Source of the DNA: Persephonella hydrogeniphila
GTDB taxonomy: Bacteria; Aquificota; Aquificia; Aquificales; Hydrogenothermaceae
Assembly: GCF_900215515.1 (NCBI RefSeq)
Contig: NZ_OBEI01000006.1
Coordinates: 1 to 64,000 of the forward strand
Reading direction: 5' to 3'
DNA length: 64,000 nt
The notes under the pieces were generated by a model. The model was not told where the DNA came from. It made no database searches and saw only the letters and a program-made list of their open reading frames with translations. Below are positions 1 to 64,000 of this stretch, one piece after another; within the stretch, counting starts at the first letter, position 1; each line of letters starts with the position of its first letter. The position numbers and the translations under genes are program-made.

Positions 1-173
1 TAAGAGGCAGAGATGCTGAATATGAAGAGTATGAATATATAGTCCCACCTCGTTTTAGAAAGAATGATTACCAGTGGGAGAAGGCATTAGACCAAACAGA
101 ATGGAAAGATACTCCTCTTGCCGGAATAGATTTTCTACATGTTCTGAATAACATTAAACCTCAAAATAAATGA
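1..173 (+). CDS. C-terminal fragment of an unidentified protein
   Basis: An open frame enters from the left edge (complete codons from base 3) and ends at TGA 171-173, giving 56 residues rich in Glu, Asp, Tyr and Lys. The visible tail has no motif I recognise. The stop overlaps the next start as ATGA (170-173), so the two genes are probably translationally coupled and in one operon. Function cannot be assigned from this fragment. Confidence 0.6.
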   Translation, partial: RGRDAEYEEYEYIVPPRFRKNDYQWEKALDQTEWKDTPLAGIDFLHVLNNIKPQNK

Positions 174-547
174 TGATTTATAATAAGACCATGGAAGACA
201 AGAAATATTTCAAAACTTTATACAAAAAAGATGATGTTGAAGTTAGAATTCTGTCTTTATCTACAGTTGAAGATGCTTTAAATTTATTCAAATTTGAAAT
301 TCAGAAGAAAAAAGAAAATAGATACATTGTGAAATACATCCCAAAAGTAAAAATAGAAAATCTTGAAATTATATGCACCAACCATTCAGGTTCTTTTTAT
401 GACAAAACAAAAGAAAAATCTATGAGGGTTGATAAATACAATTTCTTTGTAAATGTAGAGTTGAAGTTTCAACTGGAAATAGTATATCCATACAATCTAT
501 ATTGTTTCCATAATCACTACCAACATACTTTTGTGATATTTGAATAA
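170..547 (+). CDS. Hypothetical protein, 125 aa
   Basis: Unrecognised 125-residue protein. It begins with two consecutive ATG codons, and the first overlaps the upstream stop (ATGA), which supports coupling to the truncated gene before it. The sequence is Lys-rich, with alternating charged and hydrophobic stretches, suggesting a small soluble alpha/beta protein. The C-terminal third is aromatic (Tyr, Phe, His). There is no signal peptide, membrane segment or Cys cluster. The second ATG at 173 is an equally possible start. Downstream lies a long AT-rich gap with repeats, so this pair may be the end of an accessory cassette. I do not assign a function. Confidence 0.55.
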   Translation: MMIYNKTMEDKKYFKTLYKKDDVEVRILSLSTVEDALNLFKFEIQKKKENRYIVKYIPKVKIENLEIICTNHSGSFYDKTKEKSMRVDKYNFFVNVELKFQLEIVYPYNLYCFHNHYQHTFVIFE

Positions 548-549
548 AC

Positions 550-666
550 TGTCCCATTTTTTCAGAAAAAGTGAAAACAGTAAAATTTTTGCGTTTGGGA
601 CACCTATTTGATTATTGATACTCAATGATTTGTCAGGGTGGGGGTGTCCCATTTTTTTCGGAAATT
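550..666. repeat. Duplicated TGTCCCATTTTTT motif with an inverted partner
   Basis: TGTCCCATTTTTTC occurs at 550-563, and a near copy with one extra T starts at 645. Between them, GGGACACC at 597-604 is the exact reverse complement of GGTGTCCC at 643-650. The arrangement resembles the ends of a decayed insertion sequence or a folded RNA element. No transposase is visible here, so the nature of the repeat is unresolved. Confidence 0.5.
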
Positions 667-726
667 ATTATTTTTTACAAAAAGGAAATTTCAGAAAAAC
701 TTAAAAATGATCTTTTTTATGAAAAT

Positions 727-844
727 CAAACGGCGTTATGCATATAAGTTATTGAAATATATATATTTTTTTAAATGAAGTTTTTTGTTAAATTTCTTGA
801 CATTAAAATTCTAAACCTGTATGTTTTTTTCCAAACACCGTTTG
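727..844. repeat. Wide inverted repeat flanking the porin promoter
   Basis: CAAACGGCGTT at 727-737 is mirrored by AACACCGTTTG at 834-844, with one mismatch in 11. The copies lie on either side of the TTGACA/TATGTT promoter, the second in the presumed 5' leader just before the ribosome site. The spacing suits two operator half-sites or a looping regulator, but chance cannot be excluded. Confidence 0.4.
797..825 (+). promoter_or_regulatory. Sigma-70 type promoter of the porin/acs module
   Basis: TTGACA at 797-802 and TATGTT at 820-825 are separated by 17 bases. The predicted start near 832 lies 35 bases before the ATG at 867. A strong AGGAGG ribosome site follows at 855-860. The wide inverted repeat described separately brackets this promoter. 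Confidence 0.6.
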
Positions 845-866
845 AAATCTTATTAGGAGGGGTCAG

Positions 867-2042
867 ATGAAAAAATTAGCTGTAAAAACCTTAATCCCAG
901 CTGTTATGGCAACATCTATCTTTTCTTCACCTGCTAACGCTGTAGCAAAATTCAAAATTAACGACGAAAGCAGTGTATGGATCAGTCTGCTATTACAACT
1001 TAGAGGTGAATGGATTGAAGATGGTCAGGTAGACGGTTCTGGATGGAGAAGTGATTTTTACATCAGAAGAGCAAGAATCCTGTTTGGTGGAAATCTTACT
1101 AAGAATGTAGATTTTTTTGTTGAAACAGATAATCCAAATATGGGAAAGGATAAAGTAATTGAAGATGGAACAAAAAAAATAATTAAATCTAACAATGACA
1201 CAAAAACATTTATTCAAGACGCATGGATAAGACTGAAATTTGCAAAAGAGTTCAATCTCGTTTTCGGTCAGATATTACTTCCTTTTTCCCACAACAATGC
1301 AACAGGAGCAACATCACTCCTTGGATTAGATTATAACCTGACTGTAGTTAAATTTCCTCCAACAAGTAATTTTGTATGGAGAGATTACGGTGCTGAAGTA
1401 ATGGGTCTTGTCAAACTTCCAACAGGAAGTCTTGATTACAGAATCGGATTGTTTGATGGAGTAGAATCCCTTAATGATACTGGAACAGGAGTTTCTATAA
1501 ACAAAGATGATAACTACAGGATAACTGGAAGAATTCAGTACAACCTGTTTGATTCAGAAGGTTTCTATTATAAAGGTACCTACTTAGGAAAGAAAAAAAT
1601 TGTTTCAGTAGGTGCAGGTATTGATTACCAGAAAGATGCTGCTGCTGATGACTATGACAATCCTACAAGGGTAGATGATTATAAAGCATGGACTGTAGAT
1701 CTATTCATAGATTATCCTCTTGCCTCAGGCGATGTTGCCACATTTGAAGCAGGATACATAGATTATGATTATGGAAATCTTCACCCTAACGACGGAACGG
1801 CTATATATGCTCAAGCAGGATATCTGTTTAACAAAAAAATAGGGATCGGAAAAATTGAGCCAATAATCAGATATCAATCTTTTGATTCATCTATTTCAGG
1901 AAACGATATAACAGATTATTATCTTGGTCTTGCTTACTGGATTGATGGATTCAGGGCAAATCTCAAAGCTGAATACAAAATAGACGACAGAGATGGAAAA
2001 GATCAAGATACTTTATATTTACAGGCGCAAATACTATTTTAA
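867..2042 (+). CDS. OprP-like outer-membrane porin (phosphate-selective porin O/P family)
   Basis: 391-residue precursor with a clear signal peptide cleaved after about residue 25 (Ala-Asn-Ala). The mature chain shows beta-barrel patterning: alternating aromatic strands, acidic loops, an early Arg-rich strand with FYIRRARILFGG, and a C-terminal Phe, as in outer-membrane proteins. This layout fits the porin O/P family, which forms trimeric anion or small-solute channels. It lies 14 bases upstream of acs and shares its promoter, so acetate or another carboxylate is a reasonable substrate guess. The family name alone would suggest phosphate. AGGAGG precedes the ATG by 6 bases. Confidence 0.75.
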   Translation: MKKLAVKTLIPAVMATSIFSSPANAVAKFKINDESSVWISLLLQLRGEWIEDGQVDGSGWRSDFYIRRARILFGGNLTKNVDFFVETDNPNMGKDKVIEDGTKKIIKSNNDTKTFIQDAWIRLKFAKEFNLVFGQILLPFSHNNATGATSLLGLDYNLTVVKFPPTSNFVWRDYGAEVMGLVKLPTGSLDYRIGLFDGVESLNDTGTGVSINKDDNYRITGRIQYNLFDSEGFYYKGTYLGKKKIVSVGAGIDYQKDAAADDYDNPTRVDDYKAWTVDLFIDYPLASGDVATFEAGYIDYDYGNLHPNDGTAIYAQAGYLFNKKIGIGKIEPIIRYQSFDSSISGNDITDYYLGLAYWIDGFRANLKAEYKIDDRDGKDQDTLYLQAQILF

Positions 2043-2056
2043 GGAGGTGATCCGTT

Positions 2057-3958
2057 ATGTCTGAACACAAAGATGAGGTTTTACTTAAAGTAAACAAAGT
2101 GTACCAGCCTCCTAAGAGAGTTCTGGAAAAAGCCCATATTACTGCTGAAGAGTTCGACAGGATGTATGAAGAGTCTATAAAAGACCCAGAAAATTTCTGG
2201 GCTAATCTTGCTGAAAAGGAACTTCACTGGTTTAAAAAATGGGACAAGGTGAGAGAGTGGGAATTTCCAAACTACAAATGGTTCATAGGAGGAAAGCTGA
2301 ATATCACATATAACTGCCTTGACAGACATGTACAGAACGGAAAGAGAAACAAAGTTGCTTATATCTATACAAATGAGGACAATGAAGAGATAAAAATTAC
2401 GTACGGTGAACTCCTTGAACTTGTCAACAGGATAGCAAACGGTTTGAAATCTCTTGGTGTAAAAAAAGGAGATAGAGTCGTCATATATATGCCTCTTGTA
2501 ATAGAACAGCTGGCAACTATGCTAGCATGTGCAAGGATAGGAGCAATTCACTCTGTTGTTTATGCAGGTTTCAGTGCCAATGCTCTAAGAATGAGAATTG
2601 AAGATGCACAGGCAAAGGTTATCGTTACATCTACATGGACAAAAAGAAGAGGGAAGAAGATTGACCTGAAATCTGTAGTTGATGAGGCTGTGGATGGCCT
2701 TGATTTTGTTGAAAACATCGTAGTTCTCCAAAGAAAAGGTGATGAGTTTGAATTGGAAGAAAAAGAGATTGATTTTTATGATCTTATAAAGGATCAATCT
2801 TCTGTTTGTGAGCCTGAGATTATGGATGCAGAAGATCCTCTTTTTATACTTTATACATCCGGTTCTACAGGAAAACCTAAAGGGGTTCTCCATACAACAG
2901 GAGGATACAATCTTTATACCCATGTAACTACAAAATACGTATTTGACATACATGAAGACGATATATTCTGGTGTACAGCCGACCCCGGATGGATAACAGG
3001 ACACAGTTATATGGTTTATGGACCTCTTTCTGTAGGCGTAACATCTGTAATAGCAGAAGGAGCCCCAGATTATCCAGATCCAGGAAGATGGTGGTCTATT
3101 GTTGAAAAGTACAGAGTAAATATCTTTTATACAGCCCCGACAGCAATCAGACTGTTTATGAAATACGGTGAAGAATGGCCTAAAAAGTACGATCTTTCTT
3201 CATTGAGAATTTTAGGTTCTGTAGGAGAACCAATAAACCCTGAAGCATGGATATGGTACTACGAAGTAATAGGAAATAGTCAGTGTTCCATTGTTGATAC
3301 ATGGTGGCAAACAGAAACAGGAGGACATATGATAACAACTGTTCCTGCATATCCACAAAAACCCGGAAAAGCCGGAAAACCTTTCTGGGGAATCGAAGCT
3401 GATGTTGTGGATAGGGAAGGTTATACAGAAGAGCCAAACAAAGTAGGTTACCTTATCATCAAACAACCATGGCCTTCAGCCTTAAGAACATGCTGGGGTG
3501 AACCGGAAAGATTTGAAAAATACTGGACAGAAATAGATCATTACTACTTTGCAGGAGACTTGGCCACAAAAGATGAAGACGGTTACATAATGATATTAGG
3601 TAGAGCTGATGATGTAATAAATGTGTCAGGTCACAGAATAGGAACAGCAGAAGTAGAGAGTGCCCTCGTATCACACCCTGCTGTTGCAGAGGCAGCTGTA
3701 ATCGGTAAACCTCACGACGTAAAAGGTGAATCTATCAAAGCATTTGTTATTCTAAAACAGGGTCATGAACCTTCTGAAAATCTGATAAAAGACCTGAAAA
3801 TGCATGTAAGACACGAACTTGGTTCTCTTGCTGTTCCTGATGAGATAGAGTTTGTGGAAAAACTGCCTAAAACAAGATCTGGAAAAATAATGAGAAGAGT
3901 TCTAAAAGCAAGAGAATTAGGAATGCCTCTGGGAGATATATCAACATTAGAAGATTAA
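2057..3958 (+). CDS. acs: Acetyl-CoA synthetase (AMP-forming)
   Basis: 633 residues, close to the 652 of the E. coli enzyme. It converts acetate, ATP and CoA to acetyl-CoA, AMP and PPi in the cytoplasm. The AMP-binding P-loop YTSGSTGKPKG starts near residue 266. The acetate-pocket Trp lies in DTWWQTETGG. The C-terminal PKTRSGKIMRR near residue 604 carries the adenylation Lys (Lys610), the usual target of reversible acetylation. The ribosome site AAGGAGGTGATC matches the anti-SD almost completely. Its neighbours, a porin, a DUF485 protein and an SSS symporter, reproduce the acs-yjcH-actP arrangement known from proteobacteria and strongly support acetate as substrate. Confidence 0.96.
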   Translation: MSEHKDEVLLKVNKVYQPPKRVLEKAHITAEEFDRMYEESIKDPENFWANLAEKELHWFKKWDKVREWEFPNYKWFIGGKLNITYNCLDRHVQNGKRNKVAYIYTNEDNEEIKITYGELLELVNRIANGLKSLGVKKGDRVVIYMPLVIEQLATMLACARIGAIHSVVYAGFSANALRMRIEDAQAKVIVTSTWTKRRGKKIDLKSVVDEAVDGLDFVENIVVLQRKGDEFELEEKEIDFYDLIKDQSSVCEPEIMDAEDPLFILYTSGSTGKPKGVLHTTGGYNLYTHVTTKYVFDIHEDDIFWCTADPGWITGHSYMVYGPLSVGVTSVIAEGAPDYPDPGRWWSIVEKYRVNIFYTAPTAIRLFMKYGEEWPKKYDLSSLRILGSVGEPINPEAWIWYYEVIGNSQCSIVDTWWQTETGGHMITTVPAYPQKPGKAGKPFWGIEADVVDREGYTEEPNKVGYLIIKQPWPSALRTCWGEPERFEKYWTEIDHYYFAGDLATKDEDGYIMILGRADDVINVSGHRIGTAEVESALVSHPAVAEAAVIGKPHDVKGESIKAFVILKQGHEPSENLIKDLKMHVRHELGSLAVPDEIEFVEKLPKTRSGKIMRRVLKARELGMPLGDISTLED

Positions 3959-3970
3959 TAAAAAAGAGGG

Positions 3971-3990
3971 GGCTTCCCCCCAAAGAAGCC
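3971..3990 (+). terminator. Intercistronic hairpin after acs
   Basis: GGCTTC (3971-3976) pairs with GAAGCC (3985-3990) around a C-rich loop. It lies between the acs stop and the next ribosome site. No T-tract follows, so it more likely attenuates or protects the transcript than stops it. Confidence 0.45.
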
Positions 3991-4008
3991 AACCACAGGA
4001 GGTTGACA

Positions 4009-4320
4009 ATGAAAAAAGAAGAGCTAAAAAAAATTTTACAGGACAGTGAGTTTCAAAGTCTAATCAAAAAAGTCACCACTGTATCCCTTATTTTTACGGC
4101 AGCTATAATGATTGTTTACTACTCATTTATCTTACTCCTTGCCTATGGCAAAGATTTTCTTTCCCAGCCTGTATCCGAGGGAAGTGCAACAACTATCGGT
4201 ATACCTATCGGAATAGGTGTAATAGTAGCAGCGTGGATACTTACAGGTCTGTATGTATACTGGGCTAACAAAAATTATGATCCGATGGTTAAAAAATTGA
4301 GAGAAAAGTTCAGGGGGTAG
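4009..4320 (+). CDS. DUF485 small membrane protein (YjcH-like)
   Basis: 103 residues with two hydrophobic helices (about residues 25-47 and 63-84), and the family-typical [10 protein letters not shown] stretch at the start of the second helix. DUF485 proteins are inner-membrane partners of SSS-family carboxylate symporters; the exact role is unsettled. An in-frame TTG at 4003 sits directly against AGGAGG (3997-4002), whereas ATG at 4009 has ideal 6-base spacing, so 4009 is chosen. The stop is 4 bases before the permease ATG, implying coupled expression. Confidence 0.88.
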
Positions 4321-4324
4321 AGAT

Positions 4325-5923
4325 ATGAAAAAAATTATATATACATGGGCAGGGTCTCTGGCATTTTTTATACCTTCCTTCGCAGGAAATGAAGCTATCG
4401 TAGGAATGAATCCGGTTGCAATAGCATTTTTCCTTTTATTTATAGCTTTAACTCTTGGTATCACATACTGGGCTGCAAAAAGATCAAGAACAGCAACAGA
4501 GTTTTATGCTGCAGGAAGAAGTATATCCGGTTTTCAAAACGGACTTGCCCTTGCAGGGGATTATATGAGTGCCGCTTCCTTCTTAGGTATAGCAGGTATG
4601 GTTGCTATAAAAGGGTATGATGGACTTATTTACTCGATAGGTTTCCTTGTTGGATGGCCTGTAATAATGTTCCTCATAGCAGAACCTTTAAGAAATTTAG
4701 GTAAATATACCTTTGCAGACGTGGTAGCTTACAGACTGAAACTCAGACCTATTAAAGTACTCGCTGCTCTTGGTTCTGTAGCCGTTGTCATTCTTTATCT
4801 TATTGCTCAGATGGTCGGTTCAGGTAAATTAATCCAGCTTGTTTTTGGAATACCTTACGAAATAGCTGTTGTTATAATAGGTGCCCTGATGATAACTTAT
4901 GTTCTTTTTGGTGGTATGCTGGCAACAACATGGGTTCAGATTATAAAAGCAGTTCTGCTCCTTGGCGGAGCGACAATAATGACAATATGGGCATTTGCAA
5001 AATTTGGATTTTCCCCTGAAAATCTTTTCCAGTCTGTTAAAGAATCTGTAGGCGAAAAATGGTTACAGCCGGGAGGTCTTGTGGCAGACCCTATTGATGC
5101 TATATCTCTTGGTCTTGCTTTAATGTTCGGTACTGCAGGTCTACCACACATTCTTATGAGATTTTATACCGTTCCTGATGCCAAGGAAGCGAGAAAATCT
5201 GTATTTTTTGCAACAGGATTTATAGGCTATTTTTATATCCTGACATTTGTTATAGGATTTGCTGCAGTCGTTCTTGTAGGTCTTGACAAGATCCTTGCAA
5301 TAGGTAAAGGCGGTAATATGGCAGCTCCACTGCTCGCACAGGCATTGGGAGGAGACGCGTTCTTAGGATTTATAGCTGCTGTAGCATTCGCAACAATTCT
5401 TGCCGTTGTCGCCGGTTTAACACTTGCAGGGGCAAGTGCTCTATCTCATGATCTTTACGTAGGTGTTTTCAGAAAAGGAGAATCTTCTGAAGAGCAGGAA
5501 GTTAAAATAACCAGAACTGCCGTTCTTATTCTTGGAATTATAGCAATTGTTTTAGGAATAGCTTTTAAAGATCAAAATATCGCATTTATGGTAGGGCTTG
5601 CATTTGCAATAGCCGCTTCAACAAATTTCCCTGCACTGCTTATGTCTATAGTATGGAAAAAATTCACAACAGCAGGGGCTGTTGCCAGTATGGCTACAGG
5701 ACTTGTTCTGTCAGTAATATTGATCATACTCAGTAAAACGGTATGGGTTGCTATATTAGGTAATCCTGAACCTATATTCCCGTATAAAAATCCTGCAATA
5801 ATATCAATGACAGCTGCATTTGTTGTAGGTATTGTTGTTTCTCTTATAACAAGAGAGCCTGAGGCTGAAGAAAAATACGAAGAGATGAAGGTAAGAAAAT
5901 ACCTTGGAATAGGTGCAGAATAG
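4325..5923 (+). CDS. actP: Sodium:solute symporter, acetate permease type (ActP-like)
   Basis: 532 residues with about 13 hydrophobic helices, close to E. coli ActP (549). It begins with a cleavable-looking N-terminal segment. SSS-family signatures include [17 protein letters not shown] with the following [11 protein letters not shown], and [19 protein letters not shown], where Ser/Thr residues line the sodium and substrate sites. It probably imports acetate or related monocarboxylates with sodium to feed Acs. It is the last structural gene of the acetate uptake block, and a stem-loop follows before the regulator. Confidence 0.88.
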
Positions 5924-5929
5924 AATAAA

Positions 5930-5951
5930 AGGGGGCTTTATAAAGCCCCCT
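5930..5951 (+). terminator. Perfect hairpin after the acetate permease
   Basis: AGGGGGCTTTATAAAGCCCCCT forms an 11-base-pair self-complementary stem just after the permease stop. Only a weak T run follows, and the next gene starts 14 bases on. Partial termination or 3'-end stabilisation is likely. Confidence 0.6.
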
Positions 5952-5965
5952 CTAAGGATAAAGAG

Positions 5966-7792
5966 ATGAGCTTAGACATAAAAAAATTTCTTAAAGAACA
6001 TCCTCCATTTAATGTCCTGCCTGAAAAAGAATTAGATTTTATAATAAACAACTCATCTTTAAATTACATTCCCAAAGATGAGATTCTTCTAAAGGAAGAT
6101 CAGTATTCAGAATATCTATACCTGATTGTTAAAGGGGGATTTGTACTGAAAAAAGATGGAAGTACTGTAGAGTTTCTTGAAACAGGAGATTATATAGGGG
6201 ATACCTCTTTAATATTTAACCAACCCAACAGATTCAACGTAAAAGCTATAGAAGACAGTATACTTTTAGAAATTCCTGAAGAAATTTTTAGAAAAGTAAT
6301 ATCAAAACACCCAGAATTCAAAGAGTTTTTCACAAAAACAACCATAGATAAACTCACCGAGGGATACAAAAAAATACAGGTAGGAACATTTGAAGACAGT
6401 TCTTTAATCCCCTTAAAACAGTTCAAATTAAAAGAACCTCTTTACTGCGATAAAGAAGAAAATGTAAAAGATGTAGCATCAAAGATGTCTGAAAAAAACC
6501 TGTCTTTCTGTCTGGTAGGTAACAAAAAAAATTTAGAAGGGATAATAACAGATAAAGATTTAAAAGATAAAGTACTCTCAAAAGGTATAGACCCTACAAA
6601 AATAACAGCAGACCAGATAAAAACTTATCCAGTTGAGTATATAGAAAGCGATAAATTTTTGTTTGAAGCAGTTTTAAAAATGATAAGGAAAAATATTAAA
6701 AGACTTCCTGTTATTGAAGAAGGTAGTGTAATAGGTGTAGTGGAAGACAGAGATATATTTATCCACCAGTCGAAAAACATACTCTATCTGACAAAACAGA
6801 TCGAAGTAGAAAGCAGTATAGAAAATCTCAGACAGCTTTATATCAGTGTAGAGGAAGCTATAGAGCCTCTATTTAAAACAGGGAAAGATATAGAGATTCT
6901 ACAGAAGTATATAGCTGAGATAAATGATAGATTTGTGCAGAAAGCTGTAAAACTATCCCTTGAAGAATTAAAGGAAGACTTTGATTTCTCCTTTATTGTT
7001 CTGGGAAGTGAGGGAAGAAAAGAACAAACAATAAATACAGACATAGATAACGGTATAATCTTTAAGGAAGAAATAGAAAAGGAAAAAGCCCTGAAGTTAG
7101 GAAAAATAGTAATAGATAAACTTCTAAAAATAGGTTTTCCAGAGTGTCCAGGAAAAATAATGGCATCAAACCCAGAGTGGGTAAAATCTGCAAAAGAGTG
7201 GGAAAAGACTGTAGAAAACTGGATTATCCAGCCAGATCCTGTAAATATAATGTACACAAGCATATTTTTTGATTACCGTTCCATATACGGTAATACTGAA
7301 ATAACCAGTAAACTGAGGGAGTATATTTTCAATCTGATCGAAAAAAACAGAAATTTCCTTGTAATGATGACAATGAAAACACTTGAGTTTGAACCTCCTA
7401 TAGGATTTTTCAGGGAGTTTATAGTAGAAAAGACAGGAGAGCATAAAAATGAGTTGGATCTGAAAAAAGGGGGGATATTCCCAATAGTTCAAGGAGTGAG
7501 AATACTTGCCCTTGAAAACAGAATATCTGAAACAAATACGATAGACAGATTAAGAAAACTAAGAAACAAAATAGGAGAAAACCTGTCAGATGAACTTATT
7601 GAGAGCTTTAAATTTCTCCAGACATTAAGGTTAAGATCCCAGCTTGAGAAAATAAAAGCAGGTAAAAAACCTGATAATTACATAAATCCGGAAAACCTAA
7701 CTAAGTTTGAAAAAGATCTTTTAAAAGATGCCTTTAAGATTGTTAAAAAGTTTCAGGAAATGCTGGGCATACATTTCAGACTAAGAGTTTAA
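5966..7792 (+). CDS. cNMP-binding / CBS-pair / DUF294 nucleotidyltransferase regulator
   Basis: 608 residues. In order: a cyclic-nucleotide-binding-like beta barrel (about 10-125), a CBS pair (about 155-270), a GlnD-like nucleotidyltransferase domain (DUF294) and its C-terminal helical domain. The nucleotidyltransferase motif GSEGR starts at residue 347, followed by the metal-binding T-D-x-D with Asp359 and Asp361; all key residues are present. Related proteins often sit beside acs/SSS-symporter genes and a DnaQ-like exonuclease, exactly as here. A role in nucleotide-dependent control of acetate use is inferred from this context. No direct target is visible. Confidence 0.85.
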   Translation: MSLDIKKFLKEHPPFNVLPEKELDFIINNSSLNYIPKDEILLKEDQYSEYLYLIVKGGFVLKKDGSTVEFLETGDYIGDTSLIFNQPNRFNVKAIEDSILLEIPEEIFRKVISKHPEFKEFFTKTTIDKLTEGYKKIQVGTFEDSSLIPLKQFKLKEPLYCDKEENVKDVASKMSEKNLSFCLVGNKKNLEGIITDKDLKDKVLSKGIDPTKITADQIKTYPVEYIESDKFLFEAVLKMIRKNIKRLPVIEEGSVIGVVEDRDIFIHQSKNILYLTKQIEVESSIENLRQLYISVEEAIEPLFKTGKDIEILQKYIAEINDRFVQKAVKLSLEELKEDFDFSFIVLGSEGRKEQTINTDIDNGIIFKEEIEKEKALKLGKIVIDKLLKIGFPECPGKIMASNPEWVKSAKEWEKTVENWIIQPDPVNIMYTSIFFDYRSIYGNTEITSKLREYIFNLIEKNRNFLVMMTMKTLEFEPPIGFFREFIVEKTGEHKNELDLKKGGIFPIVQGVRILALENRISETNTIDRLRKLRNKIGENLSDELIESFKFLQTLRLRSQLEKIKAGKKPDNYINPENLTKFEKDLLKDAFKIVKKFQEMLGIHFRLRV

Positions 7793-7793
7793 T

Positions 7794-8453
7794 ATGGATT
7801 TTTTAAGGAAGATACAGCTGTACAGATACAGAAAAAACCCCTACTTTCCAAAATTTTACTCTCCTATTAAAGAGAAAAGTATCGAAAAAATCACCTTCTG
7901 CTCTTTTGATCTTGAAACTACAGGACTTGATCCTAAAAAAGATGAGATTGTATCTATAGGTGCCGTCAAGATAAAAAAGTTGAAAATAGACATAGGAACT
8001 CAGTTTTACAAACTGGTAAAACCAGAAAAGCACCTCGAAAAAGAAAACATACTGATACATGGAATAACAATGTCAGAATTAGAAAATGCCCCCTCCCCAG
8101 AAAATGTAATACCCGAATTTTTAGAGTATATAAAAGGAACTGTGCTTGTCGGTTATTTTGTTAGATTTGATATATCAGTTTTATCCCGGTATACACAAAA
8201 AATGTTCGGAATTCCTGTACTTAATCCATTTATAGACTTAAAAGATGTACACCTGTTAAATCTTCAAAGGAGCTACACCCCTGCAGAAAAAATAAGAGAA
8301 AGCTCACTTGAAGAGCTTGCCATAGAATATGGAATTCCTGTAGAAAAAAGACATAATGCTCTTTACGACAGTATAATATCTGCACTTTTATTTATAGCAA
8401 TGGTAAAGAAACACAGACAGACTGTAGAAAAATTACTCTCTAAACTTTTATAA
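7794..8453 (+). CDS. DnaQ-like DEDDh 3'-5' exonuclease
   Basis: 219 residues with the epsilon-subunit exonuclease fold. Exo I is FDLETTG (Asp39, Glu41), and the Exo III-type motif HNALYD places His187 and Asp192 as the DEDDh general base and metal ligand. There is no polymerase part and no obvious PolC context. It starts one base after the DUF294 gene and is surely co-translated with it. The same two-gene unit recurs beside acetate permeases in other bacteria, so it may act in signalling or RNA turnover rather than replication. Its 3' end overlaps the convergent APC permease by 14 bases. Confidence 0.85.
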   Translation: MDFLRKIQLYRYRKNPYFPKFYSPIKEKSIEKITFCSFDLETTGLDPKKDEIVSIGAVKIKKLKIDIGTQFYKLVKPEKHLEKENILIHGITMSELENAPSPENVIPEFLEYIKGTVLVGYFVRFDISVLSRYTQKMFGIPVLNPFIDLKDVHLLNLQRSYTPAEKIRESSLEELAIEYGIPVEKRHNALYDSIISALLFIAMVKKHRQTVEKLLSKLL

Positions 8454-9780
8454 AGCCAAAAATCTTCTTATAAATACTTTTTTTACTATGAATTTCCCTT
8501 TTTTCTATCTTTCTACTGGTTATCGATCTGTATAAAACCTCAAAAACAAAAGAAAGAATCAACACACCAAAACTTGTAAAAAAACTATCTTTCTGTGTTT
8601 TCCACTGGTATATCACAAGAGTTATAAAAACAGAAAAAATGATCACAAAATTAAACAAAATAATAACTCTATTTCCTTCTACTTTACCTACAAGTCTGTA
8701 ATGGGATGCTATAACAAACAGATAAATAATCAAAAACACGAAACTTATAAGGGTAGATATTCCATTAAGATCAAAAAATAAAGCAAAAACTATACTCAAG
8801 AAAGCTGTTATATAAAGACCTTCAGGCTCTTTAAACCATATCTTCCTTTCGAAAGTCTCAGGAAGATGACCTTTCTTTGCAAGGACATATGCAACATTTG
8901 CCCCTCCATAAAGGGTTGCATTAATCGCAGAGGATGTAGAAAAAAGAGCACCTATAGCAACAAGTGTGAAACCTATCTGTCCTAAAAAAGGCTTTGCTGC
9001 TTCAGCAAGTGCATACTCTTTAGCCTTTACAAGTCCATCTACACCTAAATTTCCGACAGCAACAATCGCAACAGATATATAAACAAAAGCAACAATAAGG
9101 ATGCTTATATAAATGGCTTTAGGTACTGTTTCTCTCGGATTTTCTATATTTTCCGAAGCATTCGTTATAAGTCCAAACCCCATGTACGTTAAAAATAGCA
9201 CAGAAGCAGCATAAAAAGTAGAAACTATATGACCTTTATCTAAAAGGGGTTTCAAAAATTCTGGCTTTATACTCCATATTCCAAGAACAACAAAAGAAAG
9301 CAAAACAGAAAGTTTTATAAGAACAATCCAGAACTCTGCCTTTCCTACAGCTTTCGAACCAAAAAAGTTCAAAACCATAAAAAATGAAACTACAAAAATC
9401 TCTACAACAGCAAGGGATAAAGGATGTATAGGCTGATGAATAAGGGCAAGAAAATATCCTCCAAATGCCTTTGCAAATAAAGAAATAGACACAACATAAC
9501 TGAACCACATCAGTATACTGAGTGTACCGGTAAAAGGATTATCTCCTATCCCTCTTATTATGAACTCTATAGGACCAGCATTTGATACATAAACAGAACC
9601 TAATTTTGCATAAGAGTAGGCAACAGACAGAGAAACAAGGGCAGCGATAAGAAAAGCTATTGGGAGATTATTTTCGCAGATCTGAGCCCCAACACCCAAT
9701 ATAGAAAATATACCAGCACCTATCATGGTGCCGACAGCTATCGATACAGCCTCCCACAGCCCTATTTTCTTATCCTTCAA
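8440..9780 (-). CDS. APC-family amino acid permease
   Basis: 446 residues with about 12 membrane helices. The N-terminal VGTMIGAGIFSILG is the substrate-backbone-binding unwound segment of APC transporters. The central ASENIENPRETVPKAI is the other family hallmark. Substrate cannot be read from sequence; an amino acid or amine is expected. The start is TTG at 9780, with GGAG six bases upstream and no nearby ATG in frame. The last 40 residues are a basic cytoplasmic tail. Confidence 0.85.
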   Translation of the reverse strand: MKDKKIGLWEAVSIAVGTMIGAGIFSILGVGAQICENNLPIAFLIAALVSLSVAYSYAKLGSVYVSNAGPIEFIIRGIGDNPFTGTLSILMWFSYVVSISLFAKAFGGYFLALIHQPIHPLSLAVVEIFVVSFFMVLNFFGSKAVGKAEFWIVLIKLSVLLSFVVLGIWSIKPEFLKPLLDKGHIVSTFYAASVLFLTYMGFGLITNASENIENPRETVPKAIYISILIVAFVYISVAIVAVGNLGVDGLVKAKEYALAEAAKPFLGQIGFTLVAIGALFSTSSAINATLYGGANVAYVLAKKGHLPETFERKIWFKEPEGLYITAFLSIVFALFFDLNGISTLISFVFLIIYLFVIASHYRLVGKVEGNRVIILFNFVIIFSVFITLVIYQWKTQKDSFFTSFGVLILSFVFEVLYRSITSRKIEKREIHSKKSIYKKIFGFIKV

Positions 9781-9824
9781 TAAGCTCTCCTATTCTTTTT
9801 TCTTAAGTCTAACAATTTTTTTTA

Positions 9825-10013
9825 TTAATTCTCAACCTTTTCGTTTTCTACAATTTTTGTTTCGACGATTCTTCTTCCACATTTTTCACATCTTGTATCC
9901 AATACACCAACGTTGTTAGCAACCACAATAATCTCTTTTCCTTCCTTTCCACATTTACACCTGTAAGGAATTTCAACAAATTTTACATCTAACTCTTTCA
10001 CAGCATCAACCAT
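9825..10013 (-). CDS. Small zinc-ribbon-like protein, 62 aa
   Basis: Sixty-two residues with two Cys pairs, Cys-Lys-Cys-Gly and Cys-Glu-Lys-Cys-Gly, separated by about 20 residues, suggesting a rubredoxin-knuckle or zinc-ribbon fold. The tail is Glu/Lys-rich. GTG at 10022 overlaps the GGAGG ribosome site, so ATG at 10013 (8-base spacing) is the better start. It diverges from speD across about 170 bases. Metal binding is inferred from cysteine spacing, and I do not know its role. Confidence 0.65.
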   Translation of the reverse strand: MVDAVKELDVKFVEIPYRCKCGKEGKEIIVVANNVGVLDTRCEKCGRRIVETKIVENEKVEN

Positions 10014-10187
10014 TTTACTCACCTCCTTTAGTTAGTTTTTATTAACCAGTTGGAGAATTTATGCTAAAATTGTTATCTCAAAATGATTTCTATCATAAAA
10101 ACTCTGTCAAAAACCTTTACAATAAGCTAAAATTGGTATATTTTTTATATTTTGGAAAGAATAATAAAACTAAGGAGGATTGATGGA

Positions 10188-10613
10188 TTGATAGGATTCG
10201 GTCCACATTTGATGGTAGACGGTTATGATGCAAACTACGATGTACTGGCAAGCGTTGAAGCAATCACAGATTTTCTCGACATGCTCCCGAAAGAGATAAA
10301 TATGACAAAGATAATGCCTCCTTACGTTTTCAAGTACGACGGAGGAGACAAACCTGAGGACTGGGGTGTATCTGGATTTGTTATAATAGCAGAAAGTCAT
10401 ATAAGTATCCACACATTCCCAGAAAAGAACTACTTTTCTATAGATATATTCTCATGCAATGAGTTTGATATGGACAGGGCTATTGAGATTATAAAAGATT
10501 ATTTTGGCACAGATAGACTTGAGATAAGGACTACAAACAGAGGAACAGAATTTCCAAGGGATATCGGTATAGCTGCTTCTATAACAAATTCCCAGAGAAA
10601 CAGACTTATTTAG
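10188..10613 (+). CDS. speD: S-adenosylmethionine decarboxylase proenzyme
   Basis: 141 residues from the chosen start, typical of the short SpeH/SpeD prokaryotic class. It supplies aminopropyl groups for spermidine and longer polyamines. ESHISIHTFPE contains the self-cleavage site, where the Ser becomes the pyruvoyl cofactor; the following His and the later Cys (FSCNEFD) are the expected processing and catalytic residues. An in-frame TTG at 10152 has no ribosome site. TTG at 10188 lies 9 bases after AAGGAGG (10172-10178) and gives the family's usual N terminus, so it is preferred. The 3' end overlaps the convergent cytochrome gene by 8 bases. Confidence 0.93.
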   Translation: MIGFGPHLMVDGYDANYDVLASVEAITDFLDMLPKEINMTKIMPPYVFKYDGGDKPEDWGVSGFVIIAESHISIHTFPEKNYFSIDIFSCNEFDMDRAIEIIKDYFGTDRLEIRTTNRGTEFPRDIGIAASITNSQRNRLI

Positions 10614-10962
10614 ATTCTTTCTTTGGTGGTTTAAGATTTACAATATAGTCTATAATAACTTTCATCTCATCCTCTTTTATCTGGGGATGGGATGGCATCT
10701 TCATATCAATAAAATTGAACCATTTCCCTGAACTTCCTTTTCTTATGGTCTGATACAGATATTTTTTAAGAGCTTCTTTATCTCCATTAAATTTTTTCAT
10801 ATATCTCTCTTTTACCATGTAGAAAGCTGGTCCAGCTACAATTCCGTAATCTGAATGACATCCTTCACAGCCGTATTTTTTAAAAAGTTTCTTGGCATCT
10901 TCTCCTTTTGCTGTTATGTTCAGTAAAGCTATACACAGTAGCATTAAAATACTTTTTTTCAT
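10606..10962 (-). CDS. Periplasmic monoheme cytochrome c
   Basis: 118 residues: a signal peptide of about 20 residues, then a class I cytochrome c with heme site CEGCH (Cys32, Cys35, His36) and probable axial Met in DMKMPSHP. It is a small soluble electron carrier of the c551/c553 kind, plausibly linking periplasmic dehydrogenases or reductases to a terminal oxidase. An upstream in-frame GTG at 10974 lies upstream of the GGAGG, so ATG 10962 is chosen. No partner gene is adjacent. Confidence 0.88.
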   Translation of the reverse strand: MKKSILMLLCIALLNITAKGEDAKKLFKKYGCEGCHSDYGIVAGPAFYMVKERYMKKFNGDKEALKKYLYQTIRKGSSGKWFNFIDMKMPSHPQIKEDEMKVIIDYIVNLKPPKKESK

Positions 10963-11003
10963 CTTTCCCTCCACCCAAAATAGTAATTATAATTAATTAT
11001 AGT

Positions 11004-11591
11004 TTATATCATTTTCTTTAGCTCTTCTTCAGAAACAGAACCTTCCCTCAAAATCCTGAGTTTTCCATTAACCTTTACTATTGTAGAAGGTTTTCCGTAA
11101 AGGTCTCCCCTGTCTATATACATATCAACTTTGTCTCCAAAATAATTAACAGCTTCCTTTATATTTTTAGCAGGCTCTTCACCTTCCGGATTTGCACTGG
11201 GAGCAATTAGAGGTTTTTCTGTTTTTCTGATAAACTCTATAACCTCATCGTTATCTGGAATTCTAAATGCAAGGGAACGCTTTCCTCTGTGGAGATAATT
11301 GAACTTTTTGTCTGGAATATCTATAACTACTGTTACACCTCTTTTTTTTAAAAGCTTTTTTTCTTTTTCAGAAGGTTTTATACCAAAAAAAGATAGATAA
11401 GTTATATCTGGAATAAGAATTATAAAAGGTTTTTCAGGGGAACGCTCTTTCAAAAGGTAAACTCTTTTTACAGATTCTTCATTTAGAGCATCGGCAAGTA
11501 TTCCGTATATAGTGTCGGTAGGAGCAACAATCACTCCTCCCTTTTTTATGATATCAACTGCTTTATCAAAATCCTTTTCTATCTTACTCAT
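11004..11591 (-). CDS. tsaC: Threonylcarbamoyl-AMP synthase (Sua5/YrdC/YciO family)
   Basis: 195 residues. PTDTIYG, the Lys-Arg-Ser-Leu-Ala-Phe-Arg strand, PLIAPSAN and the C-terminal LREGSVS are the YrdC-domain motifs that bind ATP, bicarbonate and threonine in the first step of tRNA t6A37 synthesis. It is the short form without a Sua5 C-terminal domain. The YciO branch of the family has uncertain activity and cannot be excluded. It overlaps panB by 8 bases at its start, indicating one transcript. Confidence 0.85.
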   Translation of the reverse strand: MSKIEKDFDKAVDIIKKGGVIVAPTDTIYGILADALNEESVKRVYLLKERSPEKPFIILIPDITYLSFFGIKPSEKEKKLLKKRGVTVVIDIPDKKFNYLHRGKRSLAFRIPDNDEVIEFIRKTEKPLIAPSANPEGEEPAKNIKEAVNYFGDKVDMYIDRGDLYGKPSTIVKVNGKLRILREGSVSEEELKKMI

Positions 11592-12375
11592 ATATATGCT
11601 TTTGTTCAGGGAATTTTCCTTTCTGGATTTCTTCTCTGTACTCTTCTAAAGCCTGAATAAATAATTTTTTTCCTTCTACGTATCTTTTAACAAATTTAGG
11701 GGATCTATCAAAAAATCCCATCATATCGTGGAAAACAAGAATCTGTCCATCTGTATATTTTCCGGCTCCTATTCCTATTGTTGCTACTTCAACAAACTCT
11801 GTGATCTCTTTTGCAAGGCGGGAGGGAACAGCTTCTAAAACAATAGAGAAAACTCCTGCCTGCTCTAACACCTTTGCATCTTTTATTATCTTTTTCTGCT
11901 GTTCTTCACTTTTTCCTTGAATCCTATATCCTCCAAGAGCATGAACAGATTGGGGAGTAAGGCCTAAATGTCCCATAACTGGAATACCTACAGAAACAAG
12001 CTTTTCTATAATATGTGCGACTTCTTCTCCACCTTCTATCTTAACAGCATTGGCACCTGTTTCTTTCATTATTTTACCTGCATTTTTCACAGCATCTTCT
12101 ACACTCACCTGATAACTCATAAAAGGCATATCTACTACTATAAATGTGTTAGGAGCACCCCTTCTTACCGCTTTTGCATGGTATATCATCTCTTCAAGCG
12201 TTACCGGAAGTGTAGTATCAAGCCCCTGAACTACCATTCCTGCAGAATCTCCCACAAGTATACTGTCTATACCTGCTTCCTCACAAATTGCAGCTGACCA
12301 GTACTCATAAGTAGAAACCATACTTATTTTTCTTCCTTCTTTTTTTGCCTCAATAAAATCTATTACTGTTTTCAT
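11584..12375 (-). CDS. panB: 3-methyl-2-oxobutanoate hydroxymethyltransferase
   Basis: 263 residues, the normal PanB length. It transfers a hydroxymethyl group from methylene-THF to ketoisovalerate, giving ketopantoate for CoA synthesis. SILVGDSAGMVVQG and the metal- and substrate-binding VGDS/DMPFMSY segments, plus GHLGLTPQ and GIGAGKYTDGQILV, are diagnostic of the TIM-barrel enzyme. A good GAGGT site precedes the ATG. It starts two bases after proA ends and overlaps tsaC, so the three form one operon, although their pathways are unrelated. Confidence 0.95.
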   Translation of the reverse strand: MKTVIDFIEAKKEGRKISMVSTYEYWSAAICEEAGIDSILVGDSAGMVVQGLDTTLPVTLEEMIYHAKAVRRGAPNTFIVVDMPFMSYQVSVEDAVKNAGKIMKETGANAVKIEGGEEVAHIIEKLVSVGIPVMGHLGLTPQSVHALGGYRIQGKSEEQQKKIIKDAKVLEQAGVFSIVLEAVPSRLAKEITEFVEVATIGIGAGKYTDGQILVFHDMMGFFDRSPKFVKRYVEGKKLFIQALEEYREEIQKGKFPEQKHIYE

Positions 12376-12377
12376 AC

Positions 12378-13721
12378 TTACCTCAAATCACAGGCTTCCT
12401 TGTTTGCCTGTACTTCTTCTTCATCTTTTGGTATACCAAAATTATCCCTTATCTGACCATCTCCAAATATGATAAATTTCGGTATAGTTAGCTCTTCAAG
12501 CCCCATAGGTCCCCGCGCGTGAATCTTGTCTGTTGATATTCCCATTTCTGCCCCGAGACCAAACTCATTTCCATCTGTAAATCTTGTTGATGCATTTATA
12601 TAAACAGCTGAACTGTCCACTTCATTTATAAATCTCATACCTTTAGTATAGTTTTCGGTTACTATAGACTCAGAGTGGTTTGAACCGTATTTATGTATAA
12701 AATCTATAGCCTCATCAAGGTTATTTACTACTTTTACAGCTATGATAAGGTCTAAAAACTCTTCATAATAATCCTCTTCCTTTGCCGGAACAATTTCAGT
12801 ATCGTGAGCCTTCGGGTGTCCTTCTAAAATCTTTAAAGACTCTTTATCGCATCTCATCTCAACTCCAGCTTTTCCATAGTAATACGCAATCTCTGGCAAA
12901 AATTCCTCCGCTATATCTTTGTGAACTATAAGATTTTCTATAGCATTACAGACAGAAGGTCTCTGTACTTTTGCATTGAATGCTATATTCAGAGCTTTTT
13001 CCATATCTGCTTCATTGTCTATGTACAGATTACATACACCTTTGTAATGTTTTATTACAGGCATTTTTGCTTTTTCAGCGACTGCTCTTATCAGCCCTTC
13101 GCCTCCACGGGGTATAACTACATCTATGTATTGATCCATCTCTAAAAGATGGTTTACAACTTCCCTATCGGTTGTTTCAACAAACTGGATGGCTTCTTCT
13201 GGGAAACCATTTTCCCTTGCTGCTTGTTTTAAAATATCAACAAGTATTTTATTGGAGTTTATGGTTTCACTGCCTCCTTTCAGTATAACAGCATTGGAAG
13301 ATTTCATACACAGAGATGCAGCTTCAACAGTTACATTTGGTCTTGCTTCATATATAATCATAATTGTACCCAGTGGAACTCTCATCCTTCCCACTTTAAG
13401 ACCATTTGGTCTTGTCCACATAGAAATAATCTGTCCTACAGGATCAGGAAGAGATGCAACATCTTTTAGAACCTGAACCATACCGTTTATCCTTTTTTCA
13501 TTAAGGGCAAGCCTGTCAAGAAGGGCCTTTGAGTATCCTTTTTTTTCTGCTTTTTCAAGGTCTTTTCTGTTTTCTTTTTGAATTTCCTCTTTTCTGTCTA
13601 AAATTAGCTCGGCAGCTCTTAACAGCGTTTTGTTTTTTATATCAGTATTTATTTTTATAAGTTCTTTTTGAGATTTTTTAGCCTTTCTGGCAAGACCTTC
13701 AGCATATCTGTACAGATCCAT
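12378..13721 (-). CDS. proA: Gamma-glutamyl phosphate reductase
   Basis: 447 residues, slightly longer than the usual 415-420 because of a charged C-terminal extension. It reduces gamma-glutamyl phosphate with NADPH to glutamate semialdehyde in proline synthesis. The catalytic Cys lies in PSVCNAIENL. The aldehyde-dehydrogenase fold is visible from the N-terminal helices through the HARGPMGLEELT segment. No proB lies in the window. GGAGG precedes the ATG. It is 48 bases downstream of the EAL-HDOD gene and may be read with it. Confidence 0.95.
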   Translation of the reverse strand: MDLYRYAEGLARKAKKSQKELIKINTDIKNKTLLRAAELILDRKEEIQKENRKDLEKAEKKGYSKALLDRLALNEKRINGMVQVLKDVASLPDPVGQIISMWTRPNGLKVGRMRVPLGTIMIIYEARPNVTVEAASLCMKSSNAVILKGGSETINSNKILVDILKQAARENGFPEEAIQFVETTDREVVNHLLEMDQYIDVVIPRGGEGLIRAVAEKAKMPVIKHYKGVCNLYIDNEADMEKALNIAFNAKVQRPSVCNAIENLIVHKDIAEEFLPEIAYYYGKAGVEMRCDKESLKILEGHPKAHDTEIVPAKEEDYYEEFLDLIIAVKVVNNLDEAIDFIHKYGSNHSESIVTENYTKGMRFINEVDSSAVYINASTRFTDGNEFGLGAEMGISTDKIHARGPMGLEELTIPKFIIFGDGQIRDNFGIPKDEEEVQANKEACDLR

Positions 13722-13769
13722 TCAGACTCCTCCGGAAAATATTTGAACAATTAATTATAAGGCAGATTC

Positions 13770-14990
13770 TTACTGAGATTCCATAAAATTTTCATAGTAA
13801 GTAATAGCTTCAAGCTCTGCTTCTAAAAGATCTTCAAGTCCTAAATTTAACTGTTCAAGGGAAGATCTTGCTTTATCTATATCGTCTTTTTCTAATGATA
13901 TTATAGCAGTCAGTACTTTACCTAACTTGCCTTCTCCATTTAAAATAGCTTTTTTAATATCTTCATCTATGTACAGCTCTCCAAGGATCTCTTCTATAGG
14001 TCTATACAGAACAGTAGCTATAAGGGAAAGCATTCCTGTTATATATCCTTTTTCTATCATATCTATATCTGTTGTTATCTTTGCCATTAAAATTTCCATC
14101 ATCTTTCCACGTATCACAGCTCTCTCAAGGAAAGGATTTGCCTTTATGTCTCCACCTTCTGAGGCAAAAAGCTGTAAAACAGCCCATTTCTGTATATTCT
14201 GATAGCCTAAGAAAGATAATGCCTGTTTTACAGAATGAATTTTATGTCTCAGGTAAAAAAATGGAGAATTTACATATTTTAGCAGTTTGTATGCAAGATC
14301 AGGATATCCTTTTATAACCTCTGCTATCTCGTCCATGCTTTTTTCTAAAATAGCCATTTTTAACAGTTTCAGCAGGGCAATTTTGTAAGAAGTAAGTTTC
14401 TTTTCTTTCTTCAGTGTAGGCTTTTCAAAGAAAAATCCCTGAAAGTAATCAAAACCCAGTTCCTTTGTAAAAAAGTAATCTTTTTCTGTTTCCACTTTAA
14501 CAGCTATAAGTTTTATACTATATTTTTTGAGAAAATCTACAAGCTCTTTCAGTTCCAAATCTGTGTAGTTTTTAATATTGACTTTTACAAAATCCACACT
14601 TTCCAGAGCAGGAGATAAAAGCTCATTAAATGACACATTATCAAGTGCAACCTGAAATCCTTTTTCTTTCACTTTATTAATACTGTCAATGATAAATTTA
14701 TTTATTTTTTCTACACTTGATATCTCAAGTACTATTTTGTTTGCAGGTAAAAGGTCAACTAAATCCCCTTCTATAAACTCAGGACTTACATTGATAAACC
14801 CTTTTTTATTTCCGATAATATCTTTAAAATCCATGTAAGCGAGTAAATTCATAACGACCCGTGCAGTTGCCTCTATAGAATCTTTTATGTATGCAAAATT
14901 CTCTTCTCTGTCTCTGAATAAAAGCTCATATCCGAATATCCTCATCTCACGGTCAAGGATCGGCTGTCGCCCCAGATAAACTTCTCTCAT
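13770..14990 (-). CDS. EAL-HDOD signalling protein, EAL probably inactive
   Basis: 406 residues: an N-terminal EAL-like barrel (about 1-200) followed by an HDOD domain (about 205-395). The catalytic Glu-Ala/Val-Leu-Leu-Arg signature appears as YELLFRD and other metal ligands are hard to place, as in the YuxH-type family, where the domain binds or senses rather than cleaves cyclic di-GMP. HDOD domains are HD-fold regulatory modules lacking phosphohydrolase residues. A role in motility or surface-behaviour control is known for some members and is only inferred here. The ribosome site is weak (AAGGT). Confidence 0.85.
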   Translation of the reverse strand: MREVYLGRQPILDREMRIFGYELLFRDREENFAYIKDSIEATARVVMNLLAYMDFKDIIGNKKGFINVSPEFIEGDLVDLLPANKIVLEISSVEKINKFIIDSINKVKEKGFQVALDNVSFNELLSPALESVDFVKVNIKNYTDLELKELVDFLKKYSIKLIAVKVETEKDYFFTKELGFDYFQGFFFEKPTLKKEKKLTSYKIALLKLLKMAILEKSMDEIAEVIKGYPDLAYKLLKYVNSPFFYLRHKIHSVKQALSFLGYQNIQKWAVLQLFASEGGDIKANPFLERAVIRGKMMEILMAKITTDIDMIEKGYITGMLSLIATVLYRPIEEILGELYIDEDIKKAILNGEGKLGKVLTAIISLEKDDIDKARSSLEQLNLGLEDLLEAELEAITYYENFMESQ

Positions 14991-15064
14991 TTTTTTACCT
15001 TATAGGTTTGATTTAATAACCTTTTTCGTAAAATAAATATTAGTTATTAATTTAAGAGAAACTT

Positions 15065-15104
15065 TGTGCTAATTCCACCTTTTTCAGAAGGTAAACACAG
15101 CACA
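15065..15104. repeat. Symmetric nested inverted repeat upstream of tnpB
   Basis: TGTGCT (15065-15070) pairs with AGCACA (15099-15104). Inside, ACCTT (15077-15081) pairs with AAGGT (15088-15092). The internal loops are 6 and 6 bases and the apical loop is 6. It may be the left-end hairpin of the TnpB element or an operator upstream of the EAL-HDOD gene. Confidence 0.4.
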
Positions 15105-15145
15105 CTGACATAAGCTAGAACTATCATTTTGGTTGTTAAAAACGT

Positions 15146-15151
15146 TATAAT
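15146..15151 (+). promoter_or_regulatory. TATAAT box before tnpB
   Basis: A consensus TATAAT lies 20 bases before the tnpB ATG. No convincing -35 box lies at the right distance, and the ribosome site is poor (GAAG), so low expression is expected. Confidence 0.35.
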
Positions 15152-15171
15152 GTGATAGAAGATATTTAGCT

Positions 15172-16431
15172 ATGATAATAGAGTATACATACAGGTTTAG
15201 GATTTATCCAAATAAGGAGCAAGAAGACTTTTTAAATATTCAGTTTGGACATTGTAGATTTGTATATAACTATTTTTTAACCTTATCTAAAAAAGAGTAT
15301 GAGGAGCAAGGAATAAAATGGAAATATAGTAGATACCAATCAATGCTACCAGCACTAAAAAAAGAATACCAATTTCTAAAACAAGCAAATAGTCAAAGCC
15401 TACAAGTAGCATTACAAAATCTTGATACAGCCTATAAGAACTTTTTCAAAAGAGAGGCAGGATTTCCAAAATTCAAGAAGAAAAAATCAAAACAAACGGT
15501 TCATATTCCACAACACTTTTCTATAGAAAGAAAAAGCAGAAAAAGAGGGCTTCTCAAAATACCAAAGCTAAAAACGCCCATAAAAATAAAAATACATAGA
15601 AATATAGAAGGACAGATAAGAAGTATAAGCATAACCAAAGCACCAGATGGGAGATACTATCTAAATGTGTTGACTAAGAAGGAGATAAGATCACTAAAAG
15701 AAACAGGAGAAACAGCAGGTATAGATGTAGGAATAAAAGAGTTTGCTATTATCTATGATGGAGAAAATACACACCACATAGAAAATCCAAAATATCTGCA
15801 AAAGTCAGAAAGAAGGCTAATCAAACTGCAAAGACAGTTATCAAGAAAGCAGAAAGGTAGCAAGAACTGGGAAAAAGCAAGACAAAAAGTAGCAAAACAA
15901 CATCAAAAAATAGTAAACCAGCGAAAAGATTTTCTTCACAAGGTATCAACTGCGATAACCAAGCAGTATGATTGCTTTGTGGTAGAAAGTCTGAATATAA
16001 AAGGGATGATACGAAACGAAAAGTTATCAAAACAGATAGCAGATGTAAGTTGGTATGAATTTATGAGGATGCTTGAATACAAAGCAAAATGGTATGGAAG
16101 AAAGATAATCAAAGCAGACAGATTTTATGCGAGTAGTAAAACCTGTAATGTATGTGGATATAAGAATAACCAGCTTACATTGTCAGTAAGAAAGTGGAAA
16201 TGTCCTATATGTAAAACGACCCACGATAGAGACGAAAATGCGAGTAAAAATCTATACAAAATAGGGCTCACCCACCTAACAAATCTACGATTTGAGCATG
16301 CCGAAAGGCATAGCACGGGTGGTAGGGTAGGGACTACCCGAGCTGAAGCCTGTGGAGCTGGCACTGTCGGCGGAATGTTCAGCAATGGACAGACTACGAG
16401 ACATCCAGCTGTGAAGCAGGAAACTTCCTGA
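15172..16431 (+). CDS. tnpB: RNA-guided nuclease TnpB of an IS200/IS605-type element
   Basis: 419 residues, full length for TnpB. N-terminal OrfB helix-turn-helix (YRFRIYPNKEQ), a split RuvC nuclease with Asp185 (AGIDVGIKEF), Glu272 (VVESLN) and Asp354 (HDRDENASKNL), and a zinc finger with CNVCG and CPIC pairs. All three acidic residues are present, so it should be active. No tnpA transposase accompanies it, so the element could move only with help in trans. The last 50 or so residues are encoded by GC-rich structured DNA that likely doubles as the guide RNA scaffold. TnpB cuts DNA next to a short motif using the RNA made from its own right end. Confidence 0.93.
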   Translation: MIIEYTYRFRIYPNKEQEDFLNIQFGHCRFVYNYFLTLSKKEYEEQGIKWKYSRYQSMLPALKKEYQFLKQANSQSLQVALQNLDTAYKNFFKREAGFPKFKKKKSKQTVHIPQHFSIERKSRKRGLLKIPKLKTPIKIKIHRNIEGQIRSISITKAPDGRYYLNVLTKKEIRSLKETGETAGIDVGIKEFAIIYDGENTHHIENPKYLQKSERRLIKLQRQLSRKQKGSKNWEKARQKVAKQHQKIVNQRKDFLHKVSTAITKQYDCFVVESLNIKGMIRNEKLSKQIADVSWYEFMRMLEYKAKWYGRKIIKADRFYASSKTCNVCGYKNNQLTLSVRKWKCPICKTTHDRDENASKNLYKIGLTHLTNLRFEHAERHSTGGRVGTTRAEACGAGTVGGMFSNGQTTRHPAVKQETS

Positions 16432-16485
16432 AAGTTGGAGAACTTGCAAAGCGAGCAAGCTCCTCAATTTATTGAGGAGTAGTTC
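16290..16485 (+). ncRNA. Candidate omega RNA (reRNA) of the TnpB element
   Basis: This stretch is much richer in G+C than its surroundings and folds well by eye. There is an ATGCC-GAAA-GGCAT hairpin with a GNRA loop (16298-16311), an 8-base-pair stem between 16316-16323 and 16333-16340 with one G-U pair, CTTGC/GCAAG (16443-16459), and the terminal CTCCTCAAT/ATTGAGGAG hairpin (16460-16479). Family knowledge places the TnpB guide RNA at exactly this position, overlapping the end of tnpB and running to the right end. The guide would be the bases after about 16487. Confidence 0.65.
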
Positions 16486-16496
16486 ACTATAGGGGT

Positions 16497-16502
16497 TATA
16501 AT
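16497..16502 (+). promoter_or_regulatory. TATAAT box before nadE
   Basis: Consensus TATAAT 30 bases before the nadE ATG. At the -35 distance lies the terminal hairpin of the TnpB element rather than a TTGACA box, so insertion may have replaced the original upstream promoter half. Confidence 0.4.
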
Positions 16503-16531
16503 ATTAAAATACAAACCACGGAGACTGTACA

Positions 16532-18256
16532 ATGAAAATTTTGAGAATTGCCCTTGCCCAGATAAACAGTACCGTTGGAGATTTAGAAGGAAATACAGAA
16601 AAGATCATCAAGTATATAAAAAAAGCCAAGGAGCATGAGGCTGATATAATTGCGTTTCCTGAACTTGCCGTTACAGGATATCCTCCTGAAGATCTTCTCC
16701 TAAAGCCCTCATTTATAAACAAAAATCTCCAGTGTATACACAAAATAGCTGCAGAAAGCAAAAATATAATCAGTATTGTAGGCTTTGTAGATAAGGTAGA
16801 AGACATATACAATGCAGCAGCTGTTCTTCTTGATGGAAGTATTGTTACTGTATACCATAAAAACTTTCTTCCAAACTACGGTGTTTTTGATGAGGTCAGA
16901 TACTTTCAGAGAGGAAATGAGATAGCCATCCTCAACATACAGGGATACAAAATCGGGATGTCAATATGTGAGGATATATGGTATCCAGAGAATCCTATTA
17001 ACATACAGGCTATAGAAGGAGCAGAGCTTGTTATAAATATAAACGCATCTCCATATCATGTAGGAAAAGTTAAAGAAAGAGAGGATATGCTCAGGGTAAG
17101 GGCAAGGGATAATCTTATTTCAATTGCCTATGTGAATCTTGTAGGAGGACAGGATGAGCTTGTATTTGATGGAAACAGTATTGTTATAGGTCCTGACGGT
17201 TCTGTTCTATCTAAAGGTAAAGCCTTTGAAGAAGACCTTATTCTGTGCGATATAGACCTTGATGCCATATTCAGAAAACAGTTAAAAGACAACAGATTAA
17301 GAAACTTAAGAGCTATGTACAAAAGGGAAGAAAAAGTAAAAGAGATATTTTTAGATTACAAAATAAAAGACAAGTTTGAAATTATTCCCCAGAAAATTGA
17401 ACTTGATATGACAGAAGCTCAGGAGATTTATTCTGCTCTTATCACCGGTCTAAGAGATTATATCCACAAAAATAATTTCGAAAAAGTAGTGATAGGTCTT
17501 TCTGGAGGTATAGATAGCTCCCTGACTGCAACTATAGCTGTAGATGCCCTTGGAAAAGAAAATGTAAAAGGAGTACTGATGCCCTCCCAGTACACATCAA
17601 AAGAAAGTATTGAAGATGCTCTGGAACTTTCAAAAAATCTGGGAATAGAAACATTTACATTACCTATCTCAGATATTTTCACAGAGTATATAAAAGAGCT
17701 GAAGCCTGTATTTGAGGGATGTAATCCTGATGTAACAGAAGAAAATCTTCAGGCAAGAATAAGGGGAAATCTCCTTATGGCACTTTCAAACAAATTTGGC
17801 TGGATAGTTCTGGCTACAGGAAATAAATCAGAGATGAGTGTAGGTTACGCTACGTTATATGGAGATATGGTTGGAGGCTTTGCTGTGTTAAAAGATGTGT
17901 ACAAAACAAAAGTGTATGAATTAGCCCAATACCGGAACAGCATATCTCCTGTAATACCAGAAAGGGTTCTAAAAAAACCCCCTTCTGCAGAGCTTAGACC
18001 GGGACAGACCGATGAAGAAGAGTTGCTTCCTTATGTTATACTGGACGAGATTATATATATGTATGTTGAAGAGGATATATCTGCAGAAGATATAGCAAAA
18101 AGAGGTTTTGACAGAGAAAGTGTAGAAAAAATAATAAAGATGATAGACAAAAATGAGTATAAAAGAAGACAGGCTCCTGTCGGCATACGGATAACACCGA
18201 GAGGATTCGGTAAAGATAGAAGAATGCCTATCACAAATAAATACAGGGAGATTTAA
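16532..18256 (+). CDS. nadE: Glutamine-dependent NAD+ synthetase
   Basis: 574 residues in two domains. The nitrilase-type glutaminase (about 1-270) has Glu44 in [15 protein letters not shown] and catalytic Cys146 in MSICEDIW. The C-terminal ammonia-dependent NAD synthetase has the pyrophosphatase loop SGGIDSS at 324-330. It amidates nicotinate adenine dinucleotide with ATP, using ammonia channelled from glutamine. GGAG lies 8 bases upstream of the ATG. Its stop overlaps the ATG of the next small gene (TAATG), indicating coupling. Confidence 0.96.
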
Positions 18257-18468
18257 TGATGAGAGACCTTGTAAAATTTTTGGTGGGATTTACAGCAGGA
18301 TTTATAGCAGTTTACAGATTTTTGTCTAAAAAAGAAAAAGAAAAAGAAAAAGAAAAAGAAAAAGAAAAAGAAAAAGTGATACACCCTCCAGAGATAAAAC
18401 CTTTTGAGCCAAGTGGAAAGATGCTTGAAGTACTGAAAAAGTTTAACGAAATTAAACAGAATATCTAA
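18256..18468 (+). CDS. Small membrane protein with Lys-Glu repeat
   Basis: Seventy residues. An N-terminal hydrophobic helix (about 5-22) is followed by eight uninterrupted Lys-Glu dipeptides encoded by a hexanucleotide repeat, then a short conserved-looking tail ([20 protein letters not shown]). The repeat would form a long, highly charged single helix projecting from the membrane. It is coupled to nadE by a one-base overlap (TAATG). I do not recognise a family. Its 3' end overlaps the convergent nth by 4 bases. Confidence 0.65.
18330..18377 (+). repeat. Hexanucleotide microsatellite (AAAGAA)8
   Basis: Eight tandem AAAGAA units encode the Lys-Glu run of the small membrane protein. The unit is a multiple of three, so slippage would lengthen or shorten the charged helix without breaking the frame. 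Confidence 0.85.
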
Positions 18469-19124
18469 CGGTGTCTGACTACTCCCACTTTTTCACAGTA
18501 AGCCTCTACAGGACATTTTGAACACAGAGGTGATAAAGGTTTGCATATGGTCTGACCAAAAGCAACAAGAAGATCATTTATCCTGTTCCAGTACTCAACT
18601 GGAACTTTTTTCATAAGTTCTTTTTCTGTCTCCTCTGGAGTTTTTGTTTTCACAAAACCAAGTCTGTTTGTTATTCTGTGGACATGGATATCTACACATA
18701 CAGCTGGTTTATCAAACGATAAGGCTAAAACCAGATTTGCCGTTTTTCTTCCCACTCCCGGAAGCTTTAGCAGTTCTTCTAAGCTGTCAGGAACTTCCCC
18801 ACTGTTTTTTTTTACAATAATCTCGGAGATTTTTTTTATAGTTTTTGCTTTATTTCTGTAAAAACCAGCAGGATATATAGCCTTTGCTATCTGTTCTTCT
18901 GTTAGCTTTAACATATCATAAGGATTATCTGCAAGTTTAAAAAGTCTTTCTGAAGCTTCTGCAGTTACCTGATCTTTTGTTCTAAGACTTATAATGGTTG
19001 ATATCAAAATCTGGAAAGGAGTCCTGTGTTCTCTTTTTGCCATCAGGGACACTACAGGGGCATTCCATTTTGGAAACTCTTTTTCTAAAATATTTAAGAC
19101 TCTTATAAATGTAGCTGTATCCAT
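18465..19124 (-). CDS. nth: Endonuclease III, DNA glycosylase/AP lyase
   Basis: 219 residues. A helix-hairpin-helix with the catalytic Lys ([13 protein letters not shown]), the catalytic Asp in [11 protein letters not shown], and a C-terminal 4Fe-4S loop (Cys-x6-Cys-x2-Cys-x5-Cys) identify Nth. It removes oxidised pyrimidines and nicks abasic sites. The start has almost no leader: TATAAT on the minus strand (19138-19133) ends 8 bases before the ATG, suggesting a leaderless mRNA. It is divergent from the M23 peptidase gene with only 22 bases between. Confidence 0.93.
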
Positions 19125-19132
19125 AGAATATG

Positions 19133-19140
19133 ATTATACT
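19133..19140. promoter_or_regulatory. Overlapping divergent -10 boxes (nth / M23 peptidase)
   Basis: ATTATACT contains TATACT on the plus strand (19135-19140), ending 6 bases before the peptidase ATG. On the minus strand it contains TATAAT (19138-19133), ending 8 bases before the nth ATG. One sequence can therefore serve both genes, and both transcripts would start at or next to the start codon. Confidence 0.5.
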
Positions 19141-19146
19141 AAAGTT

Positions 19147-19956
19147 ATGCGCAAATTACTTATCTTTTTGCTTGTTATAGGGTACGCAGTAGGAAGCGAA
19201 ATCAGACTTTTATCACAAAATTTTTATCCTGCCGGTCTAAACATTATTGAGATAAAGAATCCAGAGAACACAAAAATTTTAATAGAAACAGAAAGTAAAA
19301 CAGTTTATTTTCCTGCAAATTCTGAAAAATCTTTTTTTGCCATCCCTTATGCCTGTAAAAAATTAGCCATTTTGAATGTAATAAAGGATAACAGAGTTAT
19401 TTATAGAAAATTTATAAGAATAAAGCCTAAAAAATATCCTGTCTCAAGGATAACAGTAAAGGAAAGAAAGAAAACCGAAAAAATCTTAAAGAGAATAATA
19501 AATGAGTATAAACTTATAAGAAAAATCCTGTCAAAGTATACTCCAAAAAAATTTAAAGAAACTGAGTTTATTAAACCTGTCAAGAATCCAAAAGTATCAA
19601 CACCCTTTGGAGCTAAAAGAGTAATAAACAGAAAGAAAAAATCCATACACTGGGGAATTGATTACAAAGCTCCGAAAGGAACTCCTGTTTTTGCTTCTCT
19701 TTCAGGAAAAGTTGTTCTGGCAAAGGAGTTGTTCTATACAGGAAAAACAGTGATAATAGACCACGGACTGTGCCTTTACACTTTATACGCCCATCTTTCA
19801 AAAATAAAAGTAAAAGAGAATCAGCATGTAAAAGGAGGGGAAATAATAGGAAATGTAGGTTCGACAGGAAGATCAACAGGTCCCCATCTCCATTTTGGTG
19901 TTTATTTATGTGGAGAAAGGGTTGATCCAGATTTAGCTTTTAGGCTTAAACTGTAA
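19147..19956 (+). CDS. M23-family secreted peptidase (murein endopeptidase-like)
   Basis: 270 residues from ATG 19147: a signal peptide (MRKLLIFLLVIGYAVG), a basic spacer, and a C-terminal lysostaphin/LytM domain with all zinc ligands, HWGIDY (His and Asp) and HLHFG. It probably cuts peptide crosslinks in periplasmic peptidoglycan or activates amidases. The open frame extends further upstream across nth, but only this ATG gives a signal peptide and lies clear of nth. No ribosome site is visible, in line with a leaderless message. Confidence 0.87.
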   Translation: MRKLLIFLLVIGYAVGSEIRLLSQNFYPAGLNIIEIKNPENTKILIETESKTVYFPANSEKSFFAIPYACKKLAILNVIKDNRVIYRKFIRIKPKKYPVSRITVKERKKTEKILKRIINEYKLIRKILSKYTPKKFKETEFIKPVKNPKVSTPFGAKRVINRKKKSIHWGIDYKAPKGTPVFASLSGKVVLAKELFYTGKTVIIDHGLCLYTLYAHLSKIKVKENQHVKGGEIIGNVGSTGRSTGPHLHFGVYLCGERVDPDLAFRLKL

Positions 19957-19992
19957 TATATTGTTTTATCAATAAAATGTTGGAGTTTGGAA

Positions 19993-22587
19993 ATGTCCGA
20001 TAAAAACTTAACTCCTATGCTTGCCCAGTATCACAGAATAAAGAATGATTATCAAGATGCCCTTGTCCTGTATAGACTGGGAGATTTTTATGAGATGTTC
20101 TATGAGGATGCCTATAAAGGAGCAAAGGATCTTAATATAGCACTGACCAAAAAAAAGGTAGGAAAAGACAAATACATACCTATGTGTGGTATACCTTATC
20201 ACGCGGCAGACAGCTACATATCAAGACTTGTAGCGAAAGGACACAAAGTGGCTATATGTGAGCAGCTTGAGGATGCGTCAAAGGCAAAAGGTATAGTAAA
20301 AAGAGACGTCATTCGGGTAATAACTCCAGGAACATTCTTTGAAAACGAAAAAATGAAATCAGCCCTTTCCTCTGTATTTCCTGCAGGAAAAGATTATGGA
20401 GTTTCCTACTTAGACCTTTCTACAGGAGAGTTTTTTGCGTCGGTTATGGATGAAGAAAACCTTATATCCTTCATAGGAAAGTTCCAGCCTAAAGAAATCC
20501 TTATTCCTGAAAACAGAAAGTTTTCTTTTATAAAGGAAAATTTCAAAAACACATTTTTAACATATCTACCGGAAGACTACTTTGATGAAGAATCTATAAA
20601 AGAACTCCTTAGCTTTTTTAATACAGTACATGAATCATCATTTGGATTTACAGAAAAAGAAAAATCTGCTCTGCATGCTTCAGCAGCCATACTCAAATAC
20701 TCAAGAATAACACAAAAAAGTTTCCTCCCTTTTATAGCTACTCCAAGACCATACAGAGGAGATATATACATAAGACTTGACTATTCGGCACAGAAACATT
20801 TAGAGCTTGTATCTGCCAATGAAGGAAATATACCTTTACTTCGGGTAATAGACAGGACTTTAACAGGAATGGGAAGAAGAAGACTCAAATTTTTTATTTT
20901 ACACCCTCTAAAAGATGTACAGCTGATTAAAAAGAGACAGGAAGCTGTTGAAGAGTTATACCAGAACAGTACTGTCCGAGAAAAAATAAGGGAGATTCTC
21001 AACGAGATATTTGATGTTGAAAGACTTATATCAAAGATATCTTCAGGAACGATGTCTCCAAGAGATATGGTTGCTTTAAAACATTCCCTTAAAGAGATAC
21101 AGAATCTGAAAAAATTAGAAACCTCTATAAATTCAGACTTCCTGAAAGATCTATTCTCAAAAATAGAAGACTTTCACTGGCTTGCAGATAAAATGGAAAA
21201 AACCCTTGAAGATAACCCCCCTGTTCATTTAAAAGAAGGTGGTCTTATTAAAAAAGGTGTTGACCCCATCCTTGACGAACTTAAAGAGATAAAAGAAAAA
21301 GGTAATGAATGGATAAAAGAGTATCAGGAACAACAGAGAGAAAAAACAGGCATCCAGAGTCTTAAAGTCGGTTTCAACAAAGTAATGGGCTATTATATAG
21401 AAATCACAAAACCAAATCTGAAATTTGTACCGGAACATTACAGAAGAAGGCAGACTTTATCCAACGCTGAAAGATTTACAACAGAGGAGCTCCAGAGATT
21501 TGAGGAAAAGATACTCTCTGCTGATGAAAAGATAAAAGCCCTTGAATATGAAATATTTATGAAACTTAGAGAGGAAGTAGCATTTATCTCTGATAGAATA
21601 GCTAAAACAGCCCAGCAGGTGGGAATACTCGATGCTATTCAATCTCTATCAACTATAGCTGTAGAAAAAGGATGGGTAAAACCAGAGATCTCCGATAACT
21701 ACTCTATCGAGATAAAAGAAGGTGTACACCCTGTTATAGCAGAAACAGTGCCCGATTTTGTACCGAATGATCTCAAGATGGATGAAAAATCTTTTTTCCA
21801 TATAATAACCGGTCCAAATATGGCAGGGAAAAGTACATACATAAGACAGTCAGCGATAATAATACTTCTTGCCCAGACAGGATCCTTTATTCCTGCCAAA
21901 AAAGGAAAAATAGGAGTTGTAGATGGCATTTTTACCAGAATTGGTTCTGGAGACATTCTGTCCAAGGGATTATCAACCTTTATGGTAGAGATGCTTGAGG
22001 TATCAAATATACTGAACAACATAACAGGTAGAAGTTTTATAGTTTTAGATGAGGTCGGTAGAGGAACAAGTACTTATGATGGTCTCTCAATAGCATGGGC
22101 TATATCAGAATACATAAGCAAAAAAATCAGGGCTAAAACACTTTTTGCAACACATTACCATGAACTTACAAAATTAGAGGAAGAGATCAGGGGAGTGAAA
22201 AATTTCCATATGCATATATATGAAGATGGAGAAAATATAAAGTTTCTGTACAAAGTTATGGAAGGATTTTCAAATAAAAGCTACGGTGTTCATGTTGCAA
22301 AGCTTGCAGGAATAAAAGAGGAGATCATTAAGAGAGCTTATGAGATACTTTATCACCTTGAAGAAGAGCAGGAAAAAAAGATTGATGAAACCATAATTAA
22401 CATCTCCCAGAAAAAAGAAGATTATCTGCCATTATTCAAAGAGTTACAGGAAGAACCTGCTGAAAAAGAGTATATACAGATAATCAGAGAGATAGAAAAT
22501 ATCGATCTTGCATCAATGACTCCAATAGAAGCTATGGTTTTTCTCAATGAGATCAAAAATAGAATCAAAAAATCCTCTGAATACTAA
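19993..22587 (+). CDS. mutS: DNA mismatch repair protein MutS
   Basis: 864 residues from ATG 19993, which has GGAG 7 bases upstream; an in-frame TTG at 19987 is less likely. The mismatch-reading Phe-x-Glu lies in GDFYEMF near the N terminus. The ATPase has Walker A GPNMAGKST (607-615), Walker B with DEVGRGTSTYDG, and ATHYHEL. Length and order match MutS1 of the MutS/MutL repair pathway. A small C-terminal dimerisation segment is retained. No mutL is in the window. The stop codon overlaps the T-tract of a minus-strand terminator. Confidence 0.97.
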   Translation: MSDKNLTPMLAQYHRIKNDYQDALVLYRLGDFYEMFYEDAYKGAKDLNIALTKKKVGKDKYIPMCGIPYHAADSYISRLVAKGHKVAICEQLEDASKAKGIVKRDVIRVITPGTFFENEKMKSALSSVFPAGKDYGVSYLDLSTGEFFASVMDEENLISFIGKFQPKEILIPENRKFSFIKENFKNTFLTYLPEDYFDEESIKELLSFFNTVHESSFGFTEKEKSALHASAAILKYSRITQKSFLPFIATPRPYRGDIYIRLDYSAQKHLELVSANEGNIPLLRVIDRTLTGMGRRRLKFFILHPLKDVQLIKKRQEAVEELYQNSTVREKIREILNEIFDVERLISKISSGTMSPRDMVALKHSLKEIQNLKKLETSINSDFLKDLFSKIEDFHWLADKMEKTLEDNPPVHLKEGGLIKKGVDPILDELKEIKEKGNEWIKEYQEQQREKTGIQSLKVGFNKVMGYYIEITKPNLKFVPEHYRRRQTLSNAERFTTEELQRFEEKILSADEKIKALEYEIFMKLREEVAFISDRIAKTAQQVGILDAIQSLSTIAVEKGWVKPEISDNYSIEIKEGVHPVIAETVPDFVPNDLKMDEKSFFHIITGPNMAGKSTYIRQSAIIILLAQTGSFIPAKKGKIGVVDGIFTRIGSGDILSKGLSTFMVEMLEVSNILNNITGRSFIVLDEVGRGTSTYDGLSIAWAISEYISKKIRAKTLFATHYHELTKLEEEIRGVKNFHMHIYEDGENIKFLYKVMEGFSNKSYGVHVAKLAGIKEEIIKRAYEILYHLEEEQEKKIDETIINISQKKEDYLPLFKELQEEPAEKEYIQIIREIENIDLASMTPIEAMVFLNEIKNRIKKSSEY

Positions 22588-22688
22588 AAAGGGCGGTACC
22601 TTTCTGGCACCGCCAGAAATAGGAGGTTAGGAGGGCCATGAGAGGAAACACAGCTCAGGTGCTGCGAGTCCTTCTAACCTGAGGGGAG
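22586..22688 (-). ncRNA. Candidate small RNA between mutS and the 101-aa gene
   Basis: On the minus strand a promoter (TTGATT, 16-base spacer, TATAAT) is followed about 7 bases later by a roughly 100-nt region ending in a strong hairpin and five Ts. Inside, AGGTTAGAAGG and CCTCCTAACCT (22680-22670 with 22634-22624) can pair with one A-C mismatch. On either strand CTCAGGT/ACCTGAG (22654-22660 with 22677-22683) forms a competing stem. I compared it by eye with 4.5S RNA, 6S RNA, tRNA and common riboswitches and found no match. A read-through terminator region is the alternative. Confidence 0.6.
22592..22614 (-). terminator. Rho-independent terminator of the candidate small RNA
   Basis: On the minus strand GGCGGTGCC-AGAAA-GGTACCGCC forms a stem with 8 of 9 pairs, followed by CTTTTT. 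The T-tract exists only in this orientation, so the signal belongs to a minus-strand transcript, not to mutS. Confidence 0.8.
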
Positions 22689-22692
22689 ATGT

Positions 22693-22720
22693 ATTATATG
22701 CAAAAAATGAAAAAAATCAA
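22693..22720 (-). promoter_or_regulatory. Sigma-70 type promoter for the candidate small RNA
   Basis: Minus-strand TTGATT (22720-22715), 16-base spacer, TATAAT (22698-22693). It lies just downstream of the 101-residue gene's own terminator hairpin, so it would start a separate transcript. Confidence 0.6.
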
Positions 22721-22738
22721 TACTTTATAAAAAGTATT
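22719..22738 (-). terminator. Terminator of the 101-aa gene
   Basis: Minus-strand AATACTTT-TTAT-AAAGTATT forms an 8-base-pair AT-rich stem followed by GATTTTTTT. The stop codon lies inside the stem. Confidence 0.7.
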
Positions 22739-23042
22739 AAATAATATGCTTTGCCATCGTTTGAAATACTACCCTGACAGCTTCATCTATATTTTCAGGT
22801 GTAAAGTCTGCATCTATACCAACATCACCGAAGGTTTTAAAATACCTCAGTAATTTATAAGAAGATTTTCCATTTTCATCCTTTTTTGCCAGTATAAAAA
22901 TAACATTTCCTACTTTCCCCGGCTGAACAGTTTCAAGAACAGTATATCCCTTTAATGCTTTGTAGAGAGGCAGTCCGTCAGGCAGATCGTACTCTTTCAT
23001 TATAGGTAAAACATCCTCTGGTCTCTCTACTTTTATTTCCAT
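22737..23042 (-). CDS. Hypothetical protein, 101 aa
   Basis: A 101-residue acidic, soluble-looking protein with no Cys cluster, signal peptide or membrane helix. The sequence alternates beta strands (YTVLETVQPGKVGNVIFILAKK) and helices, suggesting a compact alpha/beta fold. It begins 10 bases after rluB on the same strand and has a good AGGAG site, so it is a real gene in an rluB operon. I do not recognise its family, and its link with ribosome modification is only positional. Confidence 0.7.
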   Translation of the reverse strand: MEIKVERPEDVLPIMKEYDLPDGLPLYKALKGYTVLETVQPGKVGNVIFILAKKDENGKSSYKLLRYFKTFGDVGIDADFTPENIDEAVRVVFQTMAKHII

Positions 23043-23052
23043 CAGGCTCCTC

Positions 23053-23790
23053 CTAACCTTTATTTAAATTAGCTAATTTTCTGGTATCTTTTATCTCTTT
23101 TTCGGTTATATATTTCCACTCTCCAGACTTCATACCGTCTACTGATATTTTACCTATTTTAGTCCTTATAAGTTTCAAAACAGGATGTTTGAGGGTTTTC
23201 ATAAATCTTCTTACAACTCTTTTCTGTCCTGTATGTATTGTAATCTGAAGAACTGTAGAATCTTTTTTCTTTCTAAGGATCTTTATATCATCTGGCCTTA
23301 CAAAGCCATCTTCTAATTTTACCCCTTTAACCATACGTCTAAATGTATCAGATCTAACTCTTCCTTTTACTTCAACGATATATGTCTTCCTGATTTTTTT
23401 TGAAGGATGCATTATAAGATTTGCAAAATCACCATCATTTGTAAGAATTAACAGCCCTTCACTTTCATAATCTAATCTTCCGGCTGGAAAAACCCTTTCT
23501 TTTATTCCAATCTCTTCAAAAAGATCTGTTAAGGTTTTTCTGCCAAATTTATCTCTCCCTAACTGGGTAAGATAACCCCTTGGTTTATACAGTTTTATAT
23601 AAAGCTTTTTATCAGGCAGTTTTATTTTCTTACCCTCTACTTCAACAATATCTTTTTCAGGATTAACCTTTGTACCCGGTTCTTTGATTACTTCTCCATT
23701 CACTTTTACCTTTCCTGTAAAAATAAGCTCATCTGCTTTTCTTCTTGAACAATAACCTGACTGGGCTATAAATCTGTTTAATCTTAACAT
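23053..23790 (-). CDS. rluB: rRNA pseudouridine synthase, RsuA/RluB family
   Basis: 245 residues: an S4 RNA-binding domain (LNRFIAQSGYCSRRKADELI, about 3-60) then the synthase domain. The catalytic Asp lies in PAGRLDYESEGLLILTNDGD. RluB modifies U2605 of 23S rRNA and RsuA modifies 16S U516; the two cannot be told apart with certainty by eye. It heads a two-gene operon with the 101-residue protein. Confidence 0.9.
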   Translation of the reverse strand: MLRLNRFIAQSGYCSRRKADELIFTGKVKVNGEVIKEPGTKVNPEKDIVEVEGKKIKLPDKKLYIKLYKPRGYLTQLGRDKFGRKTLTDLFEEIGIKERVFPAGRLDYESEGLLILTNDGDFANLIMHPSKKIRKTYIVEVKGRVRSDTFRRMVKGVKLEDGFVRPDDIKILRKKKDSTVLQITIHTGQKRVVRRFMKTLKHPVLKLIRTKIGKISVDGMKSGEWKYITEKEIKDTRKLANLNKG

Positions 23791-23850
23791 TTGTTTTTTC
23801 GATCCCTTTTATGTAATTTTATTCTAATAATATATGAAACAGAGGTTTAA

Positions 23851-24408
23851 ATGCTAAAGATAATCATATTAGGAATAATAATAGGAGTAGTCTTTTATAC
23901 CATATCAGCCTATAACAGATTCATGACATTAAAAAACGGCTCTCAGGCAACCTTAGGCCAGATAAAAGTCGCACTTAAAAAAAGACTTGATATGATATCC
24001 CAACTTGTTGAGGCTGTTAAAAGTTACGCCTCCTTTGAGGAAGAAACATTTATAAAAATAACCCAGATGAGAAGTTCCATACTTGGAGTAAATTCTCCTG
24101 AAGAGATATCCGGTATAGAAAAACAGTCCAGACAGATACTGGGAAATATACTTCTTACCGTAGAAAACTATCCAGAACTAAAAACATCCCAGCTTGTAAA
24201 AGAACTTACAGATGCTGTACAGAATATAGAAGAAGAGATATCCAGACATAGATACACTTACAACAACATAGTTCAGGAATACAACACAATGATAGATACG
24301 GTACCTTCAAACATAATAGCAAATATTTTTAACCTCCAAAAGCTCAGGTATTTAGAATTCAGCAAAGAAATAAATGAAAGACCCTCCCTGAACTGGAAAA
24401 ATGAATGA
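23851..24408 (+). CDS. lemA: LemA family protein
   Basis: 185 residues. An N-terminal membrane anchor (about 2-20) is followed by the LemA helical bundle beginning [25 protein letters not shown], where the conserved Tyr-Asn and Leu-Lys-Arg-Arg-like segments sit. LemA proteins are small membrane-anchored helical proteins of unsettled function that typically pair with a Gly-rich DUF2207 or TPM-domain partner, as here. It overlaps the following gene by 8 bases. A ribosome site AGAGG precedes the ATG. Confidence 0.85.
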
Positions 24409-26215
24409 AAATACAAAAATAAAGCTGATCATTTTTTTCCTCATTATAAGCTCCGTAGCAGGGTTATATCTATCCTATTTTTACGATATCAGATTACTGT
24501 TCAAAGATCTAACAGCGGTTTACAACGCAGAAATAATAATTGATAAACAGATCATACTAAAAGAAAGATATATCTATTCTGTCAAAAGTTCAGACAGATA
24601 CAAAATGCTCTATAGATTCTGGGAAGCTCCCCTTGTTTTCGAAGCAAAGTTGGATAAACCCTATATTCAACTTCAAAATGTAAAAAGCCTCTACAGCTGG
24701 TATGTTAAAGACTACTACGGAAAAGTACACGGTGATTTAGATAAAATATCAGAAATTCTCGTTAGAGAAAAAGCCTTTAAAAATGAGGTTGGTATTGTAC
24801 AGCCGTCATACTTCACAAAAGGTTTTTACAGACTGAACACGAGATATCTTCTTTATCCTCCTGTAGAAACAGATGGAAACTTTATGCATATAAATCTTAA
24901 ACTTGCGCAAAAACATATTCCTTATACAGAAGTCCAAATCATTATAAAGGACAGGAAGAATCTAATAGTAGATATATTTCCCCACATACCTGTTTATTCA
25001 ATTAAAAATTCAGAAGAAAAATGGATCATAAAAGGAAAAGCTAAAGAAAATGGTCTCGTAGAATTAGAAATATTATTAAACCATTACCCTGTAAAGGGTT
25101 TTTACAGAAGATATACTGATGTTTACAGAGCCACTATAGAAGCAAACAGATTACTCCATATAAAGCTATTTAACTTTCTAAAGCTAATACTGACGCTATT
25201 TCTCGCCTCCTCACCATTACTTTTCATAGTCTTTTACAGAAAATACGGTAAAGAAAAAAATTATACAGTTCCTCGATTTTTAAGTTTTATACCTGATGAA
25301 AAAAGAAAGCCTTACATTGTAAACATGCTTTTTAGCAATGATGCCACTGTAGGAGATGAAAACGGTTTTTACGCAACACTTTTAGATATGCACATAAGAA
25401 AAAAAATAGAGATAAAACCCTACGATACAGATATCCAGATAGACATCAAAGACCCTGAAGTACAGGATAGTTACGAAAAAAGAGTGATCAGGTTTCTACA
25501 GGACTTCACCGTAGATAAAGAAAAAAAGATATTCAGTACAGCCTTACTGGAAAACAGAATAAAAAGTTACTATTCATCGAAAAATATCAGTATGCTAAAA
25601 AGCATAAAAACACAGATAGATAATCTATTCAAATATACAGATAAAAAAACCGTAGAAAAACACATAGATAAAACAGGAAAAATAGTGTTCAAATCTGTAT
25701 CATACCCTGTGCTGCTATTTACAGGGAGCTTCTGTGTATTCTACATTATAGGAAGTATTGAGGATGTATATCCTGATTACGACCTTTACTCTATCTTTAT
25801 GATCTCTTTATTTATATTTACACAGTTTATATCCTTAACATTAACACCTACCCAGTTTTTAGGCAGATGGAAAAAAGATTCATACCGTGAAAAACTTCAG
25901 TGGGAGGCTTTCAAAAATTTCCTATCAGATCTTGCAATGATTAAAAAATATAGTTCTCAGGACATATCTATCTGGAAAAAATGGCTTGTGTATGGAACAG
26001 CCTTAGGCGTTGCAAAGAAGGTCGAGAAAGAGATGAAAGCTATGAACATACAAATTCCTGAACTAAATATAAGTAGAACAGTAAGACTTAGATTCAACAG
26101 AATATACAGAACTACAGGTCTAAGTATACATAAACTACAGTCCTCAAGCTCTACTTCAGGAGGAGGATTTGGAGTAGGAGGAGGATTTGGTGGAGGAGGA
26201 GCCGGTGGAAGATGA
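24401..26215 (+). CDS. DUF2207-type membrane protein with Gly-rich tail
   Basis: 604 residues. An N-terminal membrane helix (about 7-27) precedes a long extracytoplasmic beta-rich domain. Two or three further helices follow (about 265-285 and 430-475), then a basic cytoplasmic part. The chain ends in [19 protein letters not shown], the low-complexity Gly/Phe/Ser tail characteristic of this family. Overlap with lemA indicates the standard LemA-DUF2207 pair. The function of this pair is not established; a cell-envelope role is likely. The long N-terminal domain is more divergent than the tail. Confidence 0.75.
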
Positions 26216-26237
26216 ACAAAGTTTGTGCAAATTAGTA

Positions 26238-26267
26238 TTGACATATCACCTAAAAAGGCACATACTT
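26238..26267 (+). promoter_or_regulatory. Promoter of the cold-shock gene
   Basis: TTGACA at 26238-26243, with ATACTT at 26262-26267 after an 18-base spacer. A transcript starting near 26274 would carry a leader of about 100 bases containing the large stem-loop described separately. Confidence 0.5.
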
Positions 26268-26273
26268 ATTGCT

Positions 26274-26341
26274 GAAGTTGTTTAAAGTCTCGGGGAGGGA
26301 TCCCTTCCACAAGAGCGCTCAAACGGGTCTTTAAACACTTC
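26274..26341 (+). promoter_or_regulatory. Structured 5' leader of the cold-shock gene
   Basis: GAAGTTGTTTAAAG (26274-26287) pairs with CTTTAAACACTTC (26329-26341) through 13 base pairs and one bulge. Within it are AGGGATCCCT and GAGCGCTC, each fully self-complementary. The fold ends about 20 bases before the ribosome site GGAGG (26361-26365). By analogy with the long cspA leader of E. coli it could be a temperature-responsive RNA, but a riboswitch is also possible. Confidence 0.55.
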
Positions 26342-26375
26342 AAAAAGTTAAATTTATTTTGGAGGATTTTTAGTA

Positions 26376-26585
26376 ATGCGTCACACAGGTACAGTAAAAT
26401 GGTTCAACTCAAAAAAAGGATACGGATTCATCACAAGAGATGATGGTCAAGGAGATGTTTTTGTACATTTCTCAGCTATTCAAGGAGAAGGATTTAAAAC
26501 CCTTGAAGAAGGCCAGAAAGTAGAGTTCGACATCGTCAAAGAAGACAAAGGTGAGAAGGCTCAAAACGTCGTAGTAAGCGGCTAA
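26376..26585 (+). CDS. csp: Cold-shock domain protein (CspA family)
   Basis: Sixty-nine residues, a single cold-shock domain. RNP1 is KGYGFI and RNP2 is VFVHFSAI; the aromatic face that stacks on single-stranded nucleic acid is complete. Such proteins act as RNA chaperones and antiterminators. A strong GGAGG lies 10 bases before the ATG. It is monocistronic, with its own promoter, a folded leader and a strong terminator. Despite the name, many members are constitutive or growth-phase controlled. Confidence 0.95.
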
Positions 26586-26601
26586 TCAACCTAATCATAT
26601 A

Positions 26602-26628
26602 AAGGGGTGGATTTTCACCCCTTTTTTT
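26602..26628 (+). terminator. Rho-independent terminator of the cold-shock gene
   Basis: AAGGGGTG-GATTTT-CACCCCTT with seven Ts: a textbook intrinsic terminator, and the cleanest one in the window. Confidence 0.9.
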
Positions 26629-26657
26629 CATATCATAAAAATAACGGAAAATAGGAA

Positions 26658-27173
26658 ATGAGCAGGTTTACTCTGTCTATACTCCTTACGCTTTTTATGT
26701 ATCTATTCTCTTACGCTGAAAAAGGAACATACAAGGCTTATGTTTACTTTATTCCAGTGGGAGAAATTTATTTCGATATTCAAAAGGATAAAGCTATCGT
26801 AAAAGGAGAAACCTATAAAAGCCTGAGATGGATTTATAACTACACTTTCAGGTTTGAAGCAAATAAAAACGGATATTTTCTATATGAAAAAGAAAACGAA
26901 AAAGAAAAGGTGTACAAAAATGAACAGATAGAAAAAAAGAAGCCGTGGCTTCCACTTATAGTCAAATTTATATTAGAAGGAAAAAAGCCAGACTCAGAAA
27001 AAGACAAAAATTTTCCTTATAGAATTGAAGAAAAAGAAAACAGTGTTATCATCTATCCTCTAAAAAGCAAAAAAGTTAAAAAAATAACAGTTAAACTGTC
27101 TAAAAAAGACAGACTTCCTGATTACATACAGATAGACGGCAAAATAGACATAAAATTAGAAAGAATTAGATAA
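26658..27173 (+). CDS. Secreted hypothetical protein, possibly DUF3108-like
   Basis: 171 residues with a signal peptide cleaved after about residue 20 (FSYA). The mature part begins with a YFIPVGEIYFDIQKD-type strand and continues as a beta-rich, Lys/Glu-rich domain. The opening resembles DUF3108 periplasmic proteins, but the match is weak by eye. It may bind a hydrophobic or envelope component. Its 3' end overlaps the convergent JAMM protease gene by 8 bases. Confidence 0.6.
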   Translation: MSRFTLSILLTLFMYLFSYAEKGTYKAYVYFIPVGEIYFDIQKDKAIVKGETYKSLRWIYNYTFRFEANKNGYFLYEKENEKEKVYKNEQIEKKKPWLPLIVKFILEGKKPDSEKDKNFPYRIEEKENSVIIYPLKSKKVKKITVKLSKKDRLPDYIQIDGKIDIKLERIR

Positions 27174-27585
27174 GCTCCACTCCCTCTTCTTCAAATCTAT
27201 CACCAACAAGCTCCCAGCTTCTCCATTTATCAGCCTTACCATCTTTTACAGACAAGATAATATAAGACATATCAGGCTGTGCAAATCTCAGATCTGTCTG
27301 TGATGGTCTGTCAGGATGATCCGGATGTGTGTGATATATACCTACAATCATTAATCCTTTTTTTTCAGCGTAATCTTCCACCTTCAGATAATCCTTAGGA
27401 TGTATCTCAAATCTATCGTTTGCCCTCTCTTTATTCCTATTTTCTACCTGATATGCTTCTAAAACAGTCCTTGTGTTGTTGGAATAATCTATACTTCCTA
27501 TTAAAAACCCACATATCTCATATGGGTAACCTTCTTCTCCCTGTTTTTTAATCTGTTCTACAACCTCTTTTTTTATTTTAAGCAT
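27166..27585 (-). CDS. JAMM/MPN+ metalloprotease-like protein
   Basis: 139 residues with YPYEICGFLIGS and a full JAMM zinc motif HTHPDHPDRPSQTD (His-x-His-Pro-x6-Ser-x2-Asp), plus an upstream Glu for catalysis. Prokaryotic members remove ubiquitin-like or sulfur-carrier protein tails, for example processing ThiS/MoaD-like carriers or cysteine synthase partners. The substrate here is unknown, and no ThiS-like gene is adjacent. It shares a short divergent promoter region with lipB. Confidence 0.88.
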   Translation of the reverse strand: MLKIKKEVVEQIKKQGEEGYPYEICGFLIGSIDYSNNTRTVLEAYQVENRNKERANDRFEIHPKDYLKVEDYAEKKGLMIVGIYHTHPDHPDRPSQTDLRFAQPDMSYIILSVKDGKADKWRSWELVGDRFEEEGVELI

Positions 27586-27600
27586 CTTCTATCCCTTTTT

Positions 27601-27608
27601 ATTATAAT
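27601..27608. promoter_or_regulatory. Symmetric ATTATAAT shared -10 box (JAMM / lipB)
   Basis: ATTATAAT reads TATAAT on both strands: plus 27603-27608, ending 6 bases before the lipB ATG, and minus 27606-27601, ending 15 bases before the JAMM ATG. Bidirectional transcription from one symmetric -10 element is likely, with lipB leaderless. Confidence 0.5.
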
Positions 27609-27614
27609 TTTAGC

Positions 27615-28220
27615 ATGAAGATTATAGACCTTGGAAAGACAGACTATCTTAAAGCTTTGAAACTACAGGAAGAACTGTTCAAAAGAAAAATAGAAAATCC
27701 TGAATTAGAAGATGTTATTTTTATCACAGAACACAATCCTGTTTATACGCTGGGAAAAACAACACAAAAAAATCATTTGTTAGATATTCCTGAAAATATT
27801 CCTGTTTATCCTGTAGAAAGAGGAGGAAGTGTAACATTTCATGGAGAAGGTCAGTTAGTTGTTTATCCTGTACTCAATCTCAAAAATAGAAAGGTTTCTA
27901 TAAAAAACTTTGTATGGGCACTTGAAGAGATAATGATCAGAACACTTTATGACTTTAATATAAAAGGGTATAGAAGAAAAAAACTAAGGGGAGTTTTTAC
28001 CGAAAAAGGAAAGATAGGTTTTGTAGGAATAAAAATATCACAGTATGTTTCATACCATGGTTTTTCTTTAAATGTAAACGTTGACAAAAACTACTTTAAC
28101 AGAATCATCCCCTGTGGTATAACAGATACTCCGGTATGTAACATTTCTGATTTTTTACAAGAAGTAAATATAGAAGATGTAAAATTATCGCTGATAAACC
28201 ATATAAAAGAAATACTTTAG
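27615..28220 (+). CDS. lipB: Octanoyltransferase (lipoate biosynthesis)
   Basis: 201 residues. RGGSVTFHGEGQLVVYP is the family signature (Glu in place of the more usual Pro in HGPGQ). Cys167 (IIPCGIT) and Lys140 (FVGIKIS) form the catalytic dyad. It moves octanoyl from acyl-carrier protein to lipoyl domains. There is no ribosome site, and the ATG lies 6 bases after a TATAAT box, consistent with a leaderless mRNA. The DapF-like gene follows after 8 bases with its own AGGAGG. Confidence 0.93.
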   Translation: MKIIDLGKTDYLKALKLQEELFKRKIENPELEDVIFITEHNPVYTLGKTTQKNHLLDIPENIPVYPVERGGSVTFHGEGQLVVYPVLNLKNRKVSIKNFVWALEEIMIRTLYDFNIKGYRRKKLRGVFTEKGKIGFVGIKISQYVSYHGFSLNVNVDKNYFNRIIPCGITDTPVCNISDFLQEVNIEDVKLSLINHIKEIL

Positions 28221-28228
28221 GAGGAGAT

Positions 28229-29092
28229 ATGGAGAAAAATTTTTTTGCAAAGTTTCACGGACTCGGTAATGATTATATCTGTATAGATGATGATTGGATA
28301 GATTTTGAACTTGACGAGAAAGCTATTAGAACTATCTGTGATGTTCATTATGGCATAGGTTCAGACGGAATTTTATTAAAAACTCCTTCTTCTAAAGCTG
28401 ATTTCGGTTTGAGAATATTTAATCCTGATGGTTCGGAAGCAGAAAAAAGCGGAAACGGTCTCCGGATATTTGCAAAATTTCTTTATGATTATGAATATAC
28501 AGTAAAAAGAGAATTCTCCATAGAGACAAAAGGAGGTATTGTAAAGGCAAAAATCGAGGAACTCGTTAACGGAAGAGCAAAAGTAATAACCGTTGATATG
28601 GGAAAAGCCACATTTAAATCAAAAGATATTCCTGTACTGTGTGAAGAAGAGGAATGTATAGGCAAAAAGATAAAAGTAAAAGACAAGGAGTTTGAGATAA
28701 ACTGTGTATCTGTAGGAAATCCTCACTGTGTAATTATTGTAGATCAACTTGATGAAAAGACAGTTAAGGAGTACGGATCATTAATAGAAAATTTAGATAT
28801 ATTCCCAAACAGAGTTAATGTTCAATTTGCAAAAGTTGTATCTCCAGATCTTGTAGAAATAAGAATATGGGAAAGGGGAGCAGGATACACGCTTGCTTCT
28901 GGAAGTTCTTCATGTGCCGTTGCATCGGTAATGGTAAAAAGAGGATTAACAGATAGAAATCTTACAGTAAAAATGCCAGGAGGTATTTTAAAAATCTCCA
29001 TAGATAATAACTGGAATATAAAAATGACAGGAGAAGTGCAGGAGATATGTAGCGGTAAACTTAGTCTGGAATTAACAGAGCAGTTTATTTAG
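28229..29092 (+). CDS. DapF-fold protein lacking both catalytic cysteines
   Basis: 287 residues with the diaminopimelate epimerase double fold: FHGLGND at the N terminus, YGIGSDG, NPDGSEAEKSGNGLR, VGNPHCVI, and ERGAGYTLASGSSSC. The two catalytic cysteines of DapF (before Gly-Asn-Gly, and in Ala-Cys-Gly) are Ser74 (codon AGC) and Ser224 (codon TCT). Cys229 is retained but is not the catalytic position. Either this is a paralogue with another isomerase or binding function, or a Ser/Ser variant with altered chemistry. It should not be taken as the cell's diaminopimelate epimerase on name alone. It is probably co-transcribed with lipB. Confidence 0.85.
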   Translation: MEKNFFAKFHGLGNDYICIDDDWIDFELDEKAIRTICDVHYGIGSDGILLKTPSSKADFGLRIFNPDGSEAEKSGNGLRIFAKFLYDYEYTVKREFSIETKGGIVKAKIEELVNGRAKVITVDMGKATFKSKDIPVLCEEEECIGKKIKVKDKEFEINCVSVGNPHCVIIVDQLDEKTVKEYGSLIENLDIFPNRVNVQFAKVVSPDLVEIRIWERGAGYTLASGSSSCAVASVMVKRGLTDRNLTVKMPGGILKISIDNNWNIKMTGEVQEICSGKLSLELTEQFI

Positions 29093-29789
29093 GTTCATAT
29101 ACCAGAAATCTGCCACAGTGAGGACAGGTAAGAAGTTTTTCTCCTTTTACAAGAGATGAGTATATCTTAGGAGGTATTACAAGGTAGCATCCGGTACATG
29201 TATCACTGTCTACAACAGCCAACGCCGTTCCTCTCTTTTTCTTAATCATCTCGTATTTTGAAAGGAGGGGAGCCTTTATCTGTTTAATCAATTCATCTCT
29301 TTTCTTTCGTAGTTCTTCTAATCTTATTTTTAACTGATCAACTTCTTTTTCTTTCTCTTCTATTTTTTTCTGAATTTTTTGTTTTTCTTCCTCAATAACC
29401 TCTTTAAGTTTCTCTTCTTCTTTCTGGAGAGACTCTATATCTTCCATTATAGAAAGAATCTCGTCTTCTATCTCCATTATAGACTCTTCAGCCTGAGCTT
29501 TTTCTCTGAGGAGGGCTTTGTACTCTTCGTTTGTTCTTACTTTATCAAGGGCATCTTGAATTTTTAGAATTCTGTCTTCGTAAGTTTGAATATCCAGCTC
29601 CTTTTCCCTTTTTAATGCCTCTAATCTTTTTAAATCGGTGTGTACTTTTTCAAATTTATAAATAAGCTCTTCTTTTTCCCTCTTAAGTTTATCGATTTCC
29701 TCAGGAATCTGATTAAGTAGTTTTTCTGTATTTGATATTTCTTGATCTAACTCCTGTAGACTCAATAAAAGCTGCACGTCACTATCCAT
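29085..29789 (-). CDS. Coiled-coil protein with C4 zinc ribbon (CT398/DUF164 type)
   Basis: 234 residues. About 170 residues of nearly continuous heptad coiled coil, rich in Glu, Lys and Leu, are followed by a zinc ribbon with CTGC and CPHC pairs (DTCTGCYLVIPP ... LLTCPHCGRFL). This architecture matches the bacterial DUF164/CT398 family, whose roles are proposed in envelope or flagellar/secretion regulation but are not settled. Its 3' end overlaps the DapF-like gene by 8 bases. Confidence 0.85.
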   Translation of the reverse strand: MDSDVQLLLSLQELDQEISNTEKLLNQIPEEIDKLKREKEELIYKFEKVHTDLKRLEALKREKELDIQTYEDRILKIQDALDKVRTNEEYKALLREKAQAEESIMEIEDEILSIMEDIESLQKEEEKLKEVIEEEKQKIQKKIEEKEKEVDQLKIRLEELRKKRDELIKQIKAPLLSKYEMIKKKRGTALAVVDSDTCTGCYLVIPPKIYSSLVKGEKLLTCPHCGRFLVYEPK

Positions 29790-29821
29790 TTTAACCTCAT
29801 AATGTTGAAAATTGTATATAT

Positions 29822-29850
29822 AATATAACCGTCCAATGAGGGTTAATCAA
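29822..29850 (-). promoter_or_regulatory. Promoter of the zinc-ribbon coiled-coil gene
   Basis: Minus-strand TTGATT (29850-29845), 17-base spacer, TATATT (29827-29822). The gene starts 32 bases further on, after GAGGT. Confidence 0.55.
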
Positions 29851-29905
29851 TAGTAGATTGAGATGAAAAATTGATTTTGTTTAAAGATAAATGATGCAAT
29901 ATCTG

Positions 29906-31030
29906 TTAAAAATTTCTCTTAATCCACAGTTCCATAATAGGGTCGATAATCTGGTAAATACCTTTTTCTTTAGTTATTATATCTTTTTTTAAAAGCTGTT
30001 CTACAGATCTTTTTAGTTGTGAAGCAGTAATTTCAAACTCAAAAAGTACATCCTTTGAATAAATATTTTTGCCATTTGTGTAAATGAGTATTTTCAAAGC
30101 TTTTTTTTGAGTCGGTGGTAAATTTGTCCATTCTTCCCAAAAGGTATCTTCTTCTCTTTCTAAAACGAGACTTATTGCATAATCTAAATCTTCTTTTTTT
30201 GCTTCTTCTTTGGAGACTTCCCAAAGAACATAGCAGATATGTTGGATATAGTATGGAAACCCTCTGCAGATGGAGAAGACCTCTTTTATTATTTCTTTAT
30301 CTATCTTTTTTCCTGTTTTTTCAAATTTATTCTGAATAAACGGTACCCATTCTTCAAGTGGAATTTCTTTTAAAGGAAACTTCTTAACCGATTTATAAAA
30401 AGGTCTGTCTTTATCAGAAAAAATCTGAGCAAGAATGCTCTTTTTGCTTCCAGAAAATACATAAGAAACATTTCTACCGTGATTCTGGATAACTGTTCTG
30501 ATTTCTTTTTCTAATCCTAAATTCTCAACTTCCTGAAATTCATCAAATATTACTGCAATGTTTGCATTGTTTTTGGTAGCGTATAAAAATGGAATTTCCA
30601 ATATCTCTTTTAAAACTGTTTTCTTCTCTTTTGGAGAAAAAGAAACAGAAAAGGTTATACTGCCGTCAGGTTTAAGGGTGGAGTTAACACTAAAGTTAAG
30701 GTTTGTAAGCTGTTTTAAAAACTGGATAACTTTTTCTTTTTTTGACACTAATGCTTTTACGATCCCGTCAAAATATCGGTTTATAAAATCTTTCTCATCC
30801 ACAACAGGAAATAAATCAAGGAAAATAACTTTAATTCCTTCTTTTTCAAGCTGTTCTTTTAACTTCAGTAGGAGAGATGACTTTCCAAACCTCCGTGGGA
30901 AATACAGAAGGATATTAATATCGGAAAAAACATCTCTTTTTAGTTCTGCAAGTTCTTTTTTTCTATTACAAAAATCTTCATTACTAACAATTCCACCAAA
31001 ATAAAAAGGATTTCTTTCTCTGTGCTTCAT
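29906..31030 (-). CDS. Archaeal-type AAA ATPase (ATPase_2 family)
   Basis: 374 residues: an N-terminal Asn-Pro-Phe-x-Phe-Gly-Gly-Ile segment typical of the family, Walker A FPRRFGKSSLL near residue 46, Walker B IAVIFDEFQEV, and a winged-helix C-terminal domain (about 300-374). These STAND-like ATPases are common in archaea and thermophilic bacteria and often behave as accessory or defence-linked genes; the function is unknown. It has no ribosome site, a very short leader and an unusual repeat array over its promoter, and stands alone between housekeeping genes, which suggests horizontal acquisition. Confidence 0.82.
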   Translation of the reverse strand: MKHRERNPFYFGGIVSNEDFCNRKKELAELKRDVFSDINILLYFPRRFGKSSLLLKLKEQLEKEGIKVIFLDLFPVVDEKDFINRYFDGIVKALVSKKEKVIQFLKQLTNLNFSVNSTLKPDGSITFSVSFSPKEKKTVLKEILEIPFLYATKNNANIAVIFDEFQEVENLGLEKEIRTVIQNHGRNVSYVFSGSKKSILAQIFSDKDRPFYKSVKKFPLKEIPLEEWVPFIQNKFEKTGKKIDKEIIKEVFSICRGFPYYIQHICYVLWEVSKEEAKKEDLDYAISLVLEREEDTFWEEWTNLPPTQKKALKILIYTNGKNIYSKDVLFEFEITASQLKRSVEQLLKKDIITKEKGIYQIIDPIMELWIKRNF

Positions 31031-31079
31031 TATACAAACCTGTATTATACATTACTGTATAATACGTAAATGTATAATA
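31028..31079. promoter_or_regulatory. Repeat array over the ATPase promoter (operator-like)
   Basis: GTATTATAC (31042-31050) and GTATAATAC (31057-31065) form a perfect inverted repeat with 6 bases between. Further half-sites TTATAC (near 31030) and TGTATAATA (31071-31079) flank it. The minus-strand TATAAT at 31049-31044, which would drive the ATPase, is part of the repeat. A dimeric repressor or autoregulation is plausible. Confidence 0.5.
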
Positions 31080-31193
31080 AAATTTCCTGAATTACAAGTG
31101 ACAATCTAAGGTTATCGTGCATAAAGTTAGAAAAGTGATTAAAAATTTTGAAGTTTTTATGGATATTAATTTACAGTAACTAATGATTTCTTT

Positions 31194-31545
31194 TGGTGGA
31201 GGCGGGGGGAATCGAACCCCCGTCCGAGAACGGCCGTTGCTCGGGCTTTCTCCAGGCTCAGCCTGTGTTTAAACTCTCGCCTGTAGCGACCCCACAGGCA
31301 GGGTATCTACAGGCTAGCCCTGTTTAGTTTCGGAAGATGCCTACAGGGCGTTTAGCATCTTCCTATCCCGTGTGTCTTACGCCCTTCCCAAGCCCACGGG
31401 CAAGCTCAGGAGAACGTCGCTGCGTTAATTAAGCAGCGAGAGCGATTTCGCGTTCGGGAATTGTTGTTGTTTGGTTTTTTACGGAGTAACCTTCTCCGGC
31501 CTGCTGACCCGGCGTAACCGTTCCCGTCGAACCCGGATCGCCCCC
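31194..31545 (-). ncRNA. ssrA: Transfer-messenger RNA (tmRNA)
   Basis: The 352-nt minus-strand RNA begins GGGGGCG, which pairs with CGCCUCC before the 3' ACCA, and has the GGGUUCGAUUCC T-arm and the tmRNA-specific GAUCCGGGUUCGACGGG 5' segment. The tag frame ends Ile-Pro-Glu-Arg-Glu-Ile-Ala-Leu-Ala-Ala and stop (stop near 31427). The Ala-Leu-Ala-Ala end is the standard proteolysis tag. The frame before it reads Asn-Gln-Thr-Thr-Thr; a GTA, or the codon after it, is the likely resume site. CCA is encoded. It rescues stalled ribosomes with SmpB. Confidence 0.97.
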
Positions 31546-31585
31546 TTATTCAATTGCAGTATAAATTTATACCGGTGTAATAAAT

Positions 31586-31591
31586 TGTCAA
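31586..31591 (-). promoter_or_regulatory. Probable -35 box of the tmRNA gene
   Basis: Minus-strand TTGACA (31591-31586) lies about 40 bases before the mature 5' end, with an AT-rich TATAAAT-containing stretch following. The spacing to TATAAA (14) is short, so the exact -10 is uncertain. It sits directly after the YeiH-type gene's stop. Confidence 0.45.
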
Positions 31592-31597
31592 TATATT

Positions 31598-32620
31598 TTA
31601 ACCTAATAAAGCATGAATTACTTTTATAGAAATAATACCCACTACAAATAAAAATATAAATATTAAAAATGCAGCATAAATAGGCTTCATACCAACGCCT
31701 TTTATCTTATTTATATTTGTTTCAAGTCCCATTGCTGCCATTGCAACAGTTAGCAAGAATCCATCAATCAGATTTATGTAATGAACTATATTTTGGGGAA
31801 TGATATGTGTCGAGTTTACACCCACCATCGCTATAAAACCGAAAACAAAATAAGGAATAGGAATATCCCTCAAAGCTATTCCGGCACCGTGCATGGCATT
31901 TTTTTTGGCAAGGTAAAAGCTTAAAGCGATTAAAAGAGGAGCAAGCATCATTACTCTTGTTAGCTTTGATATAGTAGCTGTATTTCCTGCAACATCTGAA
32001 ACAGCAAAACCGGCAGCAACTACCTGTGCGACTTCATGGACTGTAGCTCCGGTCCATATACCGTAAAGGATATCATCAAATCCAAGAGATGAGCCGGCGA
32101 ACTTATAAACAAGAGGGTAAACAAACATCGCTGTTGTTCCAAAAATAGTAACTGTTGCAACAGCCATTGCAGCATGATGCATCTCTGCTCTAACAACTGG
32201 AGCTGTTGCCAGAACAGCAGAAGCTCCGCATATTGAACTACCTGAGGCTATAAGATAACTCATTTCTGGTTCTAAACCAAAAAATCTCCTTGATATCCAT
32301 ACACCAAAAAGAAATGTTAAGGTAAGCATTATTGCGTCTACTATAAGACCTTCTAAACCAACATCTATTACATTTTGAAAGGTAAGCCTAAACCCTAAGA
32401 AAACTATTGCTATTCTTAAAACTTTTTTCAGAGAAAATACTACTCCCGGCTTAAGCTGTTCCGGAATTTTCCATACATTTCCTACAAAAACACCTAAGAG
32501 TATCGCTATGATTAACGGACTAAAATTTACTGTTTTTTTTACTATTTCAAGACCTGATATAAAATTTGCCAGAATTGCTATTATTACAGCAAAAACAAGA
32601 CCCGGGATAATTTTTACCAA
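31598..32620 (-). CDS. YeiH-family (UPF0324) membrane transporter
   Basis: 340 residues with about ten hydrophobic helices. ASGSSICGASAVLATAPVV and WTGATVHEVAQVVAAG are the conserved repeats of the YeiH/UPF0324 family, which automated pipelines label putative sulfate exporters without firm proof. The position next to a large sulfur-redox cluster makes export of sulfate or sulfite attractive but unproven. The start is TTG at 32620, with GAGGT 9 bases upstream; no in-frame ATG is near. It is the last gene of a FadL/SCP2/YeiH minus-strand series. Confidence 0.85.
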   Translation of the reverse strand: MVKIIPGLVFAVIIAILANFISGLEIVKKTVNFSPLIIAILLGVFVGNVWKIPEQLKPGVVFSLKKVLRIAIVFLGFRLTFQNVIDVGLEGLIVDAIMLTLTFLFGVWISRRFFGLEPEMSYLIASGSSICGASAVLATAPVVRAEMHHAAMAVATVTIFGTTAMFVYPLVYKFAGSSLGFDDILYGIWTGATVHEVAQVVAAGFAVSDVAGNTATISKLTRVMMLAPLLIALSFYLAKKNAMHGAGIALRDIPIPYFVFGFIAMVGVNSTHIIPQNIVHYINLIDGFLLTVAMAAMGLETNINKIKGVGMKPIYAAFLIFIFLFVVGIISIKVIHALLG

Positions 32621-32733
32621 CTTTTAAAACCTCAGAACATGTTATTTTCTTAAATGTTATTAAAAACCAGATAGATTTGCTAATTTGAAATATTTATATA
32701 TGTATTGAAAATATAAAAGAGTATAAATAGTGA

Positions 32734-32753
32734 AGGGGGGATTAAATCCCCCT
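32734..32753 (-). terminator. Hairpin after the SCP2-like gene
   Basis: AGGGGGG-ATTAAAT-CCCCCT just beyond the stop codon of the minus-strand SCP2-like gene. Few Ts follow, so termination may be partial. Confidence 0.55.
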
Positions 32754-32758
32754 ATGTT

Positions 32759-33253
32759 TTAAGGACATTCCATTGTATGAGGAACTTTATCTAAGTTAAG
32801 GAGAAATGCTTTGAACGGTCCCATATTTTGCATAGCTTCCCATTTTGAACCTTCAAATGTCATTTTTGACATAATTCCCATCATTCCCATAAATCCAAAC
32901 TCTCCCTTTGCCAGAGACTTCCAGTTCTCATCTGTTGCAAACATAAGAAAATCTGGTTTCTGGTCTGTAGCTTTTCCTCCGTAAATACAGATTGCCTTTC
33001 CATCTTTGGGAGCTATGTGAACTTCTATAGCCTTTTCCGGTCCTCCACAGTCCTGTCTGTAAAATCTTATAATTCTATAACCTTTATTTCCCGTTTTTTT
33101 AGACCATTTAGAAAGACCTTCCGTCAGTGTTGGGGTTTTATTCCACAGTTCACAGAACTGTTTTGCGTACTCTTCATCCATAAACTTAGGTGCTGCGAAT
33201 GAATATCCAAAACCTAAAATTATGGCAATTAAAACTGCCCCTACTCTTTTCAT
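32759..33253 (-). CDS. Secreted SCP2-like protein
   Basis: 164 residues: a signal peptide of about 20 residues, then a domain whose second half (FLMFATDENWKSLAKGEFGF and the following SKMTFEGSKWEAMQ) resembles the SCP2 sterol/lipid-binding fold. Secreted SCP2-like proteins are uncommon. Its place one hairpin downstream of a FadL-type porin suggests a periplasmic carrier for a fatty acid or other hydrophobic compound. Two to four Cys residues could form a disulfide. The SCP2 call is by pattern only. Confidence 0.6.
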   Translation of the reverse strand: MKRVGAVLIAIILGFGYSFAAPKFMDEEYAKQFCELWNKTPTLTEGLSKWSKKTGNKGYRIIRFYRQDCGGPEKAIEVHIAPKDGKAICIYGGKATDQKPDFLMFATDENWKSLAKGEFGFMGMMGIMSKMTFEGSKWEAMQNMGPFKAFLLNLDKVPHTMECP

Positions 33254-33280
33254 AACTTCCTCCAGTTAAAATATTGTGGA

Positions 33281-33297
33281 AGGGGCTAAAAGCCCCT
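33281..33297 (-). terminator. Intercistronic hairpin after the FadL-type porin
   Basis: AGGGGCT-AAA-AGCCCCT, immediately after the porin stop and before the SCP2-like gene. No T-tract follows, so some read-through is likely. Confidence 0.55.
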
Positions 33298-33302
33298 GTT
33301 TA

Positions 33303-34601
33303 TTAGAAATTCCAGTCAAGAGATACACCTATAGAGTCCTGTGCATTTTTAGCTCCTGCTAAGAGTGCCCCACCATTTGCTGTAGATTCTACCTTTTTCT
33401 CAAACGCATGGACATAAGATGCATTAAGTGTGAAATGCTCTGTAAACTGGTATCCAAAACCGAAAGTTATGTGATGTTCTGCAATAGCAGGAAAACCTAT
33501 AAGATTAAACCACTCTATTTCATAATCACTAAATCTTGCACTAAAATCAGGTACAGTATTTGTACGATTTACAGCATCTAAATTATTTTTCTCTCTAATA
33601 GGAGACTTACCATAATTATATCCAGCTCTGAGAGCGAGTCTTGGGGTTACTTTATATTCGCCACCTACTGCAAACACCCATTGATCTTTCCATTTGAATT
33701 GTTTATATCCATCCGCATCTGACCAGTTTATCCATCTAATATCAAACCCTACCTTTAGTTCCGGTATAGGTCTAATACCTACTCCTACAGAGGCTTCTTG
33801 AGGTTGCTCGAGTTTTAAGTCTTCTAATTCCTGAGTCATAGGATTAGAAATGAACACATTTTTATATTTCATCTTTATACTACTCTGATAATAAGCACCA
33901 AGGCAGATATTATCTGTAGGCTTGAAGTTTATACCTAAAGATGCTCCTAATCCGTAAGATTGCGATTGACCACCAGCTGCATTCCATGTAGTTCCTGGAA
34001 CACCATCACCATCTGCATCATATGCCATAACAGCACCTAAATCTAAAGAACCCCAAGCAAGATGGAGAGCACCACCAATAGCAAGCCTATCATTTACTTT
34101 GTAACCTACAGCTGGAACAATTCTCATAAACTGGAATGTTGTATGCATTTTGTTAAGTCCATTTTTGTCTCTATAATCAACACCCATACCAGATACACCA
34201 TAAGCACCTATACCGATAACCAGATTATCGTTAATCTGGTTTGTAATTGCTATTTCCGGAATTAGGAAGGTATCAGCATCTGAAGTTTGATAGCCTGAGT
34301 CTACAGGAACAGCACCTGTAGTGTTGTCTGAATCATTTGTATCCCAGTAGCCTTTAGATCTTCCCTTTACATGAGGCATAAATAAAATCCCACCGAAACT
34401 CACATTGAATCCTTTTTGTCTTCCAAGCCATCCAGGGTTTCTAAAAATTGAGTCTGTTGGCTCCAGACATATACCAGTTCCAAGTCCACCCATTGCTCTG
34501 GACGCTGGAGAAACACCTATCAGGTTATCTCCATTTGTAGCAAAAGCTCCAGTTGCTAAAACAGCTGAAGCCAATACCACCGAACCTGCCACCTTTCTCA
34601 T
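33303..34601 (-). CDS. FadL/TodX-family outer-membrane transporter
   Basis: 432 residues with a signal peptide (cleaved after about 21) and the FadL N-terminal hatch sequence TNGDNLIGVSPASRAMGG. The rest is a 14-strand barrel pattern with a C-terminal Trp-Asn-Phe. FadL proteins move long-chain fatty acids or other hydrophobic molecules across the outer membrane by lateral diffusion; homologues carry aromatics. The substrate is unknown here. AGGAGG precedes the ATG. It shares a transcript with the SCP2-like gene. Confidence 0.9.
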   Translation of the reverse strand: MRKVAGSVVLASAVLATGAFATNGDNLIGVSPASRAMGGLGTGICLEPTDSIFRNPGWLGRQKGFNVSFGGILFMPHVKGRSKGYWDTNDSDNTTGAVPVDSGYQTSDADTFLIPEIAITNQINDNLVIGIGAYGVSGMGVDYRDKNGLNKMHTTFQFMRIVPAVGYKVNDRLAIGGALHLAWGSLDLGAVMAYDADGDGVPGTTWNAAGGQSQSYGLGASLGINFKPTDNICLGAYYQSSIKMKYKNVFISNPMTQELEDLKLEQPQEASVGVGIRPIPELKVGFDIRWINWSDADGYKQFKWKDQWVFAVGGEYKVTPRLALRAGYNYGKSPIREKNNLDAVNRTNTVPDFSARFSDYEIEWFNLIGFPAIAEHHITFGFGYQFTEHFTLNASYVHAFEKKVESTANGGALLAGAKNAQDSIGVSLDWNF

Positions 34602-34656
34602 ACCGCTAACCTCCTAATATTTAATAAGTGCTAATATATTTTTTATCTTTTCAATA

Positions 34657-34685
34657 AATAAACATACTGATTATTAAGTTGTCAA
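34657..34685 (-). promoter_or_regulatory. Candidate promoter of the FadL-type gene
   Basis: Minus-strand TTGACA (34685-34680), 17-base spacer, TTTATT (34662-34657). This separates the porin from the sulfur-redox operon that ends at 34695. Confidence 0.4.
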
Positions 34686-34694
34686 ACACTAACC

Positions 34695-35780
34695 TTATTC
34701 TCCTATTTTCAATAGATCCCTTATCTCATCTTCAAGTTCTCTACACCTGGGGCATAGAGTTGTATCTCCTTTGTAAGAAAAAGGAACAAGACATTCTTCA
34801 CAGGGGATTATTACATGTTCTGCTAATACTTCTGTTTCATTAAGAAATGTATTTACATTAAGAGTATCTTTTAGATGAAGACAGTCCTCAGGACATACAT
34901 CATGACATACTTTACATTTGATACACAGTTTTGGTTCAAAAAGTATTTTTAATCTTTCTGCTCCAGCCTTTAGAGCACCTGTTGGACAGACGTTGTAGCA
35001 TACAGAGCAGTTTGTACATTTTGTGTTATCTATCCATTTATCAGATGTAAAGGAAATTTTATCTACTTCAAGTTTTACATCTGAGTAATCTGTATTTTGA
35101 TTTTTTAATGCCTCTATCAGTATTTTCCTTTTTGGAATCCCTACTTTTTCCTCAACGATATTCTTTGGCTGTTCTTTTACCTCTTCAAAAGAAGAAACTC
35201 TGGGCATTAAAGCCCAGAAAGTTATTCCTGCTGCCGCCTTCCCGAAGTTTTTTAAGAAAGCTCTTCTTTCTTTTTCTTTTTTTTCTTCTCTTTCTAAGGA
35301 TAGTTCTCTTATGACGGCTCTGTTTTCTACCCCTAATTTTTCAAGTATATAATTTGCTTCCTCTACTTTTTTATTAATTTCCTCTAATAAATCTCCAACA
35401 AAACATTTACTACAGTGTCCGGTATCAAATATAAGGTCTTCTTTCTTCTCTAAAATAATAGCCACTATATACTCAACATTTAGAACTGTAAGACACGGAA
35501 GATTTATCTTACAGCTCAGCACATTTTCTTTTTGAGAAAGAAAATCTCTGTAAAATCTTTCCAGTTCAAATCCATCCAAGGAAAAGGCTTCAGAAGGACA
35601 TGCTCCGACACATGCTCCGCATGAAACACATTTTTCAGCATTAAGTATTATTTTATAATCATCCTGTGATAATACATCCTCAATTGGACATATATTTATA
35701 CACTCCCTACAACTTGAATCTTTGTAGTATACATGAACACAATCATTTATATTAAATCTAACTCTACTTCTATTATTCAT
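34695..35780 (-). CDS. Multi-cluster 4Fe-4S ferredoxin-like protein
   Basis: 361 residues with four ferredoxin-type cluster motifs: SCRECINICP and CVSCGACVGACP at the N terminus, CTNCSVCYNVCP and CIKCKVCHDVCP in the second half. A C-terminal CEEC plus CPRC pair resembles a zinc ribbon. Between the halves, RRAFLKNFGKAAAG with a hydrophobic run mimics a twin-arginine signal but lies near residue 190, so it may be an internal anchor or fold relic. It is the last gene of the operon. It could pass electrons to, or help assemble, the upstream molybdoenzymes, as NapF-type proteins do. Confidence 0.82.
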   Translation of the reverse strand: MNNRSRVRFNINDCVHVYYKDSSCRECINICPIEDVLSQDDYKIILNAEKCVSCGACVGACPSEAFSLDGFELERFYRDFLSQKENVLSCKINLPCLTVLNVEYIVAIILEKKEDLIFDTGHCSKCFVGDLLEEINKKVEEANYILEKLGVENRAVIRELSLEREEKKEKERRAFLKNFGKAAAGITFWALMPRVSSFEEVKEQPKNIVEEKVGIPKRKILIEALKNQNTDYSDVKLEVDKISFTSDKWIDNTKCTNCSVCYNVCPTGALKAGAERLKILFEPKLCIKCKVCHDVCPEDCLHLKDTLNVNTFLNETEVLAEHVIIPCEECLVPFSYKGDTTLCPRCRELEDEIRDLLKIGE

Positions 35781-35802
35781 CCACTCTTCCCTTTCCTTAG
35801 GG

Positions 35803-36441
35803 TTAAACTGTTGCTCCTTCCTCGAGTGTTTCTATTAAGTATTCGTAATCAGAAAGTATAAACTCAAGGGCAAGCTCACAAACATCCTGATAAAAAGGTG
35901 TTTCTGCCATATCTTTTGCTGCCATAAGATAAATGGGACCCCAATTTGCAAGATGTTCTTCAAGAAACTTTTTTTGTATCTGTCTGAGATTTCTTACTTT
36001 TTCTTCATTGTCTTTTTCCATAGCTTCTAATTCTTCCTGTGCCAGCGTCATCATAAATTCCATTTCTATCGCTATATGATCTGGGGAAAGTGCTCTTGTT
36101 TTATTCAGATCGATCATATAACCGTGTTCTCTGTAGAATACCAGTGTAGGATTAGTAACAGTTGGGTCTATATGCCCTTCGTCGTTCATAAAAACAGATT
36201 CATAAGGGTAAACATTTAGAAGGAAAACCGTTGTAAAATCAACATTAAGCTCTTCTTCTATCAGCTTTTTAGGTTCTTTTTCAAAGAAAGTTTTCCATTC
36301 TTTTGTTCTGGGGAGCAGTTCAAGGAGATCCGGATTGGATCTTATCTTTTTGAGTGTATCCTCGTCAATCTCTTCAATTAAAAATCTTGATAGGAGACCG
36401 TACATATTAATTCTTGCTTGTGTTTCCTGTTTTCTGTCCAT
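35803..36441 (-). CDS. TorD/DmsD-family molybdoenzyme chaperone
   Basis: 212 residues, all-helical, with the family's YPYESVFMNDEGHIDPT segment and the later LSPDHIAIEMEFM motif. These cytoplasmic chaperones bind twin-arginine signal peptides of molybdoenzymes and hold them until cofactor insertion. It directly follows the PsrA-like gene. It is the only such chaperone in the operon and may serve both catalytic subunits, each of which has a twin-arginine leader. GAGGT lies upstream of the ATG. Confidence 0.88.
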   Translation of the reverse strand: MDRKQETQARINMYGLLSRFLIEEIDEDTLKKIRSNPDLLELLPRTKEWKTFFEKEPKKLIEEELNVDFTTVFLLNVYPYESVFMNDEGHIDPTVTNPTLVFYREHGYMIDLNKTRALSPDHIAIEMEFMMTLAQEELEAMEKDNEEKVRNLRQIQKKFLEEHLANWGPIYLMAAKDMAETPFYQDVCELALEFILSDYEYLIETLEEGATV

Positions 36442-36459
36442 TCCTTTACCTCAAAATAA

Positions 36460-36479
36460 AGGGGGCGAAAAAACCCCCT
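36460..36479 (-). terminator. Hairpin with T-tract between PsrA-like and TorD genes
   Basis: On the minus strand AGGGGG-TTTTTTCG-CCCCCT is followed by TTATTTT. It could act as a partial terminator, lowering expression of the chaperone and ferredoxin relative to the enzyme. Confidence 0.6.
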
Positions 36480-36484
36480 ATTTA

Positions 36485-39400
36485 TTATTCTTCATGAGAG
36501 GAACCCGGCATTCTATATGCTTTATCTGTATGTGGATACCAGGGTCTTTTCATCCATTTTGGTCTTCTGAGCCCGTTTGGTCCAGGTGCAGGTCTTGTAA
36601 GTTTATCTCTCCATGCTTGATAAACTTTAAATGTTGCTTCAGTATTAACAACTACATCTCCTATTCTGTCTTCTGGTCCCGCTTTTTCTACAAGTACTTT
36701 TTTGTGCCAACAGTGCATTCCTGAAAGTGGGTCTGGATTTGCAGGAAATACTGCATTCTGCCATACACCTGTTGCACCATTCCACCATACCTCTTTTATA
36801 TCTTTGTTAAATTCAGGATAAGGCCATTTTAACCACTTTTCATTATGCTCTCTTTCTATTTCTCTTGCCAGTACACCTTGTTTCCATCTGACAGTCCATA
36901 TATGTTTCTCGGGATTATTAATCTCAGCAAGAGCGGAACCAAAAGTCATTATTCCAAGTTCCTGATCAAATCCGTCTACTTTGACAGCATTCTTAACTCT
37001 CCATCTACCAGAGTGGTGAGAACATGCGAGAACTCCCGGTCTTGTTGCCTGAGTAGGCATTGCCATTCCTACAAAATAACCAACCTCAATACCTGAAACT
37101 GTATCTACGACTCTTACCTTTATAGGATCTCCCTTTTTAATACCAAGTTTTTTGGCATCTCCTTCATATATCCATACAGGATTATGGTTTTGAGATATTT
37201 CCATCAACCATTTAGCATTAACAGATCTTGTGTGAATATTATAAGGAAGCCTGTATATAGGATTGAGTACAAATGCATTAGGCTCAGTCATATAATCGTG
37301 GTGAACATGTGTAACAACATGAACCAGTTTTTGTCTTTCTTCCCTATTTTTTGGATAATATGGGATCGCATACTCTGGCCATTTAAATTCTACAAATGTT
37401 TTTGAATAAAACTCAAGTAATCCTGTTGGTGTATGGAATCCTTTCAAGAATTTTCCACCTTTTTTGACAGCAATAGTATGTCTTTCTGAATGTAGTTTAT
37501 CCGCATTATGATGCTTAAGATAAACAGCTCCTGTATCCTCATCTATCTCACATTCAGATAAAGGTATCCATTTTCCTTTTACTTTTATAGCATTCTTAGA
37601 AGGATCATAAGGAATTTCCCTCTCATGTACATTGTAGACGTCTGTTTCTTCTGTCCATGCACCTCTGTCTCTCATATATTCATAAGGAGTAACCCCAAGC
37701 TTCTCGCACACTTTTTTTAGATTCGGGAGTGTTCCAAAAGCGGCATCATACCATTCTTCAATTGTTACTGGTTTTCCGGGATTTTTCTTAGATTCATAAA
37801 GCTGTCTTATTCCCAGATCTCCATCGGGATCAATTGCCCAAGCAAGATTTATCCAAAATTCATTCTCTTCCCATACTTCTCCAAGACCTACTTTTTTATG
37901 AGCCTCCAGTGTTGCTCTCCACGGAACCTTTGGTTTCCATCCCATTTTTTGAAGAGCGACTCTTAAGACAGGCTGTCTGAAGGCTGTCCATCTTTCGGGT
38001 TTTGTTTCTGCAGACTGGTTGTCGTGTCTTTCACCTGCAAGACCAACAGGAAGTATATAATCAACAAACCAGTTGGTTTCTGACCATGTAGGAGACAGAT
38101 TAACAGTTAAGCCCATCTTATTCTCATCTTTTAACACCTCGATCCATCTGAAACCATCAGGATTTATCCATACCGGGTTGTATATTTTAGATATCCATAC
38201 ATCAAGTTTTTCAGGTATTTTTAAACCTCTTTCAGCCCATTTCTTTCTCCATTCATCATCAGAAAGCAGGTGTGGTAAAAGGAACGAAAGTTCATACGTA
38301 GACAACGGCCATTCCGGAGGCCAGAGAAGTTCATTCCATGCATCTACAGGATCTGGTTTTTCTTTAAGAGTTGCTTTTCCTCCTTTTCCTCCTACACCCA
38401 AAACATGCCAATGGTGCCATCCGTTTGCACCTATACCTCCTATAGAACCTGTAACGATGAGCAGGAAGTATCCTGTTCTTCCGGCAGATAACCATCCACC
38501 TCTGTTCCCTGCTGCTTGAGCTCTCCAGAAGTATGTAGTAATTCTATCTCCTGCCCATACTATGTATTCATAAAGTTTCTCAAGTCTATCTACCGGAACT
38601 TTAGTTTCCTGTGATGCCCACTCAAATGTGTAATCTTTGTATAGATCTTTTAGAACCTCTATAAAATCATCAAATGTTTCTCCTTCAGGCAGTTTCGATA
38701 TTCTTCCTTCTTTCAGAAGATAATTCAGGTAGTCTTTGTCTTTTAGAAAGACTTTCCAGTTTACCCAGTTTTCCATAAACTTCCTGTTATATTTGTCTTC
38801 TTGTAATAGCCTACTTATCATCGATAAGTATATAGCAGCCTCGGTTCCCGGCCATACAGGAATCCATAAATCTGCCATACCAGCTGAATTAGAAAGTCTT
38901 GGATCCATTACAACCAATCTTGCACCTTTAGCTCTTGCATCTGCTATGTATCCAGCATGTTGCTGGAAGTAGTGACCTGCATCTGCAGCATGTGAAGAAG
39001 ATAGAAATATAAGTCTTGCATTTGCAAAATCAGGAGAAGGTCTGTCATCTCCACTCCAAGCTATACCACCTAATCTTCCACCTGCAGAACATATATTTGT
39101 ATGGGAGTTGTGGTAATCACCGCCCCAAGACCACACAACTCTTGCTGTAAATCCTCCGGATTCGTTTGGTCTTCCAACGTGGTACATTAGCATTTTCTGA
39201 GCAAGTTCATCTCCCTCTTTTTTAGCTTTTTTTATAGTTTCTCTCATTCTTTTACCGATAGTTTCGAGGGCTTCATCCCATGTAGTTCTGACCCATTTTC
39301 CTTCACCTCTTTTTGATCCGGGAGCTCTTTTTAGAGGGAAAGGAATTCTATCTGGATCGTAAGTTTGAGCAAGTGAAGCATATCCTTTAGCACAGTTTCT

Positions 39401-39775
39401 TCCCCTCGATCCTGAATGGAATGGATTTCCCATAAATTTCTTGATTACAAGATTGTCTTTATCAACCCAAGCTGTAAGTCCACATGCTGCTTCACAGTTA
39501 TTACATACAGTTGGAACAATCATATAATTAATGAGTTTTACACCATCCCTTAAAGCTCCACCGTATTTTTTCCAATAATCACCGTCAGGTTCTTTCCAGT
39601 CATTCCACTTTTCAAAAGGTGGGTAGTAATCAAGTCTTGATGGAGTAAATGTTATATCTGTATGATCCTCTGCGATTGCAGAGGGATTCATTTTTTCTAC
39701 TACGCCTTTAGCAATTGCTGCCCCACCTATTGCTGCAGCAACCCCTTTTAAAAAGCTTCTTCTTGTAGTCTTCAT
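36485..39775 (-). CDS. Molybdopterin oxidoreductase catalytic subunit, PsrA/PhsA/TtrA-like
   Basis: 1096 residues, long for the family. The twin-arginine leader TRRSFLKG is at residues 4-11. The 4Fe-4S site uses Cys91, Cys94, Cys98 and the later Cys-Ala-Lys-Gly. The probable Mo/W ligand is Cys229 in TNICSAGG, as in polysulfide, thiosulfate and arsenate-type enzymes. The C-terminal part holds the bis-MGD-binding domain. It is translocated with the 4Fe-4S subunit and anchored by the NrfD-like subunit. A sulfur compound is the likely substrate given rhodanese and YeeE neighbours, but sulfite, tetrathionate, polysulfide and arsenic oxyanions cannot be separated by eye. Confidence 0.88.
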   Translation of the reverse strand: MKTTRRSFLKGVAAAIGGAAIAKGVVEKMNPSAIAEDHTDITFTPSRLDYYPPFEKWNDWKEPDGDYWKKYGGALRDGVKLINYMIVPTVCNNCEAACGLTAWVDKDNLVIKKFMGNPFHSGSRGRNCAKGYASLAQTYDPDRIPFPLKRAPGSKRGEGKWVRTTWDEALETIGKRMRETIKKAKKEGDELAQKMLMYHVGRPNESGGFTARVVWSWGGDYHNSHTNICSAGGRLGGIAWSGDDRPSPDFANARLIFLSSSHAADAGHYFQQHAGYIADARAKGARLVVMDPRLSNSAGMADLWIPVWPGTEAAIYLSMISRLLQEDKYNRKFMENWVNWKVFLKDKDYLNYLLKEGRISKLPEGETFDDFIEVLKDLYKDYTFEWASQETKVPVDRLEKLYEYIVWAGDRITTYFWRAQAAGNRGGWLSAGRTGYFLLIVTGSIGGIGANGWHHWHVLGVGGKGGKATLKEKPDPVDAWNELLWPPEWPLSTYELSFLLPHLLSDDEWRKKWAERGLKIPEKLDVWISKIYNPVWINPDGFRWIEVLKDENKMGLTVNLSPTWSETNWFVDYILPVGLAGERHDNQSAETKPERWTAFRQPVLRVALQKMGWKPKVPWRATLEAHKKVGLGEVWEENEFWINLAWAIDPDGDLGIRQLYESKKNPGKPVTIEEWYDAAFGTLPNLKKVCEKLGVTPYEYMRDRGAWTEETDVYNVHEREIPYDPSKNAIKVKGKWIPLSECEIDEDTGAVYLKHHNADKLHSERHTIAVKKGGKFLKGFHTPTGLLEFYSKTFVEFKWPEYAIPYYPKNREERQKLVHVVTHVHHDYMTEPNAFVLNPIYRLPYNIHTRSVNAKWLMEISQNHNPVWIYEGDAKKLGIKKGDPIKVRVVDTVSGIEVGYFVGMAMPTQATRPGVLACSHHSGRWRVKNAVKVDGFDQELGIMTFGSALAEINNPEKHIWTVRWKQGVLAREIEREHNEKWLKWPYPEFNKDIKEVWWNGATGVWQNAVFPANPDPLSGMHCWHKKVLVEKAGPEDRIGDVVVNTEATFKVYQAWRDKLTRPAPGPNGLRRPKWMKRPWYPHTDKAYRMPGSSHEE

Positions 39776-39792
39776 CTATGCTACCCTCCTGA

Positions 39793-40677
39793 TTAACTTA
39801 ATGGTAAGCTCTGTGGAGCTATCAACCATGCATGTTTTATTAGCCATAAGCCTATTAACGCAAAGACAGATGCAAGCCATGCATATCTGTATTTTCTGTA
39901 TTCATTTGCAATACCAACCAGAACCATTGGAATTATGAATGTAAATATCATTCCAAGCCAGAAAAATGGAGCAACTTCTCCAAAAGCGAGGATTTTTATC
40001 ACCTCATAAGAAAACTCACTGTGCATTTTTGCAAAGAAAAGCTCTCCTATAAACATTGCTGCTGCAAGACCTGCACTACCAAAGAGAATATACCCAAGTT
40101 CTCTCCTAATCTCCTCTTTTAGTACATGTCCATAAATAGCATCTACTATAAGATACGCTGCAGAGCCAGCTATCATAGCACTTAGAAGCATTGATATCAT
40201 CTCTGCAGGGAATACCCATACCTCCCTTGCTGTTGCTTCTCCCATAATTCCGGCTGTATATATAGTTGCAAAGAAAGCAAGGATAAATCCCGGAATCATC
40301 ACTTTATCAAATAGTTTTTTGTTTCCTGTTGCCCACGACCAGAACGATATTAAAAGCACAATAACAAAGGCTGAAACAACCCACGCTCCCAGCGTTACTG
40401 CAGATGTGAAGTGAGGGTGGAAGAATATCTTCCAGAATCTGAACATATGGTGAAGATCTAAAACTGTAACAAGAAGTGTTATACCAATGAATATTATTCC
40501 TAAAAATGGAAGCCATTTTCTAAAAAAGTTATCCTGCTCTGGGTATCTCTTTATAAAATAAAGCCCCAGAAGGAAAGTTCCTGTAGCTATACTTTTTGCC
40601 CACATATTTGTTGATACAAGCCATCCCCAAACAACTTTAGGGAGAGCTACGTCAAAGGTAACTTCTGCCCCTATCAT
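39793..40677 (-). CDS. NrfD/PsrC-like membrane quinone subunit
   Basis: 294 residues with eight or nine helices. The DLHHMFRFWKIFF and HPHFTSAVTLGAW segments match the NrfD/PsrC family, in which an Asp/His near the periplasmic face shapes the quinone site. There is no heme. It anchors the PsrA/PsrB-like subunits and exchanges electrons with the quinone pool. It starts one base after the ferredoxin subunit ends. The order B-C-A is less common than A-B-C. Confidence 0.92.
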   Translation of the reverse strand: MIGAEVTFDVALPKVVWGWLVSTNMWAKSIATGTFLLGLYFIKRYPEQDNFFRKWLPFLGIIFIGITLLVTVLDLHHMFRFWKIFFHPHFTSAVTLGAWVVSAFVIVLLISFWSWATGNKKLFDKVMIPGFILAFFATIYTAGIMGEATAREVWVFPAEMISMLLSAMIAGSAAYLIVDAIYGHVLKEEIRRELGYILFGSAGLAAAMFIGELFFAKMHSEFSYEVIKILAFGEVAPFFWLGMIFTFIIPMVLVGIANEYRKYRYAWLASVFALIGLWLIKHAWLIAPQSLPLS

Positions 40678-40678
40678 C

Positions 40679-41314
40679 TTAATGCCCTCCTATATGGTCT
40701 AAAAACTTAACTTCTGTAAACAGGGTAAATCCTTCAGGTCTTTCTGAAGCAAGTGGATCAAGAGCAACTGTAGAGCCTCTTACATAGAAATGTTTTGGAT
40801 GTGTGTTCAGTTCAGGTTTTCTCACCATTACGTCTCTGTGCTCTTTAAGATATTTGGATATTTCTGATTCCGGATCATCAAGATCTCCAAATATGTTTGC
40901 ATGGGTAGGACATGCAACGACACATGCTGGCATCATTCCAACTTCAATTCTGTGAGCGCAGTAAGTACACTTGTCTGCAGAGTTAGTGATCGGATCAAGA
41001 TAAATAGCGTTGTACGGACATGCCATCATACAGGAAGCACAGCCTATACATCTGTCGTGGTCTACATTTACTATACCATTCGGCAGATAATGAAGTGCCG
41101 AAACAGGGCAGATTCTCTCACAGGGCGCATTCTCACAATGGTTACATCTTAACGGTACAAAATGTCTTTTTACATCGGGGAATTCACCCTGATCGATATA
41201 CTTTACCCTGAGCCTCCAACTGTGAAGAGGAACATTATTTTCTGCTTTGCAGGCGACAGCGCAGGCCATACATCCCATACATCTGCTCAGGTCTACCAGA
41301 AATCCTAATTTCAT
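40679..41314 (-). CDS. Four-cluster 4Fe-4S electron-transfer subunit, PsrB-like
   Basis: 211 residues with four ferredoxin motifs: CMGCMACAVACK, CNHCENAPCERICP, CIGCASCMMACP and CTYCAHRIEVGMMPACVVACP. This is the standard layout of the B subunit in PsrABC/TtrABC-type complexes. It has no signal of its own and should cross the membrane with the twin-arginine-bearing catalytic partner. GGAGG precedes the ATG. The hairpin 28 bases upstream separates it from the secreted Gly-Cys-Leu protein gene. Confidence 0.93.
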   Translation of the reverse strand: MKLGFLVDLSRCMGCMACAVACKAENNVPLHSWRLRVKYIDQGEFPDVKRHFVPLRCNHCENAPCERICPVSALHYLPNGIVNVDHDRCIGCASCMMACPYNAIYLDPITNSADKCTYCAHRIEVGMMPACVVACPTHANIFGDLDDPESEISKYLKEHRDVMVRKPELNTHPKHFYVRGSTVALDPLASERPEGFTLFTEVKFLDHIGGH

Positions 41315-41341
41315 GGGATACCCTCCTAAAAATATTTACCG

Positions 41342-41359
41342 GAGGGGCTTCTGCCCCTC
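41342..41359 (-). terminator. Intercistronic hairpin within the sulfur operon
   Basis: GAGGGGC-TTCT-GCCCCTC lies between the secreted Gly-Cys-Leu protein gene and the PsrB-like gene. No clean T-tract follows directly, so differential stability or partial termination is suggested. Confidence 0.55.
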
Positions 41360-41369
41360 TTTATTTTTC

Positions 41370-41846
41370 TTATAGACAACCTTTAAAGAATCCTGGTTTT
41401 GGTTTTGGAGTGATTTCAAACTCTTCTAATTTAACTACAGAAATTCCGTCTTTTTCTCCTACAATAACGCCTGAACCATCTATTGATCCACCGAAACCTT
41501 CTAACAGGTCTGACCAGTAGACACTGTCCTTAGTAGGTTTTATGTAGTAGTACTCGCCTTCTGTAACATCAAATACAACAATCTTTGGTGGATTGTCATA
41601 AATATCCTGTATTCCTTCAAATGCTTTATGGGGAGGACATGAAGCAAGAACTTCAAACTCTCCACTCTCTTCAGCTTCTTTTGCACAGGAAATTGCCGTA
41701 ATAACAGCACTTGTAAATTCAACTTCATTATCTTCCTCTTCGTCTGCCACTTCTTCTTCTGCATAAGCCGGCTGGATTACGTTATTTACTGTCACCCCGA
41801 GTATAAAAGAAAGACTTAAAATAGATGCAAATATATGCTTAAGCAT
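41370..41846 (-). CDS. Secreted protein of unknown family ending Phe-Lys-Gly-Cys-Leu
   Basis: 158 residues: a signal peptide of about 29 (ending PAYA), a very acidic stretch, then an alpha/beta domain with Cys in ITAISCAKEA and VLASCPPHK, and a Pro/Lys-rich linker ending in Gly-Cys-Leu. The Cys one residue from the C terminus on a flexible linker parallels the rhodanese-like protein of the same operon. I recognise no family. It occupies the place where related type II enzymes have their chaperone gene, but it is exported and is not a TorD protein. An upstream in-frame GTG (41855) overlaps the ribosome site, so ATG 41846 is used. Confidence 0.75.
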   Translation of the reverse strand: MLKHIFASILSLSFILGVTVNNVIQPAYAEEEVADEEEDNEVEFTSAVITAISCAKEAEESGEFEVLASCPPHKAFEGIQDIYDNPPKIVVFDVTEGEYYYIKPTKDSVYWSDLLEGFGGSIDGSGVIVGEKDGISVVKLEEFEITPKPKPGFFKGCL

Positions 41847-41860
41847 AGTTATCACCCCCG

Positions 41861-43051
41861 TTACTTAAAGTTTTTCCAGTTTCTTAATGTAGACAGATAA
41901 GCTATCAGGTCTTTTAGATCCTGTTCACTTAAGTGAGAGAAAGGAGGCATCTTTGACTGTTTTTTTCCATTTACTTCTATATACCACTGGTACATATCAT
42001 TGTTGGGATATGCTTTGAACTTGTCCGGTTTTGCATGCTTGTTGTAATGTCTGTTTGGATTAAGATTTCTTATCACAACATCATTAGGATTCACTACAGA
42101 CTCCTTTAGATAAACAGGATTTGCTATTCCTCCTATATCTGAGAGGTCTGGAGCCATACCCTGTGGTGCTGTAAGTTGATCATCAAATCTATGGCATGCT
42201 GCACATCCATTCTGGAGGGCTATTTTTTTGCCTTTTGCTGGGTCTCCTATTTTATCAGCTGGATATCCCCACGATACATATTTCAGGTACTCTTCATCGA
42301 TTTTGTATTTTCCAAGCTTTATAAACTTCCACCTGGAAAGAGACTTATTTCCGTCTCTTTCAAACTTACTTCCATCCCATATAGCAAAAGCAACAGGAAC
42401 AAGACCTGCTTTCAGATTTGAGTTTTCTGTTTTTAAAGGTCTTTTGAAGACAGCTGTCCATTCTTTTGTTTTCTCATTATATTTCATCTCTATCTGGGCA
42501 GGCTCTTTTATCTCTGTAAGAGAACCAAATCCCTCAGACACAAAAACCTTCTGATAATCTCTTCCTTCCACTACTTTCTGGAGGTAAACTGTTACCGGAT
42601 GGTTCCCATCTCCCATTCCTACGTAAGGGAGTGTAATTCCTTTACCAAAGCTATTTGGAAACTCGATGCTAACTCCATCTGCAAATTTGTTCGTATCGTA
42701 TACTGTCTGGATAGAAGGAGTGTTGTCTTTCCATCTTACGTAAACAGCTATTGAGTCGTTGTTATACGCTACTTTAACCATAGCTTCAACAAGTTTTTTC
42801 TTAGGTATAAGCCTGTTTGCCTGCTTGTCATTTAGTCTTACAGATATCTGTGGGTAAAGAAAAACCTTTTTTCCTCTCACTGTTTTCCATAGATAAGCAT
42901 TCGGATCAACAGGTATTTCTTCTTTTACATACTGGCCATTCAGAACTTCATATTTCATAAACTCTTTTATATTTTCCTCTTGAGCTACAGCTAATCCTGA
43001 AAGGAAAATTGATGACAACCCGACGGCTGCTATCTTTACACCTTTTTTCAT
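41861..43051 (-). CDS. Heme b subunit of type II DMSO-reductase-family enzyme fused to cytochrome c
   Basis: 396 residues: signal peptide (about 23), an ethylbenzene-dehydrogenase-type heme b domain (about 35-260; YAYN-like strands and the SIAVYVRWKD segment), then a class I cytochrome c domain with CAACH at 283-287 and a probable Met ligand in SKMPPFSH. Gamma subunits of dimethylsulfide, chlorate, selenate and ethylbenzene enzymes normally end after the heme b domain. Here a covalent heme c is added, giving a built-in exit to soluble cytochromes or oxidase. The gap to the beta gene is 37 bases, containing a hairpin. Confidence 0.85.
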   Translation of the reverse strand: MKKGVKIAAVGLSSIFLSGLAVAQEENIKEFMKYEVLNGQYVKEEIPVDPNAYLWKTVRGKKVFLYPQISVRLNDKQANRLIPKKKLVEAMVKVAYNNDSIAVYVRWKDNTPSIQTVYDTNKFADGVSIEFPNSFGKGITLPYVGMGDGNHPVTVYLQKVVEGRDYQKVFVSEGFGSLTEIKEPAQIEMKYNEKTKEWTAVFKRPLKTENSNLKAGLVPVAFAIWDGSKFERDGNKSLSRWKFIKLGKYKIDEEYLKYVSWGYPADKIGDPAKGKKIALQNGCAACHRFDDQLTAPQGMAPDLSDIGGIANPVYLKESVVNPNDVVIRNLNPNRHYNKHAKPDKFKAYPNNDMYQWYIEVNGKKQSKMPPFSHLSEQDLKDLIAYLSTLRNWKNFK

Positions 43052-43076
43052 TTTTTCCTCCTTGACTCCATTTTAT

Positions 43077-43105
43077 AAGAAGAGAGTCTTAATGACCCTC
43101 TTCTT
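43077..43105 (-). terminator. Hairpin spanning the beta-subunit stop codon
   Basis: Minus-strand AAGAAGAGGGTC-ATTAA-GACTCTCTTCTT gives a 12-base-pair stem with one G-U pair, enclosing the stop codon of the beta-subunit gene. It is likely a processing or stability element between beta and gamma. Confidence 0.45.
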
Positions 43106-44243
43106 CCTTTTTCATAGCAGGCTGAGTTTCAAAAAACTTAACGCCGTAAACACCTTCAACCTTTGGAGTATTTGCTCCTTGAACGTATCTTTCATCTATT
43201 ATTTTGAAGAACTCAGTTCCTTTCAGACCTTTTTCTGCAGCTATTTTCTGGTAGTAATTCTCATCAAGTCTGAACATATCAGCATGGCTGTATGCAATCA
43301 GTATATCCATAAGCTCAGATTCTTCTCCTCTCTTTCTTTTTTCCATCTCCGATAGAAGTGTCTCTGCAGCTTTATGAACTTCCGGTCCAAACAGCTTTTC
43401 AAGGTATTCCATAGGGATTCTTCCACCTTCCAGTGGTTTTCCTTCTTCATCAAATTTTGGAGGGGATAAGACAGGTGGAACATAGTAAACATTAGGCTGT
43501 GTACCGAAATCAGGTCTGAGAGGTAATGCGACTTTGTATTTATGAACAAGTTTGTATACCTGTGAGTCTTCATCATCAAGGAAACCGACAAATCTTATTC
43601 TACCTACACACTGGTGGGCACATGCCGGGGGAAGTCCTCTTTCTATTCTTGGGAAACAGAATATACATTTCTCTGATTTTGATATTTTCGGGTTGAAATA
43701 TATCTTTTTGTAAGGGCATCCTGCTATACAGTATCTGTATCCCTGACATCTATCGAGATCTACCAGAACAATACCATCTTGCTCTCTTTTGAATATTGCC
43801 TCTCTGGGACAGGCAGCAAGACATCCAGGATTTGAACAGTGATTACATATTCTTGGGAGGTAAAAGAAATAAGAGTTAGGGAAATCTCCTTCTCCTACAT
43901 CTTCATCCCAGTTAGGACCCCATACAGGGTCTGTGTTTGGTTTAAGCACTGTTTCTTCTGCGTTTCCAAAAAGCTCATCATGGTTATAATCCCACGGAAC
44001 TCCGTAATCATGAACCATATCCGGTATTATTCCATCTTTTAGGTTCCCATCTGCATCAAAACCACCACCTGCCTCCATCCAGTTCCTTGGATAACCTGCT
44101 CCCGGCTGTGTTTCAACATTATTCCAGTACATATACTCTCTGCCGTTTCTGTTTGTCCACTGGGTCTTACATGCTACTGTACATGTCTGGCAACCTATAC
44201 ATTTATTTAAATCCATTACCATTGCTAATTGTCTTTTAGCCAT
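43089..44243 (-). CDS. Iron-sulfur beta subunit of type II DMSO-reductase-family enzyme
   Basis: 384 residues, NarH/EbdB/DdhB-like. Three complete 4Fe-4S motifs (CIGCQTCTVACK, CNHCSNPGCLAACP, CIFCFPRIERGLPPACAHQC) and one altered site CQGYRYCIAGCP starting at Cys166. The Tyr at the missing Cys position predicts a 3Fe-4S cluster, the norm in type II enzymes, where nitrate reductase has Trp. It transfers electrons between the catalytic subunit and the heme b/c gamma subunit. It begins 14 bases after the alpha gene, with AAGGAGGT. Confidence 0.93.
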   Translation of the reverse strand: MAKRQLAMVMDLNKCIGCQTCTVACKTQWTNRNGREYMYWNNVETQPGAGYPRNWMEAGGGFDADGNLKDGIIPDMVHDYGVPWDYNHDELFGNAEETVLKPNTDPVWGPNWDEDVGEGDFPNSYFFYLPRICNHCSNPGCLAACPREAIFKREQDGIVLVDLDRCQGYRYCIAGCPYKKIYFNPKISKSEKCIFCFPRIERGLPPACAHQCVGRIRFVGFLDDEDSQVYKLVHKYKVALPLRPDFGTQPNVYYVPPVLSPPKFDEEGKPLEGGRIPMEYLEKLFGPEVHKAAETLLSEMEKRKRGEESELMDILIAYSHADMFRLDENYYQKIAAEKGLKGTEFFKIIDERYVQGANTPKVEGVYGVKFFETQPAMKKEEEGH

Positions 44244-44257
44244 TATGAATTACCTCC

Positions 44258-47176
44258 TTATGCTTTCTCAATATCAACAGATGTTGTATAAGCATGCTGG
44301 TTACCATCCCAGTTTCCACCAAACTTCAGATGTCCCCAACCATCTGAGAGTTCCAGCAGGTTCAGTGGCGATGCAACGACTGTGTTATGGGATTTATTTC
44401 CTTTAAAGAAGAAAGGTTCCCATCCGTGTTCAATTATAATTGCATCTTTAGGACATGATGGGTAAACCTTTGCCATCGCATAAAACTCACCTAAATCATT
44501 GAAGATCTTTATCTCATCTCCATCTTTTATGCCTTTTTTCTCTGCTATCTCAGGGTTTATCATCACGTAAGGGACACCCCTCTGGAGTCTCTGGAGAAGA
44601 GTTGATGTTTTATATGTTGAGTGTATTGACCATCTTGCGTGGGGAGACATTAGAACAAATGGGTATCTCTTAGGTCTTATAGGTTCTTTAGCTGTCGGAA
44701 GTGCTGCTCCGTATTCAATCCACATATCATGATCTACATAGTAGGTGAGCCTTCCTGAAAGCGTTTCAAACCTTTCAAATAGATAAAGATTGTTCTCAAA
44801 GGAGTTGTAAGGCTTATCTGGATACAGAGGAGATGTCTTTCCTGCCTTCTCATTAAGCTGGAGAAAACCTCCCCTTTTTCTTACAGTTTCAATAGTATTT
44901 GGCTTGAACTGATCAACATTTTCCAGTGCAAATTCGACAGCATCTTTGTCTGTTCTTACATGTCCGTGGTGGGTGTACTCATCTACAAGTTTATCAAGTT
45001 CTCTGTATCCTGTTTTTGAGTGGGTTGGATCTGGTATCTTGATATATTTTTCGTCTCCAGTTTCTTTGTATTTCTTTGTAGCAAGTTCCTGTATTTTTTC
45101 AACAATCATTGTACAGATTTCCCAGTCTGATTTTGATTCTCCTACCGGTTTAAGATTTTGAGGTGGCTGAGCCATATTTGCGTATCTGTGATATCCAGGA
45201 TTTGTTCTTAAATCCCATACTTCGTACATTGATTTTGCAGGCAGAACGATATCAGCATACTGGGCAGTAGAGTTCATCCTGAAGTCTACATAGGCGAAGA
45301 ATTTGGCTTTTTTAAGGAATGCTTCCTTGTAAGTATCTCCTTTATTTCTTCTGAACCTCGAATCAGCAAATATAAGGAATGTTTCTACAGTATCCCAGTA
45401 AGGTTTTCCATCTTTTTTACCTATTGCATCCTTCCACTTTTCGTCGTTTCCATAGTTATTTAAGATCTCTTTTACTTTTTTCAGATACTCCTCTTTAGAA
45501 AGACCTGTTGCCCTTCTTACATCTTCGTCAGAGTATAGTTTTTCCACATCTTTAAGCATATTTCCAAGAACAAACTCACTTGCAAAACCAGAAGCGAATC
45601 TCTGTTTGTATTTTCCTGAGAATCCAGAAAGTTTACCCATACCTGATATAGCCCACTCGCTCTCTGTATTGAACCCACCATAAGGACCGAGTCTTCCTAC
45701 AAGACCAGAAATAGAAGCTATAGCTCTTTGGGCAAGCATACCGTTGAAGTACTTACCTATTGTAAAGCCCATTGAGATCATAACGACTTTCGGAAGGGCT
45801 ATATCCTTAGCAAGCTGCTCAACTATCTTAGGATGGACGCCTGTCAGCTTCCATGTTTTTTCAGCTGAGAATTTTTTAGCTTCTTCTTTCAGAAGCGAGA
45901 AAACTGTTGTTACCGGTACTTTTGAACCGTCTTTCAGTGTCACTTCCCATTTTCCTTCAAGGGCAGGGTCTATATCCCATCCTACATCTTTCAGTCTAAG
46001 TGTTTTAACGGGAGAACCCTCACATCCAGGCATCACAGTTAGTTTGTTTGTTTTCAAGTTCCATGAGAAGAATACCTCGTGTGGATGATACTCTCCTCCT
46101 TCTTCTTCTCCATGCTCTTTGAATACTTTGAAAGTTTCTTCATCAAACTCTGCCGGAGGATTTTCAAAATCTATATCTGAAAGTCTCAGCAGTTTCTTGT
46201 TATCAAGCCTTACAAGGAATGGAAGATCTGTAAAATGTTTAACAAATTTTGGTTTGTACAACTTTTTCTCTAATATCTCATTTATTATTGACATGGCAAG
46301 GAAACCATCATATCCAGCCTTAACAGGAACCCACAGATCTGCATGGACACAGGTAGAGTTAAATTCTGGTGTTATTACTATCTGCTTAGAACCGTTGTAC
46401 TTACCTTCCCATAGAAAGTGGGCATCAGGTATTCTTGTTTTATTTGGATCCTGTCCCCACCATATATTTACGTCGGTTGTGTAAAAGAAATCATAGGAAC
46501 AACCTATATTTCCTTCACCGTAAACTACAGATACCCCAGGGAACATATCTCCAACATATGAAGCTATGTAAGGTCTGACAGCACCAAGAAGAGTTCCTAA
46601 TCTTTTTCCGGCTGCTCCTCTAATCTCTGTGAGCATTCCAGCCCCAACATGTATATAAAGACCTTCTGGTCCTTTCTCTAACATCGTCTTATAAATATTT
46701 TCAGCAATTTCTGTTATCGCTTCGTCCCAGCTAATTCTTTTCCATTTACCTTCTCCTCTTTTTCCTACTCTCTTTAGAGGATAAAGTATTCTGTCTTTTT
46801 CATACGTAACCTGAGAGTGTTGAACACCTTTGTTACATCCCCTTGGATTGAAATCCGGTATCTTGGGATTTATTGGAGTATAGTTTGCAACCTGATTTTC
46901 TCTGGTGATTATTCCGTTGTTTACCCATACATCCCATGCACAGTTACCCTGACAGTTAACACAGTGGTAAGCTGTTCCATGATCTTCTTTGTTTCCATAA
47001 GTAAAGGCAAACTCTTTTCTGTACATATTTTCTGTATAGCTGGAATTCGGATAAGAACTTCTCGGATCTTCAACAACAAGAGCTTTGTCTTTGGCAAAAG
47101 CGGCATTTCCGCCTAACGCTACACCGGCTCCTGAAGCTGATAAAGCTTTCAGGAAATCCCTTCTTGTAAGTGCCAT
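44258..47176 (-). CDS. Type II DMSO-reductase-family molybdoenzyme, catalytic alpha subunit
   Basis: 972 residues from ATG 47176, chosen because it has AAGGAGGT 7 bases upstream and begins the twin-arginine leader LTRRDFLKA; an upstream ATG at 47215 lacks both. The FS0 cluster is His-Cys3 type: His71, Cys75, Cys79 (HCVNCQGNC) and GCNKG. The Mo ligand is expected to be Asp210 in GDMFPG, aligned with nitrate reductase YCDLPP and followed by TRIPDAHF. These features place it with selenate, chlorate, dimethylsulfide and ethylbenzene enzymes and periplasmic NarG. The rhodanese and YeeE context favours a sulfur substrate, which is inference. Confidence 0.92.
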   Translation of the reverse strand: MALTRRDFLKALSASGAGVALGGNAAFAKDKALVVEDPRSSYPNSSYTENMYRKEFAFTYGNKEDHGTAYHCVNCQGNCAWDVWVNNGIITRENQVANYTPINPKIPDFNPRGCNKGVQHSQVTYEKDRILYPLKRVGKRGEGKWKRISWDEAITEIAENIYKTMLEKGPEGLYIHVGAGMLTEIRGAAGKRLGTLLGAVRPYIASYVGDMFPGVSVVYGEGNIGCSYDFFYTTDVNIWWGQDPNKTRIPDAHFLWEGKYNGSKQIVITPEFNSTCVHADLWVPVKAGYDGFLAMSIINEILEKKLYKPKFVKHFTDLPFLVRLDNKKLLRLSDIDFENPPAEFDEETFKVFKEHGEEEGGEYHPHEVFFSWNLKTNKLTVMPGCEGSPVKTLRLKDVGWDIDPALEGKWEVTLKDGSKVPVTTVFSLLKEEAKKFSAEKTWKLTGVHPKIVEQLAKDIALPKVVMISMGFTIGKYFNGMLAQRAIASISGLVGRLGPYGGFNTESEWAISGMGKLSGFSGKYKQRFASGFASEFVLGNMLKDVEKLYSDEDVRRATGLSKEEYLKKVKEILNNYGNDEKWKDAIGKKDGKPYWDTVETFLIFADSRFRRNKGDTYKEAFLKKAKFFAYVDFRMNSTAQYADIVLPAKSMYEVWDLRTNPGYHRYANMAQPPQNLKPVGESKSDWEICTMIVEKIQELATKKYKETGDEKYIKIPDPTHSKTGYRELDKLVDEYTHHGHVRTDKDAVEFALENVDQFKPNTIETVRKRGGFLQLNEKAGKTSPLYPDKPYNSFENNLYLFERFETLSGRLTYYVDHDMWIEYGAALPTAKEPIRPKRYPFVLMSPHARWSIHSTYKTSTLLQRLQRGVPYVMINPEIAEKKGIKDGDEIKIFNDLGEFYAMAKVYPSCPKDAIIIEHGWEPFFFKGNKSHNTVVASPLNLLELSDGWGHLKFGGNWDGNQHAYTTSVDIEKA

Positions 47177-47205
47177 ATATCTTACCTCCTTATTGGTATC
47201 TTGTT

Positions 47206-47706
47206 TTATAAACAACCACCGCCACCACCGGCTGCAGGTGGTGTGTACTCACCCTCATCCTCAGGATAGCCCTCATCATCCCATGCAACCATTCCACCTT
47301 TCAGGTTCTGAGCAAAAGGAAACTTCTCTGCACATTTTTTGAATATCTCTGGATCTCCATCTTTTGAGACAATTACAGTTGGAAGATATGGATTTATTTG
47401 TGGGAGAGCTTCTTCAGGTGTTTTAGATTCATCACAGTCAGGGAATGGAATCGCTCCCGGTATATGCACCCCAGTGTAGTAGTCTGTCTCTTCAGCCTCG
47501 TCTTCTTCCTCTTCTGGAACTTCGTATGGTCTGACGTCAATAATCTGGATGTTTATTTTTGGATTTCCTAACTTTTTGTAAAGCTCTTCAACTGTTATTG
47601 GAATCTGCTTTCTCAGTTCAATATCCTTTTTACCAAAACTCAGAAGCAGTCCTGAAAGAACTACTATAATTCCAATATAAATAATCCTTTCAATCTTAGG
47701 ATTCAT
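47206..47706 (-). CDS. Membrane-anchored rhodanese-like protein with Gly5-Cys-Leu tail
   Basis: 166 residues from ATG 47706. One N-terminal membrane helix (about 7-25) leaves a rhodanese-like domain outside the membrane (IQIIDVRPYEVP, GVHIPGAIPFPD, NLKGGMVAWDDEGYP). The active-site loop, normally starting with Cys, reads IVSKDGDPE, so sulfur transfer by the usual mechanism is lost. Cys occurs at FPDCDES, at IFKKCAEK and at the extreme end, PAAGGGGGCL. A Gly-rich arm with a terminal Cys recalls the SoxY Gly-Gly-Cys-Gly-Gly carrier arm. ATG overlaps the upstream stop (TGATG). Confidence 0.85.
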   Translation of the reverse strand: MNPKIERIIYIGIIVVLSGLLLSFGKKDIELRKQIPITVEELYKKLGNPKINIQIIDVRPYEVPEEEEDEAEETDYYTGVHIPGAIPFPDCDESKTPEEALPQINPYLPTVIVSKDGDPEIFKKCAEKFPFAQNLKGGMVAWDDEGYPEDEGEYTPPAAGGGGGCL

Positions 47707-47849
47707 CACTCTTCGCCTCCTTCAGAAGAAGCTTGAACTGTTTGATGAAGCTGCTGTTCCAACTTTGATATATCAGCTTTCATTCCAATAATCCCAACAA
47801 TGAGTACTAAAATTGCTGTCCAGAATAAAATTCTTTCAACCATACTCAT
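47706..47849 (-). CDS. 47-residue single-helix membrane protein
   Basis: A small frame between the YeeE-type gene and the rhodanese-like gene. It starts ATG 47849 with GAGAGG about 10 bases upstream and ends TGA sharing its A with the next ATG, so it is translationally coupled. It has an N-terminal hydrophobic helix (residues 5-22, with Trp10) and an amphipathic Gln/Glu-rich tail (KLEQQLHQTVQA). It is probably a small subunit or scaffold of the membrane-side complex. No family is recognised. Placement, coupling and composition make it a real gene rather than chance. Confidence 0.7.
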   Translation of the reverse strand: MSMVERILFWTAILVLIVGIIGMKADISKLEQQLHQTVQASSEGGEE

Positions 47850-47868
47850 TTTTTATACCTCTCATATA

Positions 47869-48999
47869 TTAGTCATAAACTTCGTCTGATTCTTTTTTGG
47901 CCTGAAGGAATTTACTCCATCTACCAAAGTAAATGAGGTTTGCAGTCAGAACACCTACCACAAAATAAGTTGCAGACTGTGCCATAGAACCTACAGAAAG
48001 AGTTGGGTATGCAGATATAAATGCACCTGTTGTACATCCTCCACCTATCATAGCTCCAAGTGCGAGGAATATACCTGCAAAGAATACAAGAATTAATCTT
48101 ACCCATGGGAATGGAGTTACACTTTTTGCAAATGCTGGTGGAACAGGGTCAAATTTAAAAGTTCCAGATAATATAGCACTTAGAAATGCTCCTGGTAGAA
48201 CACCTATTATAAGACCAGCGTGCCATATTATTGACTCACTAATTTTTGGCACTACAGAGAGTGGGTGTCCCAGTAGATCAGCCATCCATGCAACAAATGC
48301 AAGTGCACCCCCTGAAAATCCAAGGTACTCTCCCTGTGCTGTAGCCCAGGCAATTATTAAACCTGCTAATATACCTGATATAGCCCAGTGCCACTCCCCT
48401 CTTAAAGCCTGTATAAAGTTACCTGCAGGCTGGTCATAACCGAGCTTTTTAGCAGGGTCTAACCAGTCTGCAAGTAATGCAAAGATCACAAACAGGATAC
48501 CCCACACCACTGCAAGAGGTCCGTATGGAAGACCTAAAACACCGTAAAGTGTGATTTTTTCTCTTGTTCCAAGTATTCCTACATCTACCAGCCATGGCTG
48601 GATATTTGCATATATAACAATTCCGAGGATAAGACCAACAACACCAGCCATAGATATAAACTTACCAGCTCCAACTCTAGCAACACATGTTCCTGGACAG
48701 AAACCGGCAGATGCCATGGCAATTCCAAAAAGAAAACCACCTACAAGATGAGCTATTCCCAGATATGGCATTATCCTTGGGAGGAGATTTGTTTCCTCAG
48801 CTACACCAAATATATCAGCAAGCCCGTAAATGATAGAAGTTGTAGCTATAGCCATAAACGCAAATTTCATGATTTTTAGATCTCTGAGAAGAAGCATTCC
48901 TTCTACTCTTGAGTATCTTATAGCTCCCACTTTGTGGAGAACTATCCCGAACAGACCTCCTGTTATCAGCCCCATTATAAGATGACTCAAATGCTCCAT
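47869..48999 (-). CDS. YeeE/YedE-family sulfur-compound transporter
   Basis: 376 residues with about nine or ten helices. The two pore motifs with conserved cysteines are present, AMASAGFCPGTCVARVGAG and MIGGGCTTGAF. In the characterised thiosulfate importer TsuA of this family, such Cys residues relay thiosulfate by transient hydrogen bonding. Uptake of thiosulfate or transfer of sulfur atoms across the membrane is expected. It follows the secreted rhodanese gene after a 46-base gap with a hairpin. GGAGG precedes the ATG. Confidence 0.9.
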   Translation of the reverse strand: MEHLSHLIMGLITGGLFGIVLHKVGAIRYSRVEGMLLLRDLKIMKFAFMAIATTSIIYGLADIFGVAEETNLLPRIMPYLGIAHLVGGFLFGIAMASAGFCPGTCVARVGAGKFISMAGVVGLILGIVIYANIQPWLVDVGILGTREKITLYGVLGLPYGPLAVVWGILFVIFALLADWLDPAKKLGYDQPAGNFIQALRGEWHWAISGILAGLIIAWATAQGEYLGFSGGALAFVAWMADLLGHPLSVVPKISESIIWHAGLIIGVLPGAFLSAILSGTFKFDPVPPAFAKSVTPFPWVRLILVFFAGIFLALGAMIGGGCTTGAFISAYPTLSVGSMAQSATYFVVGVLTANLIYFGRWSKFLQAKKESDEVYD

Positions 49000-49021
49000 A
49001 GCTTACCTCCTTGTAATTAGG

Positions 49022-49039
49022 AGGGGCTAAAAAGCCCCT
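49022..49039 (-). terminator. Intercistronic hairpin after the rhodanese gene
   Basis: AGGGGCT-AAAA-AGCCCCT directly beyond the rhodanese stop. The sequence after it on the minus strand is CCTAATTAC, without Ts. It is likely a stability element or leaky terminator. Confidence 0.55.
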
Positions 49040-49045
49040 TAAACT

Positions 49046-50014
49046 TTATTTTTCAATAGGAACGTTAGGATCATTACCCCATTCGTCCCAAGAACCTACA
49101 TAAACTTTAACTTTTTTGTGGCCTAACAGTTTTAAAGCAGCGAAAACGAAAGAACCTCTTCCAAGTCCAACGTGGCAGTAAGTAATAACAGTTTTATCTG
49201 GAGTTAAACCTTTCTTTTTGAGCTTTTTGTATACTTTTTTCAGTTTTTTCAGTTTTTTGAAGAGAGGTTTATTTGGCTTACCAGATGGATTGCCTGCAAA
49301 CTTTTTCCATTCTGCAAAAACAGCTCCCGGAATATGACCACCTCTTTTAACGGTTATATGCTTTCCTGGTTTTTCAAGAGCATCAAGAAGTGTTTTACCG
49401 GTGTACTCTTGAAATCTTCTTGCATCAAGAATAAAGTAGTGTTCTTTGTCCTTTATTGCCTTCAGAACTTCTTCCTTTGTAGCAATGATTTCTTTTCTGA
49501 TCTTTGGAACGAATTTTTTAGGAGGAGGTTTTTTTGCAGGACCCGATTCTACCGGGTATCCTTTGGCTTCCCATGTCACAAGCCCACCGTCCATCATCTG
49601 AACATTATCAAGTCCGTAAAGATAAAGGAAAAACCATACACCGGAAGCGTTAGGACCTCTTCCATCATCGTAAGCTATAGCATGTGTATTGTTATCAATA
49701 CCTAACTCTTCTCCGATAAACTTTGCAGCTCTTTCAGGACACATTGGAAGTCCGCATTTTCTGATATCCTCAAGGTAATGTAGATCATGGGCAAATGCGT
49801 TGACAGAACCGGGGATATGTTTTTCTTTGAACTTTTTTGGAGAATCTCCATCAACGAATCTTACGTTCGGTTTTCCCAACAGATCATGGGCTGCATCAAC
49901 AGAAATGATGAATTTTTTTGCAAATTCTTCGCCCGAAGGAACATCAGCATAAGAAACAGCTGAGAAAGCTGCAACTCCTGCGAGAGCTACCATTGCTTTT
50001 CTTAATTTCTTCAT
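49046..50014 (-). CDS. Periplasmic tandem-domain rhodanese (thiosulfate sulfurtransferase)
   Basis: 322 residues with a signal peptide (about 23, ending SYA). The first rhodanese domain is structural, with AYDDGRGPNASG in place of an active loop. The second has the loop YCHVGLGRG with Cys280, which should carry a persulfide. A Lys-rich insertion (KKLKKLKKVYKKLKKK) lies before the active strand. It could move sulfane sulfur from thiosulfate to carrier thiols in the periplasm. It is the first gene of the 13-gene operon and follows an FNR-like box. AGGAGG precedes the ATG. Confidence 0.92.
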   Translation of the reverse strand: MKKLRKAMVALAGVAAFSAVSYADVPSGEEFAKKFIISVDAAHDLLGKPNVRFVDGDSPKKFKEKHIPGSVNAFAHDLHYLEDIRKCGLPMCPERAAKFIGEELGIDNNTHAIAYDDGRGPNASGVWFFLYLYGLDNVQMMDGGLVTWEAKGYPVESGPAKKPPPKKFVPKIRKEIIATKEEVLKAIKDKEHYFILDARRFQEYTGKTLLDALEKPGKHITVKRGGHIPGAVFAEWKKFAGNPSGKPNKPLFKKLKKLKKVYKKLKKKGLTPDKTVITYCHVGLGRGSFVFAALKLLGHKKVKVYVGSWDEWGNDPNVPIEK

Positions 50015-50066
50015 CTAAATGACCTCCTGTTTGGATATTTCTATTCACATATTCATATACGATTTA

Positions 50067-50080
50067 TTGACTTTGATCAA
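50067..50080 (-). promoter_or_regulatory. FNR/CRP-family operator upstream of the sulfur operon
   Basis: TTGACTTTGATCAA (TTGATCAAAGTCAA on the operon strand) differs from the FNR consensus TTGAT-N4-ATCAA at one base. It extends to a 16-base imperfect palindrome, ATTGACTTTGATCAAT. The centre is about 60 bases before the first ATG, which would allow the usual -41.5 activating position for a start near 50032. An oxygen- or nitric-oxide-responsive regulator is the simplest reading. Confidence 0.6.
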
Positions 50081-50242
50081 TAATATAATCTTTAAAATAC
50101 CGGTTAACAACAGCTAACTATTGAAATTTCTTGTTCTCCTCAAATTTTGATATAATTCAAGCAGTGGCTGTAAAGACCTATAAAATAATAACTTTCTGGA
50201 AGTGTTAAGAATTAATAGGTTATTATTATTAAAATTTTTAAT

Positions 50243-50707
50243 ATGGGTATAGATATGTTAAAAAATGGAGCAAAGTATTATCTGTCATTTATTCCTCCGT
50301 CTAAAGCAAACAGAGTTAAAATAAATTCAAGGGCATTTACAAAAAGTGGAAAGAGATACATAGTTCCTAAAGACGTTTCTATAAAAATAAACAAAGCTAT
50401 ATGGGAACTTCAACAACAGCACCGAGGAAATCCCATTGATCTGCCTGTCAGTGTAGAAATACTTTTCATACTGCCAGACAGAAGAAGAAGAGATCTGGAT
50501 AATATAATGAAAACTCTTGGAGATTGTATGGTATATGCAGGCATTATAAAAGATGACAATCTGATATATAGACAGACTTTGGAGAAAAGAATTATCAAAG
50601 GAGAAGAGGGAGTAATAATAGATATTTTCCCTTTCGACGAAAAGGAAATAAACCGTAAAATAATTGATAAATTAAAAAGATACAAAGAGAAAATTGATGG
50701 AATTTAA
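50243..50707 (+). CDS. rusA: RusA-family Holliday junction resolvase
   Basis: 154 residues, close to RusA (120) with a longer C-terminal helix. The catalytic acidic cluster lies in DRRRRDLDNIMKTLGD and the following GIIKDDNLI. RusA dimers cut four-way junctions; Aquifex is known to encode RusA as a chromosomal gene, so this need not be prophage. The start is ambiguous between ATG 50243 and 50255, and neither has a clear ribosome site. The end overlaps the next gene by 11 bases. Confidence 0.85.
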   Translation: MGIDMLKNGAKYYLSFIPPSKANRVKINSRAFTKSGKRYIVPKDVSIKINKAIWELQQQHRGNPIDLPVSVEILFILPDRRRRDLDNIMKTLGDCMVYAGIIKDDNLIYRQTLEKRIIKGEEGVIIDIFPFDEKEINRKIIDKLKRYKEKIDGI

Positions 50708-51959
50708 ATTAAGTCCAGAAACATACGTTCTCCTTTTTAAGACCGTTTTTGCAATAACTGCTGGATTACTTATAGGTTTAGAAAGGGAACACCGTAAAAA
50801 AGCTGAGCTGTTCGCCGGTATAAGAACCTTTCCTCTTATATCCCTCCTTGGTATGTTATCTGGTCTTATTTTTGATAAATACTGGGATGGTATTCTTTAC
50901 TTTACATTCGGTGCAGTGGTTTTGCTGGCAGTTATTAATTATTACCTTGAATACGAAAAAGATATAGGCTCTACAACAGAGATAGCGACATTTATCGCAT
51001 TTATTATTGGAATTCTCATATACTATGAACATTACTATATAGCCGCATTTTTATCTGTTGCCACCACAGGACTGTTAGCCTTAAAAAGAACTCTGGAAAG
51101 TTTTGCAAAAAATATCTCTGAAGAAGATCTATTTGCGATACTAAAATTTGCCCTTGTTACAGTGGTTATATATCCCCTTCTACCGGATAAAAACTACGGT
51201 CCCTTTGATGCTATCAATCCCAAAAATATCTGGGAAATGGTAGTTCTAGTATCAATAATAGATTTTACCGCTTATATAATACTGAGATTAAAAGGTACTA
51301 AAACACTGTGGCTTACAGGTATAGTAGGAGGAATGATTTCGTCAACTGCTGTTTCCTACGAGCTATCTAAATTATCAAAAAGATTTAAAGCAGTTACATA
51401 CTCTGCTCTTTTTGGTATTGTTCTGGCATGGCTTGTCATGAATTTCAGAGTTTTATTTCTCAGTGGTGCCATAAATCCACAGGTAATGGTTTCTTTACTG
51501 ATTCCGATGCTTATTCTTTCTGTCCTTTATATTGTTATGATGGGATATATATACAAAAAAAATAAACAAGCTATTTCCCAATCATCACAACAAGAAATTC
51601 CCTTTTCAAATCCTTTCCAGATTTCCTCTGCCTTACAGTTTGGGATTATTTACGGGGCTGTAATATTTGCAACAAAAGCTTTGCAGCACTTTTACGGAAC
51701 AAAAGGAGTTTATATAGCGAGCTTTTTATCAGGAATTATAGATGTTGATGCTATCACACTATCCCTATCAAATCTGGCAAAAACAGGAAATATAGAAACT
51801 ATCATCGCTGCCAAAGCAATTATTATAGCTGTAGTATCAAACAGTATCTTCAAGTATCTTTATATAGCCATTTTTGGTAACAGTGAACTTATTAAGAATA
51901 TGACAGCTTTTGCGGTTGTCACTGTGATATTTGGTCTTGTTTTTTTATTAGTTTTTTAA
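50697..51959 (+). CDS. MgtC/SapB-DUF4010 membrane protein
   Basis: 420 residues with about 12 helices. The N-terminal AGLLIGLEREHRKKAELFAGIRTFPL is the MgtC/SapB signature. The C-terminal half is the DUF4010 domain (GTKGVYIASFLSGIIDVDAITLSLS). The function of this fused form is unknown; MgtC proteins are linked with magnesium limitation and F-ATPase control. ATG 50697 is preferred to the TTG just before it. It overlaps the rusA end, and its own 3' end overlaps the DUF72 gene by 41 bases. Confidence 0.85.
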   Translation: MEFKLSPETYVLLFKTVFAITAGLLIGLEREHRKKAELFAGIRTFPLISLLGMLSGLIFDKYWDGILYFTFGAVVLLAVINYYLEYEKDIGSTTEIATFIAFIIGILIYYEHYYIAAFLSVATTGLLALKRTLESFAKNISEEDLFAILKFALVTVVIYPLLPDKNYGPFDAINPKNIWEMVVLVSIIDFTAYIILRLKGTKTLWLTGIVGGMISSTAVSYELSKLSKRFKAVTYSALFGIVLAWLVMNFRVLFLSGAINPQVMVSLLIPMLILSVLYIVMMGYIYKKNKQAISQSSQQEIPFSNPFQISSALQFGIIYGAVIFATKALQHFYGTKGVYIASFLSGIIDVDAITLSLSNLAKTGNIETIIAAKAIIIAVVSNSIFKYLYIAIFGNSELIKNMTAFAVVTVIFGLVFLLVF

Positions 51960-52665
51960 AAAGTTTAGCATTTTCAGGAGCATAACCGAAGTAATCATTA
52001 TTAAAATAAACAAAAAGTCTGTTTATTTTTCTATCCTTGATCTCATTAATCCATTGCTGTAGCTCTTCTTCTGAATAGTTGTACCTATACCAGCTTTCTC
52101 TGCCATGAAATCTCATGTAGACATCTTCTGAAGTCTGTACAAGCTTTTCAGGTAACCTGGGAGCACTGATAGAACAGAAAGTAATCTTTTTATCTAAAAA
52201 AATTTTATAGACTTCCTCGTTCCACCATGATTTATGCCTGAACTCTACCACATTTAAAAAATACGGATTTAAATTTTCTAATATTCTTTCTATGTTTTCT
52301 TTTGAGTACCTGAAACTCGGAGGAAATTGAAAAAGAAAAGCTCCTAACTTTTCTTGAAGAGATTCAGACAGAACCGAGTAAAACTGATCGAGCTCCTCTT
52401 TAACATTTTTCATTTTTTTTATATGTGTTATCTGTTTGTTTACCTTGACAGAAAATACAAAATCTTCAGGAGATTGTCTGTACCACTTTTTTACACTGCT
52501 TTTTTTAGGAAACCTGTAGAAAGTAGAGTTTATCTCAACTGTATCAAAAATAGAGCTGTAATACTCAAACCATTTTGAAGGAGGGATTTCTTCAGGATAA
52601 AAAACCCCCTTCCATCCCCAGTAAAAATAACCTGAACATCCGATATGGTATTCCAATGTTAACAA
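51919..52665 (-). CDS. DUF72 (YecE-like) protein
   Basis: 248 residues of a TIM-barrel-like family. HIGCSGYFYWGWKGVFYP opens the domain, and IFDTVEINSTFYRFP, FVFSVKVNKQITH and LFVYFNNDYFGYAPENA are its hallmark segments. The family is widespread with no proven reaction. The start is a TTG (52665 or 52656), since no suitable ATG exists; the AAGG upstream fits the latter better. The 3' end runs 41 bases into the MgtC/DUF4010 gene, the longest convergent overlap in the window. Confidence 0.85.
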   Translation of the reverse strand: MLTLEYHIGCSGYFYWGWKGVFYPEEIPPSKWFEYYSSIFDTVEINSTFYRFPKKSSVKKWYRQSPEDFVFSVKVNKQITHIKKMKNVKEELDQFYSVLSESLQEKLGAFLFQFPPSFRYSKENIERILENLNPYFLNVVEFRHKSWWNEEVYKIFLDKKITFCSISAPRLPEKLVQTSEDVYMRFHGRESWYRYNYSEEELQQWINEIKDRKINRLFVYFNNDYFGYAPENAKLFKKLIKKQDQISQ

Positions 52666-52734
52666 CCTTATAATAATTATTAATTATTAGTCGATAAATA
52701 AATATAATAAAAAATCAAGGCAGAGGCTATGGCT

Positions 52735-54078
52735 ATGTGGTTTATTAAGAAGAAGAAAGAAAAAATCACAAAAAAGCCAGAAATTCAACAACCTCCTGTA
52801 GAAGTAAAGTATCTGGAAGAAAAGCTACAGAAAGAAAAAGAAAAAAGAGAGTTTTCTGAAAAAATCCTGAATTTTTTGGATATCGGTGTTATAGTCGCAG
52901 ATTCAGATGGAAATGTACTGAAGATAAACAAGAATGCTGAACAACTTTTTACAAAAGCTAAAGTCCCTGTAGAAAATATAAACCAGATAAACGAACTGTT
53001 TAAAGGAGAATACGCAAAGTTTGACAATGAGTACTATAAGCTTGTACAGATACCATTAAACGGAAAAAAGATCTACACTATCCATCAGGTAACCATTTTA
53101 AGGAATCTTATTGACGATGTTGTGTGTGTACTTGCAGAGGATATTGCAGTAACTATTTATAACGTCTCAAAATCAAAACTACTCAGCGAGATACTTAACA
53201 CGTACACCGATATAAAGTTTAAGGATATCTTAGATAAACTACTTGGAGAAAGTAAAGGATTAGGAGAACTTAACTCTTTCATTTCAGATGTTAAAGAAAG
53301 AGTTGAGGACAGCAAAAAAGTCCTTACAATAATACAGACTATCTCTGAACAGACCAACTTATTATCTTTGAATGCAGCTATAGAAGCTGCAAGGGCAGGA
53401 GATGTAGGGAAAGGATTTGCCGTTGTAGCTGATGAGATAAGACAGCTTGCAGCTAAAACCTCCCAAAACGCAGATGAGATAAGGAAAATCATCGAGCTTA
53501 TCGTTGAGTCTGTAAATAAGACATCAGACGTATCAACAAGAACTTCAGAAAATCTGCTATCTATCCTCAAAGAGTTTGAGACTGAATTCGACAAGCTATA
53601 TGCATCTATATCAAATCTGAACAGCTACACAACTATTGCTTTAGACGAACAGCTAAACTCGTGGAAAAATGTTGTTAAATCTCAAGAGATATACTCAGAT
53701 GAGATGTTCTCTTTTTATATTGATTTACTTCAGAGGGTCATAGACCACTCTGTTTATATGAAAAATCTGTCAGAAGTCATATCAGGAAAAAGTGAGTGGA
53801 CACCTCCCCATTACACACAGTGTGATCTTGGAAAATGGTATTATTCTGTAGGTTTTGATGAGGTTTCCAAAATAGGAGAATCTGCAGTAGAAAGATTTAA
53901 AAAACTTGAAGAGCCCCACAAAGAGTTCCACGAAATAGGAAATACAGTGATATCTCTATTCAGAGAAAATAAAACTATAGAAGCGATGGAAAAAAGTTTT
54001 GAGCTTGTGGATAAATCTCAGGAAATTATAAATAGCATTAGAAAACTGGCTGAAAGTGTAAAAAGTTGTAACATTTAA
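52735..54078 (+). CDS. Soluble chemoreceptor with PAS-like and CZB domains
   Basis: 447 residues. Basic N terminus, coiled coil, PAS-like sensor (about 45-110), the methyl-accepting signalling hairpin ([30 protein letters not shown] and the following helix) and a C-terminal CZB domain ([24 protein letters not shown]), a zinc site that senses oxidants such as hypochlorite in known members. There is no membrane helix, so it is a cytoplasmic receptor. AGAGG (52722-52726) suits ATG 52735 (8-base spacing) better than ATG 52729 (2-base spacing). Confidence 0.9.
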
Positions 54079-54746
54079 AAGATATAATCTATCACTGGCT
54101 CTATTCTGTAAATACATTCATTTATAGGGTTTTCAGATTTGTTACACACAGCTAATATATCTATACCTGTCATAAGATGAACTATTTCTGGATTTCTGTG
54201 TTCGCTTATATCTTCTCCAGAGTATCCATTGAATACAATACCCTTTATGTCTGCATTTACATGATTAAGAGCATCAACAGTAAGTGTAGTATGGTTTATT
54301 GTCCCAAGACCTGCCCTTGAAACTAAAAGGACAGGTAGAGAGCTTTCATAAACAAAATCCAGATATGTTACAATCCGTCCTTCTTCTTCTGTTATAGGGA
54401 CTTTTATTCCCCCCGCCCCTTCAACAATCAAACACTCATATTTTCCTTTAAGATAATCAAGATGTGAGTAGATTCTTTCCATCTGTATATATTTATGTTC
54501 TATTTCCTGTGCCACAAATGGAGCTACCGGAGTATTAAATCTGTAAAGAACTATCTCATCAATACTCTGTCCTGTCATTTTTGAAAGAAGGGATGCATCC
54601 TGACAATCAGGAGTACATCCCGTTTCTACAGGTTTATAGTAACCTACACTATACCCTCTTTTCTTTAGAATATAAGTTATAGCAGCACTTACAGTGGTTT
54701 TACCTACTCCTGTATCTGTTGCTGTAACGAAAATCGCCTTTGACAA
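54075..54746 (-). CDS. bioD: Dethiobiotin synthetase
   Basis: 223 residues, standard length. P-loop [11 protein letters not shown], the KPVETGC substrate loop and [10 protein letters not shown] identify BioD, which closes the ureido ring of dethiobiotin from diaminopelargonate, CO2 and ATP. The start is TTG 54746, immediately after the stop of the upstream Cys-rich gene, so translation is probably coupled. No other bio gene is in the window. The 3' end overlaps the chemoreceptor by 4 bases. Confidence 0.93.
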
Positions 54747-54959
54747 TTAATCTTCTTTAGATTCCTCTTTTTTGACTTTTTCACATTTTTCACATTTAGG
54801 TTTATCAGAGCCTGTCAATTTTTTATCTTTGTAAGCTTCATCTTTCATACTCATACTTTTGCATTCAGGACATTTTAATTCCATTTTTTCCTTACAGGGA
54901 CAGGCAAGAGCAAAAGATGAAAATCCTAAAAAAGCCAGAGCCATCAGTATATTTCTCAT
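54747..54959 (-). CDS. Small secreted Cys-rich protein
   Basis: Seventy residues: a signal peptide (about 19, ending Ala-Leu-Ala), then a mature chain of about 50 with Cys-Pro-Cys, Cys-Pro-Glu-Cys and Cys-Glu-Lys-Cys and many Lys/Glu. The three Cys pairs could bind a metal or act as periplasmic redox thiols. The Cys at the cleavage site might allow lipidation, though the lipobox is poor. It lies between fabD and bioD with no functional link visible. Family unknown. Confidence 0.65.
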   Translation of the reverse strand: MRNILMALAFLGFSSFALACPCKEKMELKCPECKSMSMKDEAYKDKKLTGSDKPKCEKCEKVKKEESKED

Positions 54960-54985
54960 AACAAACTCCTTTTTTATATATATTA

Positions 54986-55900
54986 CTATATTTTCTGTAT
55001 GTCTTCTAATGTTTGAACATTAATAAGGTTCACACCTTTTACTATCCTTCTTATCAGCCCTGTCAGAACTTTTTTAGGTCCTATCTCCACAAATGTATCT
55101 ACTCCATTTTTTGCCATAAATTCTACAGATTGAACCCATCTTACAGGAGAATAAAAATGCTTTCCTAACTCTTTTTTTATTTCATCTGCTTCCTTTATTG
55201 GAGTTGCAGTTATGTTTGAGATGACAGGAATTTTTGCGTCTTTTATCTGTATCTCATTTAGATATCTTTTAAACTCTTCTGCTTTGTCTCTGAGAAGAGA
55301 AGAATGTGCCGGTACAGAAACAGCAAGGGGTACAACCTTCTTTGCCCCTTTTTCCTTAAGTACTTCCATCGCTTTTTCTACAGCTTCTTTTTCTCCTGAA
55401 ATTACCGTTTGTTCAGGAGAGTTGTAATTTGCTATTTCTACTATTCCATTTATATTTTTTAATACTTTTTCTATCTCATCGGAAGACAGGCCGATAATGG
55501 CAGCCATTCCTCCTGCTCCCTCAGGAACTGCTTCCTGCATTAGTTTTCCCCTTATATGGGTTATCCACACAGCATCTACTATATCTATAGAATCTGCACA
55601 AACAAGGGCAGTAAACTCCCCAAGGGAATGTCCTGCTGTATAATCTGGAATAAAATCAGGTTTATTTTTCCACAAAGCATATAACAGAGAATAAGAGGTA
55701 AGCACAAGTGCCGGCTGGGTATACTGGGTCAGATTCAATTTTTCTTCATCTTCAAAGATTATTTTTTTCAGGTCAAATCCTAATTTCTCATTTACTTTTT
55801 CATAAAGTTCCTGTATCTCAGGAAATTTATCGTATACATCTTTTCCCATTCCAAGCTGTTGTGATCCCTGTCCCGGAAATACAAAAGCTAACTTTCCCAT
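54986..55900 (-). CDS. fabD: Malonyl-CoA:ACP transacylase
   Basis: 304 residues. FPGQGSQQLGMGKD, the nucleophile GHSLGEF, the substrate-binding Arg in ITHIRGKLMQEAV and His in VPAHSSLL are all present. It loads malonyl onto acyl carrier protein for fatty acid synthesis. An in-frame GTG at 55906 overlaps the ribosome site, and ATG 55900 has AGGAG 5 bases upstream. Other fab genes are absent. The MFS gene lies immediately upstream on the same strand. Confidence 0.95.
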   Translation of the reverse strand: MGKLAFVFPGQGSQQLGMGKDVYDKFPEIQELYEKVNEKLGFDLKKIIFEDEEKLNLTQYTQPALVLTSYSLLYALWKNKPDFIPDYTAGHSLGEFTALVCADSIDIVDAVWITHIRGKLMQEAVPEGAGGMAAIIGLSSDEIEKVLKNINGIVEIANYNSPEQTVISGEKEAVEKAMEVLKEKGAKKVVPLAVSVPAHSSLLRDKAEEFKRYLNEIQIKDAKIPVISNITATPIKEADEIKKELGKHFYSPVRWVQSVEFMAKNGVDTFVEIGPKKVLTGLIRRIVKGVNLINVQTLEDIQKI

Positions 55901-55917
55901 TTCCACTCCTCTATTTT

Positions 55918-57078
55918 TTATATTTTTCCTTTTAGTTTAGTATAACAGATTACGGAAAGTATTAGAGCCCCTATTCCTCCTATGATAAAGGGAATATCTT
56001 CCCCGAATCTATCCCACAGAAAACCTGCAACCGCTGTTGAAATAAATGTAGATATACCTATCGCTGTATGGTAGATACCGTAAGCTGTTCCTTTAATTTT
56101 TTCATCTACCACATCAGATATAATAGCTCTTGAAATCACTTCATTCCCTGCCATAAATACACCATAAAAAACAAAAGCTATCCAACCGAAAAACGGTTTA
56201 TCTACAGTAAAAAGAAAAGCAGTTATTGAAAAAATTAAATATGTAATAGAAAGGGAAACAGCTTTTCCAAACCTGTCTGAAAAATAGCCGACAGGATAAC
56301 TCGAAAAGGCATACACAACATTAAAAAGAATATAAACTATAGGAATAAAACCTATTGCGATTCCGATACTGTTTGCCTTAAGAATCATAAAAGCATAGTT
56401 CATAGTAAAAACTGTAAATATAACCTGTAAGATCAAAAGCTTATAGAACTCAGTTGAAAAACCTCTTAGAGAAAATTTTGATAGTCTTTTTTTTCTAAGC
56501 ACCTTAGGCTCTTTAACAAAAAACAGAAGAACAAATACAGCTAAAATAGCAGGTAGAAAAGAAAAAAGAAATATAAACCTAAATGTTTCTTCTGTTTCTC
56601 CAAGAGAAAAGATAAAAACAGATGCTAAAACAGCACCGAATACAGCACCAAGTGTATCCATTCCTCTGTGAAAACCAAAAGCCCTCCCACTTCTCTCTTT
56701 CTGTGTATAGGCTGATATCAGAGCATCCCTTGGGGAGGTTCTTATTCCTTTTCCTGTTCTTTCTAATACTCTAAGGAAAAGTACATCTTTCCACGAACCT
56801 GCAAAATACAAAAGAGGTTTTGTAAAAGCTGATATTGTATAACCAGCAACCACAACAGATTTTTTCTTCCCTATCCTGTCTGAGAGATAACCTGACCACA
56901 CTTTAAGAAAACTTGCTGTAAACTCTGCAGCACCCTCAATAATACCTATCTCAAATTTTGATGCCTTCAAAAAATGATCTAAGAATATAGGAAGGATTGG
57001 AAAAATCATCTCGCTGGAAAGATCGGTAAGAAAACTGACAATTCCCAGAAAGATTATATTTTTATTAATCTTTATCAT
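55918..57078 (-). CDS. Major facilitator superfamily transporter
   Basis: 386 residues with 12 helices. The loop-2 motif GYLSDRIGKKKSVV and the RTSPRDALIS segment after helix 4 are characteristic; a second GYFSDRFGKA copy follows helix 8. The pattern suits drug/proton antiporters or sugar exporters of the small MFS class. The substrate is unknown. The ATG lies 7 bases after a minus-strand TATTCT box, hinting at a leaderless message. It is divergent from trpB2. Confidence 0.82.
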   Translation of the reverse strand: MIKINKNIIFLGIVSFLTDLSSEMIFPILPIFLDHFLKASKFEIGIIEGAAEFTASFLKVWSGYLSDRIGKKKSVVVAGYTISAFTKPLLYFAGSWKDVLFLRVLERTGKGIRTSPRDALISAYTQKERSGRAFGFHRGMDTLGAVFGAVLASVFIFSLGETEETFRFIFLFSFLPAILAVFVLLFFVKEPKVLRKKRLSKFSLRGFSTEFYKLLILQVIFTVFTMNYAFMILKANSIGIAIGFIPIVYILFNVVYAFSSYPVGYFSDRFGKAVSLSITYLIFSITAFLFTVDKPFFGWIAFVFYGVFMAGNEVISRAIISDVVDEKIKGTAYGIYHTAIGISTFISTAVAGFLWDRFGEDIPFIIGGIGALILSVICYTKLKGKI

Positions 57079-57126
57079 ATAATTAAGAATACAGTTTAAA
57101 AGGTTTATATCAAGGAGGGTCTAATT

Positions 57127-58422
57127 ATGAAAAAAATCTTACTTGAAGACCACGAAATTCCAAAACACTGGTACAACATACTGCCAGATTTACCCTCGCC
57201 ACTGGAACCACCGTTAGACCCAGAGACAAAACAACCGATGAATCCAGAGAAACTAAAAGCCCTTTTCCCTGAAGCTTTAATAGAACAGGAAATGTCAACA
57301 GAAAGATGGATAGAGATACCTTCTGAAGTATTAGATGTTTATTCAATATGGAGACCTACTCCATTAATAAGAGCCACAAACTTAGAAGAATTCTTAGATA
57401 CACCGGCAAAAATATACTACAAATATGAAGGTATAGCCCCTCCCGGAAGTCATAAGCCAAATACAGCAGTTCCTCAAGCATATTACAATGCGAAAGAAGG
57501 AATTAAAAAGCTCACTACAGAAACAGGAGCTGGACAGTGGGGAAGCTCTCTTGCATTTGCAGGTCAGTATTTTGGTGTAGAAGTAAAGGTATACATGGTA
57601 AAGGTAAGTTATCAACAAAAGCCTTATAGAAGGATTCTGATGGAAACATGGGGAGCAAATGTTATTCCAAGTCCCAGTCCTTATACCAAATCAGGAAGAA
57701 AGATTCTTGAACAGGATCCAGACAATCCGGGAAGTCTTGGTATAGCAATAAGTGAAGCTGTTGAAGAAGCTCTGGAAAACTCTGATACACATTATGCCCT
57801 TGGAAGTGTTCTAAACCATGTTCTCCTCCATCAAACTGTAATAGGCCTCGAAGCGAAAAAACAGCTGGCAAAAGTGAAACATTATCCGGACATTGTTATC
57901 GGTTCTGTCGGAGGCGGTAGCAACTTTGGTGGTCTGGCTTTACCATTTATGTTAGAAAGACTTTCAGGAGATAGCTGTACAAGATTTATCGCTGTTGAGC
58001 CGGCTTCATGCCCTACACTAACAAAAGGAAAATACGAGTATGATTTTGGGGATACCGTAGGATTTACACCTCTGATGAAGATGCATACACTGGGTCATGA
58101 TTTTATTCCACCTTCAATCCACGCAGGAGGTTTAAGATATCACGGTATGGCACCGATTGTGTCAAAGCTCTACGAAGAGGGTCTCATAGAGGCAGTAGCC
58201 GTTCCACAGACAGCTATATTTAAAGCAGCAGTTGATTTTGCACGGACAGAAGGAATAGTTCCTGCCCCAGAATCCGCCCACGCCGTTAAAGTAGCTATAG
58301 ATGAGGCATTAAAATGCAGAGAAACTGGAGAACAGAAAGTTATACTGTTTAATTTAAGTGGACACGGTCTTCTTGATCTTACAGCTTACCAGAAATACCT
58401 TGAAGGAGAACTTACAGATTAG
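57127..58422 (+). CDS. trpB: Tryptophan synthase beta chain, TrpB2 type
   Basis: 431 residues, longer than TrpB1 (about 400), with an N-terminal extension and the TrpB2 insertions. The PLP lysine lies in [28 protein letters not shown] and the [11 protein letters not shown] phosphate loop follow. The enzyme joins indole and serine. TrpB2 forms usually lack TrpA and may act as indole salvage enzymes; no trpA is adjacent here. A strong AAGGAGGG precedes the ATG. Confidence 0.93.
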
Positions 58423-59792
58423 ATTCTTAGATACTCTAAGAATAGGGTGGCTGTACCAAGATAAATAAGAATTCCAAGGATATCGTTAAGTGTTAAGGTT
58501 ATCGGCCCTGTTGCGATGGTAGGGTCTCTGTGGAGCTTTAAGGAGATATAAGGGAGCAGTCCTCCTACAAACGCAGCTATCACTATATTTAAAAAGAGGG
58601 CTGTTCCTATTACTATTCCTATTATATGGGTGCTTATCCATACAGAAGATATTAAACCAACAATAAAAGAAACAACAAAAGCTATTAAAATAGCTACTTT
58701 TACTTCCCTTATCAGAAAATGAAGAAAATCTTTAAAATACTCGGTTATTTTTCCTGTCGTCAGTCCCCTTGCTGTAATTATGGCAGACTGAGAACTGATC
58801 ATACCTGAAACTGCAGCAACAAGGGGGAGGAAAAAGATAATAGGAAGGAATTGTCTTATCGTAAAATCAAAAACACTTATGATAAAAGCTGAGATTATCT
58901 CTCCAAATACTACTACAAGAAGCCACGGTAGTCTTAGTTTTGCAGTTTTTAATATCTGATTTGTGTAAAAGAGCTCTTCTTCCTGAGCTCCAGCCATTTT
59001 AAAAAAATCTTCTGTTGTTTTTTCTGTTACTGCGTCAAGTATATCATCTATGTAAATAACTCCTATCAGTTCATCATTTTCATCGACTACAGGGATAATA
59101 AGAAGGTCGTACCTCTGAAATATATCTATTGCTTCATTTTTCTTAGCGTCTGAACGAATAGAAATAACATCTGTGTTCATTATATCCTTCATCTGGGCAT
59201 TGGGAGGAGCTGTCAGTATCTCTTTTATTGACGCGACTCCAATTAACCTATCTTTTTTATCTACCACATATATATAAATAATCTCGATATCTTCCGGAGC
59301 GCTTCTTATTATATTTAAAACTTCTTCAACTGTTTTTTCTTCCTCTACAGCTATATATTCTTCACTGATAAGTGGGGCTATACTATCCTCTCCGTAGGAC
59401 ATAAATTTTTGTAGCTCCTCTTTTTCTTCTTCAGCAAGTTTCTCCAAAATTGCGTTTTGGAGTTCTACAGGTAGCTTGTCTATTATTTTTGATATCTCCC
59501 CTGTTGAGAATGTGATTAATACCCTTAATGCTTCTTTTACAGGTAAAGCTCTCAGTATCTCTATCTGTATATCCTCGTCAAGATCATAAAGTAGATCTGA
59601 TGCTTTTTCTATATCTATATTCATAAGAATTTGAAATATTTTGACCCTTTCCTGATGGGAAAGATACCTGAATATAGCAACAAGGTCTCCCTTATGGGTT
59701 TTCTGGAGTATTCTTTCTAATGCTTTGTAATTTCCCTTATACAAAAGCCTTTTTAATGTTTCTTTAAGAACATTTAATGTAGGAGTAAGCAA
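58419..59792 (-). CDS. mgtE: Magnesium transporter MgtE
   Basis: 457 residues: an N-terminal superhelical domain (about 20-130), a CBS pair (about 135-260) and five C-terminal helices. The pore segment around [22 protein letters not shown] and the final [19 protein letters not shown] segment match the family. Cytoplasmic Mg2+ binding between the N and CBS domains gates the channel. The start is TTG 59792, with GGAG overlapping the era stop. The 3' end overlaps trpB2 by 4 bases. Confidence 0.95.
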
Positions 59793-59802
59793 CAGTTAAC
59801 TC

Positions 59803-60717
59803 CTAAGATATATACTGGTACCCGAGAAGTTTAAGCAATCTTATATCCTCCTTCCATCTTGGTTTTACTTTTACCCACAGATTAAGATGAACCTTTTTGC
59901 CAAGGATACTTTCTATCTCTTCCCTCGCCTGTATTCCTATCTTTTTCAGCATCTGACCTTTTCTGCCTATTATTATTCCCTTGTGGTTTTCTTTTTCTAC
60001 ATATATCACAGCATTGATAACTACAAGATTTTTGTCCTCTATTTCTTGGATGCTTTCAACCTCAACAGCCGCTGAATAGGGAAGTTCCTGTCTTGTGTTG
60101 TGAAAAATCTTCTCCCTTATTATCTCTGCAATGTAAAATCTCAACGGTAGATCTGTTATCTGGTCTTCAGGAAAAAGAGGAGGAGATTCTGGAAGGTATT
60201 TTTTTAGTGCATCAACAAATCTGTCTATATTTTCTCCTTTTATTGCAGACATTGGTATTATCTCAGCAAAGTTGTATTTTTGGGTACTTTCTTCTATAAG
60301 GGGAAGAAGGAGTCTTTTGTCTTTCATTTTATCTATTTTGTTGATTACAAGTATCGTTGGCTTATTCAGTTTTTTTATGTAATTCTCAAGTATCTGTTCA
60401 TCCTCCTTTGTCCATCCTTTATCAGCTTCGATTATCATCACAATAATATCTGCTTCTTCCATACTTCCAACAGCAGATTCCATAACTACTTTTGTCAGGA
60501 GATCTTTACCCTTCTGTACTCCCGGAGTGTCGAGAAAGATAATCTGGGCATCTTTATCATGTTTTACCCCTAAAATTCTCATTCTCGTTGTCTGTGGTTT
60601 CGGGCTTACTATAGAGAGCTTTGTTCCTAAGATATTGTTCATTATTGTTGATTTACCTACATTTGGCCTTCCGATAAGAGCAACAAATCCAGCCTTAAAT
60701 TTTTTATCTTGTTCCAT
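59803..60717 (-). CDS. era: GTPase Era
   Basis: 304 residues. G1 GRPNVGKST, G3 DTPGVQ, G4 NKID and the C-terminal KH domain with GIIIGRKGQMLKKIG. Era binds the 3' end of 16S rRNA during 30S assembly. An upstream GTG (60723) is possible, but ATG 60717 sits better after AGGTG. It heads an era-mgtE transcript; the ten bases between era and mgtE hold the mgtE ribosome site. Confidence 0.96.
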   Translation of the reverse strand: MEQDKKFKAGFVALIGRPNVGKSTIMNNILGTKLSIVSPKPQTTRMRILGVKHDKDAQIIFLDTPGVQKGKDLLTKVVMESAVGSMEEADIIVMIIEADKGWTKEDEQILENYIKKLNKPTILVINKIDKMKDKRLLLPLIEESTQKYNFAEIIPMSAIKGENIDRFVDALKKYLPESPPLFPEDQITDLPLRFYIAEIIREKIFHNTRQELPYSAAVEVESIQEIEDKNLVVINAVIYVEKENHKGIIIGRKGQMLKKIGIQAREEIESILGKKVHLNLWVKVKPRWKEDIRLLKLLGYQYIS

Positions 60718-60780
60718 TTTCACACCTGTTTTTATTTTTATATTTTCTATTTTCTGTCAGAGCAAGGATTTTTGCAAACT

Positions 60781-61515
60781 TTAGTAGTAAACCTCTTTGA
60801 GAAATAAACCTTCTGGAGGAGCTATATAGATACCTTTATTTGGGTCTGAAGCATCAAGAATTTCTTTTAGCTGATTTATGCTGAGGGATCCTGTCCCTAC
60901 TCTTACTGTATGACCTACAATTTTTCTCACCATGTATCTCAAAAAATGGGAGGCTGTTATATGAATCTCTATTATTTTCCCATCAAATTTCAGGAAAAGT
61001 TCTCTTATATCTATATCTTCCCTTAGATAATCCCCTTTCTTTGCAAGACTTTTAAGATCCTTATATCCTCTGATAAGTTCTAATGCTTCCTCCATTTTTT
61101 TGATATCAAATCTTTTGGATACGTACCAGCCAAATCCATAAAGAAAGGGATCGGGCTTTGTGTATATCCTGTAGAAGTATGTTTTTCCCTTTGCACTAAA
61201 CCTTGCATTAAAAGATAGTGGTACTTCCTCAACAGATACTATGCCTATATCCCGTGGAAGAGTAGCATTAAGATATTTGTATATCTCAAACGGTTTCCTG
61301 TAGGAAAATGTTTTAAAGTTTGCCACCTGACCAAGCGCATGAACTCCAGCATCTGTTCTTCCTGATGCTATAAGTGTTATCTTTTCTTTAAAAAGCTCCT
61401 TTAAACAATCCTCTATAACCTGCTGAACAGTTATATGATTTGGCTGTCTCTGCCAGCCGTGATATCGGGTACCTATGTATTTTATAGTTAACTTGTAATT
61501 GTGGTTTTTCTTCAT
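60781..61515 (-). CDS. truA: tRNA pseudouridine(38-40) synthase
   Basis: 244 residues. The catalytic Asp lies in ASGRTDAGVHALGQVANF. YIGTRYHGWQRQP and HFLRYMVRKIVG are the other TruA signatures. It modifies the anticodon stem-loop of several tRNAs. Its start overlaps the recN stop by 4 bases (ATGA type), so the two are cotranslated. Confidence 0.96.
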   Translation of the reverse strand: MKKNHNYKLTIKYIGTRYHGWQRQPNHITVQQVIEDCLKELFKEKITLIASGRTDAGVHALGQVANFKTFSYRKPFEIYKYLNATLPRDIGIVSVEEVPLSFNARFSAKGKTYFYRIYTKPDPFLYGFGWYVSKRFDIKKMEEALELIRGYKDLKSLAKKGDYLREDIDIRELFLKFDGKIIEIHITASHFLRYMVRKIVGHTVRVGTGSLSINQLKEILDASDPNKGIYIAPPEGLFLKEVYY

Positions 61516-63104
61516 TCTGCACTCTGAAGCAGTTGTTTTGCCAGTTGGACAGTCTGCCTGTCTGTTTTCCCGCTGAGCATTCTGGCTATCTCTTTTATTC
61601 TTTCTTCTGTTTCAAGCTGTTTTATACTGGCAAATGTGTAGTCAGATGTGTGCTGTTTTTCTATATAAAAATGTTTGTCTCCGTAAACAGCTATCTGAGG
61701 AAGATGGGTTATCAGTATTACCTGATACTTTTCTGATAGTTTTTTTAATTTTTTTGCCATAAAAAGAGCAGTTTTTCCTCCAATACCTGAGTCTACTTCG
61801 TCAAAAATCATACAGTCAACATCACTTCCTGCCACAAGCTTTATACTCAGGGACAGCCTTGACACCTCTCCTCCAGAAGCCACTTCTTCGACAGGCATAG
61901 GATCAAATCCTTTGTTAGCAGAAAACAAAAACAGAACATCATCTTTACCGTGTTTTCCAATTTCCGTATCTGTTATTTCAACAACGAATTTTGCTTCATT
62001 AAGAGCAAGCTCTTCTAAATGAGTTTTTAAACTTTTCTCTAACTCTTTGGCTTTTTCTTTTCTTATAAGGGATATCTTTTCAGCAAGCTCTAATAACTTT
62101 TTATAAACATTTCTCTTTTCTTTTTCTATTTTTGGAAGTTCAAACTCAAGATTTTTCAAATATTCCAGTCTCTCTTTAAACTGATTTTTTAAAGTAATGA
62201 GCCCTTTTTCATCTGTGTTGTACTTTATCTCCAATCTGTTTATCAGATTTAGCCTCTCTTCTATTTCCTGTATCTCTGACTGCTCAAAATCTACCTCTAC
62301 TTTATTGAGGGAGTAAGAGGCATCATCAATAATAGCTTTTGCTTCTTCAAGGGATTGAATAACATTTTTTATCTCCTCTGAAAAATCAGAGATTTTCTCT
62401 AACTCTTTTATGACTAGAGATAATTTTTCATTTACAGATCCTTCTTCTTCAAATAAAATCTGTTCTGATCTGTAAACAGCTTCCTTTATCCTACTTATAT
62501 TTGTAAGATATCTGTATTTTTCCTCAAGATATTCCTTTTCTCCTTCTTTAATACTGGCCTCTTCAAGTTCATTAAGTTGAAAGTTTAAAATATCTATCTC
62601 TCTTAATCTGTTAGATTGCTGGTTTTTCAGATACTCTTCCTGTTTTTCCAACTCTCTGTACTTTCTATACAGTTCTCTGTATTCTTCAAGTAGATTTCCA
62701 ATACCTGCATAGGTATCTAATATCTCCCTGTGTTTTTCCCTCTCAAAAAGTTTCTGTTGCTGATTCTGTCCGTGTATTGTTAGAAGTCCTTCTGAAGCTT
62801 CTTTGAGGGCTGTGAGTGTTGCCCTTCTACCATTTATATAATAGATGTTTTTCCCATTTTTTATTTCCCTTGCAAGGATAAGAACACCATCTTCTGAATA
62901 TCCGTTTTCTACATCTTCAAAAACGAGCTCTACATAATCTCCTTCAGAAAACTTTCCTTTTTTACCTAAAACAAAAGAGACAGCATCTACAATAAGAGAT
63001 TTACCTACACCTGTCTCTCCTGTAAAAACATTTAAACCTCTATCTAAATCTATATCCACATCTTTAAGATACAGGAATTTTTCTATCCTGATTTTTGAGA
63101 GCAT
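61512..63104 (-). CDS. recN: DNA repair protein RecN
   Basis: 530 residues, an SMC-like ATPase with a short coiled coil. Walker A FTGETGVGKSLI near residue 28, the IHGQNQQQKLFE hook, about 300 residues of coiled coil in the middle, signature SGGEVSRLSLS and Walker B IFDEVDSGIGG. RecN tethers broken ends during double-strand break repair. Overlaps truA. GAGGT precedes the ATG. Confidence 0.96.
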   Translation of the reverse strand: MLSKIRIEKFLYLKDVDIDLDRGLNVFTGETGVGKSLIVDAVSFVLGKKGKFSEGDYVELVFEDVENGYSEDGVLILAREIKNGKNIYYINGRRATLTALKEASEGLLTIHGQNQQQKLFEREKHREILDTYAGIGNLLEEYRELYRKYRELEKQEEYLKNQQSNRLREIDILNFQLNELEEASIKEGEKEYLEEKYRYLTNISRIKEAVYRSEQILFEEEGSVNEKLSLVIKELEKISDFSEEIKNVIQSLEEAKAIIDDASYSLNKVEVDFEQSEIQEIEERLNLINRLEIKYNTDEKGLITLKNQFKERLEYLKNLEFELPKIEKEKRNVYKKLLELAEKISLIRKEKAKELEKSLKTHLEELALNEAKFVVEITDTEIGKHGKDDVLFLFSANKGFDPMPVEEVASGGEVSRLSLSIKLVAGSDVDCMIFDEVDSGIGGKTALFMAKKLKKLSEKYQVILITHLPQIAVYGDKHFYIEKQHTSDYTFASIKQLETEERIKEIARMLSGKTDRQTVQLAKQLLQSAE

Positions 63105-63225
63105 ACTTTACCTCAGACTGTTTTTAGGAAGTTTCGTCAAAATCATTAAAACAATTTATCATAATTTGCATTGGAATCAACTAACCGATAAGATATTTGT
63201 GATTTTAAGGTTTGAGGTGTCCTTC

Positions 63226-64000
63226 ATGAAAGAGATTACTTTGAAAATAGACGGTCATGAGGTAAAGGTACCTGAAGGAACTACAGTTTTAGAAGCTGCT
63301 AAAAAACTAAATAAAGTTATACCTACATTCTGTTATCATCCCAAGCTTCCGATTTTTGGCGGATGTAGGATGTGTCTCGTTTATGAAAAAAACTGGAAAA
63401 GAAATATAATCGCCTGTGCCACACCTGTTTATGAAGGAATGGAGATAGAAACAGAGAATCCCAAAACCGTTGAAGAAAGAAAGTTTATACTTGAGATGCT
63501 CTTTACAAGACATCCCCTTGACTGTCCTATCTGTGATAAAGCAGGAGAGTGTGATTTACAGAACTGGGGCACTTACTATGGGCCCCAACAAAATCCTTCC
63601 GGCATAACTCCATTTGAAAAAATAAGACCAGAAGAGAACTGGGAAAGTGAGTATTTTGAGTTTGTATCGAATAGATGCGTACTCTGTCTTAAATGTATTA
63701 GCGTATGTAAAAATGTTGTAGGTGCAGATGCTCTTTTTCAGGAGGAAAGAGGATTTGAAATCCTGATTTCTCCAGATAAAAAACCCATGGACGAAGAAAG
63801 CAGTTGTGAAGCCTGCGGTTTATGTGTAGATGTATGCCCTGTAGGTGCTATTCTTTTTAAACCTTTCAAATTCAATGCAAGGGCATGGCTTCTTAAAGAA
63901 ACAGTTTCCTACTGCAATATGTGTTCTCTTCAATGTCCTGTAAGTATTGATCATAACGGCAAAGATATATACAGAGTAAGATCTACAGCAGATCTGAAAA
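63226..64000 (+). CDS. nuoG: NADH-quinone oxidoreductase subunit G-like protein (5' part)
   Basis: The 258 residues visible before the right edge include a 2Fe-2S ferredoxin domain (CYHP ... GGCRMC ... CATP), the His-Cys3 cluster HPLDCPICDKAGECDLQ, two 4Fe-4S motifs (CVLCLKCISVCK and CEACGLCVDVCP) and the start of a molybdopterin-type domain with CNMCSLQCPV. The retained extra cluster site in that last domain occurs in some NuoG forms and in formate-dehydrogenase-like relatives (FdhA/HoxU-type), so the exact complex is uncertain. ATG 63226 has GAGGTG 6 bases upstream. Confidence 0.88.
   Translation, partial: MKEITLKIDGHEVKVPEGTTVLEAAKKLNKVIPTFCYHPKLPIFGGCRMCLVYEKNWKRNIIACATPVYEGMEIETENPKTVEERKFILEMLFTRHPLDCPICDKAGECDLQNWGTYYGPQQNPSGITPFEKIRPEENWESEYFEFVSNRCVLCLKCISVCKNVVGADALFQEERGFEILISPDKKPMDEESSCEACGLCVDVCPVGAILFKPFKFNARAWLLKETVSYCNMCSLQCPVSIDHNGKDIYRVRSTADLK

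Follow-up and report, generated by a model that had tools for sequence, protein, structure and literature searches.

Two penultimate-cysteine C-terminal arms encoded in a molybdoenzyme operon of Persephonella hydrogeniphila: candidate periplasmic sulfur carriers

A cysteine on a flexible C-terminal arm is already known as a type of device. The periplasmic SoxY carries intermediates on a single arm Cys at its Gly-rich C-terminus, and is thought to offer them for oxidation to SoxCD, a Mo enzyme (PMC5336275). LbpA shows a similar pattern, with a Gly-flanked Cys near the C-terminus (PMC6067878). Persulfuration of DsrC occurs only at the penultimate Cys (PMC3397948). In an ergothioneine synthase of the DMSO reductase (DMSOR) family, sulfur cannot be delivered to the metallopterin site without Cys1135, which lies in a module ending at residue 1136 (PMC9516567). 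For the channel SoxT1, it was considered conceivable that sulfur moves from the Cys of SoxY along three Cys of the channel, and its cluster also includes a 56-aa Cys-less single-TM protein (PMC11582611).

Here we describe two proteins, arm 1 and arm 2, which both end in -GCL and are encoded in one operon. The window, i.e., the whole stretch analysed, comprises 64,000 nucleotides of contig NZ_OBEI01000006.1. A description of this cluster was not found in the searched literature, most subscription journals being outside its scope. Nor did that literature show these scaffolds, two such arms as a pair, or their association with a type II DMSOR cluster.

Genes of the operon

The genes are given below in operon order on the (-) strand.

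49046..50014 (-): tandem rhodanese, periplasmic; active-site Cys (YCHVGLGR) retained in the C-terminal domain; proposed sulfur loader
47869..48999 (-): membrane transporter of the YeeE/YedE family (Sulf_transp); three Cys conserved
47706..47849 (-): 47-aa single-TM protein, Cys-less, conserved; its stop overlaps the arm 1 start
47206..47706 (-): arm protein 1; a membrane helix at the N-terminus, an inactive (Cys to Ser) rhodanese domain, and GGGGGCL as invariant C-terminus
47206..47229 (-): codons of the GGGGGCL arm and stop; synonymous changes only across 28 orthologues
44258..47176 (-): alpha subunit of a type II DMSO-reductase-family molybdoenzyme, with a Tat signal and conserved Mo-ligand Asp210
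43089..44243 (-): Fe-S beta subunit, scoring above the cut-off of TIGR03478
41861..43051 (-): gamma subunit, in which a heme b domain of the ethylbenzene-dehydrogenase type is joined to cytochrome c
41370..41855 (-): arm protein 2; composed of a signal peptide, an acidic linker, and a small domain of no known family, with PKPxGFFKGCL as invariant C-terminus
40679..41314 (-): Fe-S subunit of a second molybdoenzyme complex
39793..40677 (-): NrfD/PsrC-type membrane subunit
36485..39775 (-): second molybdoenzyme catalytic subunit, Tat-exported; best PDB match thiosulfate/polysulfide reductase 2vpw
35803..36441 (-): TorD/DmsD-like molybdoenzyme chaperone
34695..35780 (-): poly-[4Fe-4S] ferredoxin, also present after the chaperone in five other genomes

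Intergenic gaps are mostly below 60 bases, and the genes of the 47-aa protein and arm 1 overlap by one base. The N-terminal sequences of the tandem rhodanese and arm 2 read as signal peptides. YeeE scored 113 bits with PF04143, and its C101, C105, and C322 were invariant; against the TsuA equivalog model it reached 64 bits, below the cut-off of 400. As in the YeeE-type SoxT import modules, a YeeE-family channel is accompanied by sulfur-handling proteins and a small TM protein without Cys. The 47-aa protein, whose translation is coupled to that of arm 1, is similar in outline to the 56-aa TM protein by soxT1A in Hyphomicrobium. In contrast to the SoxT modules, the channel here has a molybdoenzyme and the arm protein with the dead rhodanese domain as neighbours, and lies apart from the sox genes.

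The type II molybdoenzyme shares with its family (ethylbenzene, dimethyl sulfide, and perchlorate enzymes) the alpha-beta-gamma composition, the Mo-Asp ligand, and a heme b gamma subunit. Asp210 of alpha aligned with the Mo-ligand Asp of both PcrA and EbdA (perchlorate reductase and ethylbenzene dehydrogenase, respectively) and was invariant in 20 orthologues. A role of the arm Cys as a missing Mo ligand was ruled out, because alpha retains this Asp. The beta subunit passed its type II model (548 bits, cut-off 481), whereas gamma (116 bits, cut-off 170) did not; alpha was likewise below the cut-off of the curated TIGR03479 (841 bits, cut-off 985). Further differences from the family are the fusion of gamma to cytochrome c and the co-encoded rhodaneses, YeeE, and two arm proteins. 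Judged from its domains, the heme b-cytochrome c fusion would fit an electron output to cytochrome c, although electrons may also flow the other way.

The order of the first 12 genes was kept at every long readable locus of other genera, with two exceptions. In G035 (L098, 16400-16490) arm 1 has been lost in a single deletion, together with the last part of the small TM gene and ~120 residues from the start of alpha; the cluster is otherwise intact, and the deletion is either decay or an assembly error. In G012 (L189, G012:C8, 2-892) a divergent alpha, 56% identical and partial at the contig end, adjoins a RusA-like gene, and rhodanese, YeeE, and arm 1 are all absent. This alpha has Ser at the expected position of the Mo-ligand Asp (VGSFPNG vs VGDMFPG). 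In G018 (L101, 13318-15601) the YeeE gene is tandemly duplicated.

G+C-rich hairpins of the AGGGGC...GCCCCT type recur in the operon gaps at 49021-49040, 41341-41360, and 36460-36479, and could set unequal subunit levels. Downstream, 31598-34601 (-) encodes a PF03349 transporter of the outer membrane (FadL/OmpP1), an orphan of 164 aa that probably carries a signal peptide, and a YeiH-type membrane protein (PF03601). The FadL gene follows the cluster in one other genus as well.

Conservation of the two C-termini

Arm 1 has 166 aa, and the translation of 47706-47206 (-) ends in AAGGGGGCL. Residues 38-144 matched Pfam Rhodanese (PF00581) with 34.8 bits (cut-off 22.2). In the catalytic loop, IVSKDG, Ser occupies the position of the CxxG Cys, and the same Ser was found in 28 of 28 orthologues, so arm 1 does not qualify as an active rhodanese. 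The AlphaFold2 model, built with 28 orthologues, showed a helix at residues 3-34 and a rhodanese fold with a mean pLDDT of 86. The tail (161-166) had pLDDT values below 50 and is predicted to be disordered. A Foldseek search with this model returned the rhodaneses 3nhv, 2kl3, and 1urh with E values of about 1e-5. The sequence-only reading had described arm 1 as a membrane-tethered, rhodanese-like domain with a dead Ser-Lys-Asp-Gly loop and an end of five Gly, Cys, and Leu, next to a molybdoenzyme. Loop, end, domain, and neighbour (alpha, at 44258..47176) agree with our results, and the tether holds as a predicted helix. Arm 1 probably faces the periplasm.

The same reading had proposed an alignment of orthologues for invariance of the terminal Cys and Gly run. 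The orthologues, 28 distinct sequences, covered 9 genera of Hydrogenothermaceae and were 54-94% identical in the region matched by tblastn. GGGGGCL was present in 28 of 28, so the refuting outcome named in that reading, orthologues lacking the terminal Cys, did not occur; the second tail, described below, was equally constant. Both tails were sampled within one bacterial family, so divergence is limited. At the DNA level the five Gly codons were drawn from GGT, GGC, GGA, and GGG, Cys was TGT or TGC, and Leu was TTA, CTA, or CTG, with zero replacements. The two residues directly before the tail vary freely (A/S/K/Q and A/M/I). As the tail residues are fixed while their codons vary and their neighbours change, selection acts on the protein sequence. 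C91 and C125 were likewise invariant; from the sequence, these two could form a structural disulfide, leaving C165, the penultimate residue before Leu, as the sole free thiol.

Arm 2, which the earlier reading did not cover, has 161 aa with a signal peptide and the C-terminus ...ITPKPKPGFFKGCL. Its tail, predicted to be disordered, was PKPxGFFKGCL after a Lys in all 27 distinct orthologues (x = P or A). Only synonymous codon changes were seen in the tail among these 27, and outside it identity fell to 42%. Like arm 1, arm 2 has one arm Cys and two further invariant Cys. None of the 27 members matched Pfam, NCBIfam gave no match, and the PDB gave none by sequence or by fold; with all of these searches empty, membership in a known family was ruled out.

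G-C-[L/F]-stop was searched as a pattern in the whole genome, and the open frame behind each match was checked. Only two ORFs of more than 60 codons had such an end, arm 1 and arm 2, and G-G-C-L-stop occurred once in the 2.0 Mb genome. Assuming ~2,000 genes, we estimate a chance of about half a percent that two genes picked at random would share one 12-gene cluster. The two proteins are unrelated in sequence and yet identical in their last three residues, which suggests a common function or partner.

Within Aquificota, alpha, arm 1, and arm 2 are confined to Hydrogenothermaceae, a family of hot-vent bacteria, and co-occur there; apart from G035 and G012, gaps were mostly in fragmented assemblies. 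Among 136 Aquificota genomes no arm relatives were found outside this family; none were found in plasmids, and none of arm 2 in viral contigs. A scan of genome contigs, reaching close relatives only, returned records that were all labelled Persephonella, Hydrogenothermaceae, or Aquificota. Two near-complete members of the family (G021 and G022) lack the cluster and also lack SoxY.

Relation to described carriers

Neither arm protein matched a SoxY profile (TIGR04488 or PF13501), and the SoxY of this genome is a separate gene elsewhere. SoxY differs in its fold, Tat signal, SoxZ partner, and GGCGG end (IGGCG in this genome), in place of which the two tails show GGGGGCL and GFFKGCL. The earlier comparison of arm 1 with SoxY stands as regards a Gly-rich Cys arm. 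The penultimate Cys of arm 1 is geometrically nearer to DsrC/TusE than to GGCGG. DsrC/TusE and the ergothioneine synthase, with its C-terminal relay Cys, are closer precedents than SoxY.

As in DsrC/TusE, the Cys on the flexible arm was penultimate in 28 of 28 arm 1 and 27 of 27 arm 2 orthologues. DsrC ends in ...PKPTGCV, which the PKPxGFFKGCL end of arm 2 resembles. Unlike the arm proteins, DsrC is cytoplasmic and has another fold, and neither protein matched the DsrC family in Pfam or NCBIfam. Because the features that define the two families were looked for and not found, the arm proteins belong to neither SoxY nor DsrC.

The metallopterin-dependent ergothioneine synthase of Caldithrix abyssi likewise uses a near-terminal Cys, which brings sulfur to a DMSOR-family metallopterin site. 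That enzyme is one cytoplasmic fusion with a cysteine desulfurase and forms a C-S bond, whereas the arms here are separate and apparently periplasmic proteins.

Proposed role and alternatives

On the evidence of sequence, we regard the arm as strongly conserved and real, and sulfur chemistry is what we propose for it. In our estimate there is about an even chance (roughly 50%) that both arm proteins are periplasmic swinging-arm sulfur carriers with the penultimate Cys as attachment site. Arm 1 would be anchored in the membrane through a single helix and arm 2 would be secreted, both with disordered C-terminal arms. The active tandem rhodanese of the operon would put sulfane sulfur on the arm Cys (Cys-S-S-). 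The loaded arm, rich in Gly or in PKP, would then extend into a partner, for which the type II molybdoenzyme is the likeliest candidate. This enzyme would oxidise the arm-bound sulfur, and electrons would travel by way of Fe-S clusters and heme b to the cytochrome c fused to gamma. The product would be taken by the second arm, or this arm would provide a link to the NrfD-type complex.

By their annotation the neighbours (a periplasmic sulfurtransferase, a YeeE sulfur transporter, and a Mo enzyme with a cytochrome c gamma subunit) fit a sulfur-carrier role, and the sulfur-carrier interpretation of the earlier reading is partly supported. From this setting we infer that sulfur is the cargo, which enzyme loads it, that the direction is oxidative, and in what order the steps of the arm cycle follow. 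The scores of alpha and gamma below the curated type II cut-offs bear on the substrate assignment, and count against the proposed role. A general carrier role is likelier than any particular partner. The arms would presumably serve the molybdoenzyme, the YeeE channel, or both, and the channel is an equally near candidate partner.

The genome encodes SoxX, a thioredoxin-like protein, SoxY, SoxZ, SoxA, and SoxB, with the Sox models above cut-off. SoxC was not found, the only PF00174 protein of the genome having ~200 aa. As SoxXYZAB is present and a SoxC-sized PF00174 protein is not, there is room for another sulfane dehydrogenase. A PF00174 protein of ~420 aa (SoxC/SorA size) is present in genera g2 and g5-g8 of the family, and therefore replacement of SoxCD cannot be the whole story. 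One genome (G005) has the cluster and no SoxY, so the cluster does not require Sox. As a marker of a putative cytoplasmic sHdr pathway, which could act as acceptor of imported sulfur, PF02754 showed only HdrB-type CCG domains in the genome. That the arms form a second, Sox-independent periplasmic system, carrying sulfur on -GCL into the type II enzyme for oxidation to cytochrome c, is a tentative proposal, clearly less probable than the carrier role as such.

Delivery to YeeE is the main rival. Here the membrane-tethered arm 1 would pass sulfane sulfur to the channel and along its three Cys into the cytoplasm, and the molybdoenzymes would act on another compound or on sulfite. An equivalent route has been suggested for SoxY and SoxT. 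The genes of YeeE, the 47-aa TM protein, and arm 1 lie side by side, the last two overlapping, and the three Cys of YeeE are invariant. SoxT1 offers a parallel for both the three channel Cys, along which such a passage was considered conceivable, and the Cys-less single-TM protein, the latter having 56 aa (PMC11582611). Import would, however, leave arm 2 unexplained, as this protein is encoded after the gamma gene of the molybdoenzyme and has no membrane anchor. We consider this import relay unlikely.

Less likely is a redox function, in which the penultimate Cys would perform thiol-disulfide exchange with each other, with the SoxY arm, or with the rhodanese, and would carry electrons in place of sulfur, like a reductant of the SoxS/DsbA type. 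The presence of exactly one arm Cys in each of two co-encoded proteins with matching -GCL ends would agree with such exchange, and the two further invariant Cys of each protein could form a structural disulfide. However, neither protein shows a CxxC motif or a thioredoxin fold, and the scaffold of arm 1 is a rhodanese, which is a sulfur-transfer fold; we consider a redox role improbable.

Least probable is that -GCL is a recognition peptide which pins both proteins to the molybdoenzyme complex or aids maturation of the Mo site: the same last three residues on two unrelated operon proteins could be a common docking signal, but with GGGGG and PKPxGFFK upstream a common pocket would read only three residues, cofactor maturation would be cytoplasmic given the Tat signal of alpha and the TorD-like chaperone of the operon, and with the Mo-ligand Asp in place no external Cys ligand is needed.

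The cluster combines two candidate carrier arms with a transporter and a molybdoenzyme, and offers named Cys and peptides as targets. If the sulfur-carrier reading is true, a swinging-Cys arm of the SoxY/DsrC type would have evolved again, on a rhodanese that had lost its active site, and sulfur carriage would have shifted from the rhodanese catalytic loop to the tail. If the second, Sox-independent oxidative system exists as tentatively proposed, it would amount to SoxYZ-SoxCD invented a second time by convergence, on other protein and Mo-enzyme families. The finding bears on how sulfur oxidisers with Sox and without SoxCD, a gene set present in the genome described here, handle sulfane sulfur.
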